From NCBI RefSeq assembly GCF_020150815.1, contig NZ_CP083724.1, positions 124,001-188,000 on the forward strand: a stretch of 64,000 nucleotides of DNA, given 5' to 3'. Both the position numbers and the translations under genes were made by a program. The notes below the pieces were generated by a model that saw only the letters and a program-made list of their open reading frames with translations, did no database searches and was not told the origin of the DNA. Positions 1 through 64,000 of the stretch are shown one piece after another; position 1 is the first letter of the stretch; every line of letters begins with the position of its first letter. The stretch is from Haloprofundus salilacus (lineage in GTDB: Archaea; Halobacteriota; Halobacteria; Halobacteriales; Haloferacaceae).

Positions 1-1213
1 GCAGTGCCTCCGCGGCCTGCCCGCGTTCAAGTTCGTACTCTACCCACTGGCCCATCAGGCGGTGGAACGTGCGTTCCTCGTCCGAGAACTCCCGGTCCCG
101 TGGCTCAGTCGAGACGAAGAAGAGCATCCGGTCGACATCGCCGTCGACTTCGACGTGGGTCCCAAGGTAGGCTCTCCCGCCGAACTCCTCGTAGGCTTTC
201 GTGTCTTCGAACCCGCTGTCTACGGGGTCTGAGTCGCCAGCCGTCCGCTCACCGCCAGCAATTACTCGACAGTAGGTCTCCGAAAGCTCGACTTTGGCTC
301 CCGGAACGAGGTGTTCATGGTCTCCGCTCATGACTTCCACCTCGAAGAGGTCGGTCGCCGGATCTACGCAGGCCATCCCGCCCAGTTCGAGGTCGAGCCG
401 TTCGTACCCGAGGTCGAACAGTGCCTGAAGTTTCTCCTCGAACGTCTGGTCGGAGCCGGCCACAATCTCGTACAACGTTCGCTGAGCCTGCTTGTGATCC
501 TGGAGTTCCGTCTTCGCCTCAGTCAGATTACGCAGCGTCTCCATCATCCGGTCGACTTTGTGGGCCGATTTCTCGGGACCGAAGAATTCCTCGGGCGGTG
601 TGTAGTAGACGTTGTGACTGACCCTGTTGCCGTGGATGATGTGGGGATGGGTGCTGATGACGTCGTGGATGACCCCCGGCGAGAATCGCGCGCAGTTGTA
701 CTGACAGAGCGCGATGCCGTCCACGTCATTGAAGAGGTAGTTGGCCTTGGCCTCGCACCTGATGAGATCCTCACCGTCGGGGTCTTCCTCCAAGACACTA
801 CTCATCTCGCCGGTCACCCGGAGCGCCTCGTACTCCTCGGTAGCCTCCTCGATGGCCTCGTCGAGGAACGCAATCGTATCGTCTGGGTCGAATGTCCCGT
901 TCCGGAGGTAGCTGTCCTGGGCGGTGTGGATGGAGAATGCGCCCGATTCGAGTGCGGCGTCGACATCAATGCCATCGGCCCGCATGGCCTCAAGGACCTC
1001 TTCTCTGGAGTTCTCATAGGTGATGTACAGGCACCGTTCGCCCCGTTCAAACCCCTGGCGCATGAACGGGATGGCGGCTGCAAACTGCTCCTCTTGGGTC
1101 TCGTAGAGGAGTGCGAAATGGTCGTTCGCGTGGGTATGATCGTCGAGGGGTTCGACCGGGCCGCGAAACTCCGAACTCTGACGCAGTGCTTCGAGTCCCC
1201 GCTCGATGTTCAC
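1..1213 (-). CDS. MEDS-domain sensor protein with GAF-like region, C-terminus cut by window edge
   Basis: This reading frame is open from a GTG at 1213 to the left edge (about 404 codons), so the C-terminus is missing. Near the N-terminus it reads HANDHFALLYET, then a segment containing GERCLYITYENSREE; this is the MEDS domain (DcmR-type sensory domain, RecA-like fold) found in many haloarchaeal signalling proteins. After about residue 195 comes a coiled segment (RMMETLRNLTEAKTELQDHK) and then a GAF-like region with LELGGMACVDPATD. In this family the MEDS domain precedes GAF, PAS or histidine-kinase domains, so this is probably a cytoplasmic sensor or regulator whose output domain lies outside the window. 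No ATG precedes the GTG before an in-frame TGA. A long antisense ORF covers the same bases but has no recognisable content. The ligand is unknown. Confidence 0.85.
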   Translation of the reverse strand, partial: MNIERGLEALRQSSEFRGPVEPLDDHTHANDHFALLYETQEEQFAAAIPFMRQGFERGERCLYITYENSREEVLEAMRADGIDVDAALESGAFSIHTAQDSYLRNGTFDPDDTIAFLDEAIEEATEEYEALRVTGEMSSVLEEDPDGEDLIRCEAKANYLFNDVDGIALCQYNCARFSPGVIHDVISTHPHIIHGNRVSHNVYYTPPEEFFGPEKSAHKVDRMMETLRNLTEAKTELQDHKQAQRTLYEIVAGSDQTFEEKLQALFDLGYERLDLELGGMACVDPATDLFEVEVMSGDHEHLVPGAKVELSETYCRVIAGGERTAGDSDPVDSGFEDTKAYEEFGGRAYLGTHVEVDGDVDRMLFFVSTEPRDREFSDEERTFHRLMGQWVEYELERGQAAEAL

Positions 1214-1400
1214 TTTCCCTTGGTCCCTCGGCTCGCTCCTTCGGCTCACTGCCACTCCTTACTCACGGGGAACGTTTAAGATTAGGCATCATCGTCACCG
1301 GGGGGTGATACGTCCTCATATTCCTCTCGTTTGAGTGAGCGATCGGTAGATATACACCCTATATGTAACACTGAGATCGGGGAGTCCACATGACCGAGAA

Positions 1401-1486
1401 GCGCTATCTATTCAGCAGCACCTCTACGAACTACCAAGGTTCAGTCAGAAACGCCGTGCGAGATACAGAGGGTGTATTCAGCACTG
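1401..1486. repeat. Dispersed palindromic MITE-like repeat, copy A1
   Basis: This 85-86 bp element is almost identical to 3631-3716, with three differences that I can see. It starts GCGCTATCTATTCAGCAG and ends with a sequence whose complement begins GTGCTGAATACACC, so the ends form imperfect inverted repeats. It contains no coding sequence and lies between genes. Confidence 0.8.
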
Positions 1487-1526
1487 GTTCAAACCACATA
1501 CTCCGATGAGTCTGGACTGTGTGAAT

Positions 1527-1694
1527 TCAGGACGTAGAGACGAAACGAATCGCAGAGTAGAGGGAAGCACCTCCACCAACGACGAGTAGGATTAGATGCC
1601 AGACCAGTCCCGGCGGAGACCAAGTTTGGTTAATCATCCCGAGAGCAACTAATATGACGAGAAGAGAGAGGAGGCGTTCTATATGTTCTGACAT
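1527..1694 (-). CDS. Small two-helix membrane protein, 55 aa
   Basis: This short frame runs from an ATG at 1694 to a TGA at 1527-1529. It begins MSEHIERLL and has two hydrophobic stretches: residues about 8-20 (LLSLLVILVALGM) and about 30-45 (LVWHLILLVVGGG). A Trp/Pro-rich turn (QTWSPPG) separates them and a short polar tail follows. The composition is that of a real membrane microprotein and not of random sequence. It stands alone between two palindromic repeats (1401 and 1798). I do not recognise a family and assign no function. It resembles the single-helix microprotein at 4849-4968 in size and setting, but I see no clear homology between them. Confidence 0.55.
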   Translation of the reverse strand: MSEHIERLLSLLVILVALGMINQTWSPPGLVWHLILLVVGGGASLYSAIRFVSTS

Positions 1695-1797
1695 ACTACG
1701 TCTTTAGATTCAATCGCAGTATAATTTTCGCATTTACCTGCTGAACAAAGCCAATTCAGTAGGATTTAACCAGAATCTCTAGCTCAATCCTTTGCAA

Positions 1798-1887
1798 CAC
1801 ACGCGCTCTCTATTCAGCAGCCGCTGAGTGAACCCCTCGACAGCTGTCAGTAATGACGTGCGAGATACAGAGAGTGTATTCAGTAAG
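1798..1887. repeat. Dispersed palindromic MITE-like repeat, copy B1
   Basis: This element of about 90 bp starts near ACGCGCTCTCTATTCAGCAG and ends GATACAGAGAGTGTATTCAG, which is an imperfect inverted repeat. Its interior (CCTCGACAGCTGTCAGTAA) matches the copy at 4694-4783 and differs from the A copies, so there are at least two subfamilies with shared ends. Confidence 0.75.
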
Positions 1888-1973
1888 GGTGCGAGAATTC
1901 TTTCGTGATAAACCTCGCTAGAACATATCGAAGTAGATGGTTTCAGAATATGCCGATACCTGTCCGTAGCGGC

Positions 1974-2273
1974 TCAACGGTCGTCACCGCGTTTGAGCAG
2001 TGGGCGGGCCTCATGGAACCGTAACCCTCGTATTACTGTCTCTTCGTGTCGATTAAACTCAATCACTCCGGTAGTCTGTAACTCAAGAAGGTGGACGTGG
2101 TGGAGTTCATAGACGAGGGTGACGTACTCCTCGCAGGAGAGGACTTCCTCATCCCAAATAATTGGTGTTGCATCGATTTTCTCTTCTGTTTCTAATGCAG
2201 TCACCACGCGCTGTTGTTGCTCTCGTAGCACAGTCAGGAAGTCCCCACGACTTGAATCCGCCTGCTTACTCAT
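1974..2273 (-). CDS. Small haloarchaeal DUF7344-like winged-helix protein
   Basis: This gene encodes 99 aa from the ATG at 2273, chosen because a GGAGGTGA ribosome-binding site lies a few bases upstream; a start 26 codons earlier would run through the upstream gene. The motif LVYELHHVHLLELQTTGVIEF resembles the helix-turn-helix core of haloarchaeal DUF7344 proteins (typically HVHLPKL..AGVIEYD), followed by a beta-wing. It probably acts as a small DNA-binding or protein-binding regulator in the cytoplasm. Its start overlaps the end of the zinc-ribbon gene by 8 bases, and the HalOD1 gene lies just before that, so the three appear co-transcribed and translationally coupled. The family assignment is from the motif only. 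Confidence 0.7.
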   Translation of the reverse strand: MSKQADSSRGDFLTVLREQQQRVVTALETEEKIDATPIIWDEEVLSCEEYVTLVYELHHVHLLELQTTGVIEFNRHEETVIRGLRFHEARPLLKRGDDR

Positions 2274-2418
2274 CTCCAGTCTCACCTCCGATCTGGAAAT
2301 TCTCGCATCCACACGTGGAGCACATATCCTGATACGGAATGACCTCAGCACCAGGCATTAGTTTCCGGCCTATCCGAGGCGTTCCACAATTAGCACACAC
2401 AATTTGATACGGAAGCAT
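2266..2418 (-). CDS. Zinc-ribbon microprotein, 50 aa
   Basis: This frame runs from an ATG at 2418 to a TAA at 2266-2268. It carries two cysteine knuckles, CANCG near residues 8-12 and CSTCGC near 33-38, which form a typical four-cysteine zinc ribbon. The acidic C-terminus ends GGETGDE. The stop overlaps the ATG of the next gene (1974-2273), whose ribosome-binding site lies inside this frame. It sits ten bases after the HalOD1 gene. In haloarchaea, small zinc-finger proteins of this size are common and are often needed for regulation, but I cannot name its partner. The clear pairing of cysteines and the gene overlap support a real gene. Confidence 0.75.
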   Translation of the reverse strand: MLPYQIVCANCGTPRIGRKLMPGAEVIPYQDMCSTCGCENFQIGGETGDE

Positions 2419-2427
2419 CGGTGCCGA

Positions 2428-2772
2428 TTACGTGTTCTCGGTGGGGGCAGCCTCGATGATTCCTTCACTCCGTACTGTGACGTCGACTTCCTCGTAACAG
2501 AACGAAATACAATCGCAGTCCCCAAGTCCGTTAGATAACTTCGCGGTCCGTTCGTCAAGCACGTCTGTCTCGATAATGGACTGGAGTGGAATCAACTCCA
2601 GTGGGTCCCTGTCAAGAGCGGTCGCAACAACTTCAACGACTGCTAAACTCGTCGAGTCACGAGTACTGTCGTACGTCGCCCGGAAACATTCTTCATCCAC
2701 ATCGAATTCGATAACACTCATCGACGGTGTGATTTCATCAGCCAGATTCTCTTGAGAGGGTTCCATCAACAT
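2428..2772 (-). CDS. HalOD1 output-domain protein
   Basis: This 114-aa protein matches the haloarchaeal HalOD1 output domain. A helical segment with VVATALDRDPLELIPLQSII is followed by the strand-rich part CISFCYEEVDVTVRSEGII. HalOD1 proteins are small stand-alone or response-regulator-linked modules thought to act in haloarchaeal signal transduction; their biochemical output is unknown. Two starts are possible, ATG 2772 and ATG 2766 (MLMEP or MEPSQ). It is the first gene of a three-gene unit with the zinc ribbon and the DUF7344-like protein. The next gene upstream (2844-3494) lies about 70 bases away on the same strand and may be read through. Confidence 0.8.
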   Translation of the reverse strand: MLMEPSQENLADEITPSMSVIEFDVDEECFRATYDSTRDSTSLAVVEVVATALDRDPLELIPLQSIIETDVLDERTAKLSNGLGDCDCISFCYEEVDVTVRSEGIIEAAPTENT

Positions 2773-2843
2773 AGCGGAGGCCTTCTATGGGGTTGAGAGT
2801 GGCTTTTGCTCGCGCAACACGCCTTTATACGATGTTTTCGTGT

Positions 2844-3494
2844 TTACTCGTCGGGAGTAACTAGGGTACTCGCTACGAGGCGTCGAATGCCGCGCTGTAA
2901 CCGCGATGAGACCGCCTGCCGGGTGATCTTGAGTTCGTCTGCGAGATCACCTTGAGTTGCGTCTCGCGGTGAGTCAAAGTATCCACGGGAATACGCCAGT
3001 ACCAACGCTTTTCGTTGCCCATCTGTCAGATTGTACTCTCGATCAGACTTGAGCGACGAAATAGCGTGCAGCTCAGTGAGCTCAACCGGGATGTTGTGCT
3101 CTTGGCAGTACGTCTGGAAATCTGAGAGGGCCTGTTGCTCGCTTGCACGGACCTCAAACGTCCATTGCTTGTTATTTCCGATTCCAGAAAGGAGCGTAAT
3201 ATCGGTATTGACGATAGCCGTCAGAATACTCTCATAGTCGAGATTCCAGTCAATACGCACGAACATTTGTTTCTCCAATTGATCGATTACTTTGACCTGA
3301 TTGATCCCGAGATCAGCACTCAAATCTGTGGTGAGTTTAGCCGTGTCGTCGGCAGAAATCCAGAAATAGGGGACAACAGCCTCACCCGTTGGCACAACCC
3401 GGTCTAACTCGATAGACACGTCGGTTAATTGCTCAAAAACAGCACTCAACGGGAAATCCGCTTGCTCGATAGTGAATGAGGCCTCAATAGCCAT
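2844..3494 (-). CDS. HTH_10 family transcriptional regulator (bacterio-opsin activator type)
   Basis: The last 60 residues of this 216-aa protein form the HTH_10 domain (PF04967). They contain YNLTDGQRKALVLAYSRGYF, then PRDATQGDLADELKITRQAV and a C-terminal RLQRGIRRLVASTLV. The first 150 residues are the sensor half usual in this family, with a strand-rich region ending near the segment QALSDFQTYCQEHNIPVEL. Such proteins are cytoplasmic DNA-binding regulators. The start ATG at 3494 lies directly behind a short AT-rich leader. A second member of the family is at 28469-29125. The target is unknown; the HalOD1 operon immediately downstream is the nearest candidate. Confidence 0.88.
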   Translation of the reverse strand: MAIEASFTIEQADFPLSAVFEQLTDVSIELDRVVPTGEAVVPYFWISADDTAKLTTDLSADLGINQVKVIDQLEKQMFVRIDWNLDYESILTAIVNTDITLLSGIGNNKQWTFEVRASEQQALSDFQTYCQEHNIPVELTELHAISSLKSDREYNLTDGQRKALVLAYSRGYFDSPRDATQGDLADELKITRQAVSSRLQRGIRRLVASTLVTPDE

Positions 3495-3630
3495 ACCTAA
3501 TTACTAGCGATTCAGCCTTTTGGGTTAGTCGCTACTGATCCTCGGGGTACTTCCACCGTTTAGTAAACCAATGTCCTGTACGTCCCGATCACCGTCCTTC
3601 ATAGATTTCTTCTCACCTCATGCTAAATTT

Positions 3631-3716
3631 GCGCTATCTATTCAGCAGCACCTCTACGAACTACCAAGGTTCAGCCAGAAACGCCGTGCGAGATACAGAG
3701 GATGTGTTCAGCACTG
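3631..3716. repeat. Dispersed palindromic MITE-like repeat, copy A2
   Basis: This is a near-identical copy of 1401-1486 in the same orientation, placed between the HTH_10 gene and the lipoprotein gene. Three substitutions separate the copies. The high identity of a non-coding element suggests recent spread or gene conversion. Confidence 0.8.
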
Positions 3717-3836
3717 GAGCGCCGTTCACTTCACCCCGCTCGCGATAAGCCAACGATTCAAAAGCGCATACATTTGCAACATACCTCTCTGGTCGGCAGT
3801 CGGAATATACTTCATTTGTAGCAGATAGTATTTGGC

Positions 3837-4646
3837 ATGAAACGCCGCGCCCTCCTCTCTACACTCGGCGTCGGAGTATCAAGTCTCGCGGGCTGTACCG
3901 ACAGTATATACAGTGCAGATGGACCAACGACGAGTGGTCAGTCAAACCCCCCTCAGCAGTATCCCGACGGGGCAGGACCGGACTCCATCAACTTCTCGAC
4001 GCTTAGTTCGGACGATAATACGGTTTTGCACACGCCGAGGGATCACTGGGATTCGTACGCGATTATCTACAGTGAACCGCCCGGGCGTCGCCGTGTCGAA
4101 GGGAACTACTACATCAACTCATCCACCGGAGAAGTGATCTCCGACCTATGGTATGGCGCAAAGGACTATCGCAACGGCGATACGTACGCGTACGTCCAGC
4201 CTGCTAAACAAATTCCCGAACATCAGCCACGCGAGGAGTTGGAATCAGACCCACAGTTTACCTATGATAACGCCACCGACGCGTACTATCGGTATGACCG
4301 TCACTACGGACAGATAGCTCCCACGAATATTGGTCGGCACACGGATATCCTCGACTCCTACGACTGGGAGGCAACCGACACGACGACACACCACGGTGTC
4401 CCTGTCATCACGTACCAGCTATCTGATACAGAGCCTGACAACTCTCGTGTCGCGCCAGCCGTCACAGGTTCTCTCTCACTCGGCGTCGAAGATGGAATCA
4501 TCTACGCGTTCGACATCACACTTGATGCGGAGGGTGAGCCCCGCTATACCTACACCGTTCGTCCAGCAGCGTTCCCGGACCACGGTTGGGTCGAGACGGC
4601 CCGGACGGTCGCCGCTGCGAGTAAATCCGCCAATAGTAGTACGTAA
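3837..4646 (+). CDS. Tat-exported lipoprotein of unknown function
   Basis: This 269-aa protein starts MKRRALLSTLGVGVSSLAGC. The paired arginines point to Tat export, and LAGC is a lipobox with the lipid-modified cysteine at residue 20. The mature part is rich in Ser, Thr, Tyr and Asp and reads as a globular beta-rich domain (for example YYINSSTGEVISDLWYGAKD and VPVITYQLSDTEPD). No catalytic motif is apparent. Haloarchaea have many such lipoproteins anchored on the outer face of the membrane; the plain reading is a surface lipoprotein of unknown ligand. It is monocistronic and flanked by palindromic repeats on both sides. Confidence 0.8.
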   Translation: MKRRALLSTLGVGVSSLAGCTDSIYSADGPTTSGQSNPPQQYPDGAGPDSINFSTLSSDDNTVLHTPRDHWDSYAIIYSEPPGRRRVEGNYYINSSTGEVISDLWYGAKDYRNGDTYAYVQPAKQIPEHQPREELESDPQFTYDNATDAYYRYDRHYGQIAPTNIGRHTDILDSYDWEATDTTTHHGVPVITYQLSDTEPDNSRVAPAVTGSLSLGVEDGIIYAFDITLDAEGEPRYTYTVRPAAFPDHGWVETARTVAAASKSANSST

Positions 4647-4693
4647 TCCAGACGACGGCACGCGCACCTCTGTTTGGCAGAGAGTTAGTGACC

Positions 4694-4783
4694 GATACGC
4701 ACCCTGTATTCAGCAGGCAGTGAGCAAGCCTCTCGACAGCTGTCAGTAACGGAGTGCGAGATACAGAGGATGAGTCTAGCACG
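4694..4783. repeat. Dispersed palindromic MITE-like repeat, copy B2
   Basis: The left end is GATACGCACCCTGTATTCAG. The right end, read on the other strand, gives a degenerate form of the same sequence. The interior CTCGACAGCTGTCAGTAACG matches the copy at 1798. Confidence 0.75.
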
Positions 4784-4848
4784 GTGAGAGCCACCTATTC
4801 AAAAGTGTACAGCTGAATAATCCTCTAAACTCTCGCTTTTAACGCGAA

Positions 4849-4968
4849 TCAAGTGAAATAGAGCATCGCTACAAACGCGAGGAATATGAGAAGTATTACG
4901 ACTATGAGCCAGGGGCTATCCGAACCCTTACTCGACTCGTCGAGAGGAATGAGTGGTCCGCTATCCAT
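4849..4968 (-). CDS. Single-pass membrane microprotein, 39 aa
   Basis: This frame runs from an ATG at 4968 to a TGA at 4849-4851. It starts MDSGPLIPLDESSKG, continues with an acidic and serine-rich stretch, and then has one strongly hydrophobic segment, WLIVVILLIFLAFVAML (residues about 20-36), ending YFT. The layout is that of a small tail-anchored membrane protein: acidic halophilic N-terminus, one helix and a very short tail. It lies alone between two palindromic repeats (4694 and 5064). No family is recognised and no function can be given. The main support is the clean soluble-to-helix transition in such a short frame. Confidence 0.5.
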   Translation of the reverse strand: MDSGPLIPLDESSKGSDSPWLIVVILLIFLAFVAMLYFT

Positions 4969-5063
4969 GCGGAATAATATCAGAGAAGTCAATAATATGT
5001 TTCGGTGATTTCAGTTTGCTATGATCGGGAGAACGTTCTTTAGGAGGAGTACTCTCTACGGAA

Positions 5064-5148
5064 GATACGCGCCCTCTATTCAGCACAACCGCTGAAACCT
5101 ACCCATCTCTTGTCAGAAAGCGCGTGCTGAATAGAGAGGGTGTATTCA
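5064..5148. repeat. Dispersed palindromic MITE-like repeat, copy C1 (clearest inverted ends)
   Basis: The left end GATACGCGCCCTCTATTCAG and the complement of the right end (GAATACACCCTCTCTATTCAG) match over more than 20 positions with few mismatches. This copy shows best that the family consists of small inverted-repeat elements of about 85 bp. Confidence 0.8.
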
Positions 5149-5211
5149 TCGAATGGGAGGGAACACATATACTCTCATACACGAAATTAGGAAGTAAGAA
5201 ATGTGGTAACA

Positions 5212-6060
5212 ATGGGCAAACAGAACTCAGTTCTTCGAAGATGGGTGGGTACCTCTGCCCGTGACGGACAAGTCCTCCCGATTACTCAATGGGTCGCGCG
5301 CTTCATTATCCCGTTTCTAGCCGCGGCGTTTCTGGTCCTCTACGGACTGCCCGATCAGACCACTACATACTTCGCGTGGACCATCAGGCCCGAAATGACG
5401 CCAATCATCATGGGCGCAGGCTATGGGGCAGGTGTGTATTTCTTCTATCGAGTTTCCACCGTCGACAAGTGGCACACGGTCGCCCCGGTTTTCCTCGGGA
5501 TTGCTACCTTCACCTGGTTGATGGCTATCGCCACCGTGCTCCATTGGGAAAACTTCAACCACAGTCACTTCACGTTCGACCTCTGGGTCTTCCTCTACGC
5601 AGTCACCCCCGTCCTCATTCCAGCGATTTGGGCAATCAATCGACGGACCAATTCCGAGGAACTAACAGGAAGTAAGCCCCGTCTGCCACAAGCGGTGCGG
5701 GTGCTCGGTGGTGGTGTCGGAGTTCTCCTCACAGTCAGTGCTATCGGCCTGTTCGTCGCCCCGGAACTCATGATTGGTGGGTGGCCATGGACCGTCTCTC
5801 CTTTCACGGCGCGAATTTTGGCGGGATGGTTTGCGCTCTTTGGTGTCGTCAACGGTGTCGTCGTACTCGATCCACGCTGGAGCGCCGCACGAATACTGAT
5901 CCAAAGTCAAATACTTGGCTTCACGTTGGTGCTGATCGGTGTCGTCCGTGTCTGGGCTAACTTCGACCCGTCGAACGTGCTGACGTGGGGTGTCGTCGGA
6001 GGGATGGCGCTGTATTTGATCGCCATACTTCTCCTATATCTCGGGATGGAAACTCGCTGA
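5212..6060 (+). CDS. Integral membrane protein with about eight helices, function unknown
   Basis: This protein has about 282 aa from the ATG at 5212; a GTG nine bases earlier is also possible. After a hydrophilic N-terminus (MGKQNSVLRRWVG) there are about eight hydrophobic segments: FIIPFLAAAFLVLYGL, PIIMGAGYGAGVYFFY, APVFLGIATFTWLMAIATVL, LWVFLYAVTPVLIPAIWAI, VGVLLTVSAIGLFVA, ILAGWFALFGVVNGVVV, ILGFTLVLIGVVRVW and VVGGMALYLIAILLLYL. Charged residues between helices are few. It resembles haloarchaeal conserved membrane proteins of unknown function; I see no transporter or enzyme motif. It is monocistronic and follows a palindromic repeat whose right end is about 60 bp upstream. Confidence 0.8.
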   Translation: MGKQNSVLRRWVGTSARDGQVLPITQWVARFIIPFLAAAFLVLYGLPDQTTTYFAWTIRPEMTPIIMGAGYGAGVYFFYRVSTVDKWHTVAPVFLGIATFTWLMAIATVLHWENFNHSHFTFDLWVFLYAVTPVLIPAIWAINRRTNSEELTGSKPRLPQAVRVLGGGVGVLLTVSAIGLFVAPELMIGGWPWTVSPFTARILAGWFALFGVVNGVVVLDPRWSAARILIQSQILGFTLVLIGVVRVWANFDPSNVLTWGVVGGMALYLIAILLLYLGMETR

Positions 6061-6093
6061 ACGCCTCTCAGATGGCATCGTCTCGTGTTGATG

Positions 6094-6116
6094 GATACGC
6101 GCCCTCTATTCAGCAC
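6094..6116. repeat. Solo end of the palindromic repeat family
   Basis: GATACGCGCCCTCTATTCAG is repeated exactly as in the left end of the copy at 5064, but no matching right end follows within 100 bp. This is a half-element left by deletion or decay. Confidence 0.6.
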
Positions 6117-6460
6117 ACCCGCGTTAAATTATGCCTTCACTCAGTGCTGCCGTGTAGTTCGTGATTCACGGAATACTGGAATATGGACTGTAAGCCATCC
6201 CGAACTTCTTCTACCTCCGAGTAGCGCGTCCCACCACCCATACAAACAGGATTCACTTAACCAACGAGGCTTTGCTATTGGCGTCTGTGTTGGTTAATAC
6301 GGCAGTGGCCCATATTCAAACCCAAACGCCACCTCAAGACGTACCAGACGATATCGGTGAACTATCGCTAGTCTGTCTACTCGCGCTTTGGGGCAAGTGA
6401 TGCGAATCACTGGATTCAGGGCGTGTATTGAATTTGGTAGGTGTGGCACTAGTTCCGGTC
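6117..6460. other. Intergenic stretch without a supported gene
   Basis: These roughly 340 bases lie between the membrane protein and the next small membrane protein. I see no frame with protein-like composition. A 31-codon GTG frame near 6309 is too short and featureless to call. TTAACCAACGAGG and TTGGTTAATAC around 6257-6300 form a loose inverted repeat. Confidence 0.4.
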
Positions 6461-6844
6461 ATGCTACGTATCATCCTCACCATCGTCTGCCTCACAGAAC
6501 TCCTCACACCAAAAGGACTCATCAGTGCTGCAGAAAAACTTGCACTCGACAATTCAGGCGAATGCGAGTACAAATCTTGGGTCATCCCCGGCGCCCGGAT
6601 TGAGGGACTGCTCTTCTTATTCTTCATGTGGCGAAGCGACACCACATACGCCACATTCAAAGAATTCCTTGGCATCATCGGCCTCCTTGCGTTTCTCTTC
6701 CCACGGGCGTATGTCGACTATGGCTCTGAGTTAGCCTACGCAGATGCTTCCAACTGTGAATGGAAACCGTGGGTGTACGCAGGCACCCGACTCGTCGGCC
6801 TCCTCTATATCGGAATTGCACTCAGAGAACTACTCAGAGAGTGA
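6461..6844 (+). CDS. Small membrane protein with an internal duplication
   Basis: This 127-aa protein starts at the ATG at 6461 (MLRIILTIVCLTELL); an upstream TTG would add 11 residues. It is built of two related halves. The first half has AEKLALDNSGECEYKSWVIP followed by GARIEGLLFLFF. The second has SELAYADASNCEWKPWVYAG followed by TRLVGLLYIGIAL. Each half thus has a helix, a Cys-[EK]-[YW]-K-x-W-V motif, a Gly-Thr/Ala-Arg turn and a second helix, giving about four membrane segments overall. I do not recognise the family. The single cysteine kept in each half could pair or bind a metal, but this is only a guess. Confidence 0.65.
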   Translation: MLRIILTIVCLTELLTPKGLISAAEKLALDNSGECEYKSWVIPGARIEGLLFLFFMWRSDTTYATFKEFLGIIGLLAFLFPRAYVDYGSELAYADASNCEWKPWVYAGTRLVGLLYIGIALRELLRE

Positions 6845-6977
6845 CTTCAGAATTGTTGGCAGCAATCTCCATTATTATAACGCCGCTTGCTTTCAGGATA
6901 GCTCGCCTGACGCGCACCAGTGCTCCGTAGAAAATGAAGGGGCCTGCTTTTTGCTCGATGAATTAGTATGTGAATCT

Positions 6978-7547
6978 ATGGCACACATCCTCACTGTGTA
7001 CGCGACTGGTGAGGGACAGACCGCAAAAATAGCCGAGCGCATCGACGCTGAATTCAGAGACCGCGGCCACGAGACGACGACGGTGAACGTAAAGGAGATT
7101 GACGCAGATTTCAATATCGACGACTTTGACGCCGTACTGGTTGGAGCGTCGATCCACATGGGCAAACAGCAGAAGGCGGTCCGCAAATTCGCCAAAGCGA
7201 ACCGCGACGCGCTGGCGACAAAGCTGAACGGCTTCTTTCAAGTCTCGGGATCGTCCGGGGCGGGAACCGAGGAAGGCGCGGCGGAGGCAGCGCGATACGT
7301 CGACGAGTTCATCGAAGCCACAGATTGGCATCCAGATCGAATCGGTCTATTCGGCGGCGCACTACGGTTCTCAGAGTACGGCTTCCTGATGCGCGCACTC
7401 GTCAAATTCGTCGCCCGAACAGACTCATCGGGAACGAACCCCCTGGCCGACGTCGAGTACACAGACTGGGAGGAGGTCGAGATGTTCGCCGACGAGTTCG
7501 CGACGTTCGTCGAGCAACGGTTCGGTGAGACTGCCGAAGCAAGCTAA
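6978..7547 (+). CDS. Flavodoxin-domain protein (HemG-like protoporphyrinogen oxidase family)
   Basis: This 189-aa protein starts at the ATG at 6978 (MAHILTVYATGEGQTAKIAE). The frame extends upstream, but the flavodoxin fold begins here. YATGEGQTAKIAERI is the FMN phosphate-binding loop. DFDAVLVGASIHMGKQQKAV and FFQVSGSS match later FMN-contacting loops of the Flavodoxin_5 group, which includes HemG, the menaquinone-linked protoporphyrinogen IX dehydrogenase. The length (about 180 aa) fits HemG. In haloarchaea such proteins are annotated either as flavodoxin domain or HemG-like, and the substrate here is not proven. It is monocistronic and convergent with the small gene at 7559. Confidence 0.82.
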   Translation: MAHILTVYATGEGQTAKIAERIDAEFRDRGHETTTVNVKEIDADFNIDDFDAVLVGASIHMGKQQKAVRKFAKANRDALATKLNGFFQVSGSSGAGTEEGAAEAARYVDEFIEATDWHPDRIGLFGGALRFSEYGFLMRALVKFVARTDSSGTNPLADVEYTDWEEVEMFADEFATFVEQRFGETAEAS

Positions 7548-7558
7548 AAACGACCGTC

Positions 7559-7813
7559 CTATTCGTGGTCGTCGGTAGACCGTTGCCAGTCGAAAAGTGC
7601 CGAATTCGTATTCGCACAGCCGGAGATACCAAAGATGCCAGCATCGGCACCTGCCTGTTCGACGCCAGCGGAGACACGGTTAATTTGCCAGTCGACGTCG
7701 TGACCGGTCTCTAGCTCATGGTCGTTGAGAGCGACGCGTGCACGACCGAGATTTGGGAATGATTCGTCGAACGTGCAGTCACGACACTCAACCACGACGT
7801 TTCCCTCGTCCAT
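7559..7813 (-). CDS. Conserved haloarchaeal small protein with a CxxC motif
   Basis: This acidic 84-aa protein begins MDEGNVVVECRDCTFDESFP, continues with ARVALNDHELETGHDVDW and then RVSAGVEQAGADAGIFGISGC. The pattern VVVECxDCxFxxxFxxLGxARVALxxHExETGH belongs to a widespread uncharacterised haloarchaeal family (I believe DUF7542). The two cysteines and later histidines (H32-ELETGH) look like a C2H2-type zinc site. It is probably cytoplasmic, with no known partner. It is convergent with the flavodoxin gene 12 bases away and lies downstream of the large PEP-utilising enzyme on the same strand, but 145 bases separate them. Confidence 0.8.
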   Translation of the reverse strand: MDEGNVVVECRDCTFDESFPNLGRARVALNDHELETGHDVDWQINRVSAGVEQAGADAGIFGISGCANTNSALFDWQRSTDDHE

Positions 7814-7959
7814 ACCACTCGTTTGGCCCTGAGCGACGAAAACGCTCCGGTTGGCTCGATTAGGTCGTACAGTCGGCTCTCGCAGCTACAAGAGGACATC
7901 TCGAATCTGTAGATTCTATAGACACACAAGGCGAGTACCTCGGGGCCGTCCGAGACACG

Positions 7960-10758
7960 TCACTCAACTCTACTGGAATCGGGCTCGGGTTGCTCGGTGC
8001 CCACCTCGTTGGTGGTCGCCGACTGTACATCGAGTAGTTCGACTGTACCACGGGTGCCGTCAATGCGGATACGTTGCCCGGTTCGAATCTGCTTTGTTGC
8101 TTCTGGGACAGAGACGACAGCGGGCAGCCCATATTCTCGAGCGACAAGCGCACCGTGACTAACGGGGCCACCAACTTCTGAGACGAGCCCGGCGGCATTC
8201 AGAAACAACGGTGTCCACCCGGGGTCGGTCGAGGGCGCTACGAGTATCTCGCCTCGTTCCACCGTCGTGACTTTGGGGTCACGGATGATACGGGCTACTC
8301 CCTCGACGACGCCAGATGAGACGCCAGTCCCAACCAGCGCCCCCTCGGGAACCGTTCCGCGATCCACGTGACCGCGAACGGCTTCCCCCTCGCTCGTCAA
8401 CACGGGCGGGGCGTCCACGCCGACATCACGTGCGTGTTCCCGACGGCGGGCAGCGATATCGACGTTGACGTCTTTGCCATCAAGTGCGGCGAACAGTTCG
8501 TCTCGGCGGAGATACCAAACGTCGTCCGGTCGGTTGAGTCGATCCTCAGCGGCGAGCAGTTCCCCAGCATCCAGCAGTGCCGTCCGCCACACGGTGAACG
8601 CTCGGGCGGCGGCCTGTTTGGGGTACTCCCGGAGGTAGACCGTGTCGCGATACGTGCGGATGAGCCAGCGGACATAGCGGCGGCGGAGCGGCCCCAAAAG
8701 GCCGTAATCGGCAAGCGATTCAAGACGCACAGCGGCCGCTTCCGCTTCGGACTCGAGATGTCGGATACGTTCACGGTGGTCGCCCACCTCCTCATCCGTC
8801 AAGTTCGCCTGGACAACGGCGTGGAGCATTGACGGGTCTTCGGACCAACGTGGCCTGCTGAGATCGATCTCGCCGGTGCTGCGGTGGCCAAACTCGTCGA
8901 GGAAACCGTCGAACGCCTCAACGAACGCCTCACCACCCTTCACTTTCTCGAGGTCAGTGAGGGAGGCACCATCACGGAGGGCCGCGGCGACCTGTGGGTG
9001 GCCTCGGGCGACGTCGGCGAGGTCGCCGAGGCCGAGGTTGATCCGAGTGACGACATCGCGTTCGAACCCTCGGCCGACTGCGTTCACGTCGTCGGCGTGG
9101 TCGGGGAACGTTCGCATGAGCCAGCCACCGAGTGTGAACGCTAGGAACAACGGGCTGATTCGTGGGTAAGCCTCACGGAGAATGCGCCCGATATCGATGG
9201 CCTCGAACACGGCGCGAGCTCGGCCTTCGGTGGTCTCACTGTCGGTGACCTCTCCGACAAACAGGTCGCCCAAGCGATCCCAGGACTCGTCGGGGGTGGG
9301 CCCACGGCCGGCCAGCGCACCAAAGACGTTCCAAATGATGCGCGGGATTGCGGGGCCGACCAGTAGGGCCACTCGCCCGGCCGTGGCGACGTATCCCGGG
9401 AGCGCGCCGATCGTGACGCCACGGGACTCGAACTCCTTTGATCGTCGCGACACAATTTCGTCGAGACCGGCAGAGATGGGTTCGTTTATCGCGGCGATTC
9501 GCTCGATTAACCCAGATTGGAGGCCAGGATGGCGTAGGAACGAGGTGATGTCGATAAAGACCCGCCCTCCGGCCTCGACTGTCGGGTTACTGAGGCCGGC
9601 GGCAGAGAGCGCGTTTCCGGTGTAGGTTCGCCAGATGTCTCGGACAAGCGGTGGCATCGCCTCCGGCATCGCTTGCATGTGACCCATACTGATGTAGACG
9701 TGGAGGCGCTCGTCGACGGGCAACGGCGACGGACGCGGGAACAACGACGTGATAGGACGCGATTGCAGGAGCACGAACTGGCCGTCGACGAGCGCCCACT
9801 CGATATCCTGTGGTGCCCCGAGGAGCCGTTCAGCCCGTTCGCCGAGTCCGACGAGCGTGCGAAGCTGGTCGTCGGTGAGTACACGCGACTCCCGTCGATC
9901 CGGAGAGAGTTCGATCCGCCTGGTTCCACCCGTTTCGACGGGGCGCCTTCCTACGGGTTCGATACGTCGTGTGTTCTCGCCCGTAATGGTGTCTCTTTGT
10001 AACTCGACGGCGATCGTCTTCGTGCTAATCGTGTACTCCACTACCTCATCGGTCTGGGTGTTCACGAGCGCGTGGTCGGGCGTGACGTCCCCGGCAACGA
10101 TGCTCTCCCCGAGACCGAAGCTCGCATCGATCGATGCGATGTGTCGGTTCCCAGTTGCGGGGTCCGTGGTGAAGAGGACGCCAGCGGCCTCAGCGTCGAC
10201 CATCGGCTGGACGACGACGGCCATTTGCACATCGCCGTGGGCGATTTCGTTGTGCGCCCGGTAGGCGACCGCTCGGTCGGTAAAGAGACTGGCCATGCAA
10301 TCGCGGACGCGGTTGAGGACAGCTTCGTTTTCAACGCCAAGGAACGTCTCGTGCTGACCGGCAAACGACGCGCTTGGCAGATCCTCAGCTGTGGCGCTCG
10401 ACCGGACGGCGAAAGAAGCTGTATTCTCGAACGATGCCGTCGCGTCGGTGATTGCCGTCTCAATAGACGCATCGAATTTACGACTCTCGAGGAGCGACCG
10501 AAGGTCGGCGGCGACTGCAGTGAGTGTGTTGGTCTCGGTCGAGTCAAGTGCATCGAGGTGATCGATTGCGTCTCGAATCTGTGGTGAATCGACGAGCGCC
10601 TCGTATGCAACGGTCGTGACAACGAATCCTTGTGGGACGGGGAGGCCAGCCTGTGCTAGCGCAGCTAGGTTTGCGCCCTTGCCACCAGCGACACCACTAT
10701 CTTCGGCGTCTAAGTCGTGGAACCACCGTATGATACCGTTGTTTGATGGCTCAGACAT
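7960..10758 (-). CDS. PEP-utilising ATP-grasp phosphotransferase, rifampin-phosphotransferase-like
   Basis: Residues about 10-340 of this 932-aa protein form the PPDK/PEP-synthase ATP-grasp domain, with VAGGKGANLAALAQAGLPVP, SSATAEDLPSASFAGQHETF and DIEWALVDGQFVLLQSRPIT. A long middle region (350-800) lacks PEP-synthase motifs. The C-terminus (about 820-915) is the swivelling phosphohistidine domain GGPVSHGALVAREYGLPAVV, with catalytic His at about 868. Having the phosphohistidine domain at the very C-terminus, after a long middle domain, is the order of rifampin phosphotransferase (Rph). PEP synthase instead has it centrally, followed by a TIM barrel, which is absent here. Expected chemistry: ATP cleaved to AMP and phosphate via His-phosphate, with transfer to an unknown small molecule. 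It is monocistronic, and the start ATG at 10758 follows a short leader. Confidence 0.85.
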   Translation of the reverse strand: MSEPSNNGIIRWFHDLDAEDSGVAGGKGANLAALAQAGLPVPQGFVVTTVAYEALVDSPQIRDAIDHLDALDSTETNTLTAVAADLRSLLESRKFDASIETAITDATASFENTASFAVRSSATAEDLPSASFAGQHETFLGVENEAVLNRVRDCMASLFTDRAVAYRAHNEIAHGDVQMAVVVQPMVDAEAAGVLFTTDPATGNRHIASIDASFGLGESIVAGDVTPDHALVNTQTDEVVEYTISTKTIAVELQRDTITGENTRRIEPVGRRPVETGGTRRIELSPDRRESRVLTDDQLRTLVGLGERAERLLGAPQDIEWALVDGQFVLLQSRPITSLFPRPSPLPVDERLHVYISMGHMQAMPEAMPPLVRDIWRTYTGNALSAAGLSNPTVEAGGRVFIDITSFLRHPGLQSGLIERIAAINEPISAGLDEIVSRRSKEFESRGVTIGALPGYVATAGRVALLVGPAIPRIIWNVFGALAGRGPTPDESWDRLGDLFVGEVTDSETTEGRARAVFEAIDIGRILREAYPRISPLFLAFTLGGWLMRTFPDHADDVNAVGRGFERDVVTRINLGLGDLADVARGHPQVAAALRDGASLTDLEKVKGGEAFVEAFDGFLDEFGHRSTGEIDLSRPRWSEDPSMLHAVVQANLTDEEVGDHRERIRHLESEAEAAAVRLESLADYGLLGPLRRRYVRWLIRTYRDTVYLREYPKQAAARAFTVWRTALLDAGELLAAEDRLNRPDDVWYLRRDELFAALDGKDVNVDIAARRREHARDVGVDAPPVLTSEGEAVRGHVDRGTVPEGALVGTGVSSGVVEGVARIIRDPKVTTVERGEILVAPSTDPGWTPLFLNAAGLVSEVGGPVSHGALVAREYGLPAVVSVPEATKQIRTGQRIRIDGTRGTVELLDVQSATTNEVGTEQPEPDSSRVE

Positions 10759-11089
10759 CGTGATTCAGAGTGTATTGATACGCACCGTGTACGCATAACA
10801 ATAGTGACAATATGAGCGAGCCACCCACTCGATCGACGTCGAAACAAAGGGCAGTCCGTAGTGTCGACACATGATAATTGGATAAATGGTTAGGTAGAAC
10901 AAACGACGTTGTTCACGACCTGGTTGTCGTCCGAATCGTTGACCCGGCCCTGACGGTGACGCTCAAGCCACAGTGTTTGTGCCCGAGGGCGAACTCCGAC
11001 GTCCTCACTGAGTCAACGTTCGAGGAGATGTTCGCGCGCTGGCCAGACGCCGAGTCGCTCGTTGCACCTCCTCTTTTGCAGAAATACCT
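10759..11089. other. Intergenic region between divergent genes
   Basis: This 330 bp separates the PEP-utilising enzyme (-) from the beta-helix protein (+) and should hold both promoters. A frame at 10878-11093 is open but begins with TTG and has no recognisable composition. The T-rich CCTCTTTTGCAGAAATACC just before the ATG at 11090 may be the + promoter region. Confidence 0.4.
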
Positions 11090-12415
11090 ATGAGAGCAAC
11101 AGTAGAACACCTGAGCATCGAAGGGTGGAGTATCGTCGACGTCGGTGAGTACAGTTCGGTCAACGAAGCGGTGAGCGCCACCGCTGCGCAGGACCCCGTA
11201 GTCTACGTGCTGTCCAACGGTGTCCATCACCTCGACGAGGAGCTGCACTTCGACGAGCGGGCCGGCGTGGCGGTCGTCGGCAGGCCTGACGCGACACTCC
11301 GAGTCACCGACCCTGAGATGAGTCGGGCGCTCACCTTCGTCGGCACGGAACGCGCGATTGTCAAGAACGTCACCTTCGACTTTTCCGAGTCGGGAGTCGG
11401 CCCGAGAGCAATCGGGGCGACCGTCCCGGATGGGCTGTTGGTCGAAGACGTCAGCGTTACCGGTCAGATAGATCGCTTGGAACGCCCGCCTGCGTCATTG
11501 ATGTGGTTCAACATCACGACGCCCGAAGGGACCGGCGTCGTCCGCAACCTCCGGATGGCCGACGGTTGTATCTACGAGCCTGGAACGCAGCAGCAGCACA
11601 ACTATCGAATCGGGGTGAACGTCGAGGCCGAGCACGAGGGCACGCTCCGGCTGGAGGACTGTGAGGTGAGTGGCTTCATCGACAACGGCGTCTACGCGAA
11701 GACTTCGGGGCCTGGACGGACCATCATCGAGGGCGGGCACTTCGAGAACAACGGCAACGGGAACATCCGGCTGGGCACTGGCGAACACGGCGACGATGTC
11801 GTTCGCGATGCGACCGTGGTCCTCGACGGCGAGCACGTCGACCATACTGGGTGCGGCATCTGGGCGCAGGAGGGTCGCCCACGCATCGAGGGCTGTACGA
11901 TCACCGCGACGAGCTGGGAGAATGACCTCCTGCGCGTCAGTGAAGGAGCCGTCGTTCGCGACACGGTCATCGAGTCGGATGCGTCGTCGCGAGCGATAAA
12001 GATCTCTGGAAAACGCGAGAACAAGGTACTGATGGATAACGTCGTGGTTCGCGATTCAGGCTCTGGAGACGCGAGACAGTACTCGGTCCAGGTCGCAGAT
12101 GGTGGAGCTGGTGTCACGTTTCGCAGCTGCACGTTCCGATTCGACCATGGTGCGTACGCAGATCGTCACGGGATTCACGTGGGAACACCAGGCGTCGTCT
12201 TCGACGACTGTGAGTTCCGACAGACTGGCGACGCGAATGTCCTCTTGCTGCTGGGCGCTGAGCGTACTGACGTCAGATTCTCTCGCTTCCGGGGCGGGAC
12301 GCTCGGCGTGAACAGTGACAGTGCCGCGTCGGTGTTCGTGGGCAACCAGTACGACGATGTATCGACGAATCTGGACGGCTTCGACTTCGACAACATGTTC
12401 GACCCCGTCGAGTAG
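11090..12415 (+). CDS. Right-handed parallel beta-helix protein
   Basis: This 441-aa protein has recurrent short strands and turns typical of a parallel beta-helix. Examples are LVEDVSVTGQI, LRLEDCEVSGFIDNGVYAKT, IIEGGHFENNGNGNIRLGTG, RPRIEGCTITATSWENDLLR and VTFRSCTFRFDHG. Asn/Asp-Gly-rich turns and stacked cysteines (DCEVSG, GCTITA, SCTFRF, DCEFRQ) recur about every 25-45 residues. The family includes pectate-lyase-like and carbohydrate-binding proteins. There is no obvious signal peptide (MRATVEHLSIEGWSIVDVGE), so it is probably cytoplasmic or exported by an unknown route. No catalytic triad of a known polysaccharide lyase is identifiable. It is convergent with kptA (28-base gap). Confidence 0.75.
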   Translation: MRATVEHLSIEGWSIVDVGEYSSVNEAVSATAAQDPVVYVLSNGVHHLDEELHFDERAGVAVVGRPDATLRVTDPEMSRALTFVGTERAIVKNVTFDFSESGVGPRAIGATVPDGLLVEDVSVTGQIDRLERPPASLMWFNITTPEGTGVVRNLRMADGCIYEPGTQQQHNYRIGVNVEAEHEGTLRLEDCEVSGFIDNGVYAKTSGPGRTIIEGGHFENNGNGNIRLGTGEHGDDVVRDATVVLDGEHVDHTGCGIWAQEGRPRIEGCTITATSWENDLLRVSEGAVVRDTVIESDASSRAIKISGKRENKVLMDNVVVRDSGSGDARQYSVQVADGGAGVTFRSCTFRFDHGAYADRHGIHVGTPGVVFDDCEFRQTGDANVLLLLGAERTDVRFSRFRGGTLGVNSDSAASVFVGNQYDDVSTNLDGFDFDNMFDPVE

Positions 12416-12443
12416 GGTGGCTACTGATCAGGGTGTTGGAAAG

Positions 12444-13076
12444 TCATACAGATCGAGTACGGTCATCGATATATTTGGGCGGTACACGCTCCACGGTGAA
12501 CGTTTCTGCTCCCCGCTTGTCGATCTGGTATCCCTCTCGTTTCATTGCGTCAGTGTCGACAGCGAGCACAACAGGCGTGTCAGCGTGTCGTCGCCCGACA
12601 GTGTGGGCCTCTTCAATCGTTGATGAGAGATGCACGTACTGCCGCGACATCGGCCGCAATCCCTCTTCGAGTATCGAATCGAGTATCCGTGGGTCGGTCC
12701 CGTGGTACAGCTGGTCTGGTACTGTCGATTCCGTCGCTTCGAGGTCCACGTCGATCGAGTGACCGTAGGCGGCACGAATCCGATCATCTTGACGCTCAAA
12801 CCGGCCCTTTTCGTCAGTTTCGATGACTGCCGCAACGTGTCTGGGTTCAGCCCACGCGTACTTGGCTGTGACAACCTTGGCAAGGGAATCATAGTCGGTC
12901 CATCCCTGTGAGTCGATTGATAGACCGAAGTCGTCGGGGAAGTGACGCAGTGCGCCGCTCACGAACCTCGAGAGTTGACGTCGCCGCTTTTCGTCGAGCA
13001 CGGGCTCTCCTTTGTTACCACAGACAGGGCAGTTATCGTCAGCAAAGTAGCCGTGGTCCTCACAGACTCGGATCAC
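12444..13076 (-). CDS. kptA: RNA 2'-phosphotransferase KptA/Tpt1
   Basis: KptA transfers the 2'-phosphate at a splice junction of RNA to NAD+, giving ADP-ribose 1''-2'' cyclic phosphate. Starting at GTG 13076 gives 210 aa beginning with a four-cysteine zinc ribbon (VCEDHGYF, CPVCGNKGEP) usual in haloarchaeal KptA. Conserved catalytic stretches follow: RRQLSRFVSGALRH, RIRAAYGHSI, PDQLYHGTDPR and VHLSSTIEEAHTVGRRH. These supply the Arg-His-Arg-Arg active-site set and the NAD-binding H-G-T. A TTG start at 13127 would add 17 residues that I think are untranslated. Its true archaeal substrate is unclear because archaeal splicing does not leave a 2'-phosphate. It stands as a single gene. Confidence 0.9.
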   Translation of the reverse strand: MIRVCEDHGYFADDNCPVCGNKGEPVLDEKRRRQLSRFVSGALRHFPDDFGLSIDSQGWTDYDSLAKVVTAKYAWAEPRHVAAVIETDEKGRFERQDDRIRAAYGHSIDVDLEATESTVPDQLYHGTDPRILDSILEEGLRPMSRQYVHLSSTIEEAHTVGRRHADTPVVLAVDTDAMKREGYQIDKRGAETFTVERVPPKYIDDRTRSV

Positions 13077-13127
13077 TCGTTGATAGTTGTTCGAGCAGCG
13101 ACTAACTTGTCGCTCACGCCCTAGCAA

Positions 13128-13552
13128 AAGCAGCCATCTCTATCACACCGCCTGCGGCATTTCGTGACCAAATTGGGCGTCTACGGACTCAGTCGGGGGT
13201 TGATTAGATTAACTCGCTCTTGGCAAGCCGCCGCCGACCGTAAATCACGACAAACTCCGCCGTGTCGGACTAATAAACGAATTCGGCCATACGACTCTGT
13301 CATCTTGTATCCAGAGAGAACTCCCGAAAATGGAAATCATGATTTACGAAACCTAGATTTCTATATTCTGTAGACACACGGTGAGGAGTCCCCTTCCGTA
13401 TCGGCACATGAGGCTGACGGTCATATTGGTGCAGACGCCTATTTCGCCGCCGGACAGTACCGGCTGGAGGAACGTTATTGGGCCTCACTCAGGGGCGTGG
13501 CTCCTCGAATACGAGGTTTTTGGCCACCTCCCTACGCTGAACGGAAACTTCG
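13128..13552. other. Intergenic stretch, no supported gene
   Basis: About 425 bases lie between kptA and the HTH regulator. The open frames on both strands have random-looking composition. A short motif around 13350-13380 (TTCTGTAGACACACGGTGAG) resembles one near 7913-7940 (TTCTATAGACACACAAGGCG). Both lie just past the 3' end of a minus-strand gene. Their meaning is unknown. Confidence 0.4.
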
Positions 13553-14344
13553 TCAGCGTGAGACGGACGAGAGGTCTGTGGAGCCTGCTTCCTCGCGGTA
13601 CTGCCGATACAGGTCGACTGCCCACTTGCGCGCCTCGGGGGCGTCGGTGTCGACGAAGACGCGGAGCATCCCCGTCTCGTCGTCGTATGCGCCGAGGCCG
13701 ATTCGCTCGTCGAAGATGGCGAGGCCGAACGGGAGTTCATCATGCTTCCAGAGAGAGAGCCGACCGCTCTCTGCGGCCGCAGTGAGGTCGTCGGGGTACG
13801 CATCCAGCATGTCTTCGATGACGGTTGGGAGGTAGACGATGTCAGTCTCCATCCCGCCGAGAATCTCCTCTCTGATTTCTTCGACGTAAATGGGCGCGAC
13901 TGTGGTGGTGTCGAAGCCGCGTAGCGTTTCTGATTGTTTGAGGAGTTCCATGAAGCGGCCGACGGGCGCGTACGGGTTCGTCGGCTCCACCTTGGTCACG
14001 GTGGCCTCTGCCAGCAGGCCTACATCGAGGTCGAACGGCGCGTCCGAGATGGTTTCGAGGAATGATTTGACATGCTGGGCAGCCGAGAGTCGTCGCCGGT
14101 AAGTAGACACCTCGTCGGCGACGGTTCGTCCGAACGCGGACAACTCGAAGGTGCTGCCCTTCTGGATTATAAGGTCTTGTTCTTCGAGGCTGCGGACGGT
14201 TCGGTGGATGGTGGTCCGGGAGACTCCGAGAACGTCCATCAGGTTCGCCCGGGTCATCGGGCCGTTTCTGAGTGCCCTCAGCGCGTCGGCACGCTTTAGC
14301 GCTTCTAGCAAAAGTGTGTCGTCGTCTGAGGGGTCGGCGGCCAT
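13553..14344 (-). CDS. Haloarchaeal winged-helix transcriptional regulator
   Basis: The N-terminal 70 residues of this 263-aa protein form a winged helix: LEALKRADALRALRNGPMT, RANLMDVLGVSRTTIHRTVR, SLEEQDLIIQKGSTFELSAF. The C-terminal part (about 100-245) is the helix-strand region of the DUF1724/methanogen_HTH-type regulators, with VAPIYVEEIREEI and WKHDELPFGLAIFDERIGLG. Such proteins are cytoplasmic dimeric repressors or activators with an unknown effector pocket. It is transcribed away from the giant surface-protein gene; the 136-bp gap holds a perfect 7-bp inverted repeat (14417-14440), a likely operator. The last 20 residues are Ser-rich. Other haloarchaeal members often control a neighbouring surface or transport gene. 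Confidence 0.82.
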   Translation of the reverse strand: MAADPSDDDTLLLEALKRADALRALRNGPMTRANLMDVLGVSRTTIHRTVRSLEEQDLIIQKGSTFELSAFGRTVADEVSTYRRRLSAAQHVKSFLETISDAPFDLDVGLLAEATVTKVEPTNPYAPVGRFMELLKQSETLRGFDTTTVAPIYVEEIREEILGGMETDIVYLPTVIEDMLDAYPDDLTAAAESGRLSLWKHDELPFGLAIFDERIGLGAYDDETGMLRVFVDTDAPEARKWAVDLYRQYREEAGSTDLSSVSR

Positions 14345-14416
14345 TACAAATGGTACTGGCAGTGAGTCGCGATAACTGTTCGGTAAATGGAACGGTATCC
14401 GGATGGTGAACAGATG

Positions 14417-14440
14417 ACCGTACCTCGGTTAATGTACGGT
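14417..14440. promoter_or_regulatory. Candidate operator: inverted repeat ACCGTAC-N10-GTACGGT
   Basis: This is a perfect 7-bp palindrome with a 10-bp spacer between the divergent regulator (13553-14344) and the giant gene (14481). It lies directly upstream of the giant gene's TATA box, so a bound dimer could control both directions. Confidence 0.55.
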
Positions 14441-14445
14441 AGGTG

Positions 14446-14453
14446 CATATATT
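14446..14453 (+). promoter_or_regulatory. TATA box of the giant surface-protein gene
   Basis: CATATATT is centred about 31 bases upstream of the ATG at 14481. This is the spacing expected for a leaderless or near-leaderless haloarchaeal transcript. Confidence 0.5.
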
Positions 14454-14480
14454 CGGTATCTAACGTATGGTCCGCTTAAT

Positions 14481-17400
14481 ATGTCTCAACTTCGGGGCAA
14501 CGTAGCCGTACTGCGGTTTTCCTGTATCAAAACTGACTCTATTGCCGCCGTCCTGATTTCGGCGCTCATCGTTCTCTCCGTTTTCGTCGGTCCCGTCGGA
14601 GCCACCCTCGAACCGTCGACGACCTCGTCCGAGAACGTCGCTGAAAGCACTCTGGCTGAGACGTCCGTTGAAGACGGTGTCACCGACGTGAGTCGATCAC
14701 TCAATACCGACGGCGCAGCGGCATCAGCCGGGACGCAGGAGTGGCCGACGCTTGACTCCGACGACTGGTCGACCGCCGGCCGAGATCCGGGGCGTTCCGG
14801 ATACAACCCGAACTCCTCGGGGCCGAAAACAGGTGCTGAGTCACGATGGGTTTACGAGGCGGAAAATCAGAGCCAGACCGAACCAGCGGTCGTCGCTGAC
14901 GGCCGAGTGTTCGTGCCGACCCGAGAGGGGCTGCAGGTACTGGACAACGAGACAGGTGAGACGGTCTGGAACGACACAGACCTCAACGTCCAGCATGTCG
15001 CCGTCTCCGACGGAATCGCCGTAGCCGTAAGTAGCTGGACCGACGACGAAATCCGTGCCTACGATGCGGTGAGCGGCACGGAACTCTGGAACGAGACGGA
15101 CTTCGAGGCGGAGTCGTCTGTCATCTTGAACGGGACCCTCTACGTCGAACGAACGCTATATCAGGGTCACTACCTCTACGCTTTCGACCTTCAGAACGGA
15201 ACGGAACTGTGGTACGTCAACTACGCCGACGATGCGGCGGGCGGCATCGCAGCCTCCGGGGACACCGTCTACGTCACCGGCTGGCTCAGCGATAGCTTCG
15301 ACCGCGAGCGTGCCGTGTACGCGTTGAACGCCTCGAACGGAGAAGAGCGCTGGCGATTCGAGGTCGAAGGCCACATCGAGATGAATCCAGTTGTCGCGAA
15401 CGGAACAGTGTACGTCGGTGCCGGCGACGAGGAATCCTTCGGAGGCGAAACCTACGATCCGAAGTTCTACGCGTTGAACGAGACTGACGGCCACCTCGAG
15501 TGGATCTACGACGCCCACGTCCGGCCGAACGGCGCTGCGGTCGCCGACGGGTCCGTCTTCGTCTCGATGGGTAACGGAATTCACGCGCTCGACGCAGCCA
15601 CCGGCGAGCGCCAATGGGTCCACCGGATGGCCGGAGACGTCGACTACGGACTCACGTATACGACGATGAACACGAACCCGCCCGCCGTGGCCGACGGGGT
15701 TGTCTACGCCACCAACGACCGGGGATTCGTCTACGCCCTCGATGGCGACACGGGCACCGTCCATTGGTCCTCCCGGGTTGAAGGCCGGGCGACGGATCCA
15801 GCAGTCGCCGACGGACGAGTATACATTCACGCAACAGTCGGTGAGAGCGGTGCGAACGTCGTCCGCGTCTACGCGCTGGAGACGCCACCCTTCTTGTTTT
15901 CGGGGCTGGGCGCGTCTACGATGACTCCGACGCCGGGTGAGCTGGTGACGGTGGACGTGACGGTCGAGAATCTCGACGACGAACCCCGTGACTACGACCT
16001 CTCGTTGATGGCAGATTCGCCGTTACACGTCGACTGGTGGGAGGAAGACAGTGCGACCGGAACGCTGAATGCTGGCGATTCGACTACGGTGACGTTTGAG
16101 GGACGGTTTAACACCACCGGGGAGTGGAACCTCTCGGTCAAACGCACCCTGGAGTCGGACCCCGCTATCGGCCCACTCACCGTAGAGGTTTCCCACACGT
16201 CCCAAGTCGACGACTGGCCGACGTGGAAGTTCGACGGCGGTCTCACGGGGAGTAACCCCGATGCAGTCGCGCCAAAGCGCCACCTCCAAGAGCGGTGGAA
16301 CGTCACGGATTTGAACCGGGACACTCGTCCGGTCGTCCAGGACGGAACTACCTATGTCGTCCACAGTGAGTACCGATCCGGACAGAACAACATCCACAGT
16401 CTCGCCGCCTACGACCTCGAAACCGGGGACGAAGAATGGAAGTTCAACGTCTCCGCCTACAACCGGTTGTCCGCTGGTTCGGCAACCGTCCACGATGGGA
16501 CAGTTTACCTCTACACGACACCGTTCAACTTCGACGGCGAGGGAGCCGGAAACGACGGCACGGTGTTCGCGTTGAACGCGAGCGACGGCAGCCTTGAGTG
16601 GAGACACGAGACCTCACTGAATCGATCTGTGCCCAACGACCAGGCGCCGATAGTCGCAGACGGTACGGTCTACGTCGCTGGTGGTACCTTCGAACCGCAC
16701 ACGGACCTGTACAGCAACGGTTCGGTGCTTGCACTAAACGCGGCTGACGGTGCTGTTAAATGGGAGTACGAGCGTGCAGAACGGGGAACCACTGAACTGT
16801 TCTACGGGGTCGCTGCGGTCGATGGGTCCGTCTACGCTACTCTCCAGAACGAAGAGTGGGTGGACAGTTCTCGGGTGCACTACTCCGACCTCGTTGCGCT
16901 CGATGCCGCAGGCGGCTCGATGCGTTGGTCGACCGAGTCTCGACCGTTCAACCTCGACACGACCGAACAGCCGGTGGTCCGAGGCAACCTCGTCTACGTT
17001 ATCAATCGGACGTCCGACTCAGCGGGCGACACCACTCCGGAGCTTCACGCGATAAGCGTCTCCGACGGCAGTGAACAGTGGCGGTACACGTCGCCCAGCG
17101 TAGGTCACGGTTGGCGGCTCCACGATCCCGTTGTCACCGAGGACGCGGTCTTCCTGCGACAGCGTGAGTTGGGAAGCGGCCTCCTCTACGATACATCCTA
17201 CCTCTACCGTCTCGATGCGGCTAGTGGGACCCTCGAGTGGAACCGCAGCACCCCCTATCTCGCGACACTGCTCGCGGTCGACGGTCTCCTCTACGGCGGC
17301 GAGGGTGACGACGAACCAACCCACGTCTACGACGCCGTCACCGGGGAGAAGTATGGCGCCACCGACGCGACCACCAGAGCCTCCGGAACCGTACAGACCG

Positions 17401-20400
17401 TCGCGAACGGCACGATGCTCACCGTCGAAGAGTCGGGACAACCGCTCCGAGCTCTTGTGGAAGGCGGCGCGTTCGAGTTCACGGACCTCAAAGTCGATTC
17501 AGAGCGCGTCGGTATCGGCGAGAACGTAACTGTCACGGCGACGGTGACGAACGTCGGGGAGTTGACTCGGACGTGGAATGCAAACCTCCGTGTTTCGCCC
17601 GACTCGAGTCGCCAATCTCATCACATCTGGAACTACCCCTCGCGCAGCGGGACGCTCGCGCCCGGCGAGAGCGAGACCGCCACCTGGACGGTCGAACTCC
17701 GCGAAGGCGACGACTTTGTGTTCACGCTGCAACCGAATTACGAGGATACGGGGATGAACCGGTATCTCTACGACCGGACCACCGGCGTCACCGCGAGCGC
17801 TGGTGACGAGCGCGACGGCAGCGTCATCTCCCTCGGCGGCCCGCGAGACCTCACACCCGACGCGAACTCCTGGCCGAAAGAGAGTTTCGACGCCGGGAAC
17901 ACCGGGAACAATACCGGGACCGGAGCGCCTACCGCAGTTGGAGCGGACGTGGCGAGCTGGTCTGTGAACCACTCTTACGAGTGGACAAGCGGCCCGACGC
18001 TGGCGAACGAGACAGTGTTTGTCGGCGGCAACCACGTGAGCGGCGGCGAGTTCGTCTACGCCTACGACGCGGCCGACGGCGCGCTCCGATGGCAGTACCA
18101 AACCTACCTGTCGCGCGATGTCGAGGTACCGCCGACGTATGCCGGCGGTTACCTCTACACTGCCGACTCTGACGGTCGCGTCTATCAGTTCAACGCCGCG
18201 ACTGGCGAACGGCTCTGGACGTACGGCGTCGGTGACGTCGGAGGCATTACTGTCGTCGACGACGTTGCGTACGTGGCTGGCTCTGATTACGACGACTCCT
18301 ACTTCGGTCTCGTCCACGCGCTGAACGCCACGACCCGCGAGGTGCTGTGGACCTTCGAGCGCGACAGCAGCTACTACGGCATGAACGTGAAGCCGGCCGT
18401 GGTCGATGGCACGGTCTACGTCACGAGCGACGACGGGTACACGTACGCGCTCAACGCGACGACGGGCGAGGAAGTCTGGAACCGACCCATCACGGGGACG
18501 GGATCGAGACTCCATTCACCTGTCGTAGAAGACGGCGTCGTCTACGTCGATGACGCCGCCTACGGCGACACCGACGGGCGCATCTACGCGCTGGACGCGA
18601 CGGACGGCAACACCCTCTGGAGCACGCCTGCGAACGTCGACGGCTACACCGGCTCCTCGCCCGTCCTCGCGAACGACACGCTCTACTTCACCGCGGACGG
18701 CGTGATCCAAGCCATAAACGCGAACAACGGCAATCAGCGGTGGGCCACGGCAGTCTGTACGGCTGCCAGGCACTCGCCGGTGTACGCCGACGGCATCGTG
18801 TACGTTCCGACGACAGACAGCGCCATCCGGGCATACGACGCCAACACTGGTGAGTTGGTGTGGCGCTACGATGCCTACAGTGAGACAGCGTTCACGCCGG
18901 CAGTCGTCGGCGGGACGCTGTACGCAACCGGGTTAGAGAACAGCGAGGATGTCTACTCGCTCGTCGCGCTTGAGGGCGGAACAACGGATGCGGCGAAAAC
19001 CTCGTTCACCTACTCGGGACTCTCCGTCTCCTCGTTGAACGTCTCTACCGGTGAGGCGTTCACCGTCTCCGCGACCGTCGAGAACCAGGGAAGTGTCGAC
19101 TGCGCATACACCGCCGACCTCGAAGTCGACGAGAGTGTCGTAGACAGTACGACCGGCAGCGTCAGTTCCGGTTCCTCCGACACGGTGGAGTTCACTCACA
19201 CGTTCTCGAGTACGGGCACCTACAACGTCTCCATCGAGGGCCTGCCACCGGTCGAAGTGACCGTGACCGAACCGGTTGCCGTTCCGGTCGTCGAGCCGAC
19301 GACCCGCGACTTTGGGGACGTCGAGGTCGGTAGCTCGACCGACCGATTCGTCCAAGTGACGAACGAAGGGACCGAGACGCTCTATCTCGACAGCGCGTCT
19401 ATCACGGGGACGAACGCCGACGAGTTCTCAATCCTGAGCGGTCCGCAGACGAACGTGTACCCGGGCGACAGCGCCACCATCTGGCTCCGGTTCGCGCCGA
19501 CCTCGACGGGTGCTAAGACCGCGACGCTCGAAGTGGAGACCTACTTCGAAGGCACCGTCACGGCCACGCTCACCGGCACCAGCGCCGGTCCGGCCAAGGT
19601 CGACGTCTCGCCGACGGCCGTCGACTTCGGCGACGTGGAGGTCGGAAACACTTCCACCGCGGATGTTACCGTCTCGAACGTTGGTGGGTCGCCGCTGTCG
19701 TTCGACGGTGCCCAGCTCTCCGGAACCAACGCCGGCATGTACACCGTCACGAACGGCGGAACCACGACCATCGCGGCCGGCGACTCGCACACCGTCACCG
19801 TCGAGTTCGCACCCACTGCCACGGGACCGACGACTGCGACCCTCGAACTCTCGACAAACGATGCAGACGACCCGACGGTAGACGTGGCGCTCTCGGGTGA
19901 CGGAATCATCACGGAGCCGAACCGACCCCCGGTCGTTGCCGCCGACCACTACGTCGTCACCGCGGGCGAGACGCTGACGGTGAGCACACCGGGGCTACTC
20001 GTCAACGACCTCGACCCGGATGGAGACGCTCTCGATGTGGCCCACTACGGAACACCCGACAACGGGACGCTGAACGTCGTCACCGACGGTAGTCTCACCT
20101 ACACGCCCGATTCAGGGTTCACGGGGACTGATTCGTTCGTCTACCGCGTACAGGACGAGGAGGGTGAGTACTCCTCGTATGCGACAGTCACCATCGACAT
20201 CGTCGAGGAGAACCGCGTACCGGAAGCCATCGACGACCACTACTCGGTCCACGCGGGCGAGACACTGCTCGTCGGCGCGCCAGGTCGCCTCGAAAACGAT
20301 CGCGATCCCGACGGCGATTCGATCATCGCTTCCCACCAGGGAAGCCCGAGCCACGGCACGCTCCACAGCTCGACCACGTCTGGTAGCTTCGAGTACGAGC

Positions 20401-23400
20401 CCGACCCCGGCTTCACGGGCACCGACTCGTTCGAGTACCGTGTCCAAGACGAGCACGGCGAGTACTCGTGGTGGGCGACCGTCACCGTCGACGTGCTCCC
20501 GCCGCAGAATCGCGAGCCAGTCGCAGTTTCGGACGCGTACTCGGTCTCTCAGGGAGACACGCTCGTCATCGACGCACCGGGCCGACTCGCGAATGACTAC
20601 GATCTGGACGGCGACTCGATCATCGCCTCCCACCAGGGGAGCCCGAGTCACGGCACGCTCCACAGCTCGACCACATCTGGCAGCTTCGAGTACGAACCGG
20701 ACCCCGGCTTCTCGGGAATCGACTCGTTCGACTACCGTGTCCAAGACGAACACGGCAAGTACTCGTGGTGGGCAACCGTCACCATCGAAGTCGCGGCCGA
20801 CAACACCGAACCGGTGGCCGTCGCGGACCACTACGCTACACTGAAGGGGGAGAACCTCACGGTGGGTGCACCGGGTCGGCTCACGAACGACTACGATCTT
20901 GATGGTGACTCGATCATCGCCTCTCACCAGGGCAGCCCGAGCCACGGTACGCTTCACAGTTCGACGACAGCCGGGAGCTTCCTCTACGAGCCCGACCCCG
21001 GCTTCACAGGGACCGACTCGTTCGACTACCGCGTCCAGGACGACCGCGGCGAATATTCGTGGTGGGCGACCGTCACCGTCGAAGTCGTCGATCCTGCGGA
21101 GACGAGTCCGGTCGCGATGCCAGACAACTACACCGTCTACGAGGGCGAGACCCTCACGGTGAACGCGCCGGGGCGCCTCGCCAACGACGTCGATCCGGAC
21201 GATGACTCGATCATCGCCTCCCACCAAGGGAGCCCGAGCAACGGGACGCTCGTCAGCGCGACCACGTCCGGCAGCTTCGAGTACGAGCCCAACCCCGGCT
21301 TCACGGGCACCGACTCGTTCGTCTACCGCATTGAGGACGATTCGGGTAACATCTCCTCGTGGACCACCGTCACCATCGAGGTGCTCCCGGACCCGGACAC
21401 GGCGGGGAACCGCGCACCGACCGCGGTGGCGGACACCTACTCGATCTTCCAAGGTGAGACGCTCACGGTGAGTGCACCGGGTCGCGTCGAAAACGACTAC
21501 GATCCGGACGGCGACTCGATCATCGCCTCCCATCAGAGCAGCCCGAGTCACGGCACGCTTCACAGCTCGACCACGTCCGGCAGCTTCGAGTACGAACCCG
21601 ATCCCGGCTTCTCGGGAATCGACTCGTTCGACTACCGTGTCCAAGACGAGCACGGCGAGTACTCGTGGTGGGCAACCGTCACCATTGAGGTCGTCCCGAA
21701 CCCGAACCGCGACCCGGAGACGACTGACGACCACTACTCGGTGTACGAGGGCGAAACGTTGTCAGTGTCAGGGCCGGGACTGCTCGTCAACGACGCAGAT
21801 TCGGACGGCGACGCAATCGACGTAACGCACTACGGGAGCCCCGACAACGGGACACTGACCGTCGCTAGCGACGGCAGCTTCGAGTACGAGCCCGACCCCG
21901 GCTTCACGGGGACCGACTCGTTCGACTACCGCGTCCAGGACGACCACGGCGCCTACTCGTGGTACGCCACGGCCACCGTCGACGTCCTACCCGACCCCAA
22001 CCGTGCGCCCGACGTCGCTCCGGACTACCACGTCGTCCTCCAGGGCGAGACACTGTCGGTGAGTGCGCCGGGATTGCTCGCGAACGACTACGACCTCGAC
22101 GACGACTCACTCGATGTGCGGCACTACGGGAACCCGTCGCACGGCACACTGAGTGTCGTCAGCGACGGCAGCTTCACGTACACCCCCGACCCCGACTTCA
22201 CGGGCACCGACTCGTTCGTCTACCGCATTCAGGATGAACACGGAGCGGACTCGAGCTTCGAGTCCGTCACGGTCACCGTCGTCGACGCGTCGGTCTCAGG
22301 GTTCGCGGACGTCGCGGTGGCCCAAGACAGCGTCGACTTCGGAACCATCCCGGCCGGGACGAACGTCACGGCGACCGTCACCATCGCCAACGTCGGCGAC
22401 GAGAACCTGACGTTCTCCGACGCGACGATACTGGAAGCGGGTGGCGCCTTCGGCAGTACGGACGGAACCGATACGACGGATGGTAGTACTCTCGACGGCG
22501 GGAGCCTGTCGTTTTCCGGTTCGGAAGACACCGACCAGAACGGTTCCGCGTTCGCGGTGACGGCCGGAAACACCGCCACAGAACTCGGCTACGGCGCGAC
22601 CCACACCCTGACCGTCGAGTTCGCCCCGACGAACGTCGGTTCGGCCAACGCGACACTGATGATACAGACGAACGACCCCGACGAACCGACCGTGATCGTC
22701 CTGCTCACCGGTGACAGCTACGACGACACCGGCCCGACCGTCGACGCCGTCAACGTGAACGGCTCGTACCACGACGGAACGGCCGTCTACGCGAACGAGA
22801 CGGTCGAAATCTCGGTGAACGCCACGGACGAGTTCGGGACGGTTGACGACGTCCGGGTCACTCTCGACTCGCAGTCCTCGACCTACCGGGTGACGGATGT
22901 CGCCGCGTACAACGCGACCACCGGTAACTGGACGGTCGAATTCGACGGCGACGACGTGATCGACGACGGTCGATACGACGTGATTGTAACGGCGCGCGAC
23001 GATGTCGGCAACCGGGTCGACACCATAGCTCCCGACAAGGTCGACTTCGACCGGGCGCCGCCCAGTCTCGCGGCAACGGTCAGCCGAGTGAACGCGACAG
23101 CCGCGAACGTCTCCGTCAACGCGACCGAGTCGCTCCGACCTGGGGCGCTAGCCGTCGACGTCGAACATCCCGACGGGACGATCGAAACCGTCAGTGTCAC
23201 CAACGAAGGTGGCCACTGGAACGGGACGTTCGACCTTCCGGCGAACGGTCAGTACAACGTCACCGTGACAGCGCTCGACCTCACCGGGAACCGCGGGACT
23301 GACCGAGCGAGGGCCCTGTTCGCGAACGAGAGCACCGACGCGAACAACACTATCACGGTGCAGATGCAGCCGTCTGGACTGTTCGTCCGGTTCACCACCG

Positions 23401-24854
23401 ACCAACCGGTCAACGACACCTCCATCACGATGACCGAGAGCAACGTGGCCCTCGAACCGCTCGTTCGCGGACAGGCAGGCGTAAGGTTCCTGAACGCCGT
23501 ACCCGGTGAACGTCTCTCCGACAACATGACTTACGCCGTCATCGGCATCCCGGTCGACGAGTCGCTTCTGACTCATGGAACCGATGTCGACGACGTGACC
23601 ATCCGGTACTTCAACGAGACGACCCGCCAGTGGTCCGACGTTCCGACGACGGTCGAAAACGTCTCCGTCAACGGGACGTCCGATCAGTACTGGATCGCGA
23701 ACGTCACCCACTTCTCGACGTACGGGGCGGTCGCGTCTGACACCACCCCGCCCGCCGTCACGGCGACGACACCCACCGACAACCACGAGTTTGCGTCCGG
23801 GACGTCGTCAGCGACACTCACAGTCGAGTACGAGGACGCGCTCAGCGGAGTGGACGCGAGCCGAACTGTGGTACTGTTCGACGACGCATTGGTCACGACA
23901 GACTCTGCCACCACAGTCACGGGTGACTACGCTGAGTTCGAGGCGACCGGATTGACTGACGGCTCAAGCCACACCCTCGAAGTAACCGTCGAGGACCAAG
24001 CCGGCAATAGCCACACCGAGACAGTGTCGTTCACCGTCGACACGGTCAGCTCGGATGGAGGGAATTCACAGCCGGACAACGATGATTCTTCGTCGCAGTC
24101 GGACGATGACGACTCTACGTCGCAGTCGAACGGTAACGACCAGTCCGACGGCTCGACCGGTGAAGGCGACGATCAGCCGACCGCCCCCCGTGCGTCGATC
24201 GACAGCGCGGTCCTCGGTGACGAGAGCTTTGTCTTCCGGATCCGCGATACGAGCGCGAACGAAACACTGTCGGCGACCGTGGAGAATGGAACGATCGGCA
24301 CAACCGGCGTCACTCTCGAACGACTCACCGTCACAGTCAACGCAGGCGGCGACAGTGACCTCGAAGTAATCGGGGGCGCGACGCCGACCGAGAGTCCTGC
24401 GCTCTCTACCGGACAGGGCACCGTCCTCACGTACCTTGACGTCACGAACGCCAGTACGGTGGACGCGACGCTCCAGCTTTCCGTGCGTCGGGACGTCCTC
24501 AAAGAGCGCGGCGTCGACCCGATCGATGTGGTCGGTTACCACCTCGTCGACGGTTCGTGGAGAGCAGTCACCCTCACGCAAGTGAACGCAACCGATGACG
24601 TCGTGGTCTATGAGGCGAACTTTTCGGGCCTCACCGGGTTCGCACTGGCAACCAACGCACCGGAGGAATCCACGACCACCACCGAAGCGCCGCTCACGGA
24701 GACCGAGACCACTGCGGAACCCACCCCGACAACAATCTCGGCCACCACGACTGACACACCCGGATTCGGTCTCGGCCTGACGCTACTCTCACTACTTGCC
24801 GTCGTGAGTCTCTTCGGGCGGCGTCACAATCGAGAGAAGTCTACGAAAAAGTGA
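14481..24854 (+). CDS. Giant PGF-CTERM cell-surface protein with PQQ propellers and cadherin-like repeats
   Basis: This protein has 3457 aa. Residues 1-43 are a signal peptide (hydrophobic ISALIVLSVFVGPVGA). Three blocks of PQQ-type beta-propeller repeats follow (about 45-470, 580-1000, 1120-1510), each with motifs such as DGRVFVPTREGLQVLDNETG and YALNATTGEEVWNR. Each block ends in a CARDB-like domain. Two choice-of-anchor-D domains (about 1590-1810) come next, then eight tandem cadherin-like domains (about 1814-2600), a third anchor-D domain, Ig-like domains, and a PGF-pre-PGF region ending FSGLTGFALATN. The C-terminus has an acidic Ser/Asp linker, a Thr-rich stretch, then TPGFGLGLTLLSLLAVVSLF and RRHNREK. 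This is the PGF-CTERM signal, cut and lipid-anchored by archaeosortase ArtA. Many N-x-S/T sites suggest heavy glycosylation. The likely role is adhesion or a surface fibre; propellers may bind ligands. Expression probably depends on the divergent regulator. Confidence 0.9.
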   Translation: MSQLRGNVAVLRFSCIKTDSIAAVLISALIVLSVFVGPVGATLEPSTTSSENVAESTLAETSVEDGVTDVSRSLNTDGAAASAGTQEWPTLDSDDWSTAGRDPGRSGYNPNSSGPKTGAESRWVYEAENQSQTEPAVVADGRVFVPTREGLQVLDNETGETVWNDTDLNVQHVAVSDGIAVAVSSWTDDEIRAYDAVSGTELWNETDFEAESSVILNGTLYVERTLYQGHYLYAFDLQNGTELWYVNYADDAAGGIAASGDTVYVTGWLSDSFDRERAVYALNASNGEERWRFEVEGHIEMNPVVANGTVYVGAGDEESFGGETYDPKFYALNETDGHLEWIYDAHVRPNGAAVADGSVFVSMGNGIHALDAATGERQWVHRMAGDVDYGLTYTTMNTNPPAVADGVVYATNDRGFVYALDGDTGTVHWSSRVEGRATDPAVADGRVYIHATVGESGANVVRVYALETPPFLFSGLGASTMTPTPGELVTVDVTVENLDDEPRDYDLSLMADSPLHVDWWEEDSATGTLNAGDSTTVTFEGRFNTTGEWNLSVKRTLESDPAIGPLTVEVSHTSQVDDWPTWKFDGGLTGSNPDAVAPKRHLQERWNVTDLNRDTRPVVQDGTTYVVHSEYRSGQNNIHSLAAYDLETGDEEWKFNVSAYNRLSAGSATVHDGTVYLYTTPFNFDGEGAGNDGTVFALNASDGSLEWRHETSLNRSVPNDQAPIVADGTVYVAGGTFEPHTDLYSNGSVLALNAADGAVKWEYERAERGTTELFYGVAAVDGSVYATLQNEEWVDSSRVHYSDLVALDAAGGSMRWSTESRPFNLDTTEQPVVRGNLVYVINRTSDSAGDTTPELHAISVSDGSEQWRYTSPSVGHGWRLHDPVVTEDAVFLRQRELGSGLLYDTSYLYRLDAASGTLEWNRSTPYLATLLAVDGLLYGGEGDDEPTHVYDAVTGEKYGATDATTRASGTVQTVANGTMLTVEESGQPLRALVEGGAFEFTDLKVDSERVGIGENVTVTATVTNVGELTRTWNANLRVSPDSSRQSHHIWNYPSRSGTLAPGESETATWTVELREGDDFVFTLQPNYEDTGMNRYLYDRTTGVTASAGDERDGSVISLGGPRDLTPDANSWPKESFDAGNTGNNTGTGAPTAVGADVASWSVNHSYEWTSGPTLANETVFVGGNHVSGGEFVYAYDAADGALRWQYQTYLSRDVEVPPTYAGGYLYTADSDGRVYQFNAATGERLWTYGVGDVGGITVVDDVAYVAGSDYDDSYFGLVHALNATTREVLWTFERDSSYYGMNVKPAVVDGTVYVTSDDGYTYALNATTGEEVWNRPITGTGSRLHSPVVEDGVVYVDDAAYGDTDGRIYALDATDGNTLWSTPANVDGYTGSSPVLANDTLYFTADGVIQAINANNGNQRWATAVCTAARHSPVYADGIVYVPTTDSAIRAYDANTGELVWRYDAYSETAFTPAVVGGTLYATGLENSEDVYSLVALEGGTTDAAKTSFTYSGLSVSSLNVSTGEAFTVSATVENQGSVDCAYTADLEVDESVVDSTTGSVSSGSSDTVEFTHTFSSTGTYNVSIEGLPPVEVTVTEPVAVPVVEPTTRDFGDVEVGSSTDRFVQVTNEGTETLYLDSASITGTNADEFSILSGPQTNVYPGDSATIWLRFAPTSTGAKTATLEVETYFEGTVTATLTGTSAGPAKVDVSPTAVDFGDVEVGNTSTADVTVSNVGGSPLSFDGAQLSGTNAGMYTVTNGGTTTIAAGDSHTVTVEFAPTATGPTTATLELSTNDADDPTVDVALSGDGIITEPNRPPVVAADHYVVTAGETLTVSTPGLLVNDLDPDGDALDVAHYGTPDNGTLNVVTDGSLTYTPDSGFTGTDSFVYRVQDEEGEYSSYATVTIDIVEENRVPEAIDDHYSVHAGETLLVGAPGRLENDRDPDGDSIIASHQGSPSHGTLHSSTTSGSFEYEPDPGFTGTDSFEYRVQDEHGEYSWWATVTVDVLPPQNREPVAVSDAYSVSQGDTLVIDAPGRLANDYDLDGDSIIASHQGSPSHGTLHSSTTSGSFEYEPDPGFSGIDSFDYRVQDEHGKYSWWATVTIEVAADNTEPVAVADHYATLKGENLTVGAPGRLTNDYDLDGDSIIASHQGSPSHGTLHSSTTAGSFLYEPDPGFTGTDSFDYRVQDDRGEYSWWATVTVEVVDPAETSPVAMPDNYTVYEGETLTVNAPGRLANDVDPDDDSIIASHQGSPSNGTLVSATTSGSFEYEPNPGFTGTDSFVYRIEDDSGNISSWTTVTIEVLPDPDTAGNRAPTAVADTYSIFQGETLTVSAPGRVENDYDPDGDSIIASHQSSPSHGTLHSSTTSGSFEYEPDPGFSGIDSFDYRVQDEHGEYSWWATVTIEVVPNPNRDPETTDDHYSVYEGETLSVSGPGLLVNDADSDGDAIDVTHYGSPDNGTLTVASDGSFEYEPDPGFTGTDSFDYRVQDDHGAYSWYATATVDVLPDPNRAPDVAPDYHVVLQGETLSVSAPGLLANDYDLDDDSLDVRHYGNPSHGTLSVVSDGSFTYTPDPDFTGTDSFVYRIQDEHGADSSFESVTVTVVDASVSGFADVAVAQDSVDFGTIPAGTNVTATVTIANVGDENLTFSDATILEAGGAFGSTDGTDTTDGSTLDGGSLSFSGSEDTDQNGSAFAVTAGNTATELGYGATHTLTVEFAPTNVGSANATLMIQTNDPDEPTVIVLLTGDSYDDTGPTVDAVNVNGSYHDGTAVYANETVEISVNATDEFGTVDDVRVTLDSQSSTYRVTDVAAYNATTGNWTVEFDGDDVIDDGRYDVIVTARDDVGNRVDTIAPDKVDFDRAPPSLAATVSRVNATAANVSVNATESLRPGALAVDVEHPDGTIETVSVTNEGGHWNGTFDLPANGQYNVTVTALDLTGNRGTDRARALFANESTDANNTITVQMQPSGLFVRFTTDQPVNDTSITMTESNVALEPLVRGQAGVRFLNAVPGERLSDNMTYAVIGIPVDESLLTHGTDVDDVTIRYFNETTRQWSDVPTTVENVSVNGTSDQYWIANVTHFSTYGAVASDTTPPAVTATTPTDNHEFASGTSSATLTVEYEDALSGVDASRTVVLFDDALVTTDSATTVTGDYAEFEATGLTDGSSHTLEVTVEDQAGNSHTETVSFTVDTVSSDGGNSQPDNDDSSSQSDDDDSTSQSNGNDQSDGSTGEGDDQPTAPRASIDSAVLGDESFVFRIRDTSANETLSATVENGTIGTTGVTLERLTVTVNAGGDSDLEVIGGATPTESPALSTGQGTVLTYLDVTNASTVDATLQLSVRRDVLKERGVDPIDVVGYHLVDGSWRAVTLTQVNATDDVVVYEANFSGLTGFALATNAPEESTTTTEAPLTETETTAEPTPTTISATTTDTPGFGLGLTLLSLLAVVSLFGRRHNREKSTKK
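19920..22287 (+). repeat. Eight tandem cadherin-like coding repeats of about 295 bp
   Basis: Units begin near 19920, 20211, 20508, 20805, 21099, 21408, 21705 and 22002. Each encodes about 98 residues with a pattern such as NRxPxAxxDxYSVxxGETL, then SFEYEPDPGFTGTDSFDYRV and QDEHGEYSWWATVT. Units 2-6 share DGDSIIASHQGSPSHGTLHS with very high nucleotide identity, whereas units 1, 7 and 8 have a different central block (DVxHYGxPxNGTL). This pattern implies recent duplication or gene conversion of the central units. Confidence 0.85.
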
Positions 24855-24859
24855 AGCGC

Positions 24860-24879
24860 CTCGGGCTTTCCGCCCCGAG
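24860..24879 (+). terminator. Weak hairpin after the giant gene
   Basis: CTCGGG and CCCGAG form a 6-bp stem with an 8-base loop, 6 bases past the stop codon. No strong T-run follows, so its function as a terminator is uncertain. Confidence 0.3.
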
Positions 24880-24923
24880 ACACTCCGGCTGGGTTATCTT
24901 CATCGCCTCAGTTCATAAGGCGT

Positions 24924-25169
24924 TCACTGACCGGTCTTGTGCGACCGAATAAGCCTGTAGCGAGTCCGTTGGGGACATCCTTCGAGGACGATGCACCACT
25001 CGGTCTCAGAGAGTCCTCCGACGCGGCGCTGCTTCTTCTGTGTGAGATGACCGTTAACGAGTTCAATCATCGCATCGAGTGTCCGACGTGCCCGGTCTTT
25101 TTGGAGAGTGACCGAGACCAACCTCTTTTCCGAAATTTCGCAGGGAGAGCCCCTCCAGACAATATTCAA
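24924..25169 (-). pseudogene. Fragment related to the unknown-family gene at 44976-45431
   Basis: This 81-codon frame shares with the protein at 44976-45431 the pattern ARRT[LM]D[AS]M[IL][ED]L-x2-G-x-L-x2-KK-x3-R-x2-GLS-x2-E-x2-IVL. Here it is spelled RARRTLDAMIELVNGHLT, then QKKQRRVGGLSETEWCIVLE. Only the C-terminal half of that 151-aa protein is represented. The upstream residues (MNIVWRGSPCEISEKR) do not match and no further upstream part remains. I read it as a decayed copy of a mobile or plasmid-type gene family, not a working gene. The function of the family is unknown. It lies between the giant gene and the ArsR operon with no evident promoter. Confidence 0.5.
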
Positions 25170-25217
25170 CTAGATAGTTAAATAGCTACAGCACGTCCAT
25201 TCAACTAGATGGTTGAA
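25165..25217 (+). promoter_or_regulatory. Twin palindromic operator sites of the ArsR-type regulator
   Basis: Two 18-bp sites, TTCAACTAGATAGTTAAA (25165-25182) and TTCAACTAGATGGTTGAA (25200-25217), lie 35 bp apart. The second is a perfect TTCAAC-N6-GTTGAA palindrome and covers the start codon of the regulator gene. The first overlaps an AT-rich TATA-like sequence. Together they suggest autoregulation. Confidence 0.65.
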
Positions 25218-25547
25218 CAGACCTCGGACGACCTCAACTTGGACGCAATCTTCCAAGCGCTTGCCCACCCGATCCGTCGGGAACTCCTCGAACAGCTTGC
25301 CGGTGGCCCTGAGAGTGTCAGTGAACTCGCCGACCCTCACGATGTCTCTTTGGCGGCAGTGTCGAAACATCTGCAGGTGCTGAAGGATGCGGGTTTAATA
25401 GAAGTCGAGAAGGACGGACGGGTTCGCCGATGCCACCTCAACGCAGCACCGTTGAGTGCGGCTTTCGGCTGGCTGACCCGCTACCGTGTCTTCTGGGAGG
25501 ATCGATTCGACGCACTCGCCAACCATCTGGAGGAAGAAGACCAATGA
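25209..25547 (+). CDS. ArsR-family winged-helix repressor (SdpR-like)
   Basis: This 112-aa ArsR/SmtB-type winged helix reads IFQALAHPIRRELLEQLAGG, then SVSELADPHDVSLAAVSKHL, then QVLKDAGLIEVEKDGRVRRC. The C-terminal LTRYRVFWEDRFDALANHLE is the helix typical of ArsR members paired with SRPBCC proteins. No metal-binding cysteine cluster is present, so it probably senses something other than arsenic. The ATG at 25209 lies inside one of two palindromic sites, which suggests it represses itself. The stop overlaps the next start (ATGA), so it is translationally coupled to two SRPBCC genes. In bacteria and archaea such ArsR-AHSA1 pairs are common, but their ligands are mostly unknown. Confidence 0.9.
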   Translation: MVEQTSDDLNLDAIFQALAHPIRRELLEQLAGGPESVSELADPHDVSLAAVSKHLQVLKDAGLIEVEKDGRVRRCHLNAAPLSAAFGWLTRYRVFWEDRFDALANHLEEEDQ

Positions 25548-26062
25548 CCGACGAACAAAGGACCACAGAAGTGGGAACCGAAACGGCGCTGACGGCTGAG
25601 CCGGACAGCCAAACAATCGAGATCGCGAGAACATTCGAGGCATCACGGCAACGCGTCTTCGAGGCATACACGGACCCAGAACTGATTCCGGAGTGGTGGG
25701 GGCCGAGAAGCTACTTGACGTCCGTTGACGAGATGGACGTGCGCCCCGGTGGAATCTGGCGGTTCCTCAATTACGACGGAGACGGAAACGAGTACGGCTT
25801 CCACGGTGTCTACCACGACATCGTTGAACCCGAACGGATTGTACAGACGTTCGAATTCGAGGGCACACCAGGACGCGTCCAACTCGAGACCGCGACGTTC
25901 GACGAACAGGACGGCAAAACACGGTTGACGGTCCAGTCTGTCTCCCAGTCTAGAGCGGACCGCGATGCAATGCTTGAATCAGGAATGGAAGACGGCGCTC
26001 GAGAAACATGGGAGCGGTTTGCAGAGTTACTGGAGTCGATAGAGGAGGCGACTAGCCGATGA
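25544..26062 (+). CDS. SRPBCC (AHSA1-like) protein, first of two
   Basis: This 172-aa protein starts at ATG 25544, overlapping the ArsR stop. Sequences such as IEIARTFEASRQRVFEAYTD, PELIPEWWGPRSYLTSVDEM and GGIWRFLNYDGDGNEYGFHG match the START/SRPBCC helix-grip fold of the AHSA1 group. RIVQTFEFEGTPG and the C-terminal helix GMEDGARETWERFAELLE follow. These proteins bind a hydrophobic ligand or a partner protein in a deep cavity. The N-terminal 20 residues are acidic and probably disordered. It is co-transcribed with the ArsR gene and a second SRPBCC gene (4-base overlap). The ligand is unknown. Confidence 0.88.
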   Translation: MTDEQRTTEVGTETALTAEPDSQTIEIARTFEASRQRVFEAYTDPELIPEWWGPRSYLTSVDEMDVRPGGIWRFLNYDGDGNEYGFHGVYHDIVEPERIVQTFEFEGTPGRVQLETATFDEQDGKTRLTVQSVSQSRADRDAMLESGMEDGARETWERFAELLESIEEATSR

Positions 26063-26532
26063 CGAATCAGGATCCGAATGCGGGACAGAGCATCACGGTG
26101 AGTCGTGTTATTGAGGCCCCTCCTGAGCGAGTCTACGAGGCATTCCTTGACCCAGACGATCTCGCCCAGTGGTTACCACCAACTGGCTTTTCTGCTGAAG
26201 TCCACGAATTGGAGCCTGAAGTTGGTGGGAAATTCCGCATCACGTTCACGGGCGACACCGAGGAATTCGCGGATTACGGCCACTCATTCGGTGGGACTTA
26301 TAAAGAGTTGAAGCCGAGTGAACGCATCGTTCACACCGACGCATTCGAAACTGACGACCCGGCAATGGCAGGTGAGATGCTTGTCACGGTCACCTTCGTG
26401 GCGGTTCCGGATGGAACCGAGGTCACTGTCCACCAAGAGAGGATTCCAGAAAACATCAGAACTGAGGATGCAACTGCTGGATGGACCGACTCCTTGGCTA
26501 ACCTCGCAGACTTGGTGGAGGACAGTAGTTGA
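26059..26532 (+). CDS. SRPBCC (AHSA1-like) protein, second of two
   Basis: This 157-aa protein is related to its upstream neighbour: SRVIEAPPERVYEAFLDPDD, LAQWLPPTGFSAEVHELEPE and GGKFRITFTGD are the N-terminal helix-grip elements. A later GGTYKELKPSERIVHTDAFE matches the AHSA1 consensus, and the C-terminal helix contains GWTDSLANLADLVE. It begins in an ATGA overlap with the previous stop, so the three genes form one unit. The two SRPBCC proteins may form a heterodimer or bind related ligands; nothing in the sequence decides this. It is probably cytoplasmic. No terminator is obvious after the TGA. Confidence 0.88.
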   Translation: MTNQDPNAGQSITVSRVIEAPPERVYEAFLDPDDLAQWLPPTGFSAEVHELEPEVGGKFRITFTGDTEEFADYGHSFGGTYKELKPSERIVHTDAFETDDPAMAGEMLVTVTFVAVPDGTEVTVHQERIPENIRTEDATAGWTDSLANLADLVEDSS

Positions 26533-26687
26533 AATTGGAATCTTGGTGTGAATAAGCCTCGCAGCCTCAGTCACCGAGAATTGTCCATTTTTAAGGACCT
26601 GATTTTAGGTTGGCCGGGCTCTGTTGGAATCCTTCAATGTTGATATCGAGACTACAGCAACACCATGCCGTAGCTGATGACTGGCCT

Positions 26688-26921
26688 TCAATGGTCAGGT
26701 AGTTCGTAGACCTCTGCTAATGACTCGGCAAAAATCGTATCGATAAGAGGAACAAGATGCTCGTTGTCGGCGACGGGATCGCCATACGCCGCCTCAAGTG
26801 CTTCGACGTAAGCAGCAAAGAAGTCCTGATTAAGAAGAAAGCCAAGCGCGACAATTCATCATCCACGACTAAAGTTATGAGCTTTCTCCTCGATTTTGTG
26901 TAGCTCACGGCCGTACTTGGC
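26688..26921 (-). pseudogene. Broken gene remnant, family not recognised
   Basis: On the minus strand the frame that ends at 26688 reads FLLNQDFFAAYVEALEAAYG, then DPVADNEHLVPLIDTIFAES and LAEVYELPDH, an acidic and protein-like tail. Upstream in the same frame is KYGRELHKIEEKAHNF, interrupted by two adjacent TGA codons. A neighbouring frame carries the intervening DDELSRLAFF. So a gene of at least 75 codons appears to be disrupted by stops and a frameshift. I do not recognise the family. The helix-rich acidic tail could be from a small antitoxin-like or partner protein. It lies in the 500-bp gap between the SRPBCC genes and the DUF4382 lipoprotein. Confidence 0.4.
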
Positions 26922-27030
26922 CTAACTCACAATCGAATCGCCACATTTCGTCAGGACGAAACTGAACAGAGCAAGCTCGTATTTGCAACCAACATAATTA
27001 AAGTAGTGATAGTATATTCAGTAATCTAGT

Positions 27031-28209
27031 ATGGTGCGATACCCTCTTCAGGTGCTGCTCGTGGTTGGCATGGTTCTCCTCGCCGGCTGCGCGGGCGGTA
27101 TCTCAGAGTCCCCAATGACTCCGACAGCGGATACTTCCGAGCACGCCACGACTCCGACAACGGATACGAGCCAGTCCAATGCCGTAGCTACGGCCGCAAC
27201 AGCGGTGAGCACAAACGCGGGAACGGTCGCCTTCTACATCAGTGATGAAGAGAACGCAATCGGTGACTTCCAGCATCTCAACGTGACAGTAACGCGTGTC
27301 GGCTTCGAACGCGCAGCGGCAGACGGTGGCGGATGGGTCAGACACGACGTTGACGCCCAAACAATCGATCTCACGGAACTGCAAGGCGCGAACGCCACGC
27401 TCATCGATAAGTACAACCTCGAGAACGGCACCTACAGCAAGGTGTTCATCCACGTCAGTAACGTGAACGCGACGCTCCAAAACGGAGAGCAGAAGCGCGT
27501 GAAGCTACCGAGCAAGAAACTGCAGCTAACAAACGAGTTCACAGTAGAGAACGGCTCCGAGGTGAACTTCGTGTTCGACATCACGGTCCACAAAGCCGGG
27601 AACAGTGGTAAGTACATCCTCAAGCCGGTGATCAGCGAGTCCGGCACGGACGTCCCGATCAAACCCAAGGACGACGAAGAACAGCGTGAGGGACTGAACC
27701 TGGAACTGGTCGGCAACGTCTCACAGGGAGAGAACGTCACCGCCGAGGTCACTCGCGATGACAAACCAGTTGCGAACGCGACCGTCGTCGTCAACGAACA
27801 AGTCGTCGGCGAAACCGATACCGATGGCCAGTTATCGTTCGAGGTCCCCAATGATGAGACGCTGAAAGTCACGGTAAAGGAGGGTGGCGACCAGGCGGCC
27901 CGCGAGGTAAAGTTCGAGCCCACAAGTGAACAAGGCGAGAAGGAAAAAAAGGAGGTGACGTCATCGCTTCACGCGACGTTCATCAGTAATGTTTCACAAG
28001 GCGAGAACGCGACGCTGAGCGTCACACAGAACGACAGTTCCGTCGAGAACGCGGACGTCTTCGTTAACGATGAAGAGGTTGGCACGACTGACGCCAATGG
28101 CGAAATCACATTCGAGATTCCCAACGCGGATACGATGACGGTGACTGTACAGGTGGGGGACGAGGAACTCGAAGTTGAACGCGAGTTTGAATCCAACGAG
28201 AGTCGGTAA
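27031..28209 (+). CDS. DUF4382-domain lipoprotein with two Ig-like repeats
   Basis: Residues 1-20 of this 392-aa protein are a signal with lipobox LLAGC, so it is a membrane-anchored lipoprotein. A Thr-rich linker follows, then the DUF4382 domain (about 65-215): GTVAFYISDEENAIGDFQHL, VTRVGFERA, LENGTYSKVFIHVSNVNATL and FVFDITVHKAGNSGKYILKP. The C-terminus has two related Ig/carboxypeptidase-regulatory-like modules, each starting [GS]NVSQGEN[VA]T and containing VxVNxxxVGxTDxxGxxxFExPN; one is at about 225-295 and the other at about 315-385. An acidic-basic linker (EQGEKEKKEV) joins them. Asn-x-Ser/Thr sites are frequent. The function is unknown; DUF4382 proteins are extracellular. A TATA-like AGTATATTC lies upstream of the start. 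Confidence 0.87.
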   Translation: MVRYPLQVLLVVGMVLLAGCAGGISESPMTPTADTSEHATTPTTDTSQSNAVATAATAVSTNAGTVAFYISDEENAIGDFQHLNVTVTRVGFERAAADGGGWVRHDVDAQTIDLTELQGANATLIDKYNLENGTYSKVFIHVSNVNATLQNGEQKRVKLPSKKLQLTNEFTVENGSEVNFVFDITVHKAGNSGKYILKPVISESGTDVPIKPKDDEEQREGLNLELVGNVSQGENVTAEVTRDDKPVANATVVVNEQVVGETDTDGQLSFEVPNDETLKVTVKEGGDQAAREVKFEPTSEQGEKEKKEVTSSLHATFISNVSQGENATLSVTQNDSSVENADVFVNDEEVGTTDANGEITFEIPNADTMTVTVQVGDEELEVEREFESNESR

Positions 28210-28279
28210 TCCAACCCATTTTTGCTCTCTGCATGCAGCATACGACTTCTGACACAGACTAAGTAGGTTTCTACGAGTA

Positions 28280-28301
28280 TGCTGAATACATAGCGCGTAT
28301 C
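28280..28301. repeat. Solo end of the palindromic repeat family
   Basis: TGCTGAATACATAGCGCGTATC is the inverted form of the family end (GATACGCGCTATGTATTCAG on the other strand). No partner end is nearby. Confidence 0.55.
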
Positions 28302-28468
28302 CCTCACGAGGTGAGGAAGATTATGTAGCGAAGTTTTCTATCTGTTGGCTCAGATGTCGAGGAGAATTTTGAGGAGTGATAGGAGAACCAGAGAGACCAA
28401 TACCACGGACTATCAGATATCTTAGTTAATGGGTAGTCTCAAGACTTGTATTGACATAATGTCCTCTC

Positions 28469-29125
28469 ATGAGTGTCATTGCAGATTTCAGTGTTCCCGC
28501 TGATGCGTTCTGCTTAGCGCACACACTCAAATCTGCCCCGCAGACGGCAGCCGAGTTAGACCTGTTAGTTGCTCACAGTCCTGATTACATCATGCCGTTT
28601 CTCCGTGTAGTTGGAAACGAGTGGGAGCAATTCGAGACCGTACTTGATGAAGACCCAACTGTTGATGAATCAGAGTTGACCGATTCGTTCTCCACTGAGC
28701 GCTTATATCAAATCCAATGGGCAGACGTTGTTAGCGAACGTCTGCGCATCATTCTCGATCACGAGGGAGTCATTCTTGATGCCCGTGGATCGGGTGACGA
28801 ATGGCGGATGCGCGTCCGTTTTGAATCCCGCAATCATTTCTCCGAATTTATGAACCACTTCAAAGAAGAGGGACAAGTGACACTGCACCAATTATTTACT
28901 CCGACCACATCTGGGGTTCACTCCTATGCGCTTTCGGAAAAGCAACGTTCTGCTCTTCTCACAGCATATAACAGTGGTTACTTCGATGTCCCACGGAAGG
29001 TAACAGGAGACGATCTCGCTGAACAGCTCTCTATCTCACATCAGGCAGTCTCAGACAGATTACGTCGTGGAATAAAGGTTCTTATTGAGCAAACATTAGC
29101 ACGAGAACAGAGCCGTGAAGGATGA
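28469..29125 (+). CDS. HTH_10 family transcriptional regulator
   Basis: This 218-aa protein starts at ATG 28469 (MSVIADFSVPADAFCLAHTL). The N-terminal 150 residues are the sensor half seen in bacterio-opsin-activator-like proteins, beginning with a strand that places a cysteine in PADAFCLAHTL, typical of this subgroup. The C-terminal HTH_10 domain has YALSEKQRSALLTAYNSGYF, DVPRKVTGDDLAEQLSISHQ and AVSDRLRRGIKVLIEQTL. It is a cytoplasmic DNA-binding regulator. It is the second such gene in the window but differs in sequence from 2844-3494. It is monocistronic, preceded by about 260 non-coding bases and followed by an IS1341-type remnant. Confidence 0.88.
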   Translation: MSVIADFSVPADAFCLAHTLKSAPQTAAELDLLVAHSPDYIMPFLRVVGNEWEQFETVLDEDPTVDESELTDSFSTERLYQIQWADVVSERLRIILDHEGVILDARGSGDEWRMRVRFESRNHFSEFMNHFKEEGQVTLHQLFTPTTSGVHSYALSEKQRSALLTAYNSGYFDVPRKVTGDDLAEQLSISHQAVSDRLRRGIKVLIEQTLAREQSREG

Positions 29126-29173
29126 AATACACGGTAATGTATCAGTCTGAAGTATCTTTGCGACCAGCAAAAG

Positions 29174-29368
29174 TCTGGTCGTGGAGGCGCACCCGTAGGC
29201 GTACGCTTGAACAGCGAGACGTCGAATGTAAACGGCGAGTATTCGCCTACCCCTCTATTGGGTGAGAATGGGAGTTCACGCTGAATGCCACGCCCTTCAG
29301 AGCGTGGTAGTTCACACAGATTCGAGGAGGAAGCCCACGACTTGAGTCGTGGGAGGAATCCGACAACA
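29174..29368 (+). pseudogene. C-terminal remnant and right end of an older IS1341-type element
   Basis: The frame from 29174 to a stop at 29284 reads SGRGGAPVGVRLNSETSNVN, then GEYSPTPLLGENGSSR. This resembles the low-complexity tail of haloarchaeal TnpB proteins. After the stop, the sequence continues to a 20-bp perfect hairpin (CCCACGAC-TTGA-GTCGTGGG at 29334-29353), the usual right-end structure. The same hairpin ends the complete element downstream (30674-30693). I read this as the right end of an earlier insertion whose body is gone, with a newer copy next to it. The rest of its tnpB gene is not present upstream. Confidence 0.5.
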
Positions 29369-29369
29369 G

Positions 29370-30697
<1,328 letters not shown>

Positions 30698-30710
30698 TGA
30701 CTGTATCCTC

Positions 30711-30768
30711 TGAACCCAGCATGTCGATTTTGCCATGTGCTGGGGTTCAACAGAGCCGATTGCGGCTC
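30711..30768. other. Two consecutive hairpins downstream of tnpB
   Basis: TGAACCCAGCATG (30711-30723) pairs imperfectly with CATGTGCTGGGGTTCA (30734-30749), and GAGCCG (30753-30758) pairs with CGGCTC (30763-30768). They lie just past the IS right end and before the DUF7342 gene. They may be an element end, a terminator or a structured RNA. Confidence 0.35.
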
Positions 30769-30847
30769 TCCCGCGAACCAACCCCGCCCTATCGCACATA
30801 TATGAAGAAACAGAAAATATATTGGGAGAAGCCGCCTATAGGTAGGT

Positions 30848-31375
30848 ATGACAGAGTTCGATCCTGCTCCCGAGTCGGACGCTCCCCAGCGACGGTGGCA
30901 GGCGGGAACGGACACGTTTGGTCGTGTCTACGACGTCGTTCTCGGAGTTACGTCTCCGACTGCGTACACCGAAATCGCTGAGCTTGCAGACTGCTCTCCA
31001 AACGCCGCCAAAAAGCACCTTGACCGCTTGGCGGAGATGGGCATCACCCGAGCCGATAGAGACAGCCGCCCGGCGACATACGTACGAAACGAAGGGTATC
31101 TCGAATGGCAGGACGCCAGTCGGATCGCAACCGACCTCTCGGTCGAAGAGATCATTGACCGCGTGGAAGCGCTTGAAGCGCAACGGACGGAATACGAAGC
31201 GCAATTCGAGACGACAGACCCGACGGCTATCAACGTGTTTGACCACGGTAATCACGAAACTATCCACGAGCGAATGACCGCAGTCAGCGAGTGGCAGGGT
31301 GTGATTCGAGATATCCGGCTATATGAACTTGCTCGCCAGCTCTCCCAGAACGACGGGCACCTGATTTCGGCGTAA
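30848..31375 (+). CDS. DUF7342-like winged-helix protein, first gene of a two-gene module
   Basis: Residues about 25-80 of this 175-aa protein form a winged helix: TFGRVYDVVLGVTSPTAYTE, IAELADCSPNAAKKHLDRLA and EMGITRADRDSRPATYVRNE. A helical segment with IIDRVEALEAQRTEYEAQFE and a C-terminal VSEWQGVIRDIRLYELARQL follow. This matches the haloarchaeal DUF7342 family of MarR-like HTH proteins. The next gene starts directly at its stop (TAA then ATG with no gap), so they are translated together. Pairs of this kind occur widely beside mobile elements in haloarchaea and look like toxin-antitoxin modules with the HTH protein as antitoxin, although I know of no experimental proof. A TATA-like AATATATTGGG precedes it. 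Confidence 0.75.
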   Translation: MTEFDPAPESDAPQRRWQAGTDTFGRVYDVVLGVTSPTAYTEIAELADCSPNAAKKHLDRLAEMGITRADRDSRPATYVRNEGYLEWQDASRIATDLSVEEIIDRVEALEAQRTEYEAQFETTDPTAINVFDHGNHETIHERMTAVSEWQGVIRDIRLYELARQLSQNDGHLISA

Positions 31376-31825
31376 ATGAGCCAGCCACCGGAGGATTCAG
31401 CGCCACACTCGACAGGCCCACCGGATCGGCAGACGCTGCGCCTGCTAGAGCGATACCTTTCGTCAGATTCACTCGTGGCGGAGACTGCGTTTGACCCGGA
31501 TTCCTACGAACCCCGATTGCTTCATGGACTGCTCGACGCTGGACGATACCCGGACTCGGTGACAGCAGCCCGACTCGACATCCGATGGTTCACGACAGGT
31601 GATTTCTCGGTCCACTACGTCGAAGAACACGAGGATGGGGAACGTTGGGAGTGTCGCTGGGACCGGCACCCGAACACGCACAACACCCGATTGCATTTCC
31701 ATGAGCCACCATCTGCGGACGAAATCACTGACCTCGAACTCCCATCGCTCCATCCACTCGAAGTATACTCGACAGTGCTTACCGCGATAGAGCAACGCGT
31801 ACAGACACTGTGGTCGTCGCAATGA
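31376..31825 (+). CDS. Partner protein of the DUF7342-like regulator, unknown function
   Basis: The first half of this acidic 149-aa protein reads LRLLERYLSSDSLVAETAFD, PDSYEPRLLHGLLDAGRYPD and SVTAARLDIRWFTTGDFSVH. The second half has YVEEHEDGERWECRWDRHPN, a run of His/Asn (HNTRLHFHEPPSADEITDLE) and a helical end (YSTVLTAIEQRVQTLW). The family is often found directly after DUF7342 HTH genes. It has no recognisable RNase, nucleotidyltransferase or phosphatase motif, though the His/Arg-rich centre (CRWDRHPNTHNTRLHFH) could be an active site. A toxin role is an inference from gene order alone. Confidence 0.65.
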   Translation: MSQPPEDSAPHSTGPPDRQTLRLLERYLSSDSLVAETAFDPDSYEPRLLHGLLDAGRYPDSVTAARLDIRWFTTGDFSVHYVEEHEDGERWECRWDRHPNTHNTRLHFHEPPSADEITDLELPSLHPLEVYSTVLTAIEQRVQTLWSSQ

Positions 31826-31968
31826 TACAGTTACGAGCGCATACCCCTGTCTTTAGGCGGGGGTCAAGCGGACAATAGCGTACATCCCCACCGACGACGC
31901 TACGACTGGATTTCCCACCGATTCACCGTCAGTACTAATACTCCACGACCCTATAGTGTGTAACACGG

Positions 31969-32358
31969 ATGAAGACCACACGCCACGCGACCTACAACCT
32001 CAACTACCACATAGTGTGGTTGCCGAAGTACCGCAACTCGGTACTCGTCAACGAGGTCGCAGACCGTGTGCGAACCATCCTCCACGAAATAGCCGACGAC
32101 AAAGGCCTCGAAATACTCGACCTGACCGTACAACCCGACCACATCCACCTGTTCGTCAGTAGTCCACCGAAGCACGCACCATCCCTTCTCGCTAACTGGT
32201 TCAAAGGCATCAGTTCGCGGAAGTACAACCACCGCTACGCCGACCACGACGGCGAGAAAATCGGATGGTCGAGGGGCTACTACGCAGGGACAGCAGGACA
32301 CGTATCGAACGAGACGGTCAAGAACTACATCCAGCGTCACGAGGAGGACGAGTCGTGA
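31969..32358 (+). CDS. tnpA: IS200/IS605 Y1 transposase TnpA
   Basis: TnpA cuts and rejoins single-stranded element ends as a dimer. This one has 129 aa, the normal size for the family. It starts MKTTRHATYNLNYHIVWLPK, has the metal-binding HUH motif in VQPDHIHLFVSSPPKHAPSL, and a C-terminal helix NETVKNYIQRHEED that carries the catalytic tyrosine (about residue 122). All key residues are present, so it could be active. It could also mobilise in trans the tnpA-less element at 29370-30697. Its stop overlaps the GTG of tnpB (GTGA). Confidence 0.92.
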   Translation: MKTTRHATYNLNYHIVWLPKYRNSVLVNEVADRVRTILHEIADDKGLEILDLTVQPDHIHLFVSSPPKHAPSLLANWFKGISSRKYNHRYADHDGEKIGWSRGYYAGTAGHVSNETVKNYIQRHEEDES

Positions 32359-33593
32359 CCGAACTCACGAAGACGCTGGAACTGAAACTGGTCGCCCCGA
32401 ACGCGCACAAACGGAGGAAACTCTGTAAGACGCGCGAGGCGTACCAGCAGGCGCTTCACGACGCCTTCGACGCCCGCTGTACCACGCAGACCGAAGCGAA
32501 CGACGTGGTGGTTAACTACGACCTGAGCGGGTACGCGAAGAACGCGCTCAAGAAGTACGTCCCGCAACTCACGACGACGTACAACGCGGGCGAACTTCAC
32601 GACGACCACCCTGTTCGGTTCACGAACGAAGGGCTACGGCTCGACCACAAGCCCGAGAACGCTATCGAGTGGTACGTCAAAATCCCGCACCACGAGGACT
32701 ACCACCTCTGGATGCCAGCACAACCGAATCCCGAACAACGGGACTGGTTGGAAGCGTTGAACGCGGGAGACGCCACGATGGGCGAAAGTCGGCTGTTCGA
32801 GCGGGACGGGACGTGGTATCTTCACGTCACCGCCACCCGCGACGTGGAGGATGGTTCCGAGGTGTCCGCCGAAGAACGGACGCCCATCGGTGTCGATATT
32901 GGGGAAGCGTCGCTCGTCACGGTGTGTCACCGCGACGATTACGGTTGCCCGACCGCTCCCGAACTGTGGGCTGACGAGGGGAAAACCGTTCGTCGGCTCC
33001 GCAAGACCTACTTCACCGCCACGAAACGGCTCCAGACGCGGGGAAGCGAACGTATCGCGGAGTCTTTCGGAGACGACCTGTGGAACCAGATAGACGATGT
33101 GTTCCACCGCGTCACCCGCGAAGTCGTGGAGTACGCTGAGTCCGTCGAGAACCCCGTTCTTGTTCTGGAAGACCTGACGTACATCCGAGAGTCGATGGAC
33201 TCCGGCGAGTACATGAACCGTCGTCTCCACGGATGGGGGTTCGCCAAACTCCACGCGCAGATACGCTACAAGGCCGTCGAGAAGGGTTTCCCCGTTGAGA
33301 CGGTGAACCCGCGCAACACCTCGAAGGAGTGCCATGCTTGCGGTGAGGTGGGGTATCGTCCGAAGCAGGCGACGTTCAAGTGTACGAACGACGCTTGCTG
33401 GATGGGCGAGTATCAAGCGGACGTGAACGGAGCGGTGAACATCGCAGACCGCTACCTCAGCGGAGAGAGTTGTTCCAGAGAACACGAGAATGACGATGAC
33501 TCGGCTGAGGATGGGGCGCGTTTGACCGCGCCACAAGACAGCCAAGCCGATGCTGACACCCAGCAGGCGACGCTTGGAACGTATGCGTCTTGA
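32355..33593 (+). CDS. tnpB: TnpB RNA-guided nuclease of the IS200/IS605 element
   Basis: The 412-aa protein starts at GTG 32355, which overlaps the tnpA stop. An upstream in-frame extension lies entirely inside tnpA and is not used. RuvC motifs: GVDIGEASLVTV (Asp), VLEDLTYIRESM (Glu) and YQADVNGAVNIADRY (Asp). The zinc finger CHACGEVGYRPKQATFKC with CTNDAC lies between the last two. After the RuvC end there is an acidic, disordered tail (SCSREHENDDDSAEDGARLT) that overlaps the region expected to encode the ωRNA. It belongs to a different TnpB lineage from the copy at 29443, with little identity outside the active site. It is intact. Confidence 0.92.
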   Translation: MTELTKTLELKLVAPNAHKRRKLCKTREAYQQALHDAFDARCTTQTEANDVVVNYDLSGYAKNALKKYVPQLTTTYNAGELHDDHPVRFTNEGLRLDHKPENAIEWYVKIPHHEDYHLWMPAQPNPEQRDWLEALNAGDATMGESRLFERDGTWYLHVTATRDVEDGSEVSAEERTPIGVDIGEASLVTVCHRDDYGCPTAPELWADEGKTVRRLRKTYFTATKRLQTRGSERIAESFGDDLWNQIDDVFHRVTREVVEYAESVENPVLVLEDLTYIRESMDSGEYMNRRLHGWGFAKLHAQIRYKAVEKGFPVETVNPRNTSKECHACGEVGYRPKQATFKCTNDACWMGEYQADVNGAVNIADRYLSGESCSREHENDDDSAEDGARLTAPQDSQADADTQQATLGTYAS

Positions 33594-33755
33594 AACCAGA
33601 AGGTTGAGCAGACGCTCGGCCTGAAATCCCGTGGTGGGATTCCCGCGTCTTTAGGCGCGGGAGGAGGTCAATTTGTGAAGGGGCAAGCATGAGTCCAAAT
33701 CGACGGCACTTACACGTTTCACTACTCCCACTGGGACGCAGTGAACTACCCCACC

Positions 33756-34160
33756 CTACCGCTCGACTTTTGGCTCGCGCTTGAGATTGGGGCTTCCTGT
33801 TTCCACCACGCGCTTTGCAGATACCGAGGTGTCCACAGGGAGCGCAGTCTCCACAGGCGTTAACGAGAGCAAATCTCTCGTTCGCACATCAGAATCGCAA
33901 GGCGATTCTGAGGACGTTGATTCGGATCGTCCCGCTCCTAACCGCTTCTTCACACCGCGAGAAAGAATGTTCCACGCCGCGTTCGCATCTCTATCCGCCT
34001 CAAACCCACACGCCGGACACGAGTGTTCGCGCACCCACAGCGGCTTGTCCGTCAAAACGCCGCAGGACGCACACTCTTTCGTTGTTCCGTGCGGATTCAC
34101 GGCGACGAAGTGCGTTCCTTCACGTTCGCACTTGTATTCCAATTCAGGGTCCCGAAGCAA
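33756..34160 (-). pseudogene. C-terminal fragment of a third TnpB
   Basis: The frame keeps the zinc-finger and last RuvC motif of TnpB (HFVAVNPHGTTKECASCGVL, SCPACGFEADRDANAAWNIL), followed by a polar tail of about 65 residues. The first two RuvC motifs and the N-terminus are missing. Upstream of about 34160 the sequence switches to an unrelated frame, so the gene was truncated by insertion or deletion. It cannot encode an active nuclease. It is convergent with the intact IS200/IS605 element and marks repeated insertion at the left border of the defence island. Confidence 0.75.
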
Positions 34161-34244
34161 TGTGCTTCGCAGAGCTGGCGGACTGCCTGTGCATCGGTTA
34201 CGACTGCGCCGGTCGACGTCGTCGCTGCTTGGAGCGTTGCCATT
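34155..34244 (-). pseudogene. Short N-terminal gene fragment joined to the TnpB remnant
   Basis: From an ATG at 34244 the minus strand reads MATLQAATTSTGAVVTDAQA, then VRQLCEAHCFGTLN, which looks like the start of a real protein. The frame loses sense where the TnpB remnant begins. I cannot name the family. It appears to be the 5' end of a gene cut by the neighbouring insertion. Confidence 0.35.
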
Positions 34245-34337
34245 GTTTGTCCTTGAGGGCGTTTTCCTGCCCCCGAACCCCTTTGGGGACAGTGAGGGTC
34301 TGTTAAAATACTCAGTTGCTGATAGTTCGTTGAGGCC

Positions 34338-34360
34338 GTGCTGAATACAGCGCGCGTATC
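34338..34360. repeat. Solo end of the palindromic repeat family
   Basis: GTGCTGAATACAGCGCGCGTATC is the inverted end of the dispersed repeat family (its complement begins GATACGCGCGCTGTATTCAG). There is no partner end nearby. Confidence 0.55.
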
Positions 34361-34417
34361 GGTTATCGGCTCGGTACTTGGTGTGAGCAGATCGAATATC
34401 TCAGGATAGACTATACA

Positions 34418-34678
34418 CTAACAGGGCGATACGTCGGTTCCAGTGAGACGTTTGACATCGGCAGCGGTAACGAGGTAGCGAGCATCCGACCCAGCATCCG
34501 CCACAACCAGTTCCATCGAGTTGTTCAGCGTAACCTTTTCCATTGTGTAACTGAACGAGTGTGTAACTGCAACGTACACTCCCTCAGCCGTTCGGTTGAT
34601 GACTGTCGCGTTTGTCTCGACGAATGAGATCAATCCCCAGCTTTCGACACAAGATGCGTTCTTGAACTGTTCGGGGTA
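34418..34678 (-). pseudogene. C-terminal fragment of an unrecognised glycoprotein-like gene
   Basis: The frame reads YPEQFKNASCVESWGLISFV, ETNATVINRTAEGVYVAVTH, SFSYTMEKVTLNNSMELVVA and then a tail with DARYLVTAADVKRLTGTDV. It is open to an in-frame TGA just upstream of 34678 and no ATG precedes the protein-like part, so the N-terminus is lost. Several N-x-S/T sites suggest the tail of an exported glycoprotein. A TTG at 34633 or an internal ATG could still make a peptide of 71 or 41 residues. I do not recognise the family. It lies between transposon remnants and the PglZ operon. Confidence 0.4.
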
Positions 34679-35212
34679 TCAAAGTATCGTTGGTAAGAGC
34701 GTACGTGACTCCCGTTAAACATTGAGATCAACTCACGGTCAATGGGTCACCGTCTGAAGGATTACCCCATCATAACGAAGTCCCTGCAACTGTCCGTCAC
34801 TAAGGTACTTTTATGAGAGTTGTCTAGACTGTTGGGTTCGTGTCAACCCCGTTCGCTCAACCCTCCCGGCCATCCCATCAGGCTGAACGGAGGGTTGATT
34901 TATGCACCTGCATTCACCGAAGTCGACGAAGAGGTACATACTTCGAGGATGCTGCATACATCTGCGCTCAACCGTTGGGGATTGTCGCTATAATCACTTT
35001 ATGAGGGAATCATTGGCTAGAAAGATTACCGAAGAGCGGATCTCTTATCATCCAGCCATACAATAATGTTCTGGAGTTAGAACTGGTGACGGCAGAGAAA
35101 GGGACTACCTTGTCTGGGTGAAGTCAGACAGATCTAATCCCTGAGTAGGCTGGATGAATCGTGGTAGATGCGGGGGCAAACACTTTGTACCGGGCAGTCA
35201 GTGGATTCGACT
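34679..35212. other. Intergenic border of the defence island, with an inverted repeat
   Basis: These 530 bases have no supported gene. CAACCCTCC (34858-34866) and GGAGGGTTG (34889-34897) form a perfect 9-bp inverted repeat around a 22-base loop. A second possible stem uses CCGTTC and GAACGG in the same stretch. The promoter of the PglZ operon must lie in the last 150 bases; I see no convincing TATA box there. Confidence 0.45.
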
Positions 35213-38011
35213 ATGCTCACGGATTTAGAGGATTCTGCCGAACCCTCTCTCCAATTCGACGGGATTACCAACCTTACAGAAACCAGCTCTGAGCTAACTG
35301 AAACGGCCGGGGTCCTGTACTACATTCCATCTACTTATCCCGTTCCGCTGGGTCGGACGCTTCTCACAGAACTCGCGGATGATTCCGTTCGATGTCTTCA
35401 TTATCCTCGTACCTTCGAGAACTTCGAAGAAACAGTACACAGCGCGATCAATTTCATAACACGCGAACCGGGCACTAATTCTGCAGTTGTTATTTGTCCG
35501 CCCGCATTTATCGATCGACGAGACGACGTCATCGGCTCATCGTTCCTGGAATTCAAGCGGTTAGGGATTGAGGATTCGAACGTTGCTCAGCGAGAGGCCT
35601 ACGGAGCAACGGTCGATGCCTCGCTTGATAGACACGATCTGTCGTTGGCTGAGTATCTGACCCGGCTTGTGGTAGCCGGTGCTGTCGGGAAAACTGTCGA
35701 CACCGTAGCGTTGCAGCGAACACAGGAAGATGTTTATGATGATGTGTATATCCGGTACGATGATATCTCAGATGCTCCTGAGCCATTAGCCGAGTTCTTT
35801 CTGCGTGTTCTGAATCTCCAAGAGAAGACGGTGTTTGATCGGCTAGAAGATAATCAGAAACGGAACGTCTTCACCGTGCAGTGTGTCGATCATTATGGCG
35901 AGGATATCCCGACAGGGACGGGGAAGCGCGATGTCTTACTGCATCTCAGGCAGTTGGGGGAGGAGGTGATTGTGACGTTTCGGCGGTTAGCTTTGGAAAC
36001 CGTGATTTCTCGGGAGTCCTCACGGAATATCGAGGATCTTGCTCCCACAACAGTTGACCGGGACTTTATCGATACGCTGCAGGCAGCGGTCAACGAGATT
36101 GGCGGCGATGATGTTGAGTTACGGTACGCTGATCCATTTGATGCAGGAGAGCTATTAGCGTCCCACTTTGGCCTCGTGTTTGCTGGGGCTGACGACGACG
36201 AGATATCACGGCGTTTCGCCGCGGCTCAAGATACCTTTGGTGACGAGGCTGAGCAACTTGCGAGCGGCGAACTGGGGGAGCGACCGACCCGGAACGCCCT
36301 TAATCGATTTGGGCGTTTCCTCCAGCACATTACAGAGCTTGTCATGATATCTGGTGGGGAAGCCGTTAACCAGGAGCTCTCTGGTGAGGAGTGGATAGAT
36401 ATTGCTGTACCGTATTGGCGGGCAGCAATAGAATTAGAAGCGGAGGATGTCGTTGCCTATCCCCACTTGACCGTGATGAATGAGGCGAGGGGCCGGCTCC
36501 TCGATCATCTTGAGTTGGAAGAAGAAGCGGCGGATATCCAGGGGATGGATGTCTCGTTGGAGAATCTTCCTGAGTTTCTCCGTCGATGGTCTGAGTTCGT
36601 CTTGGAATCGACGCCGACAGCTCCGTCCGAGTCGGATTTGCTGACAACACTGGTGCGGAAATACGACGCGTTTACTGACCTTGTTGTCTCATCCTATCCA
36701 GAAATCGTCAGCTCGAACGAGCATCCCCATATTGCAGATGTGCTAGAACCGGGGTCGGAGAGCGACGTCCGAGTTTTCCTGGTTATTGATAGCTTCGGCC
36801 TGATAGACTTTGAGGTGATTCAGCAATTGGATGCTCTGGGCAGAGACCCTGCGGATGTCGATGTGCTCTATTCGAATCTCCCCTCCTATACACCCTCTGC
36901 GATGACAACACTGCTCTCTGGACTTCCTGCCTCCGAAACAGGAATCTATGGATGGGCGCCGCGTCGAGGCGACGATGTCTATGACCTCCATCAGGACTAT
37001 GGCCCCGATGCATTCGATTTCATTGACCGGACAACCTCCCACAGCTTCGAACTCATCCAGTCCACCCATCTTTCCGAACGAGGCATTACGCGTGTTGCCG
37101 AGCAGATAGCGGATATTCGGCAGACAACGGCACGAGACCTGACCGGGTCGCAGGCATCTCTCCGTGATGTTAGAGAAGAGCTGACTGGTGAACTGGAGAA
37201 CGCGCTTCGGCAACGTATTGAGGTATATACTGATCCGTCTCGGCCGGCAGAAGCCCGAGAAGCTATGAAGTCGGATTTCGTATTATACGTCAGCGATTTC
37301 GATTCCTTCCTACATACGCCACTCGATTTCTCTGAATTCTCTAACTACTATCAGACGTTAGGGGGATTCATTGATCAGATCTACGAAGATATTGTATCAG
37401 CTATTGAGAATGCGTACGTAGATGCAGGACCTGAATTTGAGTCAGAATCGATATCTCTCGTTGTTGCGTCGGACCACGGGAAAATCACCACGTATGAGCG
37501 GGAGCAAATCATCGATTCTGTCCGATCCGACTACCGGTTCAATACGTCAATGCTGACGGAGGCGCTGGATGTGGACGAGGTATTTGAGATGAATTGCGAA
37601 CGGTTAGAGGGAAAAACCAGATCCAATACGACCCGTGTCCCTCTTGGCCTCGCAGGCTCAGGTCGACCGATTCCATTCAATGAGGCACGTCGCTACATCT
37701 CGGATGACGAAACACTCTCAGATGAGACGATAGCAGAGGCAGTCCGAGTTAAGCCCTATCTAAACTCTGGGTCAAAGTACATGTATGGGTGGACGAGTAG
37801 TGTCGAAGACGACACAATGATGCGACTGGAACAACAGCCCGGTATTGATGTTGATCTGCCTTCGGGTGAGGCAATATTTGATTCGCCAACAATTGGGACG
37901 CTGTCACGGTATGCGGTTAAGGGACCACGGGCAACTGACCACGGCCACCATGGCGGTACGTCACTTGGAGAATTATGTGGTGTCCGCTTAGAGTTTGAAC
38001 TACAACCATGA
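35213..38011 (+). CDS. pglZ: PglZ-type alkaline-phosphatase-fold protein of a BREX-like operon
   Basis: This 932-aa protein starts at ATG 35213; an ATG at 35168 would add 15 residues. The C-terminal half has the PglZ/alkaline-phosphatase motifs in order: VFLVIDSFGLIDFEV (first metal Asp, about residue 522), SNLPSYTPSAMTTLLSGLPA (Thr/Ser nucleophile loop, about 555-575), LYVSDFDSFLH, SLVVASDHGKITTYE (Asp-His, about 752) and TDHGHHGGTSLGE (final metal His, about 908). The N-terminal 500 residues are helical and unassigned, as in other PglZ proteins. PglZ is a core protein of BREX and Pgl phage-defence systems; its target is unknown. It is the first of five genes, and its stop overlaps the next ATG (ATGA). 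Codon use here is more AT-rich than in the left half of the window, consistent with transfer. Confidence 0.85.
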   Translation: MLTDLEDSAEPSLQFDGITNLTETSSELTETAGVLYYIPSTYPVPLGRTLLTELADDSVRCLHYPRTFENFEETVHSAINFITREPGTNSAVVICPPAFIDRRDDVIGSSFLEFKRLGIEDSNVAQREAYGATVDASLDRHDLSLAEYLTRLVVAGAVGKTVDTVALQRTQEDVYDDVYIRYDDISDAPEPLAEFFLRVLNLQEKTVFDRLEDNQKRNVFTVQCVDHYGEDIPTGTGKRDVLLHLRQLGEEVIVTFRRLALETVISRESSRNIEDLAPTTVDRDFIDTLQAAVNEIGGDDVELRYADPFDAGELLASHFGLVFAGADDDEISRRFAAAQDTFGDEAEQLASGELGERPTRNALNRFGRFLQHITELVMISGGEAVNQELSGEEWIDIAVPYWRAAIELEAEDVVAYPHLTVMNEARGRLLDHLELEEEAADIQGMDVSLENLPEFLRRWSEFVLESTPTAPSESDLLTTLVRKYDAFTDLVVSSYPEIVSSNEHPHIADVLEPGSESDVRVFLVIDSFGLIDFEVIQQLDALGRDPADVDVLYSNLPSYTPSAMTTLLSGLPASETGIYGWAPRRGDDVYDLHQDYGPDAFDFIDRTTSHSFELIQSTHLSERGITRVAEQIADIRQTTARDLTGSQASLRDVREELTGELENALRQRIEVYTDPSRPAEAREAMKSDFVLYVSDFDSFLHTPLDFSEFSNYYQTLGGFIDQIYEDIVSAIENAYVDAGPEFESESISLVVASDHGKITTYEREQIIDSVRSDYRFNTSMLTEALDVDEVFEMNCERLEGKTRSNTTRVPLGLAGSGRPIPFNEARRYISDDETLSDETIAEAVRVKPYLNSGSKYMYGWTSSVEDDTMMRLEQQPGIDVDLPSGEAIFDSPTIGTLSRYAVKGPRATDHGHHGGTSLGELCGVRLEFELQP

Positions 38012-38817
38012 GTGATAGTACTGATGAGGCTGTCGGAGCAGCGGCTAAGAAGGAGGACTTGGATCTTGCTCTCCCTCAGTTAGGGAACCAACGGGTTATC
38101 GAAGGTCTGCAGCGGTTTGTCCGCTTGGTCTCCAGAAATCCCGGTATCTCTGAAGAAAATCTTCGTGAACAGATGGAGACCATCAACGAAGAACGCGACA
38201 ACAATCTCTTCAGCCATCCACTTGACGAGTGGTTCACCTTCACGCTGCCCGGATACGCCGGCTCCGTGGAGGTCATCGAACAATGTGAGGACGGGATCTA
38301 TCTCACCGAAGAAGGGCGTGACCTCGTCGAGGCCTCACCTCAGGATGTTGCGGCCTTCCGACTCTTAGTCGAGAAATCCCGGGACAACTTCGTGTACTTC
38401 TGGAGAGCTATCAAAGGCCTCGACAAACGAATTGCAGAGCGGAATTACGACCTCGGCACCAACCGAGGAAATGCGATCAATGATATGATGAAGTTCAATG
38501 CGAAGGGGAATTCGAATACTGCAGGGACGATCGGCGGCATTCTTAATGACCTAGGAATACTAACAAAGGAGGGCCGGCGATGGAAAATCGATCCCACGCA
38601 GTACCTCTACTTCCGACAGAATGATGAAGAGATCGTGTTACAGATTCTGGAAGAGAATGATCGCCACATGCCATATTCGGACCTTGAACATATCCTGAAA
38701 ATGGATTTTGACTGGGATTCATCACGTATCGATGAAGTATTAGGTGAATTAGAGGACGGAGGACACATTTCAACCCGCAGGTACCACGGCAGGAAGATCA
38801 TGGAGGTAGTTGACTGA
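38008..38817 (+). CDS. Winged-helix protein of the PglZ operon
   Basis: This 269-aa protein has two likely winged helices. The first, about residues 30-100, has NQRVIEGLQRFVRLVSRNPG, ISEENLREQMETINEERDNN and a wing ending DGIYLTEEGRDLVEA. The second, about 200-265, has EIVLQILEENDRHMPYSDLE and RIDEVLGELEDGGHISTRRY. The middle carries RAIKGLDKRIAERNYDLGTN and IGGILNDLGILTKEGRRWKI, itself an HTH-like stretch. It is probably a DNA-binding subunit or regulator of the system. It begins in the pglZ stop (ATGA), so the two are made together. I know of no named BREX component with this architecture. Confidence 0.75.
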   Translation: MSDSTDEAVGAAAKKEDLDLALPQLGNQRVIEGLQRFVRLVSRNPGISEENLREQMETINEERDNNLFSHPLDEWFTFTLPGYAGSVEVIEQCEDGIYLTEEGRDLVEASPQDVAAFRLLVEKSRDNFVYFWRAIKGLDKRIAERNYDLGTNRGNAINDMMKFNAKGNSNTAGTIGGILNDLGILTKEGRRWKIDPTQYLYFRQNDEEIVLQILEENDRHMPYSDLEHILKMDFDWDSSRIDEVLGELEDGGHISTRRYHGRKIMEVVD

Positions 38818-38823
38818 CTTCTC

Positions 38824-39138
38824 ATGGCGCTTGTAGCACCCGTAATGGACGAGTTAAACAAACCCTGGAATAGACTCGTTATCGTAACAGCAGGAGACGC
38901 CAAGGCTGCCCAGGGATCTGTATTCGATTTCGTTGACGAGCTCCAGTTCCGTCTCTCCGGAGACTTCGAGCTCGCGTTCGTCGGTCCAGATGATGAAGAT
39001 GATGGGGAGGGAAATAAGATCGTCTTAATGACACGTCCACTTAAAGAACACGTCGCTGGTCGCCGTGTTTATGTTGTCCCCGAGGAATCATACATCAAAT
39101 CCGGACTAATGCGTTTCCGAGTCCGCCCATCTACATAA
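38824..39138 (+). CDS. Small unknown protein of the PglZ operon
   Basis: This 104-aa protein has an alternating strand/helix pattern: NRLVIVTAGDAKAAQGSVFD, FVDELQFRLSGDFELAFVGP, an acidic loop (DDEDDGEGN), KIVLMTRPLKEHVAGRRVYV and VPEESYIKSGLMRFRV. It looks like a small alpha/beta domain, but I see no catalytic motif and do not recognise a family. The ATG at 38824 lies 6 bases after the previous stop and its stop is 6 bases before the ATPase gene, so it is inside the operon and should be made with it. By position it could be an adaptor between the winged-helix protein and the ATPase. Confidence 0.7.
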   Translation: MALVAPVMDELNKPWNRLVIVTAGDAKAAQGSVFDFVDELQFRLSGDFELAFVGPDDEDDGEGNKIVLMTRPLKEHVAGRRVYVVPEESYIKSGLMRFRVRPST

Positions 39139-39144
39139 GATACC

Positions 39145-42100
39145 ATGGATCAAGCACAAACACATATCGTCACGCTCCTCGAGGCACAAACCATCAAGGG
39201 ATTCGAACGAGATTGCGAAGCCCTTGCTACGGACGAACACCCTCATTTCCGTGATTTTATCGCGTCGGAATCTGGTTTTATCCTCACCGACAAGAGGGAT
39301 GCTATCATTCGAGGAATTCACTCTGGCCTTCTCGAAAAACAGAGTCCGGGGGTTGTCCTGCACGGAGCATATGGTTCCGGCAAGACGGTGCTAATGAACA
39401 ATCTGGTTGACCTGTGCAGCCAATCTAAGGAATTTGTGAAAGATGGTGAACAGGTGGAATATGATCAATTCACCTATGGAGAAACTCTTATTGATCCAGT
39501 TGAGGTTAGCCTTGAAGACTGTGACAGCCCGAATCGGATGCTCGGACGGATTTTTGAGGGGCTGGTGTCGCCTGCTGATGGGCTTTCCGAAGGAGACCTG
39601 GTTGACGAATTCCAACAGAAGAAGGCGAATCTTACGGTCAGCGATCTTCAGGCGTTACCCTCCTCACAGCAGGACCGCCTCGAGGAGGTCTTTGACGATC
39701 CTTCAACAGTTGCTGATATTGCGATGACTGTGAAGGAGTTGACTACAGGAGATATCCACGAGACGCTTACGTGGTTCACTCGGCTTTACAAAGAGGAGAC
39801 GGGTCGATATCCGGTTATTTGCCTGGATGAGTTTGAGCAGGCATTCGATATCGGGCCAGTGACTGATGAAGAATTGAAACTCCGAGCGATCGTTCGCAAA
39901 ATGATTCGAAAGTCCGTGGTGGGTTTCGAGGACGTTGAGGAGCCACCATATATTCTCATTGCAAATACGCTCCCACTCCAGGACTGGCCGGAAATTCTGA
40001 ACGCTAGAAGTGACCTGACTGACCGAGTCAGAGAGAGTATTGAGTATAACATTGACCTGTCTCGGGAAGAGAGTAAGGGACTCTTTGCGGACCTATATCG
40101 CCGCTATACTCTCCCACTGCTCCAAGACTACGATAAGGACGACTGGGAAACGCGTCTGAATGCAGACGATGACGAGACCTATGTGTACCCCTTCACCGAA
40201 GACTTCCTGAATTTCGCTTTATCGATCACAGAAGGATACAGGGAGGAAGGTGGAGACCGCGTTGTTCGGGGATTCCGTGACTTCAAACTGATTGCGAACG
40301 AGTATTTCAAGCGATGGGATCAGGACGGAATTATCGACCTCGACATGCTATATCGGTATGGCGACGAGGTACGTGATGAACTGGGAGAGTTGGATCGCGG
40401 GAACCTTGATGACCTCCCGGGACGAGATAGCATTGAGGAGCGTATTGAGGGCGACTTTGACGACTGTACTTATACACAACAGCGGTTACTTTTCGCGGTA
40501 GCTGAGGATGGAATTCTGTACCAGAGTCAAAATCCCGCTCTCTACAGTTCCGAACAGCTAGGAGACCTCGCAGACCAGTACGCGATAGACATCAGTGACG
40601 AGGAACTAGCTCACCTCATCGACACTGCAAGCACGAGAACCGATTACTTTGATATTGATGATGACGGAAGCTTGATCTTTGACTCAGGTGAGCTAACAGC
40701 AGAAGCTGCTCCAGACTCAGAGATCAATCTCTCCGAAGAAATCAACGGCGTCATCACCGATGAAGCTCTGCGGGGTACCAGCCCGATTCAACTCTATCGG
40801 GAATGGTATGACGCCCGCACTGTCTTCGACATCCCGTTTGATGCGGATAGCTCAAGCTACATCGAATTCGATATTGATGGCCAGCTGAGCTACACGGACA
40901 AGGTATATTTGTGCTTCAAGGAGATCCCGGAGGAACTGCAGATTGAATCATCGGATGACCAGCCGACTGCCCTTGAGTTCATCGTCTGCCTCACAGAGGC
41001 CGACGAGGACGACGACGTCGCTGCATTGTACGAGGTGTCTGAACGCTACGGACGAGCTGAAGACCTTGCCGAGGACTTAGAAAATGACCTCAACCCGGAT
41101 ATTCGACATGATCAGACGGAACGTGATCAAACCGAAAAGGTGCTCTCAACGCTTCGTTCGGAGTATCCCAGTTCGTCTGAATTCGACCGGTACCTGCTCT
41201 GGACGAAGCTCTGTCTGATCCGGGGTCTTGAGGAAGAAAACCCTGGCGAAGAACGGCTCCCTGACGGCCAGCTACGGATGCTTACCCAAACCAACTACCT
41301 CTTCTCGCCGGTAAACCTGAATGACGGTCTATCCAGTATATACCGATCTGATTATGTTCTCAATCGGCTGGGGTACGACGGCATCTACAATGGGAAGCAA
41401 GCGATGAATCTCGCCTATGCTGTACAGCATCTAAAGTACGAGGACTCGCTCGAATTTACTGACCCAGACATCCCTGAGGCAATGATGCCCAACTATCCGT
41501 ATCTGAGTTTTGAGCCGATGTTTGGTGATGACCTTCGTAATACTCTTGAGAACTTTGAAGAAAACGAGTCCTTCGTGAATGATGGCGATATCACTGACAA
41601 CTATACAGCCAACTTCCAGAGCAATATAGACGGGCTGAAAGAAATGCTGGAGGGGGATGATGAGGTCACCGAAGATGAGGTGTATAACCGCATTTTCGGA
41701 ACGACCGAGATCGATAATGTTACTCGGGCATTGATCTTCCTCCTGTTCGTCATTGGGGACTACAACGAGGAGTGGATTCTCGACGATACTGGGACGATTA
41801 TTGGCGCTGAAAGCGACCAAGAAGCAAGATGGGAAACCATCCAGGACAACCTTCGCAAAACGGTTGAGAAGCAAGTGCTGAAGAGCGCTCGCGGAGAGGA
41901 TATTGACACCGACGAGCTTGCATCACTCCGCGAGGCCTATACAGATGTCGATGATATCCCCGCAGCTGGCCGGCTTGATGACCTAGAAGAACACTGCGAT
42001 ACGGACCTATCCGTAGAACATGGCCACCTCGATCAGCGGCTCAGGACCCTGGGAAGCAGTCCTGCATTCAGCGGAACCAATGTCCCTAATTATATCGCGG

Positions 42101-42990
42101 AGTTGCGTCCGCTCGGACAGTTAGAAACCGAGGTTCTGTTCCTGATTACGCCGGCTACCGAGCAGCTAATTGACCAGCTAGAAGCGGCTGAGGATGTATA
42201 TGACTTGATGAACGAGGTCGAGGAATTAGAATCGACTTACACCTCACTGAGTGGCACCGATCCTGATCTGAACCTCGATGATATCGATGTCTCTGTCGTC
42301 TCGACGGTCAACGACCACTATGATAGGACCACTGTCGAAGACTTAATTGAAGGATTGTCTATTGGAGACGTGCTGTCCGAGTTCAGTGATGATGGACGAG
42401 ACCTAGATCCGACTGTATCTGAACTCGAACGCCATCGACGGCAAATCGTACCTGACATTGAAGACTACGAGGCAGACGATGATGTCGCGGATCTGGAGTC
42501 CGATAAGGAGTTTCTCATCGGGGAGATTGAGGATGAAATCGAAGAGCTTGAGGAACAGGTGGAGGGGGAACGCGAGTACTTGGAGAATCAGGAGGACCGG
42601 CTTCCTGATGGAAGTTCGTGGTCTGGCCAAGGTCACCGGGTTCTGGATAGCTGTGAGGACGCTCTTGACAAGTCAGCTATTGACTTTGACTATGACCAGT
42701 ATAAGAATCCGTGGGACCGGTGGAGGAACCGGATCAAGCAGCATATCGAAGAAGAGGCCTACGACGAGGACGAGATCTCGGAGGTGCTCGACAGGTATGG
42801 GGCACCGGAATCACCGGATACGATCCTTGAGACGGAGGAAGTGGATGTGGACGAGTCCTTGATGGGGCTGTCGGATTCGGACTTTGAACAGGTCATCAAC
42901 GCCCTAAATGGGGACGACAACGATATCCAATCCCTTCGTCGAACCCTAATTAAGCAACGCGTCCGAAGTAAGCTGGGAGAAGAACAATGA
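39145..42990 (+). CDS. Large BrxC/PglY-like P-loop ATPase
   Basis: Walker A in this 1281-aa protein is GAYGSGKT (residues 74-81), Walker B is VICLDE (224-229), and PPYILIANTLPLQDW near 270 is a sensor strand, giving a AAA/STAND-type ATPase in the first 400 residues. The rest is a long, very acidic helical region. An acidic coiled coil, EFLIGEIEDEIEELEEQVEG (about 1125-1160), lies near the C-terminus. Size, ATPase position and the neighbouring PglZ fit BrxC/PglY, the ATPase of BREX systems; I cannot confirm membership without a profile search. It is fourth in the operon and its stop overlaps the HerA-like gene by 4 bases (ATGA). No deletion or frameshift is seen. Confidence 0.78.
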   Translation: MDQAQTHIVTLLEAQTIKGFERDCEALATDEHPHFRDFIASESGFILTDKRDAIIRGIHSGLLEKQSPGVVLHGAYGSGKTVLMNNLVDLCSQSKEFVKDGEQVEYDQFTYGETLIDPVEVSLEDCDSPNRMLGRIFEGLVSPADGLSEGDLVDEFQQKKANLTVSDLQALPSSQQDRLEEVFDDPSTVADIAMTVKELTTGDIHETLTWFTRLYKEETGRYPVICLDEFEQAFDIGPVTDEELKLRAIVRKMIRKSVVGFEDVEEPPYILIANTLPLQDWPEILNARSDLTDRVRESIEYNIDLSREESKGLFADLYRRYTLPLLQDYDKDDWETRLNADDDETYVYPFTEDFLNFALSITEGYREEGGDRVVRGFRDFKLIANEYFKRWDQDGIIDLDMLYRYGDEVRDELGELDRGNLDDLPGRDSIEERIEGDFDDCTYTQQRLLFAVAEDGILYQSQNPALYSSEQLGDLADQYAIDISDEELAHLIDTASTRTDYFDIDDDGSLIFDSGELTAEAAPDSEINLSEEINGVITDEALRGTSPIQLYREWYDARTVFDIPFDADSSSYIEFDIDGQLSYTDKVYLCFKEIPEELQIESSDDQPTALEFIVCLTEADEDDDVAALYEVSERYGRAEDLAEDLENDLNPDIRHDQTERDQTEKVLSTLRSEYPSSSEFDRYLLWTKLCLIRGLEEENPGEERLPDGQLRMLTQTNYLFSPVNLNDGLSSIYRSDYVLNRLGYDGIYNGKQAMNLAYAVQHLKYEDSLEFTDPDIPEAMMPNYPYLSFEPMFGDDLRNTLENFEENESFVNDGDITDNYTANFQSNIDGLKEMLEGDDEVTEDEVYNRIFGTTEIDNVTRALIFLLFVIGDYNEEWILDDTGTIIGAESDQEARWETIQDNLRKTVEKQVLKSARGEDIDTDELASLREAYTDVDDIPAAGRLDDLEEHCDTDLSVEHGHLDQRLRTLGSSPAFSGTNVPNYIAELRPLGQLETEVLFLITPATEQLIDQLEAAEDVYDLMNEVEELESTYTSLSGTDPDLNLDDIDVSVVSTVNDHYDRTTVEDLIEGLSIGDVLSEFSDDGRDLDPTVSELERHRRQIVPDIEDYEADDDVADLESDKEFLIGEIEDEIEELEEQVEGEREYLENQEDRLPDGSSWSGQGHRVLDSCEDALDKSAIDFDYDQYKNPWDRWRNRIKQHIEEEAYDEDEISEVLDRYGAPESPDTILETEEVDVDESLMGLSDSDFEQVINALNGDDNDIQSLRRTLIKQRVRSKLGEEQ

Positions 42991-44219
42991 TTATCGGCGG
43001 AGACAACGAGCAACTGGCCGGATACATCGGCCGGAAGTTCTCATCTCAAGGCGAGTTGCGGGAGGATGTCCATATTGATCTGAATAACCCACACATGGTA
43101 ACCGTGTGTGGGAAGCGGGGCTCCGGCAAGTCCCACACACTCGGGGTGTTCATGGAGGAACTGATGTCGCTGCCAAGGATGGTGCAGGACAACCTGTCGG
43201 GACTAGTAGTCGATGCGATGGGGATCTATTGGAGTTTGCAGGTTGAGACTCAGTCTAAGGATGCGCTGAGCGACTGGGACTTGACGCCTGAAGAGTACCC
43301 TATCACCGTATACTATCCAGCGGGGCTGGAGGACCGCTACGAGGATGTGAGTGAGTATTTCCATGAAGGGTTCGAGCTTTACCCCTCAGAACTCACCTTG
43401 GACGATTGGTTCTATGTGCTGGATATCGATGAGACGCAAGCGCAGGCCGGGTTACTAGCTCAAATTATTGAAGAAGTCGAAGAGGAATTCGGGCAGTACT
43501 ACGGCCTTCACGACGTTATCGAACGCGTCGAACGGTCTGAGGAAAGTGCCAACATCAAGGAGGCTCTGCTTCGACGTTTGGAGAAGGCTGATTCGTGGGG
43601 CGTTTTCAGCTCCACGGGTAACACGATCGACGAGATCGTTAAAGGAGGCGAATTCGTTGTTCTTGATCTAAGCGGTGCCGGTGCGTTACCGTGGAACCTG
43701 CGGACTCTGTTGACCGGGATCCTTGCTCGGAAAGCCTACAATGAGCGGAGCTTCGAGCGTAGCCGTGAGGAAGTTGCCCGCATTCGAGGTGCCGACTCAG
43801 AGATTGATTTCCCCCTTGTCTGGCTATTCCTCGATGAGGCACACCTGTTCGCACCATCTGGTCAGACCGTCCCAAGTACAGAGCCGCTTGTGGAGTGGGT
43901 TCGGCAGGGACGACGGCCAGGTCTTTCAGTCGTCATGGCAACCCAGCAGCCGGGCGCACTGGACAGCAGGATTCTATCGCAGTGTGACACGGTCGTGATC
44001 CATCGGCTGACCGCCGGACAGGATTCCGATGCTGTTGGCGACAAAGTGTCTGAACTGCACGATACGAATGCCCTTAGCCACTACATGGAGAACATCCCGA
44101 AAGACCCCGGCTACGCATACGTCATGAACGACAGCGGCGAAAAAATGGTTCCTGTGAAGATCCGGCCCCGAAGAAGCTGGCATGCTGGCGGCAGCGCCAA
44201 ACTCGAGGAGTTCCTCTAA
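42987..44219 (+). CDS. HerA/FtsK-like ATPase of the PglZ operon
   Basis: Walker A in this 410-aa protein is VTVCGKRGSGKSHTLGVFME (GKRGSGKS at 42-49). An arginine-rich middle and Walker B LVWLFLDEAHLFAPSG (about 276-290) follow, then WVRQGRRPGLSVVMATQQPG and ILSQCDTVVIHRLTAGQDSD, the typical sensor and arginine-finger region of HerA-type translocases. These ATPases form hexamers that pump DNA and usually work with a nuclease such as NurA; none is adjacent. The length is short for HerA because an N-terminal HAS barrel is mostly missing (MIIGGDNEQLAGYIGRKF). It starts in the stop of the BrxC-like gene and is the last gene of the unit. HerA-like partners are unusual for BREX. Confidence 0.85.
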   Translation: MIIGGDNEQLAGYIGRKFSSQGELREDVHIDLNNPHMVTVCGKRGSGKSHTLGVFMEELMSLPRMVQDNLSGLVVDAMGIYWSLQVETQSKDALSDWDLTPEEYPITVYYPAGLEDRYEDVSEYFHEGFELYPSELTLDDWFYVLDIDETQAQAGLLAQIIEEVEEEFGQYYGLHDVIERVERSEESANIKEALLRRLEKADSWGVFSSTGNTIDEIVKGGEFVVLDLSGAGALPWNLRTLLTGILARKAYNERSFERSREEVARIRGADSEIDFPLVWLFLDEAHLFAPSGQTVPSTEPLVEWVRQGRRPGLSVVMATQQPGALDSRILSQCDTVVIHRLTAGQDSDAVGDKVSELHDTNALSHYMENIPKDPGYAYVMNDSGEKMVPVKIRPRRSWHAGGSAKLEEFL

Positions 44220-44227
44220 CCGAGAAT

Positions 44228-44679
44228 CTACGAAGAGACGCTATCGGCTAACTCCAAGATCGGGATCGTCCGCTTCGTGTCCTTTCCGTGTTGGATTTCC
44301 TTGTTCTGGAAATCGAACTGGATGGGTTCTCCGAGATAGGAGGAGCGTTCTATTTTCGTAAGGACGTCCAAGTCACCGAGTTTCCAGCAGATCAACCGGT
44401 CGATATGTGACAGCGCGGCTTCTTCTTCGAAGAAATCACTCAGCTTGACGTGGAGGGCGGCCTTCTCGAAGCCGTTGTCGGTCTCGAGAATTGCGTTCAC
44501 TTCGTCATCCATCTGGAAGTCTGCGATCCGGACGGTCTCCGGCGCTCCATCCAGTAGTGAATGTAGTACGGGCATCTGAACCGAGAAGGGTATGCCGCCT
44601 CCCGGAATTCCAGTAAGCTTGACTCAATATCAGGTGGGAGGGGTAAGCCCGGAACGAGATCCCCTATTATGGAATTCAC
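44228..44679 (-). pseudogene. Frameshifted C-terminal remnant of a GHKL-ATPase defence gene
   Basis: The 116-codon frame 44228-44575 contains VNAILETDNGFEKAALHVKL, LSHIDRLICWKLGDLDVLTK and SSYLGEPIQFDFQNKEI. This aligns throughout with the last ~110 residues of the intact GHKL protein at 56968-58509 (NAILTVGEKLEAATLVVNLH, LERIVCWSLGDLDVLCE, GYFGHSIDF). The preceding homologous stretch, PLPPDIESSLLEF (intact copy: PSNPPEVIASLAI), continues in a different frame up to about 44679, so a frameshift separates them. Everything N-terminal, including the ATPase, is gone. It is convergent with the HerA-like gene, 8 bases away. It shows that another copy of the downstream system once lay here, or that the domain was carried over during rearrangement. 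Confidence 0.72.
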
Positions 44680-44975
44680 CGCCTTATGTTGTAGTTTCGA
44701 TATAATCCATCATTTAAATGTGTCTTCTGTTAACGGTCACGTCTCTTCCTCCGGCCACATCTTGGGTGGTTGGTAGAAACTCCGTCTCCTAGTACTGGTT
44801 TCTGACGACGACTGACGATCGAGCCGACGTACCCCAAGGTAGCCGTACCGGGAACCGATACGGAACGGACGTCGGCAACACGAGAGTGGGTCGTATCGCG
44901 TTCAGGTTAGCGGTGGAATCACGTGTTTCATGGTAGATTCTTGACCCTCTCGGGCGTGAGTTTACACCGACCTCA
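44680..44975. other. Intergenic region with a long imperfect palindrome
   Basis: About 300 bases. GCCGACGT (44823-44830) and ACGTCGGC (44869-44876) pair perfectly, with inner pairing of CCGTA (44843-44847) and TACGG (44859-44863), making a 54-base hairpin or cruciform. No gene is supported; a minus-strand frame ending RSFYQPPKMWPEEET near 44743 looks protein-like but has no start, and may be a gene tail. Confidence 0.4.
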
Positions 44976-45431
44976 TCACTTACTGGCCACCTCAGATGTG
45001 GCCGGTGAATCTGATGACCGTCGTTCCCCAGGAAGGTCGACGTCCTTCTTTAGAACGATTCGTCGCTCTTTGTACGAGAGCCCGTCTTTTCGGTGTGTCT
45101 TTTTCATCATACAGAGGCGGCCCTTTGCCAAGTCGAGCATCGAGTCCATTGTTCTCCGAGCGAGTTCCTGCGAATACTTCCTCGTGATGCCGGCACGACG
45201 ACTGCGAATCTCTTCTGCAATGTCCGAAGAGTCGATGTAGACGCGGATGTCGCCTGAACCCTTGCTCCAGAGATCGTAGCGACCACACTCCTGACGCTTC
45301 CGCCACGCCTTCGCCGCCAGTTCGTCTTCTTGGCACTTCGTGACGCTTGCGAGCATCTCGTCGTCGTACCGAGCAAGTCGCTGAATCGGAAGCAGGTCGG
45401 CGGTCGCGTGAGTGACTGCTCCACCACGCAT
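44976..45431 (-). CDS. Unknown basic protein, second gene of a coiled-coil pair
   Basis: This 151-aa protein begins MRGGAVTHATADLLPIQRLA. It has a Lys/Arg-rich centre, AKAWRKRQECGRYDLWSKGS, a strand GDIRVYIDSSDIAEEI, and a C-terminal helical part with ITRKYSQELARRTMDSMLDL and KKTHRKDGLSYKERRIVL. The family is not recognised. A decayed copy of its C-terminal half is at 24924-25169, so the gene is of a kind that spreads. Its ATG overlaps the stop of the upstream coiled-coil gene (TAATG), but that gene is frameshifted, so translation of this one may be reduced. A nucleic-acid role is plausible from its charge, but this is only a guess. Confidence 0.6.
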   Translation of the reverse strand: MRGGAVTHATADLLPIQRLARYDDEMLASVTKCQEDELAAKAWRKRQECGRYDLWSKGSGDIRVYIDSSDIAEEIRSRRAGITRKYSQELARRTMDSMLDLAKGRLCMMKKTHRKDGLSYKERRIVLKKDVDLPGERRSSDSPATSEVASK

Positions 45432-45798
45432 TAGGCAGTCTTCTTCGCCTGGAAGACGGCCGTAGGCCGAGCCGTCGTCTTCGTGATGCGTTCGATCTGA
45501 TTGCCGTCGATATCGATATGCGTCTCCTCGACGTTTCGCTCGATGTTATCCCAGAGGAGATGAGCATCCTTCTCCAGTTCCCGAGCTGTAGCTCACCAAT
45601 TAGAGGGTCGAGCGACTTTGCTCGGTTGATCGCAGCGTTGGCTAAAGACCTCGTAGCTCCAACCTCGCGCTCAAGTTCCTCAACACGGTCCTGTAGCTCT
45701 TCGTTCTCCTCGCAAAGTTTCTCAGTTGCTTCGTCGACCTTCTGTTCGATTAGGTCGTCAGGCTCGTCGAGGTCAACAGCTATCTGCTGAGAACTCAC
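45431..45798 (-). pseudogene. Frameshifted coiled-coil gene
   Basis: From ATG 45798 the frame encodes an acidic N-terminus and a coiled coil (EKLCEENEELQDRVEELERE, then VGATRSLANAAINRAKSLDP) up to about 45586. There one base appears to be missing. The continuing sense is in the next frame: RELEKDAHLLWDNIERNVEE, THIDIDGNQIERITKTTARP, TAVFQAKKTA and a stop at 45431-45433. Restoring one base near CTACAG/CTCGGG would join the two parts into a protein of about 122 aa that overlaps the next gene by TAATG. It is either a recent mutation or a sequencing error. Function unknown; similar coiled-coil proteins occur on haloarchaeal plasmids and islands. Confidence 0.6.
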
Positions 45799-46521
45799 CG
45801 TTGCTCACCCCCACGAAGAATGACCAACGTTACTCCTCTCCCTAAACTCAGGGAGGAGTCGGATGGATGTTGGATTGTGAGGGAAAGCCAGTAAGTCAAG
45901 GGCCGGATTTGACCGGGTTGAGATTCTACAAAATTACCCATAATAATCCTGACAGTCGTGCACTACGACCCACTCTGGCAGTCCTGTCCTTCGACATATA
46001 TGACACTCAACTAACGGAGTCAACGACAGTCCTTCACAGGACTGTAGAGTTGCATACAGATGCATTTGGACGTCTGGATCCTCCGTTCAGGATAAATTCT
46101 GTGAGAGATACACCTGGAGTTCATTGCATGCGCTCATGCCTCATGCTCCTTGCGCCGAGTATCAACGTACAGGCCAAGGTGTGCGACTTAGGCCCATTGA
46201 GTGCCACCCACGCTTGTAAGTTACTTACTGGGTGAGTGGACGACCATTGAGTGGTTGGTAATGATCGAGATCATAGTTGGTGAAGACGACGGTATCGTCT
46301 GGCCGGGGTATTGATGGCTGAATCCATCTCGGCAGACTTCAGTTGAGGGCTTTCACGGCGCGAATAATGAGCAAAGCTTCCTTCCCGGTGACATCGACCG
46401 TGCCACTCCGTTCCACAGCCGATGTACCCACCGCTATTAGACACTTCCATACAAACCCCAACACAACTAAACTAGAATCGTGTGAAATGGCGGTGGGATA
46501 GTCCTGTGAAAGATACCCACC
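45799..46521. other. Intergenic stretch of about 720 bases, no confident gene
   Basis: ACAGTCCT-N4-AGGACTGT (46026-46046) is a perfect short palindrome. On the minus strand the frame following the stop of the gene at 46522 stays open for about 60 codons and ends SGTVDVTGKEALLIIRAVKA-LN near 46336. It is protein-like but lacks a start, so it may be a gene tail. The rest looks non-coding or decayed. Confidence 0.4.
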
Positions 46522-46998
46522 TCAGACCCTCCGTTTCTCGGAGGCGTTATTCGCGGCGTGAATTAACGTCTCATCATTCACTGCCGCCAAATTCACGATC
46601 ACTCGATTCGACCGGTTATCACCTGTCTCATACGAGAAGCCTTCGAGTTCTCCAGCAAGTCGCATAAGATCATAGCAATGCCCGGGCGATGGATGACCAT
46701 CGAAGAGCCACTTAACATCCTTGTACACCATCTGTGACTTCTTAGTCTGCCGACTGGCTGCATCATCAACGAGCTTATTCCGAATCCGGTGAACCTTCTG
46801 TGACCGTGTGAGCTGCCCATACGTTACTGACTCAGGATGAGGCGAGACAAGTTGCTCGAGTTCAGCCAACCGCTCACTGAGCCTCTCATTCTCGGCTTCG
46901 AGTTCATCGATATGGTCAAACCCTGCGACACGCGCTCGGTTCAACGCCTCAAACCGTGCTTCCAAGTCATCGAGCTGCGCTTGTAGCGTCTCGCTCAT
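46522..46998 (-). CDS. Coiled-coil protein, last gene of a three-gene small-protein operon
   Basis: Residues 1-50 of this 158-aa protein are a coiled coil (LQAQLDDLEARFEALNRARV, HIDELEAENERLSERLAELE). The C-terminal part (about 60-150) is helix- and strand-rich: SQKVHRIRNKLVDDAASRQT, KKSQMVYKDVKWLFDGHPSP and CYDLMRLAGELEGFSYETGD, followed by a strand NRVIVNLAAVNDETLIHA. This second part resembles a small DNA-binding or winged-helix-like domain, but I cannot name it. The ATG at 46998 overlaps the stop of the preceding zinc-finger gene. Similar N-terminal coiled coils in this protein and in the broken gene at 45431-45798 suggest a related type of island gene. Confidence 0.7.
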   Translation of the reverse strand: MSETLQAQLDDLEARFEALNRARVAGFDHIDELEAENERLSERLAELEQLVSPHPESVTYGQLTRSQKVHRIRNKLVDDAASRQTKKSQMVYKDVKWLFDGHPSPGHCYDLMRLAGELEGFSYETGDNRSNRVIVNLAAVNDETLIHAANNASEKRRV

Positions 46999-47159
46999 TG
47001 ACGCTCACCTGAGCAAATCTCGGGTTTCGACGATTCAGGACAGAGACCGTCGCCAGATTGGCGGTCAAGAAATGCTTGGCAGTCGTGCTCGAGGATGCGT
47101 TCTGGGAGTCCAACCGCCCCACAGACCTTGCACTCAATGAGCTCTGTACCGAGACTCAT
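46995..47159 (-). CDS. Zinc-finger microprotein, 54 aa
   Basis: From ATG 47159 the minus strand encodes MSLGTELIECKVCGAVGLPE, then RILEHDCQAFLDRQSGDGLC, ending in TGA at 46995. CKVCG and LEHDC form a C2HC zinc knuckle. The start overlaps the stop of the upstream gene (ATGA) and its own stop overlaps the next ATG (ATGA), so three small genes are translated as a chain. The double overlap and the zinc motif strongly support a real gene. The function is unknown; small zinc fingers in such operons often bind DNA or RNA. Confidence 0.72.
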   Translation of the reverse strand: MSLGTELIECKVCGAVGLPERILEHDCQAFLDRQSGDGLCPESSKPEICSGERQ

Positions 47160-47350
47160 CCAAATAGGCACTCCGTGTTGTGGAAGTACGAGACGTCTAT
47201 GAGGACGCTACGATCTGCCGCTTCTGCATCGCAGTGGCCACAGCGGTAGTAGGTTTGGCCGCCCTTTGACTGCGGTTCGCGGAATGGTCCAATAATCGCT
47301 ACATCAATTGTGCCGGTGGTTTCAATACCGGCGCTTGCTTTGATACTCAT
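47156..47350 (-). CDS. Small zinc-binding protein, first gene of the three-gene unit
   Basis: This protein has 64 aa from ATG 47350; an upstream start at 47392 would add a stretch that looks untranslated. The sequence is MSIKASAGIETTGTIDVAII, then GPFREPQSKGGQTYYRCGHC, then SVLIDVSYFHNTECLF. CGHCD and HNTEC form a C2HC zinc site at the C-terminal end, with a strand-rich N-terminus. It overlaps the next gene by ATGA. No family name can be given. The unit reads zinc protein, zinc knuckle, coiled-coil protein, and lies between the PglZ and type IV restriction parts of the island. Confidence 0.7.
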   Translation of the reverse strand: MSIKASAGIETTGTIDVAIIGPFREPQSKGGQTYYRCGHCDAEAADRSVLIDVSYFHNTECLFG

Positions 47351-47522
47351 GGTTCTTGATACTGCGAGAACCAGGCTACGGTGTTCCAGCACCGTGCCGC
47401 CTTCTGCGGCGTTGCCAGTTCTCAGTCACAACTACTCTCCAAGCCTGCTTAATACTTGCTGTATACAACAACCTTGTCTTATGGGACAACTTAATATGGG
47501 TGCATTCCGATAGGTGCTTACA

Positions 47523-47750
47523 ATGGTAGTGACCAAACGCCCTCATATGGCAACTGGGCGTGCACTGACTACAGAAAGTGAACGTGAATATTTAGCAGGA
47601 GAACACGGTGACCAGCGCCGATACGAAGCCACCTCGCGAGTGCGCTCACGAATTACTGGTCCCTTAGCTGATGATGTCGAATTTTTGGCTGAGCACCGAC
47701 CGGATTTGCTTGAAGAACTTCGTGAAGTTGTCTGTGAAAAGACCAACTGA
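47523..47750 (+). CDS. Small conserved haloarchaeal protein
   Basis: This protein has 75 aa from ATG 47523; an ATG at 47547 (MATGRALTTES) is an equally good start. The core GRALTTESEREYLAGEHGDQ, RRYEATSRVRSRITGPLADD and VEFLAEHRPDLLEELREVVC is a pattern I recall from many haloarchaeal genomes, where the motif EREYLAGEHGDQRRYEATSRVR heads small proteins or larger regulators. It is predicted helical and cytoplasmic, and may bind nucleic acid or pair with a partner. TTAATAT about 30 bases upstream is a possible TATA box. It faces the GmrSD gene convergently. Confidence 0.7.
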   Translation: MVVTKRPHMATGRALTTESEREYLAGEHGDQRRYEATSRVRSRITGPLADDVEFLAEHRPDLLEELREVVCEKTN

Positions 47751-48019
47751 GTGAATCTAACCATCACTTCTACGTTTGCGGCCGACTCCTTTAGGCGATA
47801 CAATCTCTGGCACTCCCTTTGAGTGTTGGTTAGAACGAACTCTGATGAAGTCAGTACAATACTGGCGTCTTTCTGCGTTTCACTACTGTCAATCGAGAGA
47901 TCCAGTTTAGGCGATAAGGACTTACTCTATCATAGAGCCTTCAGTTACCTACAGCAGAGGATTTAGCTCATTTCCTGCTACTATTCACTTCTGTAAATAC
48001 TATGATTCTACTGTCTCCA

Positions 48020-50026
48020 TCATTCAGGCGCTGAGGGCCTGATCGTCGAAAGCGGCTTTCGCTCATCTGGTTCAAGACTCCATCGACGCTTTGCAAAGTC
48101 TACAATGTCGTTCAATCGCTTTTCAATCTCCTCTTCTCCCCATTGCTCGTTCTCTCGGGCAACCTTTCTAGTCATGGTAAAATCAGAGTTCATATAGCCT
48201 GACTTGCCTTCCTCAATGCGATCTCGTTTCTTTTGGTATGGGAGGTTCTTCCACCCAGAGTTTCGAGGCCCGGTCGTTAGCGTAAGATTGCCGAGGCTGT
48301 GTTTCACTTCCTCGTGGATTTCTTCGTCTTCTTTTGTCAATTCGAGCTTTCCAGTATCATTGGGCCAAATATGATCAAGTGTATAATCGTTACCGGCATT
48401 CTCAGCGGCTTTCTCGATACTGGATTCGTCACCTCCCTTCTCCTCGCTCCGGAGGTACAATTCGTAGGAATACAGGAGGTAGCGAAGGTCTTTATATCGA
48501 ATTTGATTGTACGCGTTTTGGTTCCGGAGCATGCCCTCGAAATCGTTTTGCTTCGATCGGATACGGCGCTTCAGGTCTTCCACTATCCAGGCGGCGTCTT
48601 TCTCGCCAGTTCCGATGTTGTTAGCGAGAGTATAGAATCTCGTACGACCCGTGTCAGACCGACTGACAGTGGTATATATCCGGAAGGATGCCACTTCGAT
48701 CAGTTGGAGTATCTCGTGGAGTTCCTCGTCAGAGAAGTTGTCACTTTCGTACTCATCCCAGACAGCCAAGAGGAGTGGATAGAAGTTCCCGAGCCTATCG
48801 AGGGCGAATATCTTCCGTAGCTCCCAGTCGATATTCGGGTTATACTCGCCATCCTTTCCATACGAGCCGATCGATTCCATGTGTGAATAGTAGCGGCTGA
48901 GACTATCGGTATACAGATCTATCTCTTCAAGACAGTCATGTGGATACGAGCTGTAAGTCTTGAGGTCGTTCTCGCGCTGGAGGTTGGTGAAATGCCATTT
49001 TAACGCGCCGAGATAGACTGACGCACCGGAGCGAAGCGTTTTGTTTCGCCGTCCAGTTTCCCGACGGAGATAGCTGCTGTTCACTTTTGTATCGATGGTC
49101 GAAATGTAGTGATACCGCTGAATTCGATCTTCGCCAACGTCTGAAGTGCGATCGGTCTCCGCAATATCCTGCATCCAACGATAGATTCGACCAAACCGTG
49201 ATTGGACGCCATCAACCGTGACTCCCATAGGAGCTTCCTCTGTCTGGGTGAGATACACCTTGTGCATCAGGAAGCTCTTGGTTTTGTCCAAATTGCTCAA
49301 ACCAATTCCACGGTCATTGATCGATTCGAATATTAGGGTCGCCTCCTCAGGATTCTTGACGGTGTATACGACGAACTGGAGTGACTGAATCGTCGAGAGG
49401 AGGTCGTCAAGTTGACCGACGAATTCTACTTGCGAGTGTTCTTTCTGTCGATTATTCAGTTTCTGCTTATAGAAACGGTACGCATCGACCAATCTATCAT
49501 GCGAGGGCGTCTCCATCGCCGTCTCGTCAACATCGTCTCGCAAGATGTCTTCAAACATGTCATTATCATCGTCTTGAAGTCGCAGTTTGAACCTGCTCTG
49601 CTTGCTGGTTGACCTGATGGCTGGATCAAATACGAATATCCTCCTGTATGACTCAATGTCGATCTTGGTATACCGAGTATTTGCCCCCTCTGACAACCCA
49701 TCTGGATCGATATCCGTATATGTGGAGACAATCGCTTTCACCAGTAGAACAAGGGTGGTAAACCGCTGCTGACCGTCAACAATCCCGTATTCTCGATAGT
49801 CGTTGGTGTTTTCGCTTGTTCGAACTGGGTCCAGCTCGGCCTTACAGATGACTGTCCCCATGTAGTGTTTCCCATTGTTTCCGATTATGTTGGATAGGTC
49901 CTTCCAGAGGTCGCTCCACTCTGGCCTCTCCCAGGAGTAAAATCGCTGATACCGAGGAATGTGAAATGCGTTTCCTTCGAATATCTGATTAAGCCTATAA
50001 TCGGTGTTTTTGAGTCGCTTAGTCAT
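48020..50026 (-). CDS. GmrSD-like type IV restriction enzyme (DUF262 + DUF1524), single chain
   Basis: This protein has 668 aa from ATG 50026. The frame is open 52 codons further upstream (to 50182), but those residues do not look like part of the domain. The N-terminal DUF262 (ParB/Srx-like NTPase) has LNQIFEGNAFHIPRYQRFYS and GIVDGQQRFTTLVLLVKAIV. LQFVVYTVKNPEEATLIFES and INDRGIGLSNLDKTKSFLMH complete it. The C-terminal DUF1524 HNH nuclease has DYTLDHIWPND (about 550) with the following HSLGNLTLTTGPRNSGWKNL. In phage T4-type hosts GmrSD cuts DNA with glucosylated hydroxymethylcytosine. Its role in an archaeon is cleavage of modified DNA of unknown type. It stands alone next to the McrBC operon. 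Confidence 0.9.
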   Translation of the reverse strand: MTKRLKNTDYRLNQIFEGNAFHIPRYQRFYSWERPEWSDLWKDLSNIIGNNGKHYMGTVICKAELDPVRTSENTNDYREYGIVDGQQRFTTLVLLVKAIVSTYTDIDPDGLSEGANTRYTKIDIESYRRIFVFDPAIRSTSKQSRFKLRLQDDDNDMFEDILRDDVDETAMETPSHDRLVDAYRFYKQKLNNRQKEHSQVEFVGQLDDLLSTIQSLQFVVYTVKNPEEATLIFESINDRGIGLSNLDKTKSFLMHKVYLTQTEEAPMGVTVDGVQSRFGRIYRWMQDIAETDRTSDVGEDRIQRYHYISTIDTKVNSSYLRRETGRRNKTLRSGASVYLGALKWHFTNLQRENDLKTYSSYPHDCLEEIDLYTDSLSRYYSHMESIGSYGKDGEYNPNIDWELRKIFALDRLGNFYPLLLAVWDEYESDNFSDEELHEILQLIEVASFRIYTTVSRSDTGRTRFYTLANNIGTGEKDAAWIVEDLKRRIRSKQNDFEGMLRNQNAYNQIRYKDLRYLLYSYELYLRSEEKGGDESSIEKAAENAGNDYTLDHIWPNDTGKLELTKEDEEIHEEVKHSLGNLTLTTGPRNSGWKNLPYQKKRDRIEEGKSGYMNSDFTMTRKVARENEQWGEEEIEKRLNDIVDFAKRRWSLEPDERKPLSTIRPSAPE

Positions 50027-50222
50027 TACCGCACCCGAACGTTCAGCATCCATAACACTATCAATATCTTGTCTGCAACTAAATGTTTGGTAACTTCCGG
50101 CTTGGAATTCTAACTCTATATTCGGTTGTTTATTTCCGTCAATTCTCATATTTAGCTGCGTTCGCTGGAGATATTGCCACACCGATTTGACTTCGAAGAT
50201 GTGCAGAAGTACCCGGAATCAA

Positions 50223-51566
50223 CTACACTATCTCGTCTAATACATCTCCCAGCTTATGCTCCAACTCAGACGCCTGCAGTATCGTTATAGCACTCTTTGA
50301 CTGCTCACTAAGACCCGCAGTCTCCTCTGGGAGATCCTGAATCACGAGGATTCCATTCGATCCGTTACCGAAGTACTCCTCATCTGTCCCATCGCCGAAT
50401 ACGAACTGATCGTTCACTTGGAGGAATGCTAAATATTCGAGTGTCTCTTTGATTCCTTGGCGAATGGTATCTGTTCGAGTGCTGTTCTTCACTTCCGTGA
50501 TTAGATACTCTCGTTCGTCACTGTCTGCAGGGTTCACTTCGAGGACAATCAGATCCGGGCGTCCTGTGTGGTCGGTGAACGTGCGTTCGGTGAAGTATTG
50601 GTTAGCGACACTCCGCGCCATGGTCTGTACTTTCTCTGTTCGAGAGGCGTCCTCGTTCTCCTCTGGGACAGCCAAGAACGAAAGATCACGATCCGGTGCT
50701 GAGCTGTCGTGATACAACACTAGCTCGGTCTTACCCTCTATCCGGGCGACTTCTTGGCGGCCAGAACGAATCGTGTTGAACTTCGCATTTTCCTCGGTGA
50801 GTTGCTCGAGGGTTGCCACAAACCGGAACAGCACGAATAACTCAAACAGGGTATCCTCATCGTCGGGCGTGATTGCAGTTTCATCGAGCAATCGCCGAAG
50901 CTCATCGGGATGACCATCATGCAGACGCCGCCGTGTCTCCAACAATGACGCTGCATCCCGGTACAGTGCTTGCCGAGACTCCAGTGCGTCGTTCACCATC
51001 CGATCGGTCGGCTCGTACGCCTTCGGGTCGCGAATCCGTCGTACGTGCACGTTCCGCTCAACAACACGACGAAGCCGATTCACGAGTGGCTCATTCCAAG
51101 TCGAGGCGACCCAGTCATAGTTCCGATGCAGATACTCATCTGCTTCACGAAGCGTCGAGTACACGATCGCAAGCAGTCGCTTCAACACGAGGTTCTCGCT
51201 GCTGTCGTAGTCCTCGGTGCGATTCTCACAGACAAACAACGAGCTATCGCCTGGGTTTTCGCTGTAGCGTCGCTTGAGTGTCGCATTCCAGTTGATCTTC
51301 CCATCGACCGTTCCGCGCCGTACTCGCGACACAGACTGGGTTTCAGTCCGAATGTTTCGGAGTCGTTTGGGGAGGTGTTCGACGAACTCGATGACCTCAG
51401 GCAATAACACGAAGTGGAGGTCCAGCAGGAGCTCGTACTCCTCAAATCGCTCATCAAGCCCTTGCGGTTTGAGCGAGCGTGCGAGTTCCCGTTCTGGAAA
51501 CGCCCCATGCATTACATACGCGAGGATGTCCTCTGTGACTTGATCGAGGAGTTCTTCTTTATTCAT
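50223..51566 (-). CDS. mcrC: McrC-like nuclease subunit of a type IV restriction system
   Basis: The middle of this 447-aa protein carries the DUF2357-like pattern TVDGKINWNATLKRRYSENP and DSSENLVLKRLLAIVYSTLR, typical of McrC-related proteins. The C-terminal PD-(D/E)xK nuclease has Asp in GRPDLIVLEVNPADSD (about 337) and the E-x-K pair in YLITEVKNS (about 355). The first gene's McrB-type AAA protein overlaps its start by 8 bases (51559-51566), so the two are translated together. McrC cuts DNA after McrB has bound a modified base and used GTP to translocate. The N-terminal part (RNIRTETQSVSRVRR) is family-typical. Confidence 0.88.
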   Translation of the reverse strand: MNKEELLDQVTEDILAYVMHGAFPERELARSLKPQGLDERFEEYELLLDLHFVLLPEVIEFVEHLPKRLRNIRTETQSVSRVRRGTVDGKINWNATLKRRYSENPGDSSLFVCENRTEDYDSSENLVLKRLLAIVYSTLREADEYLHRNYDWVASTWNEPLVNRLRRVVERNVHVRRIRDPKAYEPTDRMVNDALESRQALYRDAASLLETRRRLHDGHPDELRRLLDETAITPDDEDTLFELFVLFRFVATLEQLTEENAKFNTIRSGRQEVARIEGKTELVLYHDSSAPDRDLSFLAVPEENEDASRTEKVQTMARSVANQYFTERTFTDHTGRPDLIVLEVNPADSDEREYLITEVKNSTRTDTIRQGIKETLEYLAFLQVNDQFVFGDGTDEEYFGNGSNGILVIQDLPEETAGLSEQSKSAITILQASELEHKLGDVLDEIV

Positions 51567-54500
51567 CTGCGGTCAGTGCCACCTGCAGCATGTCTCGCGA
51601 CGCCTGATCAAGCATCTCAGTATCAATATGCTGGACGCCCGCGATCTGACGGAGGATCTTCTCTCGCTTCGGCACGCCCTCCAACTGTGGACAGATGAAG
51701 CTGATTACAGCCTGTGTGAGGCGTGTCGATTGCGACACACTGCTGTGAGCCGAGACAGTGGATAGAATATCTTTGACCACCGCAGGCCCAATCGAGCGGT
51801 CCTCAACTGCGTTATTGGTCGCCCGCCACACCTGGCCGACGTCTGCAAGCTGTGACTCACTCACCGAGATATTCCAAGCCTTCGCGTACGCATCCATGAC
51901 GTCGACGAGTTCGTCCGAGTCACTCGACATTGTTGGTGCCGGGACGCGGATGAATGCGAAGCGACGCATAAACGCATAACTCATCTCGTACAGCGAGGTT
52001 TTGTCGTAGGTGTTCAGCGTCGCGAACAACCGCCACGACTGTGGAATCACATACTCGTGGCCCGCTGGCGTGTTCAGCGTCTGGTCTGCAGGCGATAACT
52101 CGATTTCAGCACCATCACGCGTGTACGGTAGCTGTACGGCTTGGCCCGAGAGTACGGTGAAGAGTTGGCCGAACGCTTTGTCGATGTCCGCCCGGTTGAG
52201 CTCGTCAATGACGAGCGGCTCATTCAACTGCGCAGCACACTGGCGATCTTTGAATCGATTGAGGATCAATCCCGGTGAGAACTCGAGTGCATTCCCGTTC
52301 GTGCTTTCGCCGTCTGGCATGTAGCCACCGACGGTGTCGAAGGTCGACCAATCAGCAGTCGCTGTTGTCACCTGCGACCCACTGAACAAGTACGGATACT
52401 CGGCTTCGAGATACTCACAGACGCGACGCGCGATCTCAGTCTTCCCTGTCCCCGGTGGTCCAGTCAGAATCAAATGCTTGCCTGTTCTGAGTGCAACCTC
52501 GATCTGCTCGATGATTTCCTTCCCTTCCCCATCAGGGAAGTAGAGCCCGTCCAGAATTGATTCTGGTAGCTCTCCTGTGAAGGATTTGTGGAGTGCGACA
52601 GACGGTGCTTCAAGTACGCGCCCTGCGAGCACATCTGCGAGTGCAACTCCCTTGGAGAGTTCCGCACTCGTACCAAGCGATTCGACAGTACGGTGTCGTG
52701 GGAAGCCAGTCTCTGAAACCTCGCGACAAATCTCGTTCGTACGATTAAACGGTAGTAGCCTCGACGTCAATGCATCTAACTCGGTCGAGACTGTCTCAGG
52801 ACTCTTCTCCACGACCGGTTTCATGAAGTCGATCTCGTCCAATTGACCAGCGACGAAGAGACGCTCGAATGCGACGAGCAGTGGGAAGGAGTCTCCCTTT
52901 GGGCCACCTTCATGTTCGTCATACCACCACGACTCACTGTCGTCTTTCGTGGTTTTCGCCCGGATAATCCCTGCACCAAGGAGTCCGCTCTCTTGTTCTG
53001 GGAATTCGTCCCAACTCGGACTCGTGCGTGAATGGAAGATGATGACGTCTCCTTCTTCGAGGCCATTCCATGCGTCTCGGTCAGGCGTCTCGAATGAGAG
53101 TGCAGCGTATTCGTAGACTGTGAGCCAGTAATCTGGTGGGGCTGTGAATTTGTGGATTTCGACATCGTTGTCGCGAAGATGCTTGACGAGTGGGTGACCG
53201 GAATTCTCGAAGGATGGTTTCCTGACTGGAATGTCGTCTTCACCTTCTGGTGGCTGGGTTTCTGGCTGCTTGACAGTATATCTGTTATTGAGTATGACTT
53301 TGACTTTGACTTGGCTTGCGTTCGGTTGCTTACCGCTTTGTTGTTGGAGTTGACGGAAAAAGACCACAAACAGCGTCGCTGATGGGGAGAGTCGGTTGAG
53401 AGACGCAGATTGAATCGCTGCCGCTTGTGATTTGAGTCGGGTTTCAGCGTCGGTATACAGTTGCTTGATTTGGGTGAGCTTTGTCGCTCGTTCTACTGTC
53501 ACCACTGAACCAGGTTCTAATCCCCGTAATGCGTCTGTCCAATCTCGGACAATGGTTTCTCCTAGCTGGCTGGCAAGCCAGTTGGACTCACCTGGAGTCT
53601 GTTCTAATCGATTCGTAATGTCTGAGACGGCAGCTGACACTGAATCGTAGTTTTCCGCTGGTGGAAGCCGATGTGAGTGCAGTAATTCAATAGGATATCT
53701 ACACTCGTCTAATACTCTCTCGAGCTCATTTGAAATAGTAATAAAGAGCTCAAGAAGCTCTGGTGGACACTGCGTGAAGTAGCCTCCCTGGACAAATCCT
53801 CCGTTTTTATTATAGAAGATTTTGCTGTACTCTTGTCGAATCTCCTCCAGGGTGTATTCGAAGTCCTCGTTTTCAAGAATATTTTTACGGACATCAATCG
53901 GTTCCTCGAACTCGTGGTAATTCTTGAGCCACCGTCGATAGCCCGCTTGTTCGTCACTCCATCCAAACTCTGGACGCCCCGCGAATTCTGTCTCCAGCTC
54001 AGATTCTATCTGTGAAATGCCAACAATTTGATCAACGTCCTGGGAAAGATGCAAGACAAAATCGCCAACTGAGGCTTCTCGCATCGTCGCGTAAATATCA
54101 CTGCCACCACTATCTTGTGTAGGTGAGTAGATTGCGTTTCCTAGCCGAAGCTCGCCTTGTTTTTTGTATTTATTCTTCTCAACCGTTGTTTTTTCAATCC
54201 AGACACGCGGTGGGCCGCCGTCCTCCATAAGTAGATTCTCACCGTATCCCGTCAGTGAGTATTGTCCGTCCTTCTCTATGATTGCGTCGAGCGCCTGCAA
54301 CCATTCTAAGTGACGTCCGACGACCGCCCACGGCAGCTTATAATTCGGGTAGTGGGTTCGCATTGTCTCCTGAATCTCATTCCCGGGTTTGGGACCTCCA
54401 CTGAGTGCCTGCAGAATTGTCTCAAAGCCTTTGACGTTCTCGACGAGGGCATCGAATATGAGATCTCGATTTCCTAACTCGGCGTAAGCTGTGCCGCGGT

Positions 54501-54987
54501 CCGTAAGCTGGTATTCGTCTCCTGTTTGTTCGAAGATGCCGAGTGCTCGCTGGAAGGAGAGATATTTCTCGATTGTATCCTCGCTACCAGCGTCAGTGTT
54601 TGATTTCAGCCACTCTGTGAGTTCTGAGTGGGTTGGTGTCTTGTCTGCGATGTATCCGAGCATCGACCGGAGTGTTTCAAGTCGGCCACTGACACCACCG
54701 AAGAATCGATCGGTAGTCATGCGGCGGTCGTCTGGCTCGGTTGTGAGGTCTCCGTCTAAGGAGAGAATTCGGTAGTTTCCATTGCCTAGGAATTCTATTT
54801 CGCCTCGGTCTCGAAACTCTTGGAGGTTCCGACGAATCGAGGCATCAACGTGGTCGTTGTCGGGGAATTGTTCTTCGAATCGACTAATAGCAAATTTTCG
54901 GAATCCGGTAAGTGTGAACTCGGAGCTTCCTTGTTTGTCTCGGTAGTTTCGAAGTTCGGATCGAATTGTGTTCTCCCAAGTAGACAT
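51559..54987 (-). CDS. mcrB: McrB-like AAA+ GTPase with modification-reader domains
   Basis: This 1142-aa protein (E. coli McrB has 459) carries three reader-like regions. Residues 1-75 (RDKQGSSEFTLTGFRKFAIS, DASIRRNLQEFRDRGEIEFL, GNGNYRI) resemble the DpnI_C-type winged helix of methyl-DNA readers. PPRVWIEKTTVEKNKYKKQG to VGDFVLHLSQDVDQIVGISQ (about 257-345) and DYWLTVYEYAALSFETPDRD to GDVIIFHSRT (about 619-720) resemble EVE/PUA-like modified-base binders. The AAA part has Walker A GPPGTGKT (about 842), Walker B VIDELNRADID (about 925), LFATLNTYDK and FMRRFAFIRVPAP. The GTPase assignment rests on the McrB-type LNRADID sequence. It forms an operon with McrC. Other winged helices lie around 90-240. 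Confidence 0.88.
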   Translation of the reverse strand: MSTWENTIRSELRNYRDKQGSSEFTLTGFRKFAISRFEEQFPDNDHVDASIRRNLQEFRDRGEIEFLGNGNYRILSLDGDLTTEPDDRRMTTDRFFGGVSGRLETLRSMLGYIADKTPTHSELTEWLKSNTDAGSEDTIEKYLSFQRALGIFEQTGDEYQLTDRGTAYAELGNRDLIFDALVENVKGFETILQALSGGPKPGNEIQETMRTHYPNYKLPWAVVGRHLEWLQALDAIIEKDGQYSLTGYGENLLMEDGGPPRVWIEKTTVEKNKYKKQGELRLGNAIYSPTQDSGGSDIYATMREASVGDFVLHLSQDVDQIVGISQIESELETEFAGRPEFGWSDEQAGYRRWLKNYHEFEEPIDVRKNILENEDFEYTLEEIRQEYSKIFYNKNGGFVQGGYFTQCPPELLELFITISNELERVLDECRYPIELLHSHRLPPAENYDSVSAAVSDITNRLEQTPGESNWLASQLGETIVRDWTDALRGLEPGSVVTVERATKLTQIKQLYTDAETRLKSQAAAIQSASLNRLSPSATLFVVFFRQLQQQSGKQPNASQVKVKVILNNRYTVKQPETQPPEGEDDIPVRKPSFENSGHPLVKHLRDNDVEIHKFTAPPDYWLTVYEYAALSFETPDRDAWNGLEEGDVIIFHSRTSPSWDEFPEQESGLLGAGIIRAKTTKDDSESWWYDEHEGGPKGDSFPLLVAFERLFVAGQLDEIDFMKPVVEKSPETVSTELDALTSRLLPFNRTNEICREVSETGFPRHRTVESLGTSAELSKGVALADVLAGRVLEAPSVALHKSFTGELPESILDGLYFPDGEGKEIIEQIEVALRTGKHLILTGPPGTGKTEIARRVCEYLEAEYPYLFSGSQVTTATADWSTFDTVGGYMPDGESTNGNALEFSPGLILNRFKDRQCAAQLNEPLVIDELNRADIDKAFGQLFTVLSGQAVQLPYTRDGAEIELSPADQTLNTPAGHEYVIPQSWRLFATLNTYDKTSLYEMSYAFMRRFAFIRVPAPTMSSDSDELVDVMDAYAKAWNISVSESQLADVGQVWRATNNAVEDRSIGPAVVKDILSTVSAHSSVSQSTRLTQAVISFICPQLEGVPKREKILRQIAGVQHIDTEMLDQASRDMLQVALTADE

Positions 54988-55293
54988 ATAGAGATCTTGT
55001 CTTTCGTCTACTCATCAGCCATAATTAGTATTCCGACAGTGGCTTCTAAAGGAGGCATGCCAGGCAGAAGCCGGATGCCAAAGGTAACTATTAGATTGCC
55101 GACGGGTTCGGATGGTGCTCTGGTGAGTAAAACGAGTTACCTGGAGAAAGCCAGATAGTATATAAACCACAAGAACCCGTTCCTCCATAATTCTGGCATT
55201 TTGCCGGCTCTTCCCCCAATATGATTATTCTACAAAACTTTCGCGTAGTAGAATGGGTAACACTTTTGATGTTCTCGATCATCGGTGATCTCG
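54988..55293. other. Divergent intergenic region with a TATA box
   Basis: About 305 bases between mcrB (-) and the DUF6884 gene (+). A strong TATATAAA (55159-55166) points rightward and would start a transcript with a leader of about 100 bases before the ATG at 55294. No protein is supported inside; the ORFs are short and featureless. Confidence 0.5.
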
Positions 55294-55752
55294 ATGGGCA
55301 ATTTACTACTACAAGGGTGCTCCAACCGAAAGGTGGACGTCGAAGGCGAGAAAGCCGCCATCGAAGTCTACGATGGGTACTTCTATCGTATCATAGACAA
55401 CGCAGACGCACTCGATTCAGTGAGCTGGGATGTGGTGATTCTCTCTGCTGAGCACGGTCTCTTGGACCCACACGAGACGATACGACCGTACGACCGTGAA
55501 ATGACGCCATCACGGGCTACAGAACTCAACGATGCAGTTGTTCCAGAACTCGCACGCCTGATAGCTGAAGGTGCGTATGAACGCTTGTGGATAAATCTCG
55601 GTCAGACGTATCGTCTCGCAGTTGATGGAATCGAATCAGAGATAGACATCCCTGTTGAATATCTCTCTGGCCGACTCGGTAACCGAGGCAATCAACTCAA
55701 GCGACTACTCACCGGGTCCATTGACCCAGCTACATCGATTGCTAACGACTGA
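55294..55752 (+). CDS. DUF6884-like protein of the base-modification cluster
   Basis: The 152-aa protein starts at ATG 55294; a TTG/ATG three codons upstream is also possible. It contains GNLLLQGCSNRK, then SWDVVILSAEHGLLDPHETI and RPYDREMTPSRATELNDAVV, the hallmark motifs of DUF6884/YaaA-like proteins (GCSxxK, SAxHGLLxPxxxIxPYD). The fold is alpha/beta and the cysteine of GCS is a likely active-site residue. The gene is the first of a + strand unit with a TGT-like transglycosylase (1-base gap) and a GHKL ATPase. The GCS/HGLL pattern resembles the PCS/GPVPK-type pattern of the ArcS-like domain at the end of the second TGT protein, so both may act on a 7-deazaguanine; this is an inference. Confidence 0.75.
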   Translation: MGNLLLQGCSNRKVDVEGEKAAIEVYDGYFYRIIDNADALDSVSWDVVILSAEHGLLDPHETIRPYDREMTPSRATELNDAVVPELARLIAEGAYERLWINLGQTYRLAVDGIESEIDIPVEYLSGRLGNRGNQLKRLLTGSIDPATSIAND

Positions 55753-55753
55753 G

Positions 55754-56968
55754 ATGGTTTCGTTCACTGTGTCAGACGAAGTTGGCGAAGCTCGAGTAGG
55801 AGAGCTGAAAACAGCAAGTATGACTCTCCAGACACCTCATCTCCTTCCAGTCGTCAACTTCTACTGTGGAGGTACGAGGAACTCACTGTATGGTGGTGGG
55901 ATATTCCGTACTATCAAAGAGTTCCTAAGCAGTCATCCAGAAACGGTTCATGGGCGTGACTATTCGGAATTCTTCAAAGGAGTCATGAGCTCGGTTGCAG
56001 CACTCACTGACTTCAATATCACCCAGGAGCGGTACCTGGACTATCTGGGAACACCAATACGTGACCGTGTCGAATTCTCCGACTTCGATGGTGGACTCTT
56101 CGTAGATTCTGGCGGCTACAAAATACTACAAAAAGGAGGACTCAGCGGCTCAAATTTCGACCTCAACGTTAGCCAAAAAGCCGTGTATGGGATTCAGCGA
56201 GCATTCGGGGGAGATATCCTGGTGAACCTCGACTCACCGCTTTCTCCGAATGACGACTACGAAACACGGGTTCAAAAGACGGAGCAAACTGCTGAATACG
56301 TGCGAGAATTTCTCGCACTGACCACCCGAGAGGAATCCCGATATCTGACAATCCATGGCCACAACCGAACAATGATTGACCGATTCCTAACGACCGTCGA
56401 ACATACACTGAATCGGCCTCTGAAGGGAACGTTCGACGGATTTGCACTCGGAAGCCTCGTTCCTTACAAAGACGACATGGGAACACTGATTGAGGCAGTC
56501 ACTGCAGCGAAGAAAGAACTTGCAGACCGCGATCTCGGTGACCTCCCACTCCACGTTTTTGGGATTTCAGGTCGGGTACTTCCGTTGCTCGTAGCACTCG
56601 GTGTTGACTCGTTCGATTCGGCGTCGTATTTGCACGCCGCCATCAACGGGAAGTACAGTACTTCATTGTTTGACACCGTTCCTCTTTCGCAGGCAATTTT
56701 CGACGATTGCCACTGCCCAGTTTGTGAGACTGAAGCGTTACGCAGTGATATGCGTGGTAACACTCGATATCAAAAAGATGTTCTTGGACCAGTTGCGGTC
56801 CACAATCTGGCTGTCCAGCAATTCGAGCTGAAGAAGATCAGAGAGGTGCTTCAAACGGGCGACCAAGACAGATTCCGTAGCTACCTAGAAGAGATGTACC
56901 GAGACCGCCCTGCTTCGCGAAAATTTGCGTACCGAACTATCAACAAAACCCTCGAGCCGTACTTTTGA
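55754..56968 (+). CDS. TGT/DpdA-like transglycosylase, copy 1
   Basis: The 404-aa protein starts at ATG 55754. It has the family's barrel and zinc features: GGLFVDSGGYKILQKGG (the DSGG loop, about 115), GDILVNLDSPLSPN (about 153), GTFDGFALGSLVPYKDD (the GG-loop-type substrate stretch, about 226), HVFGISGRVLPLLVALGVDS, and the zinc-binding CHCPVCE (about 320) with the later His in PVAVHNLAVQQFE. tRNA-guanine transglycosylases exchange guanine for a 7-deazaguanine in RNA; DpdA homologues do it in DNA. It is unlike the host's own tRNA-type TGT in neighbours and size, with no PUA domain. It is cotranscribed with a DUF6884 protein and a GHKL ATPase, as expected for a DNA-modification or defence role. 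Confidence 0.82.
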   Translation: MVSFTVSDEVGEARVGELKTASMTLQTPHLLPVVNFYCGGTRNSLYGGGIFRTIKEFLSSHPETVHGRDYSEFFKGVMSSVAALTDFNITQERYLDYLGTPIRDRVEFSDFDGGLFVDSGGYKILQKGGLSGSNFDLNVSQKAVYGIQRAFGGDILVNLDSPLSPNDDYETRVQKTEQTAEYVREFLALTTREESRYLTIHGHNRTMIDRFLTTVEHTLNRPLKGTFDGFALGSLVPYKDDMGTLIEAVTAAKKELADRDLGDLPLHVFGISGRVLPLLVALGVDSFDSASYLHAAINGKYSTSLFDTVPLSQAIFDDCHCPVCETEALRSDMRGNTRYQKDVLGPVAVHNLAVQQFELKKIREVLQTGDQDRFRSYLEEMYRDRPASRKFAYRTINKTLEPYF

Positions 56969-58509
56969 TGATGGAAAAATCCGTTCATTCCCGACGACCG
57001 ACAGTCAACGAGGTTAACGAATTCCTGGAGACCGCTAGTGACTTCGAAAACCCATTGGAGCTGATACGAGAAGCACTTTCTAACTCGTATGATGCTCGTG
57101 CTGAGAATGTAGAGATACAGATTGATGAGCTCTCTGACGGACGGACTCGAATCCGAATCAAAGACGATGGGGTCGGTATGGATGCTGACGGATTAGCGAG
57201 CTTCTTCGACTTAGGAAATTCTAACAAGTCCAACTCTATCGGATACAAAGGACATGGAACGAAAATCTACTATAAGAGCGACTCGGTCACCGTCGAGACA
57301 GTAAAAGACGGGAGCCACTATCACGCCGAAATGGAACAGCCGTGGAAGCGACTCAATAACCATCAGTTACCAGAGTATCAGTACCAAATATCTCCCGCAG
57401 ACGAAGCGTCGTTCACCAAGATCGAAATCGTGGGCTTCCGATCCGGTGATAGCTTCAGCAGTCGGAAAATAACCTACAACCGGCTCGACCACTACATCAA
57501 TTGGAAAACCATCGGCGGGTCACTTGCCCATCGATTCGACGAAGACGCTCACGAAATGACGATTTCACTAGAGCTAGACGATTCACTCGACCGTACTCAA
57601 GGAACTCTTTCACAGTCATCGAGGTTCAAGTTTCCACCTAAACGAACCGATTTCGAGACGACTTCTGACGTTGACAATCTCTGTAAGCACTATCCGAAGA
57701 AGATTCTCACTGTGAATGTGGACGGAAAAGAGGTACAGATAGAGGTCGTTGGGTTTGTCGCTGGAAAGGCGGCACGGGAGGAACTCCCCACCCATGGCAG
57801 ACACTCTAGCCAGTTTGGAGTTTGGCTTGCGAAGGACCACATCAAAGTAGAGCGTGTAAATGACGTAATTGGATCTGATCATGAACCCTCGAGGTTCTTC
57901 TTTGTCGCAAATTGCCAAGCTCTCGAACTCTCCGCTAACCGAGAGACGATCAGAAACAAGTCCGACTCTGTGTATTCAGCGGTGAAAGCCGAACTCCGTC
58001 GGTTCATCACTCGCGTCACGGAAAATGAATGGTACAGAGAGTACACTGAGGCCCGGCGTGCAGCTCAACAGGTCCGGGCGTCCGCCTCCCAATCAGAGTC
58101 AATCGCGAATCGAAAACAGCAGCTGTCCCTTGACGGACACAAAGTGCCGTCGAATCCACCAGAGGTCATCGCGAGTCTCGCCATATACAACGAAACTGCA
58201 GACTCCGACATTCGCGTCGTAGATTACGAGCCGGGAGCTGACGCCAACGCGATTCTCACCGTCGGTGAGAAGCTAGAAGCTGCGACTCTCGTCGTCAATC
58301 TACATGAGATCTTTGAGTCAGAGCTCACAGTCTCCGAACTGGAGCGAATCGTCTGCTGGTCACTGGGTGACCTCGATGTACTCTGTGAGACTGCTCGAAA
58401 AGGATACTTTGGCCACAGTATTGACTTCGTGACGAGAGGTGACCAAACGTCTCTTGTCGTCGACGGTGAAGAGGTTCCAATCGTCGAGTTACGCTCGTCT
58501 CTCTATTAG
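56968..58509 (+). CDS. GHKL (MORC/Hsp90-type) ATPase with unknown C-terminal domain
   Basis: The 513-aa protein starts at the ATG at 56968 (overlapping the TGT stop by one base) or at the next codon. The N-terminal ATPase has LIREALSNSYDARAENVEIQ (N-box Asn, about 34-42), RIKDDGVGMDADG (G1 box, about 66) and GYKGHGTKIYYKSDSVTVET (G2 box, about 92). The middle (about 150-380) is a transducer-like domain. The last 110 residues form a separate domain with NAILTVGEKLEAATLVVNLH, IVCWSLGDLDVLCE and GYFGHSIDFVTRGDQ. A decayed copy of that domain is at 44228-44679. GHKL ATPases of this type dimerise on ATP and often act as DNA clamps in defence systems. It is the last gene of its unit. Confidence 0.85.
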   Translation: MMEKSVHSRRPTVNEVNEFLETASDFENPLELIREALSNSYDARAENVEIQIDELSDGRTRIRIKDDGVGMDADGLASFFDLGNSNKSNSIGYKGHGTKIYYKSDSVTVETVKDGSHYHAEMEQPWKRLNNHQLPEYQYQISPADEASFTKIEIVGFRSGDSFSSRKITYNRLDHYINWKTIGGSLAHRFDEDAHEMTISLELDDSLDRTQGTLSQSSRFKFPPKRTDFETTSDVDNLCKHYPKKILTVNVDGKEVQIEVVGFVAGKAAREELPTHGRHSSQFGVWLAKDHIKVERVNDVIGSDHEPSRFFFVANCQALELSANRETIRNKSDSVYSAVKAELRRFITRVTENEWYREYTEARRAAQQVRASASQSESIANRKQQLSLDGHKVPSNPPEVIASLAIYNETADSDIRVVDYEPGADANAILTVGEKLEAATLVVNLHEIFESELTVSELERIVCWSLGDLDVLCETARKGYFGHSIDFVTRGDQTSLVVDGEEVPIVELRSSLY

Positions 58510-58640
58510 ACGTTTTGAGGTTCGTAGCGAATGGCTAAACCACGAGTACCAGGCCCTCTCTGTCGTTTCCGAAAGTGTAGGGCCGTCAACATTGTCGTCG
58601 TAGTCGAGTATGAGTTTCAGGCTTGGAACCCGACGTGATG

Positions 58641-60626
58641 TCACTTTTGAGCCTCTTGCGGCTCACATGACCGTTCGATGGCGGAAACGAGTTCGTCTAA
58701 GTGTTCGGTTCGGAAGTGCTCGGTAAGCCTTCGAGATGGTGGATCGGATGGAAGAATGCGACCGATGCCAGCTTCTTCGAACGCAGCATCGATCGTCGTT
58801 CGATATGTTTTGCTGGTCGCGTAGCCGATTACGTTGTCGAAATGGTCTCCGTAGTCGTCGAGATACGAGACCAGACGGTCTTTCACTAGTTCTACCTGAG
58901 ATTCGTCGGCATCGGTGAGTACGTAGTCATAGGTCAACACTGCATCCTGTGATTCGAAGTCTTTCGGCACTGGGCCGTAAAGTCCAGAGACGGATACCTT
59001 GTGGATGTTGTTCCAGAGACCTGCATCGACGAGTCTCTCTTTGACTACTTTGTGGGTCCGAGAGCTACTGTATGGCTTCGTGGCGCTACATGGGAGGATC
59101 AAACAGATGGTTTCGTCGGTATCGAGGCAGTATGTGGTCTCACGGAGGTCGAAGTCTGCAGGTGTGTGTGCGAGTGATGTCCCGTCTGTCGGTGGGACGA
59201 TGTGACTCCCTTCTGAGTCGAATCGTGTCTGGAACGTTTGTGGATTGGATTCGGGTGCATTGGACTCGATGTCCATCTGTTCTGGAACTAGCGGCCGCAA
59301 GTCCGGCCATCGGGCTGCTGCACGGGCTAATCCGGTGGCGATGTCGTCGTTTTGTTTAGCTTTACTCTCGACGAGCGATCCGAGTTCCTCTCGTTTGATT
59401 TTCTCGCGGACTTCCGTGACTTCGTTTTGAAATACGTGGAAGTTGTGGTGAGCGATGAGCGCATAGAAATCGCTCTTCATGTATTTCTTCACTTCTCCAT
59501 TACGTTCGAACTCGACTGGTTTGTACGACCGATCAGCCTCGAACACTCGTTGCATATCACGTATCCCAACGTCGGTGAGTTCCTCACACGCTGGGCACTG
59601 ACACTTCCAGGTGTCGGTCGATATTTCGGAAGCCAGTACTGTCTCCCAAGTATCATAGTGGATGAACTTCTTATGTTGGGCAGCTTGAACGTACGTTGAC
59701 GAGTCATAGCTATCTACGCCTAACACGGCGATCAACGGACCGAGTTTCCCACCTACACCAAAGACGTGCAAAGCCAAGTCATCTTGGCGGTGGGGAGGTA
59801 TCGAATCAGTCGCTCCTTGTACAATGTCGACTAAAGTTCCAATGTTACTCGACCGTAGCGGGACGAGTGAGCCGACAGCAAAGCCATCGATCCGTTCCGG
59901 GTAATCAGTCCGCTCAAGAAGTTTCGAGACATAGTACGCGACTTCGCTATAGTTGTGGCCGTGGATCGCTGCGTATACTGTCGGGTCCCAGTCGGCATAT
60001 TCCTCTTCTTCTTCGAGCAACCGAAGGCACTCGACGGCACTATCGATACTGGCTTCGATACGTTCGTATTTCTCAGCGTCGTTGAGATCAGGTGGAATTG
60101 GGTAATCCAGTGTCGCGATGAGGTCGGACCCGTAGTCGTATTGCAAACTCAGAATCGACTCTGGATTTGTGTAGATTTCCCATTCATTCGCTTCGCCTCC
60201 CTCTTCTGGCGGGTCACCGAATGTCCGTGAGTTCATCAGCTTGAAGCCACCCGAGTCGACGAACAACGGCTGCGTAAATGGTGAGGGAGTTGGATTGTCT
60301 TTCGGGGAGTCATGGTCAGTGAACCAATCGTGGAGTCCATTCGCATCTGTACGCCAGGATTCCACTGCGTTCGCTGAGAGATTAAAATCGAGGAAACTCA
60401 TCGCTTGGAACATTGCCCCTTGGAAGGCCTCGTCAGCGAACAGACGATTTCTGAGTCGGCTCCAGATTCCTCCAGAAACGGGTGTTGGTCCGCCTATCAA
60501 GTTGAGAACAGGAAAGAACGAGGGTGTCTCTACGAATCCACCCTGTGGGGCTGCTGGAACGTAGAGGCGGCCAGCACGGGCTTTACCCACTTCTGCCCGC
60601 TTCGTAGACTCGAATCCTCTCTTCAT
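58641..60626 (-). CDS. TGT/DpdA-like transglycosylase fused to an ArcS-like domain
   Basis: Residues 1-420 of this 661-aa protein are a TGT domain: GGFVETPSFFPVLNLIGGPT, LFVDSGGFKLMNS (DSGG loop, about 145), YGSDLIATLDYPIPPD, RIDGFAVGSLVPLRSS and the zinc set WKCQCPACEELTDVGI with HHNFHVF. After a linker (about 420-500), residues 505-640 form an ArcS/DUF5591-like domain with LILPCSATKPYSSSRTH at 509-525. This fits the archaeosine-synthase signature PC-x3-KPY-x2-S-x2-H exactly; downstream VSGLYGPVPKDFESQDAVLT matches the same domain's later motif. In tRNA this domain converts preQ0 to archaeosine. A single protein could thus insert preQ0 into nucleic acid and amidate it. It is convergent with the GHKL gene and on the strand of the helicase-DUF1998-PLD unit. 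Confidence 0.85.
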   Translation of the reverse strand: MKRGFESTKRAEVGKARAGRLYVPAAPQGGFVETPSFFPVLNLIGGPTPVSGGIWSRLRNRLFADEAFQGAMFQAMSFLDFNLSANAVESWRTDANGLHDWFTDHDSPKDNPTPSPFTQPLFVDSGGFKLMNSRTFGDPPEEGGEANEWEIYTNPESILSLQYDYGSDLIATLDYPIPPDLNDAEKYERIEASIDSAVECLRLLEEEEEYADWDPTVYAAIHGHNYSEVAYYVSKLLERTDYPERIDGFAVGSLVPLRSSNIGTLVDIVQGATDSIPPHRQDDLALHVFGVGGKLGPLIAVLGVDSYDSSTYVQAAQHKKFIHYDTWETVLASEISTDTWKCQCPACEELTDVGIRDMQRVFEADRSYKPVEFERNGEVKKYMKSDFYALIAHHNFHVFQNEVTEVREKIKREELGSLVESKAKQNDDIATGLARAAARWPDLRPLVPEQMDIESNAPESNPQTFQTRFDSEGSHIVPPTDGTSLAHTPADFDLRETTYCLDTDETICLILPCSATKPYSSSRTHKVVKERLVDAGLWNNIHKVSVSGLYGPVPKDFESQDAVLTYDYVLTDADESQVELVKDRLVSYLDDYGDHFDNVIGYATSKTYRTTIDAAFEEAGIGRILPSDPPSRRLTEHFRTEHLDELVSAIERSCEPQEAQK

Positions 60627-60918
60627 CTATCTGTTTCTCATTGAACGATGGGAGTTAAGACCTCTTCCCTTCATGTCGCTGTGAATAGTCTGAAAGTTGT
60701 CAATGTTGGACACATTTCGCTGACGACACGATGTCGCCGACCGATTTCAGCCCGACCTTCTCAACCGAAGGTAGAGAGTTGAAAGAAGTTTCAAAACTCT
60801 CTCGGTCCAATTTCGGTCGACCGACCGCATGACTCAGTTCCCACACTGGGTTAAATAGTACGTCCACAGTCACTCTAACGAGTGCGGCTATCTATCATCT
60901 CTGTGTGAGTTGTGTAAA
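60627..60918. other. Intergenic region with an inverted repeat
   Basis: About 290 bases between the second TGT gene and the PLD gene (both -). GAGAGTTGAAAG (about 60776) and CTTTCAAAACTCTC-like bases (GTTTCAAAACTCTC at about 60790-60803) form an imperfect inverted repeat. TTTCGGTCGACCGACCG nearby is also palindromic (CGGTCGACCG). They could be operator or terminator sites. No gene is seen. Confidence 0.4.
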
Positions 60919-61800
60919 CTAGTTTTCGACGACCTCCTCGAGGATTTCACGTGTCACTTTCTCTGCTTTGTCTTCGAAGAAATCAAAAAAGGCGGTCCAA
61001 GTTTTGATATCTGCACGTCTCCGTGTGAGATATCCAGCCTCCCCGTTGAGCATCATGGAGCTATCGCGTATCTCTCCACTCCCTATGTATGCGAGCGTTT
61101 CATCTGCAATTGCCATTTTTGCGTGGATGCTCCGATCCAGTTTTGGGTTTTTACCACCAATCGCGTGGTAATAATCATATACGCTCAGTGTACTTTCTGG
61201 AGCGTCAATCGCCGCAAAGCGGTCCATGAGTTCCAAGATCGCTTTTCGGTCGCGATTATGTTTGTATTCATCTGAGGGCCGGAGAAGCTCTCTGGTGAGA
61301 ATTTTGAGCTCCACTCCCGACCTTACCGACTGCTCGAACGCGTCTTCTAATCTATTTAGTCCGTCAATCTCAAAGTACGGAGCAACCACTCGAAGTGTGG
61401 AGTCCGCAGTGGTGAACACTTCTGTGAGCGCGTCTTTTAATCTAATTCCCTGCCCGACATTTCTACGGTCTGCAAAGGCTTCCCAGTCGGTTTGGACTCT
61501 CGTTGGAATGCTCACCACTGGCTGGTAGGTCATCTCATCTTTTACCCGATTCACCGATGTCGAATGAGAGTCCAATATTTGATAATATGCTTCACGCTCT
61601 ACTTCCGCGTCCTGAAGCTCGTATTTTTGCTCACTCACCGGAGACACAGCACCTCGTTGGGAAAGGTAGTCGAGGTACTCGCTTGCGAAGTTACGAGCGG
61701 CTGTGATGTCTTCGTACTCGTCTGGAATGTCATCGACCGATACTTCGTTAGTGGCTTGAATTTCTTCATGAAGCCACAAGTAGAGTTCGTCATCAAGCAC
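60919..61800 (-). CDS. PLD-family nuclease (DrmC/DpdK-like)
   Basis: The 293-aa protein begins at GTG 61800 in an 8-base overlap with the DUF1998 gene. A helical N-terminal part (1-100) is followed by a phospholipase-D-type domain. DSTLRVVAPYFEIDGLNRLE (about 140) and GVELKILTRELLRPSDE (about 170) are its strands, and SIHAKMAIADETLAYIGSGE (about 215-235) supplies the HxK-x4-D-x6-GSGE catalytic motif. One HKD motif is clear; such enzymes act as dimers. In DISARM (DrmC) and Dpd (DpdK) the PLD gene follows the helicase/DUF1998 genes as here. The likely role is DNA cleavage or end processing. Confidence 0.85.
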   Translation of the reverse strand: MLDDELYLWLHEEIQATNEVSVDDIPDEYEDITAARNFASEYLDYLSQRGAVSPVSEQKYELQDAEVEREAYYQILDSHSTSVNRVKDEMTYQPVVSIPTRVQTDWEAFADRRNVGQGIRLKDALTEVFTTADSTLRVVAPYFEIDGLNRLEDAFEQSVRSGVELKILTRELLRPSDEYKHNRDRKAILELMDRFAAIDAPESTLSVYDYYHAIGGKNPKLDRSIHAKMAIADETLAYIGSGEIRDSSMMLNGEAGYLTRRRADIKTWTAFFDFFEDKAEKVTREILEEVVEN

Positions 61801-63532
61801 GTCGAATCACCTGGGCGGCGAGATTCCGGTTGAGAAGGCTATTTGCGGGAATATATCCCTCAACTTCCTCGGAGACAAAGGGATGACATCGGGCATCGTC
61901 GGTAAACACACATGACAAACAAGCATCAGTGCAATCACGCGCACAATCGACGAGGATCTCCTCTGCCCGCTGTAACGTTCGAAGAAGCACGTTTCCGGTC
62001 TTGTTCATGGTGATTTGACTTAGGCCTCCCGCACCCACATCGCGTTGTTCTACAAGTACTATTGCTCCGGGTTCTACAAGCACTTTTGCGGCAAGGAAGT
62101 CTTCGAGGCCTGATTCCTCGACCGCGGCTTGATACAAGGCATGCTGGAATGCGTGTAGGAGGGGAATGAGTTTCAACCCTGTTCCCCCCTCAGCAATCTC
62201 GTCAGCGTCAAGATTGTTCAGTCGTGCCAGTTCCCTTGACGCGATTTCACCATATCCTGCCTCCCCACTACTGACTATGCCAGCTAGGACATCCGATCGA
62301 AGGTCAAAAACGATTCCGCGTCCCTCCCGGCGTGTTAAGTAGGCAATGCGCTCGTAATCGGGCTTATTAGAGTTGAAGGTTCGAGCCAATCGACCCTGGA
62401 TATCGAGGTCGGTTCCATGTGATTCGACATTCGACTTGTAACCGTAAACACTTGAAACAGAGCTGACATCAGCAACGGTAAAAACATCATTGAGACCAAA
62501 TGTATCGTGGAAGATAGCTTGACTTCCAGATGTGATGGTGTCGAGATTCCAGTGATATGTGTCGTCATCCGCTTCGTTCTCGATGCTTGTTTCGTACAGA
62601 GCATCGAGTCTCGTGCCGTGTCTACTAACAATATCTTCGAGAATCAATGGCTCTATGTGTTTTGCGTCGACAGCTTTCGGACGCATTTCTGCGAGTAGTT
62701 CCTCTTGACCGTTGGCAGCTGGTTTGTGACAAATTGGACAGTGACCATGGAAGCGAGCGGAATGGTCACGACGCTCAGAGCAAACGAATCTGACACCGGA
62801 GAGCCGATCACCTAACTCAACATGGAGATGTCCCCGACAACCGTTTTCCGGGCATGAGATGCTATCTCTCATATCGTCTTTTCCAATGACGACTTGGGGA
62901 GCTGGTTTATCACTAGAAATCTGCATCCACGTATGCGGGCTCGCCTGTTCAATATGTGCACACCTTGGACAAACGAAGAGATACGGAAACCGACGCATCT
63001 GATGAGATGCAACGTCGGGACAATTAACTGACTGTTGCACCGCTTTTGGCTTCGCAATCCTGAAATGACCACAGGAGGTGTCAGTACACCTATACACCCG
63101 TGGGAAGGGGACGTTGACCACTTTAGAATTCCTGGTCAGCTCTGCTAATTCGATATCTGAGCGCGAGAAGTCGTACGACCGCAAGGGTTCATCTGAGTCA
63201 TCATTTTCGGTCGAAGTATCATCTTTTCGCTTCTCTCGTTCTGCATACTGACGGAACGTCGCAGGGAGGTCATCTGATGTAAACTTGTCTGGCTCATCAT
63301 CGGTGTTTTGTTCATGTGCAGCCTCTTGCCGGGAATTTGCCTCGGTCGTATACGTATAGAACTCGGTATCTAAGTTACTGATGACCGTGGCGAGTCGATC
63401 TGCAAACGGTTCTAAATCAGTCGGCGTATCGTATCCACGAATAGTCTCTACCAGCACCCGGTGACCATCCTCCGACCTCACCTTGCCAGGATACGCTGAC
63501 AGAAGAACCTGATATTGTGATAGTTTTGACAT
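61793..63532 (-). CDS. DUF1998 (DrmB-like) protein of a helicase-DUF1998-PLD module
   Basis: The 579-aa protein starts at ATG 63532, which overlaps the helicase stop (TAATG). The N-terminal 270 residues contain several cysteine knuckles (YRCTDTSCGHF, FVCPRCAHIEQ, CPENGCRGH, GHCPICHKPA), i.e. zinc-ribbon-like sites. The C-terminal part is the DUF1998 domain: GEIASRELARLN, LKLIPLLHAFQHALYQAAVE, AIVLVEQRDVGAGGLSQITM and the closing cluster ARDCTDACLSCVFTDDARCH. DUF1998 is usually fused to or next to a DEAD helicase (DrmA/DrmB in DISARM, DpdJ-type in the Dpd system). Its role is structural or in nucleic-acid binding. It is the middle gene of a coupled set. Confidence 0.88.
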   Translation of the reverse strand: MSKLSQYQVLLSAYPGKVRSEDGHRVLVETIRGYDTPTDLEPFADRLATVISNLDTEFYTYTTEANSRQEAAHEQNTDDEPDKFTSDDLPATFRQYAEREKRKDDTSTENDDSDEPLRSYDFSRSDIELAELTRNSKVVNVPFPRVYRCTDTSCGHFRIAKPKAVQQSVNCPDVASHQMRRFPYLFVCPRCAHIEQASPHTWMQISSDKPAPQVVIGKDDMRDSISCPENGCRGHLHVELGDRLSGVRFVCSERRDHSARFHGHCPICHKPAANGQEELLAEMRPKAVDAKHIEPLILEDIVSRHGTRLDALYETSIENEADDDTYHWNLDTITSGSQAIFHDTFGLNDVFTVADVSSVSSVYGYKSNVESHGTDLDIQGRLARTFNSNKPDYERIAYLTRREGRGIVFDLRSDVLAGIVSSGEAGYGEIASRELARLNNLDADEIAEGGTGLKLIPLLHAFQHALYQAAVEESGLEDFLAAKVLVEPGAIVLVEQRDVGAGGLSQITMNKTGNVLLRTLQRAEEILVDCARDCTDACLSCVFTDDARCHPFVSEEVEGYIPANSLLNRNLAAQVIRRA

Positions 63533-64000
63533 TATTTCGTCACCTCGGATGGGGTCGTCCATTCAATTGACGTCTCAACTTGGTCCTCTTGGGGGCCCCG
63601 AAGTTGGATTTCCCTATTTCGGAAATACTCAGAGAACCACTCGTTAATATTCATAGGAGTATTGTCTGTGCGTGCCCGGATTGCGGTATCAAACCAGGCA
63701 CTTTCTCGTTCTGCGTCACCGATGAACCCAAATAGTTGTTCTGTGATTTGTTTGTCAATTACTTCCAGAATCTGGTGGTCAAGCTGGAGATCGTCTGGGC
63801 AGAAGATGCTTTTCATATCTAAATACAGTTCTCGAGCGTGCGGGTTTCTTAGCGGGTTCTTGTGATCGTCGAACATGTTGACTAAATCTTGGATGTCGTG
63901 TGGATTTTCACGGTCGACAGCCTTCTCGCGAATGGCATACTCTATTGTTAAAAACGGCCCCAGAAGGTATTCGAAGAGAATACGAGCCAAATAGGGATTA
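63532..64000 (-). CDS. C-terminal end of a probable helicase (DrmA-like), cut by window edge
   Basis: The frame is open from the right edge to a TAA at 63532-63534, giving about 155 residues: NPYLARILFEYLLGPFLTIE, AIREKAVDRENPHDIQDLVN, NPLRNPHARELYLDMKSIFC and EIQLRGPQEDQVETSIEWTT. This part has no motif that identifies it alone. Its position directly before a DUF1998 gene (overlap TAATG), and the predicted helical character, fit the C-terminal tail of the helicase that precedes DUF1998 in DISARM-like or Dpd-like clusters. The helicase motifs would lie beyond the window. If a helicase is absent there, this call is wrong. Confidence 0.55.
   Translation of the reverse strand, partial: NPYLARILFEYLLGPFLTIEYAIREKAVDRENPHDIQDLVNMFDDHKNPLRNPHARELYLDMKSIFCPDDLQLDHQILEVIDKQITEQLFGFIGDAERESAWFDTAIRARTDNTPMNINEWFSEYFRNREIQLRGPQEDQVETSIEWTTPSEVTK

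What the first reader, a model, noticed from the sequence alone, without database searches (positions are those of the whole stretch)
55294..64000. Candidate archaeal DNA-modification and defence system built on two TGT/DpdA-like proteins, one fused to an archaeosine-synthase domain
Seen: two TGT-like proteins (55754-56968 and 58641-60626) with DSGG loops and C-x-C-x2-C...H zinc sites; the second ends with PC-x3-KPY-x2-S-x2-H, the ArcS signature. Next to them are a DUF6884 protein, a GHKL ATPase, a DUF1998 protein, a PLD nuclease and a probable helicase tail. Known: DpdA proteins put 7-deazaguanines into DNA, ArcS turns preQ0 into archaeosine in tRNA, and haloarchaea make preQ0 for tRNA. Inference: the cluster may place preQ0 in DNA and amidate it to a deoxyarchaeosine-type base, with a linked helicase/nuclease arm acting against unmodified DNA. 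I know of no described system with this gene set.
Basis: partly seen in the sequence, partly recalled or inferred. Interest (0 to 1): 0.93.

Follow-up and report, generated by a model that had tools for sequence, protein, structure and literature searches.

The report
DISARM-type defence with guanine-swapping enzymes
A salt-loving archaeon carries two enzymes of the guanine-swapping (TGT) family, one fused to an archaeosine-synthase domain, next to a DISARM-type helicase and nuclease set; together they likely mark the cell's own DNA with a modified guanine and are predicted to destroy viral DNA that lacks the mark.

Summary
In detail: all seven proteins are there, and the gene cut off at the window end is a complete 1166-aa helicase running to 67032. 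Corrections: (1) helicase, 'DUF1998' protein and PLD protein form a DISARM-type DrmA-DrmB-DrmC trio. (2) DUF6884-TGT1-GHKL is a conserved triad, contiguous in 30 of 292 haloarchaeal genomes sampled; the GHKL ATPase was found in those 30 only, and 27 of them also have the TGT2-DUF5591 fusion. (3) 'No described system' is partly wrong: a 2025 preprint (PMC12458937) names BRIGADE, haloarchaeal systems with a 7-deazaguanine cluster and usually two YprA helicases, and the same core sits in loci of that layout. In this genome neither helicase was found; the DISARM trio is there instead. TGT2 keeps motifs of both an active TGT and archaeosine synthase, while the genome's own ArcS lacks the TGT motifs. 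The fusion also occurs in cyanobacteria and, by database names, Chloroflexota and Poribacteria. DUF6884 and DUF5591 appear distantly homologous, so the core looks like two 'insert and lock' units. DNA as target, the exact base and the defence role are inferred. Verdict: new variant of a known kind (Dpd/BRIGADE-like modification with a DISARM-type effector).

The parts
55285..55752 (+). DUF6884 protein, 155 aa; YaaA/DpdC-type nitrile-acting candidate (invariant C-S-x2-K and S-A-x2-G)
   Evidence: PF21818 8.7e-11, YaaA PF03883 5.2e-6 (below its cut-off); weak PADLOC DpdC 0.0046; invariant residues in 20 sequences; similarity to DUF5591
55754..56968 (+). TGT1, 404 aa; stand-alone TGT with catalytic and zinc motifs, no PUA domain found
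   Evidence: PF01702 3.5e-27; profile match to ArcTGT 1iq8 4e-29; motifs
56965..58509 (+). GHKL ATPase, 514 aa, MORC-like by best structural matches; overlaps the end of TGT1 by 4 bases
   Evidence: PF13589 1.9e-14; AF2 model pLDDT 76.9, best Foldseek PDB match MORC4 5.5e-12, Hsp90 HtpG close behind at 7.3e-12; in 30 of 292 genomes
58641..60626 (-). TGT2: TGT domain fused to archaeosine-synthase (DUF5591) domain, 661 aa
60919..61800 (-). DrmC-like PLD protein, 293 aa, HxKx4D motif
   Evidence: PADLOC DrmC 4.7e-10; PF13091 1.1e-7; motif in 5 of 5 relatives including this one
61793..63562 (-). DrmB-like protein, 589 aa, C-terminal cysteine cluster
   Evidence: PADLOC DrmB 2.4e-26; cysteines invariant in 5 of 5
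63532..64000 (-). C-terminal end of the DrmA-like helicase; the whole 1166-aa gene continues to window position 67032 (L002:11532-15032)
   Evidence: PADLOC DrmA 1.4e-42; APTSAGKT, DETH and QTIGRTGR motifs

Best explanation
This cluster is likely a DNA-marking defence system in which two TGT-type enzymes are predicted to swap guanines in the host's DNA for 7-cyano-7-deazaguanine (preQ0), linked nitrile-acting domains would then lock the mark in, and a DISARM-type helicase-nuclease trio would destroy DNA without it. Shown here: gene identities by profile match, motifs, the conserved triad, its GHKL partner, and co-occurrence with YprA- or DrmA-type helicase arms. Inferred steps: (1) the host makes preQ0 (its QueC is on the main chromosome). 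(2) The GHKL ATPase clamps DNA for TGT1, in the place of DpdB in Dpd. (3) TGT1 and the TGT domain of TGT2 exchange G for preQ0. (4) DUF6884 (beside TGT1) and DUF5591 (fused to TGT2) attack the nitrile through their shared C-S-x2-K site, giving an amide (dADG-like, as DpdC does) and/or an amidine (lysine adduct or deoxyarchaeosine); this blocks back-exchange, as ArcS does for ArcTGT. (5) DrmA-DrmB moves along unmarked DNA and, with the PLD protein, degrades it. The two TGT/nitrile pairs are treated as separate units because each occurs without the other elsewhere.
For: Triad contiguous in 30 of 31 TGT-bearing genomes; a separate GHKL search finds those 30 of 292 and no others (hypergeometric 1.4e-41, not corrected for phylogeny). 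DrmB-type protein in 5 of 292 genomes, all 5 with the triad and a full DrmA-DrmB-PLD trio (8.3e-6), two genera only. DpdJ-like YprA helicase in 21 of 292, all 21 among the 31 TGT-bearing. Clusters of queC and queE lie within the 20 kb fetched in 9 of 30 triad genomes, queD in 7 (Pfam of one representative each, where queE shows only as radical SAM). The host has a separate TgtA-type TGT and ArcS, QueC and a TIGR01210 protein, so the C2 pair is extra. TGT2 shows DSGG, DxYDS and PCSxxKPY patterns; the genome's ArcS lacks the first two and has the PUA domain that TGT2 lacks. DUF6884 against DUF5591: score 34.5, probability 61.8%, against at most 20.0 in 20 column shuffles. In cyanobacteria, outside the archaea to which tRNA archaeosine is specific (abstract of PMC11298593), the fusion has a GmrSD_N gene downstream in 4 of 4 genomes and in one a DpdJ-like helicase between.
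Against: No nucleoside data; nothing shows DNA rather than RNA as substrate. The TGTs score nearer tRNA-type models than DpdA. Only 3 of the 5 DrmABC genomes have TGT2 (G000, G081, G106), and TGT2 lies directly beside DrmABC only in G000; in G106 the trio is on another contig. TGT2 is missing in 3 of the 30 triad genomes. G132 and G152 have the triad but none of the helicase arms searched genome-wide, nor the HerA array in the 20 kb fetched. ARMADA-like helicases also occur without the core: strong in G103 and G277, weak in G026 and G130. Only 2 candidates per genome were scored. In DrmA relatives the Walker A pattern was missed in G290 and DExH in G106.
Confidence: 0.57

Rival explanations
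1. Simply a BRIGADE system, or one of the unnamed Dpd-like/DISARM-like classes of the same preprint: an already charted haloarchaeal 7-deazaguanine defence with the helicase arm exchanged.
For: Same core in a layout that fits the BRIGADE text on the Haladaptatus plasmid NZ_CP119784; the text gives a 7-deazaguanine cluster and PLD nuclease in halophilic archaea; [quoted passage not shown]
Against: G000 has no match at E 1e-40 to either YprA helicase of those loci; its only MZB/DUF1998 Pfam match is a 790-aa frame on the main chromosome. The fusion also occurs outside haloarchaea.
Confidence: 0.2
2. The TGT core acts on RNA (tRNA or viral RNA) as a stress or antiviral RNA modification, and the restriction genes are unrelated island neighbours.
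For: TGT1 scores best on TgtA and TGT2 on TgtA, ArcS and general TGT models; the folds match tRNA TGTs (by sequence).
Against: The genome already has a TgtA-type TGT and ArcS; no PUA domain in TGT1 or TGT2; co-occurrence with YprA/DrmA arms.
Confidence: 0.13
3. A modification-dependent (type IV-like) system: the core reads or edits 7-deazaguanine bases that haloviruses put into their own DNA, and the arms cut modified DNA.
For: Tailed haloviruses carry preQ0-pathway and DpdA genes (PMC8651126, passages); GmrSD-type genes lie near the core in several loci, and McrB-like genes here and in G081.
Against: TGT and nitrile domains with their motifs kept, plus neighbouring queC/E/D genes, fit making a mark better than reading one.
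Confidence: 0.08

Closest known systems
BRIGADE (PMC12458937, preprint 2025; passages and figure legends read, supplement not seen)
   Same: Haloarchaeal, 7-deazaguanine cluster, PLD nuclease, YprA-superfamily helicase; the core here occurs in a locus that fits the text
   Different: No ARMADA-like or DpdJ-like helicase found in this genome; a split DrmA/DrmB plus PLD instead; the TGT-DUF5591 fusion also in bacteria
Dpd (DpdA-K) of bacteria
   Same: TGT insertion enzyme plus a DUF6884/DpdC-type protein; helicase and PLD arm
   Different: TGTs do not reach the DpdA model; no DpdB listed among neighbours, a GHKL ATPase instead; extra TGT-DUF5591 fusion
DISARM
   Same: DrmA-DrmB-DrmC trio, overlapping genes on one strand
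   Different: No DrmM methyltransferase listed for the 12 neighbouring genes scanned; TGT2 lies downstream on the same strand in this genome only
BRC (BREX-related capture, PMC12839542; passages read)
   Same: Some BRC loci carry a TGT with a HerA arm; an array with HerA lies 11 kb from the core here and beside the core in G069
   Different: The DISARM-type arm, DUF6884 and the DUF5591 fusion are not in the passages read; DUF6884 does not occur in that text
ArcS, archaeosine synthase alpha
   Same: DUF5591 domain and PCx3KPYx2Sx2H motif
   Different: TGT2 keeps TGT motifs and has no PUA domain; 95.3 bits against the ArcS cut-off of 440

Membership tests
BRIGADE | ARMADA-like and/or Dpd-branch YprA helicase, usually two | tested here: not met
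   No match in G000 at E 1e-40 to either helicase (2 candidates scored per genome); only MZB match is a 790-aa frame on C1. Not compared with the preprint's own reference sequences
BRIGADE | 7-deazaguanine cluster in a halophilic archaeon | tested here: met
   TGT1, TGT2, DUF6884; same core as on the Haladaptatus plasmid
BRIGADE / DISARM | PLD nuclease without (BRIGADE) or with (DISARM) an N-terminal four-helix bundle | not tested
   The PLD protein was not modelled
DISARM | DrmA, DrmB and DrmC | tested here: met
   PADLOC 1.4e-42, 2.4e-26, 4.7e-10; against NCBIfam DrmA (24.7 of 999 bits) and DrmC (31.8 of 133) fall below the cut-offs and DrmB is unlisted
DISARM | DrmMI or DrmMII DNA methyltransferase in the locus | tested here: not met
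   None listed for 12 genes (13 sequences) from 48020 to about 68500 scanned with PADLOC (best 25 families shown per protein); the rest of the genome was not searched
Dpd | DpdA equivalog | tested here: not met
   TGT1 22.8 bits, cut-off 200; TGT2 not listed. The model does ring on a Halorientalis DpdA (275.8 bits)
Dpd | DpdC (DUF6884/YaaA-type) | tested here: inconclusive
   PADLOC DpdC only 0.0046; DUF6884 is named for dpdC in PMC11888242 (passage)
Dpd | DpdB ATPase | tested here: inconclusive
   No DpdB among the families listed for the neighbours (lists capped at 25); rest of the genome not searched
ArcS | DUF5591 with PCx3KPYx2Sx2H | tested here: met
   PF17884 4.2e-15; motif; the motif as ArcS signature is recalled, but PCSARKPY is also in the genome's ArcS
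ArcS | equivalog score and C-terminal PUA | tested here: not met
   95.3 bits, cut-off 440; no PUA in TGT2, PUA found in the genome's own ArcS
tRNA TgtA | equivalog score | tested here: not met
   123.8 and 97.6 bits, cut-off 350; a separate TgtA-type TGT is at C1:246200
7-deazaguanine DNA modification | modified base in DNA | not testable with these tools
   needs LC-MS

The most novel reading that the evidence does not exclude
TGT2 is the first self-contained 'insert and finish' DNA-modifying enzyme: one polypeptide that puts preQ0 into DNA and converts it there to an amidine base (a lysine adduct or deoxyarchaeosine), while TGT1-DUF6884-GHKL writes a second, amide-type mark. The same enzyme family serves interchangeable DISARM, YprA and HerA effector arms in haloarchaea and GmrSD-HEPN arms in cyanobacteria, so archaeosine chemistry is used as a self mark in cellular DNA across two domains of life.
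Probability: 0.25. Interest if true: 0.87.

Novelty: new variant of a known kind. Interest (0 to 1): 0.68.

Why it matters
If true, DISARM-type nuclease complexes can be steered by a 7-deazaguanine mark instead of methylation, archaeosine-type chemistry can act on DNA in cells, and a GHKL ATPase can stand in for DpdB. The TGT-DUF5591 fusion, found in bacteria as well, gives a short list of simple, testable genes for finding new DNA bases by mass spectrometry.

Tried and rejected
Viral counterparts of TGT1 or TGT2: two scans of viral contigs confirmed none (31 and 12 pattern matches, none a relative by tblastn); tblastn of TGT1 against phages gave 5 records, best 1e-4. The first genome-contig scan with the single protein found nothing; the second, with the alignment, gave 28 loci, 4 of them partial matches. 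No near match in the plasmid collection by megablast. TGT2 as an ArcS orthologue: the TGT domain of ArcS groups with TgtA (support 96/94), and TGT2 joins the bacterial fusions (84/88, below the starred threshold); several long branches make deep positions unsure. The structure comparison of TGT2 tested residues 1-427 only, so the DUF5591 fold rests on sequence (2q07, 9.7e-10). The DUF6884 profile against solved structures gave one weak hit, the same 2q07 at 0.16. The small-alignment comparison of DUF6884 with the fusion was weak (probability 11.7%, E 0.0025); with 236 DUF5591 segments out of 360 fetched proteins it rose to 61.8%, E 7.6e-5. Whether the queC/D/E genes near the core are the genomes' only copies was not checked. 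The BRIGADE supplement could not be read (no supplement look-ups allowed), and the Dpd enzymology paper PMC10164549 is not held.
Full report
What is there. The window is G000:C2:124001-188000, on a 488,583-base contig of a 3.73-Mb, two-contig genome. On the + strand DUF6884, TGT1 and GHKL follow each other with a gap or overlap of a few bases. On the - strand DrmA, DrmB and DrmC overlap, and TGT2 follows after 292 bases. The helicase cut off by the window is 1166 aa long and shows APTSAGKT, DETH and QTIGRTGR; among its four relatives the Walker pattern was missed in G290 and the DExH pattern in G106.

The modification core. In a sample of 292 Halobacteria genomes, 31 have a TGT match to the TGT2 query at E 1e-30. 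28 of them have the full TGT2-DUF5591 fusion; G028, G142 and G290 have TGT1 only. 30 of the 31, all but G236, hold DUF6884-TGT1-GHKL contiguous, in that order and on one strand. A separate search for the GHKL protein finds those 30 genomes and none of the other 262. In 27 of the 30 the fusion is present too: within the same 20-kb stretch in 25, about 29 kb off in G115 and 180 kb off in G002. The p-values treat genomes as independent, which they are not.

Why 7-deazaguanine. Both TGTs keep the DSGG loop, the DxFDS-type motif (roles recalled) and the zinc ligands. Clusters of queC and queE are within the fetched 20 kb in 9 of the 30 triad genomes and queD in 7 (one representative each by Pfam, queE only as radical SAM). 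The host's tRNA-type genes are separate: a TgtA-type TGT and ArcS at C1:246-250 kb, QueC and a TIGR01210 protein (that this is RaSEA is recalled). The genome's ArcS lacks the TGT patterns and carries PUA and TGT_C2 domains; TGT2 is the reverse.

Two insert-and-lock units. DUF6884 (beside TGT1) and DUF5591 (fused to TGT2) align over 128 columns with C-S-x2-K and S-x3-G in register: score 34.5, probability 61.8%, against a best of 20.0 in 20 column shuffles and 23.8 against TGT domains. Pfam's authors relate DUF6884 to YaaA and note its CxxxK and LSAxxG motifs (PMC11701544, passage). PMC11888242 gives DUF6884 as an example domain of DpdC (passage), and PMC12839542 says DpdC turns dPreQ0 into dADG (passage). 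ArcS of Thermococcus kodakarensis transfers lysine even to a preQ0 nucleotide, is active only in complex with RaSEA, and its product is not exchanged back by ArcTGT (PMC11298593, passages). Each unit stands alone somewhere: G028, G142 and G290 have TGT1 and two DUF6884 genes but no TGT2, and the cyanobacterial loci L115 and L116 show TGT2 with no TGT1, DUF6884 or GHKL match within 10 kb. That the two units write different marks is inference.

The GHKL ATPase. Its model (pLDDT 76.9; the other four models 61-69) matches MORC4 best, with Hsp90 HtpG, MORC3, gyrase B and topoisomerase VI close behind. MORC proteins as DNA clamps is recalled. A role like DpdB's is inferred from its place in the operon and its tie to TGT1.

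The effector arm. The DrmB-type protein is in 5 of 292 genomes (G000, G028, G081, G106, G290; two genera). All five have complete DrmA-DrmB-PLD trios and all five have the triad. In four the trio is on the contig of the triad, from adjacent to about 15 kb away; in G106 it is on another contig. Only G000, G081 and G106 also have TGT2, and only in G000 does TGT2 lie beside the trio, so the link is between the trio and the triad rather than with TGT2. Other triad genomes have other arms. A DpdJ-like YprA helicase is in 21 of 292 genomes, all TGT-bearing. An ARMADA-like one is in 25 of 292: of 21 strong matches 19 are TGT-bearing (not G103, G277), of 4 weak ones 2 (not G026, G130). A HerA-containing array sits beside the core in G069 and its AAA-HerA half in G146. 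G132 and G152 showed none of these, HerA being checked only in the 20 kb fetched. The Haladaptatus plasmid NZ_CP119784 shows the same core with both YprA helicases, which fits the BRIGADE text. G000 had no match to either, so the DISARM trio appears to take their place. [quoted passage not shown]

Beyond haloarchaea. The fusion is full length in Planktothrix paucivesiculata and a second cyanobacterium and in 4 of 292 genomes of that phylum, these two included. A GmrSD_N-type gene lies downstream in 4 of 4 and a HEPN gene in 3 of 4; the fourth stretch ends at the contig edge. A database search gave 684 proteins, the best 120 listed, with names from Cyanobacteria, Chloroflexota, Anaerolineae and Poribacteria. 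The Planktothrix genome also has an ordinary TGT (505 bits). Searches of the held library for DUF5591, and for tRNA-guanine transglycosylase with cyanobacteria and archaeosine synthase, returned no paper.

Verdict. The parts and their conservation are solid; DNA as target, the identity of the base and the restriction role are inferred. As a kind it is Dpd/BRIGADE-like modification coupled to a DISARM-type effector: a new variant. The widely spread TGT-DUF5591 fusion, a candidate two-step enzyme, is the most novel element.

Noticed in passing
window 35168-44219: A four-gene array (947 aa with a weak PF01663 phosphodiesterase match, 269 aa, 1281-aa AAA, 410-aa HerA) that resembles BRC systems (the PglZ likeness is recalled; PADLOC names only HerA). 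All four have homologues beside the TGT core in G069, the last two in G146.
   Followed up: partly
window 44228-44575 (-): A 115-aa ORF similar to the C-terminal domain of the GHKL ATPase (68.6% identity to the one in L037, 36% to the one here), facing HerA: possibly a relic of a second core.
   Followed up: partly
window 48020-54987 (-): GmrSD protein, a 447-aa protein without family hits that I call McrC-like from its place only, and a 1142-aa McrB-like AAA protein with a DpnI_C domain; relatives of the last two lie next to DrmABC in G081.
   Followed up: partly
L002:15133-16513: A 191-aa protein and a SLATT-domain protein next to DrmA; both conserved (68% and 67% identity) next to DrmABC in G028.
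   Followed up: yes
L116:9980-13641, L115, L128, L129: Cyanobacterial gene set TGT-DUF5591 / GmrSD_N / HEPN, once with a DpdJ-like helicase: a possible compact bacterial system.
   Followed up: partly
L119 and L120: Bacterial MAGs (Desulfovirgula, Peptococcaceae) with a separate DUF5591 gene beside a divergent TGT on the other strand; a HerA-type gene next to them in L119.
   Followed up: no
L132: Halorientalis plasmid with a DpdA (275.8 bits, over the cut-off) beside a second TGT and a BREX-type ATPase.
   Followed up: no
L092:17139-21838: The Haladaptatus plasmid carries two TGT2-type fusions on opposite strands (Pfam of the first).
   Followed up: no
PDB 9ntn chain A: The TGT1 profile also reaches Cap10, a protein of another defence system by its name, at 3.4e-4.
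   Followed up: no
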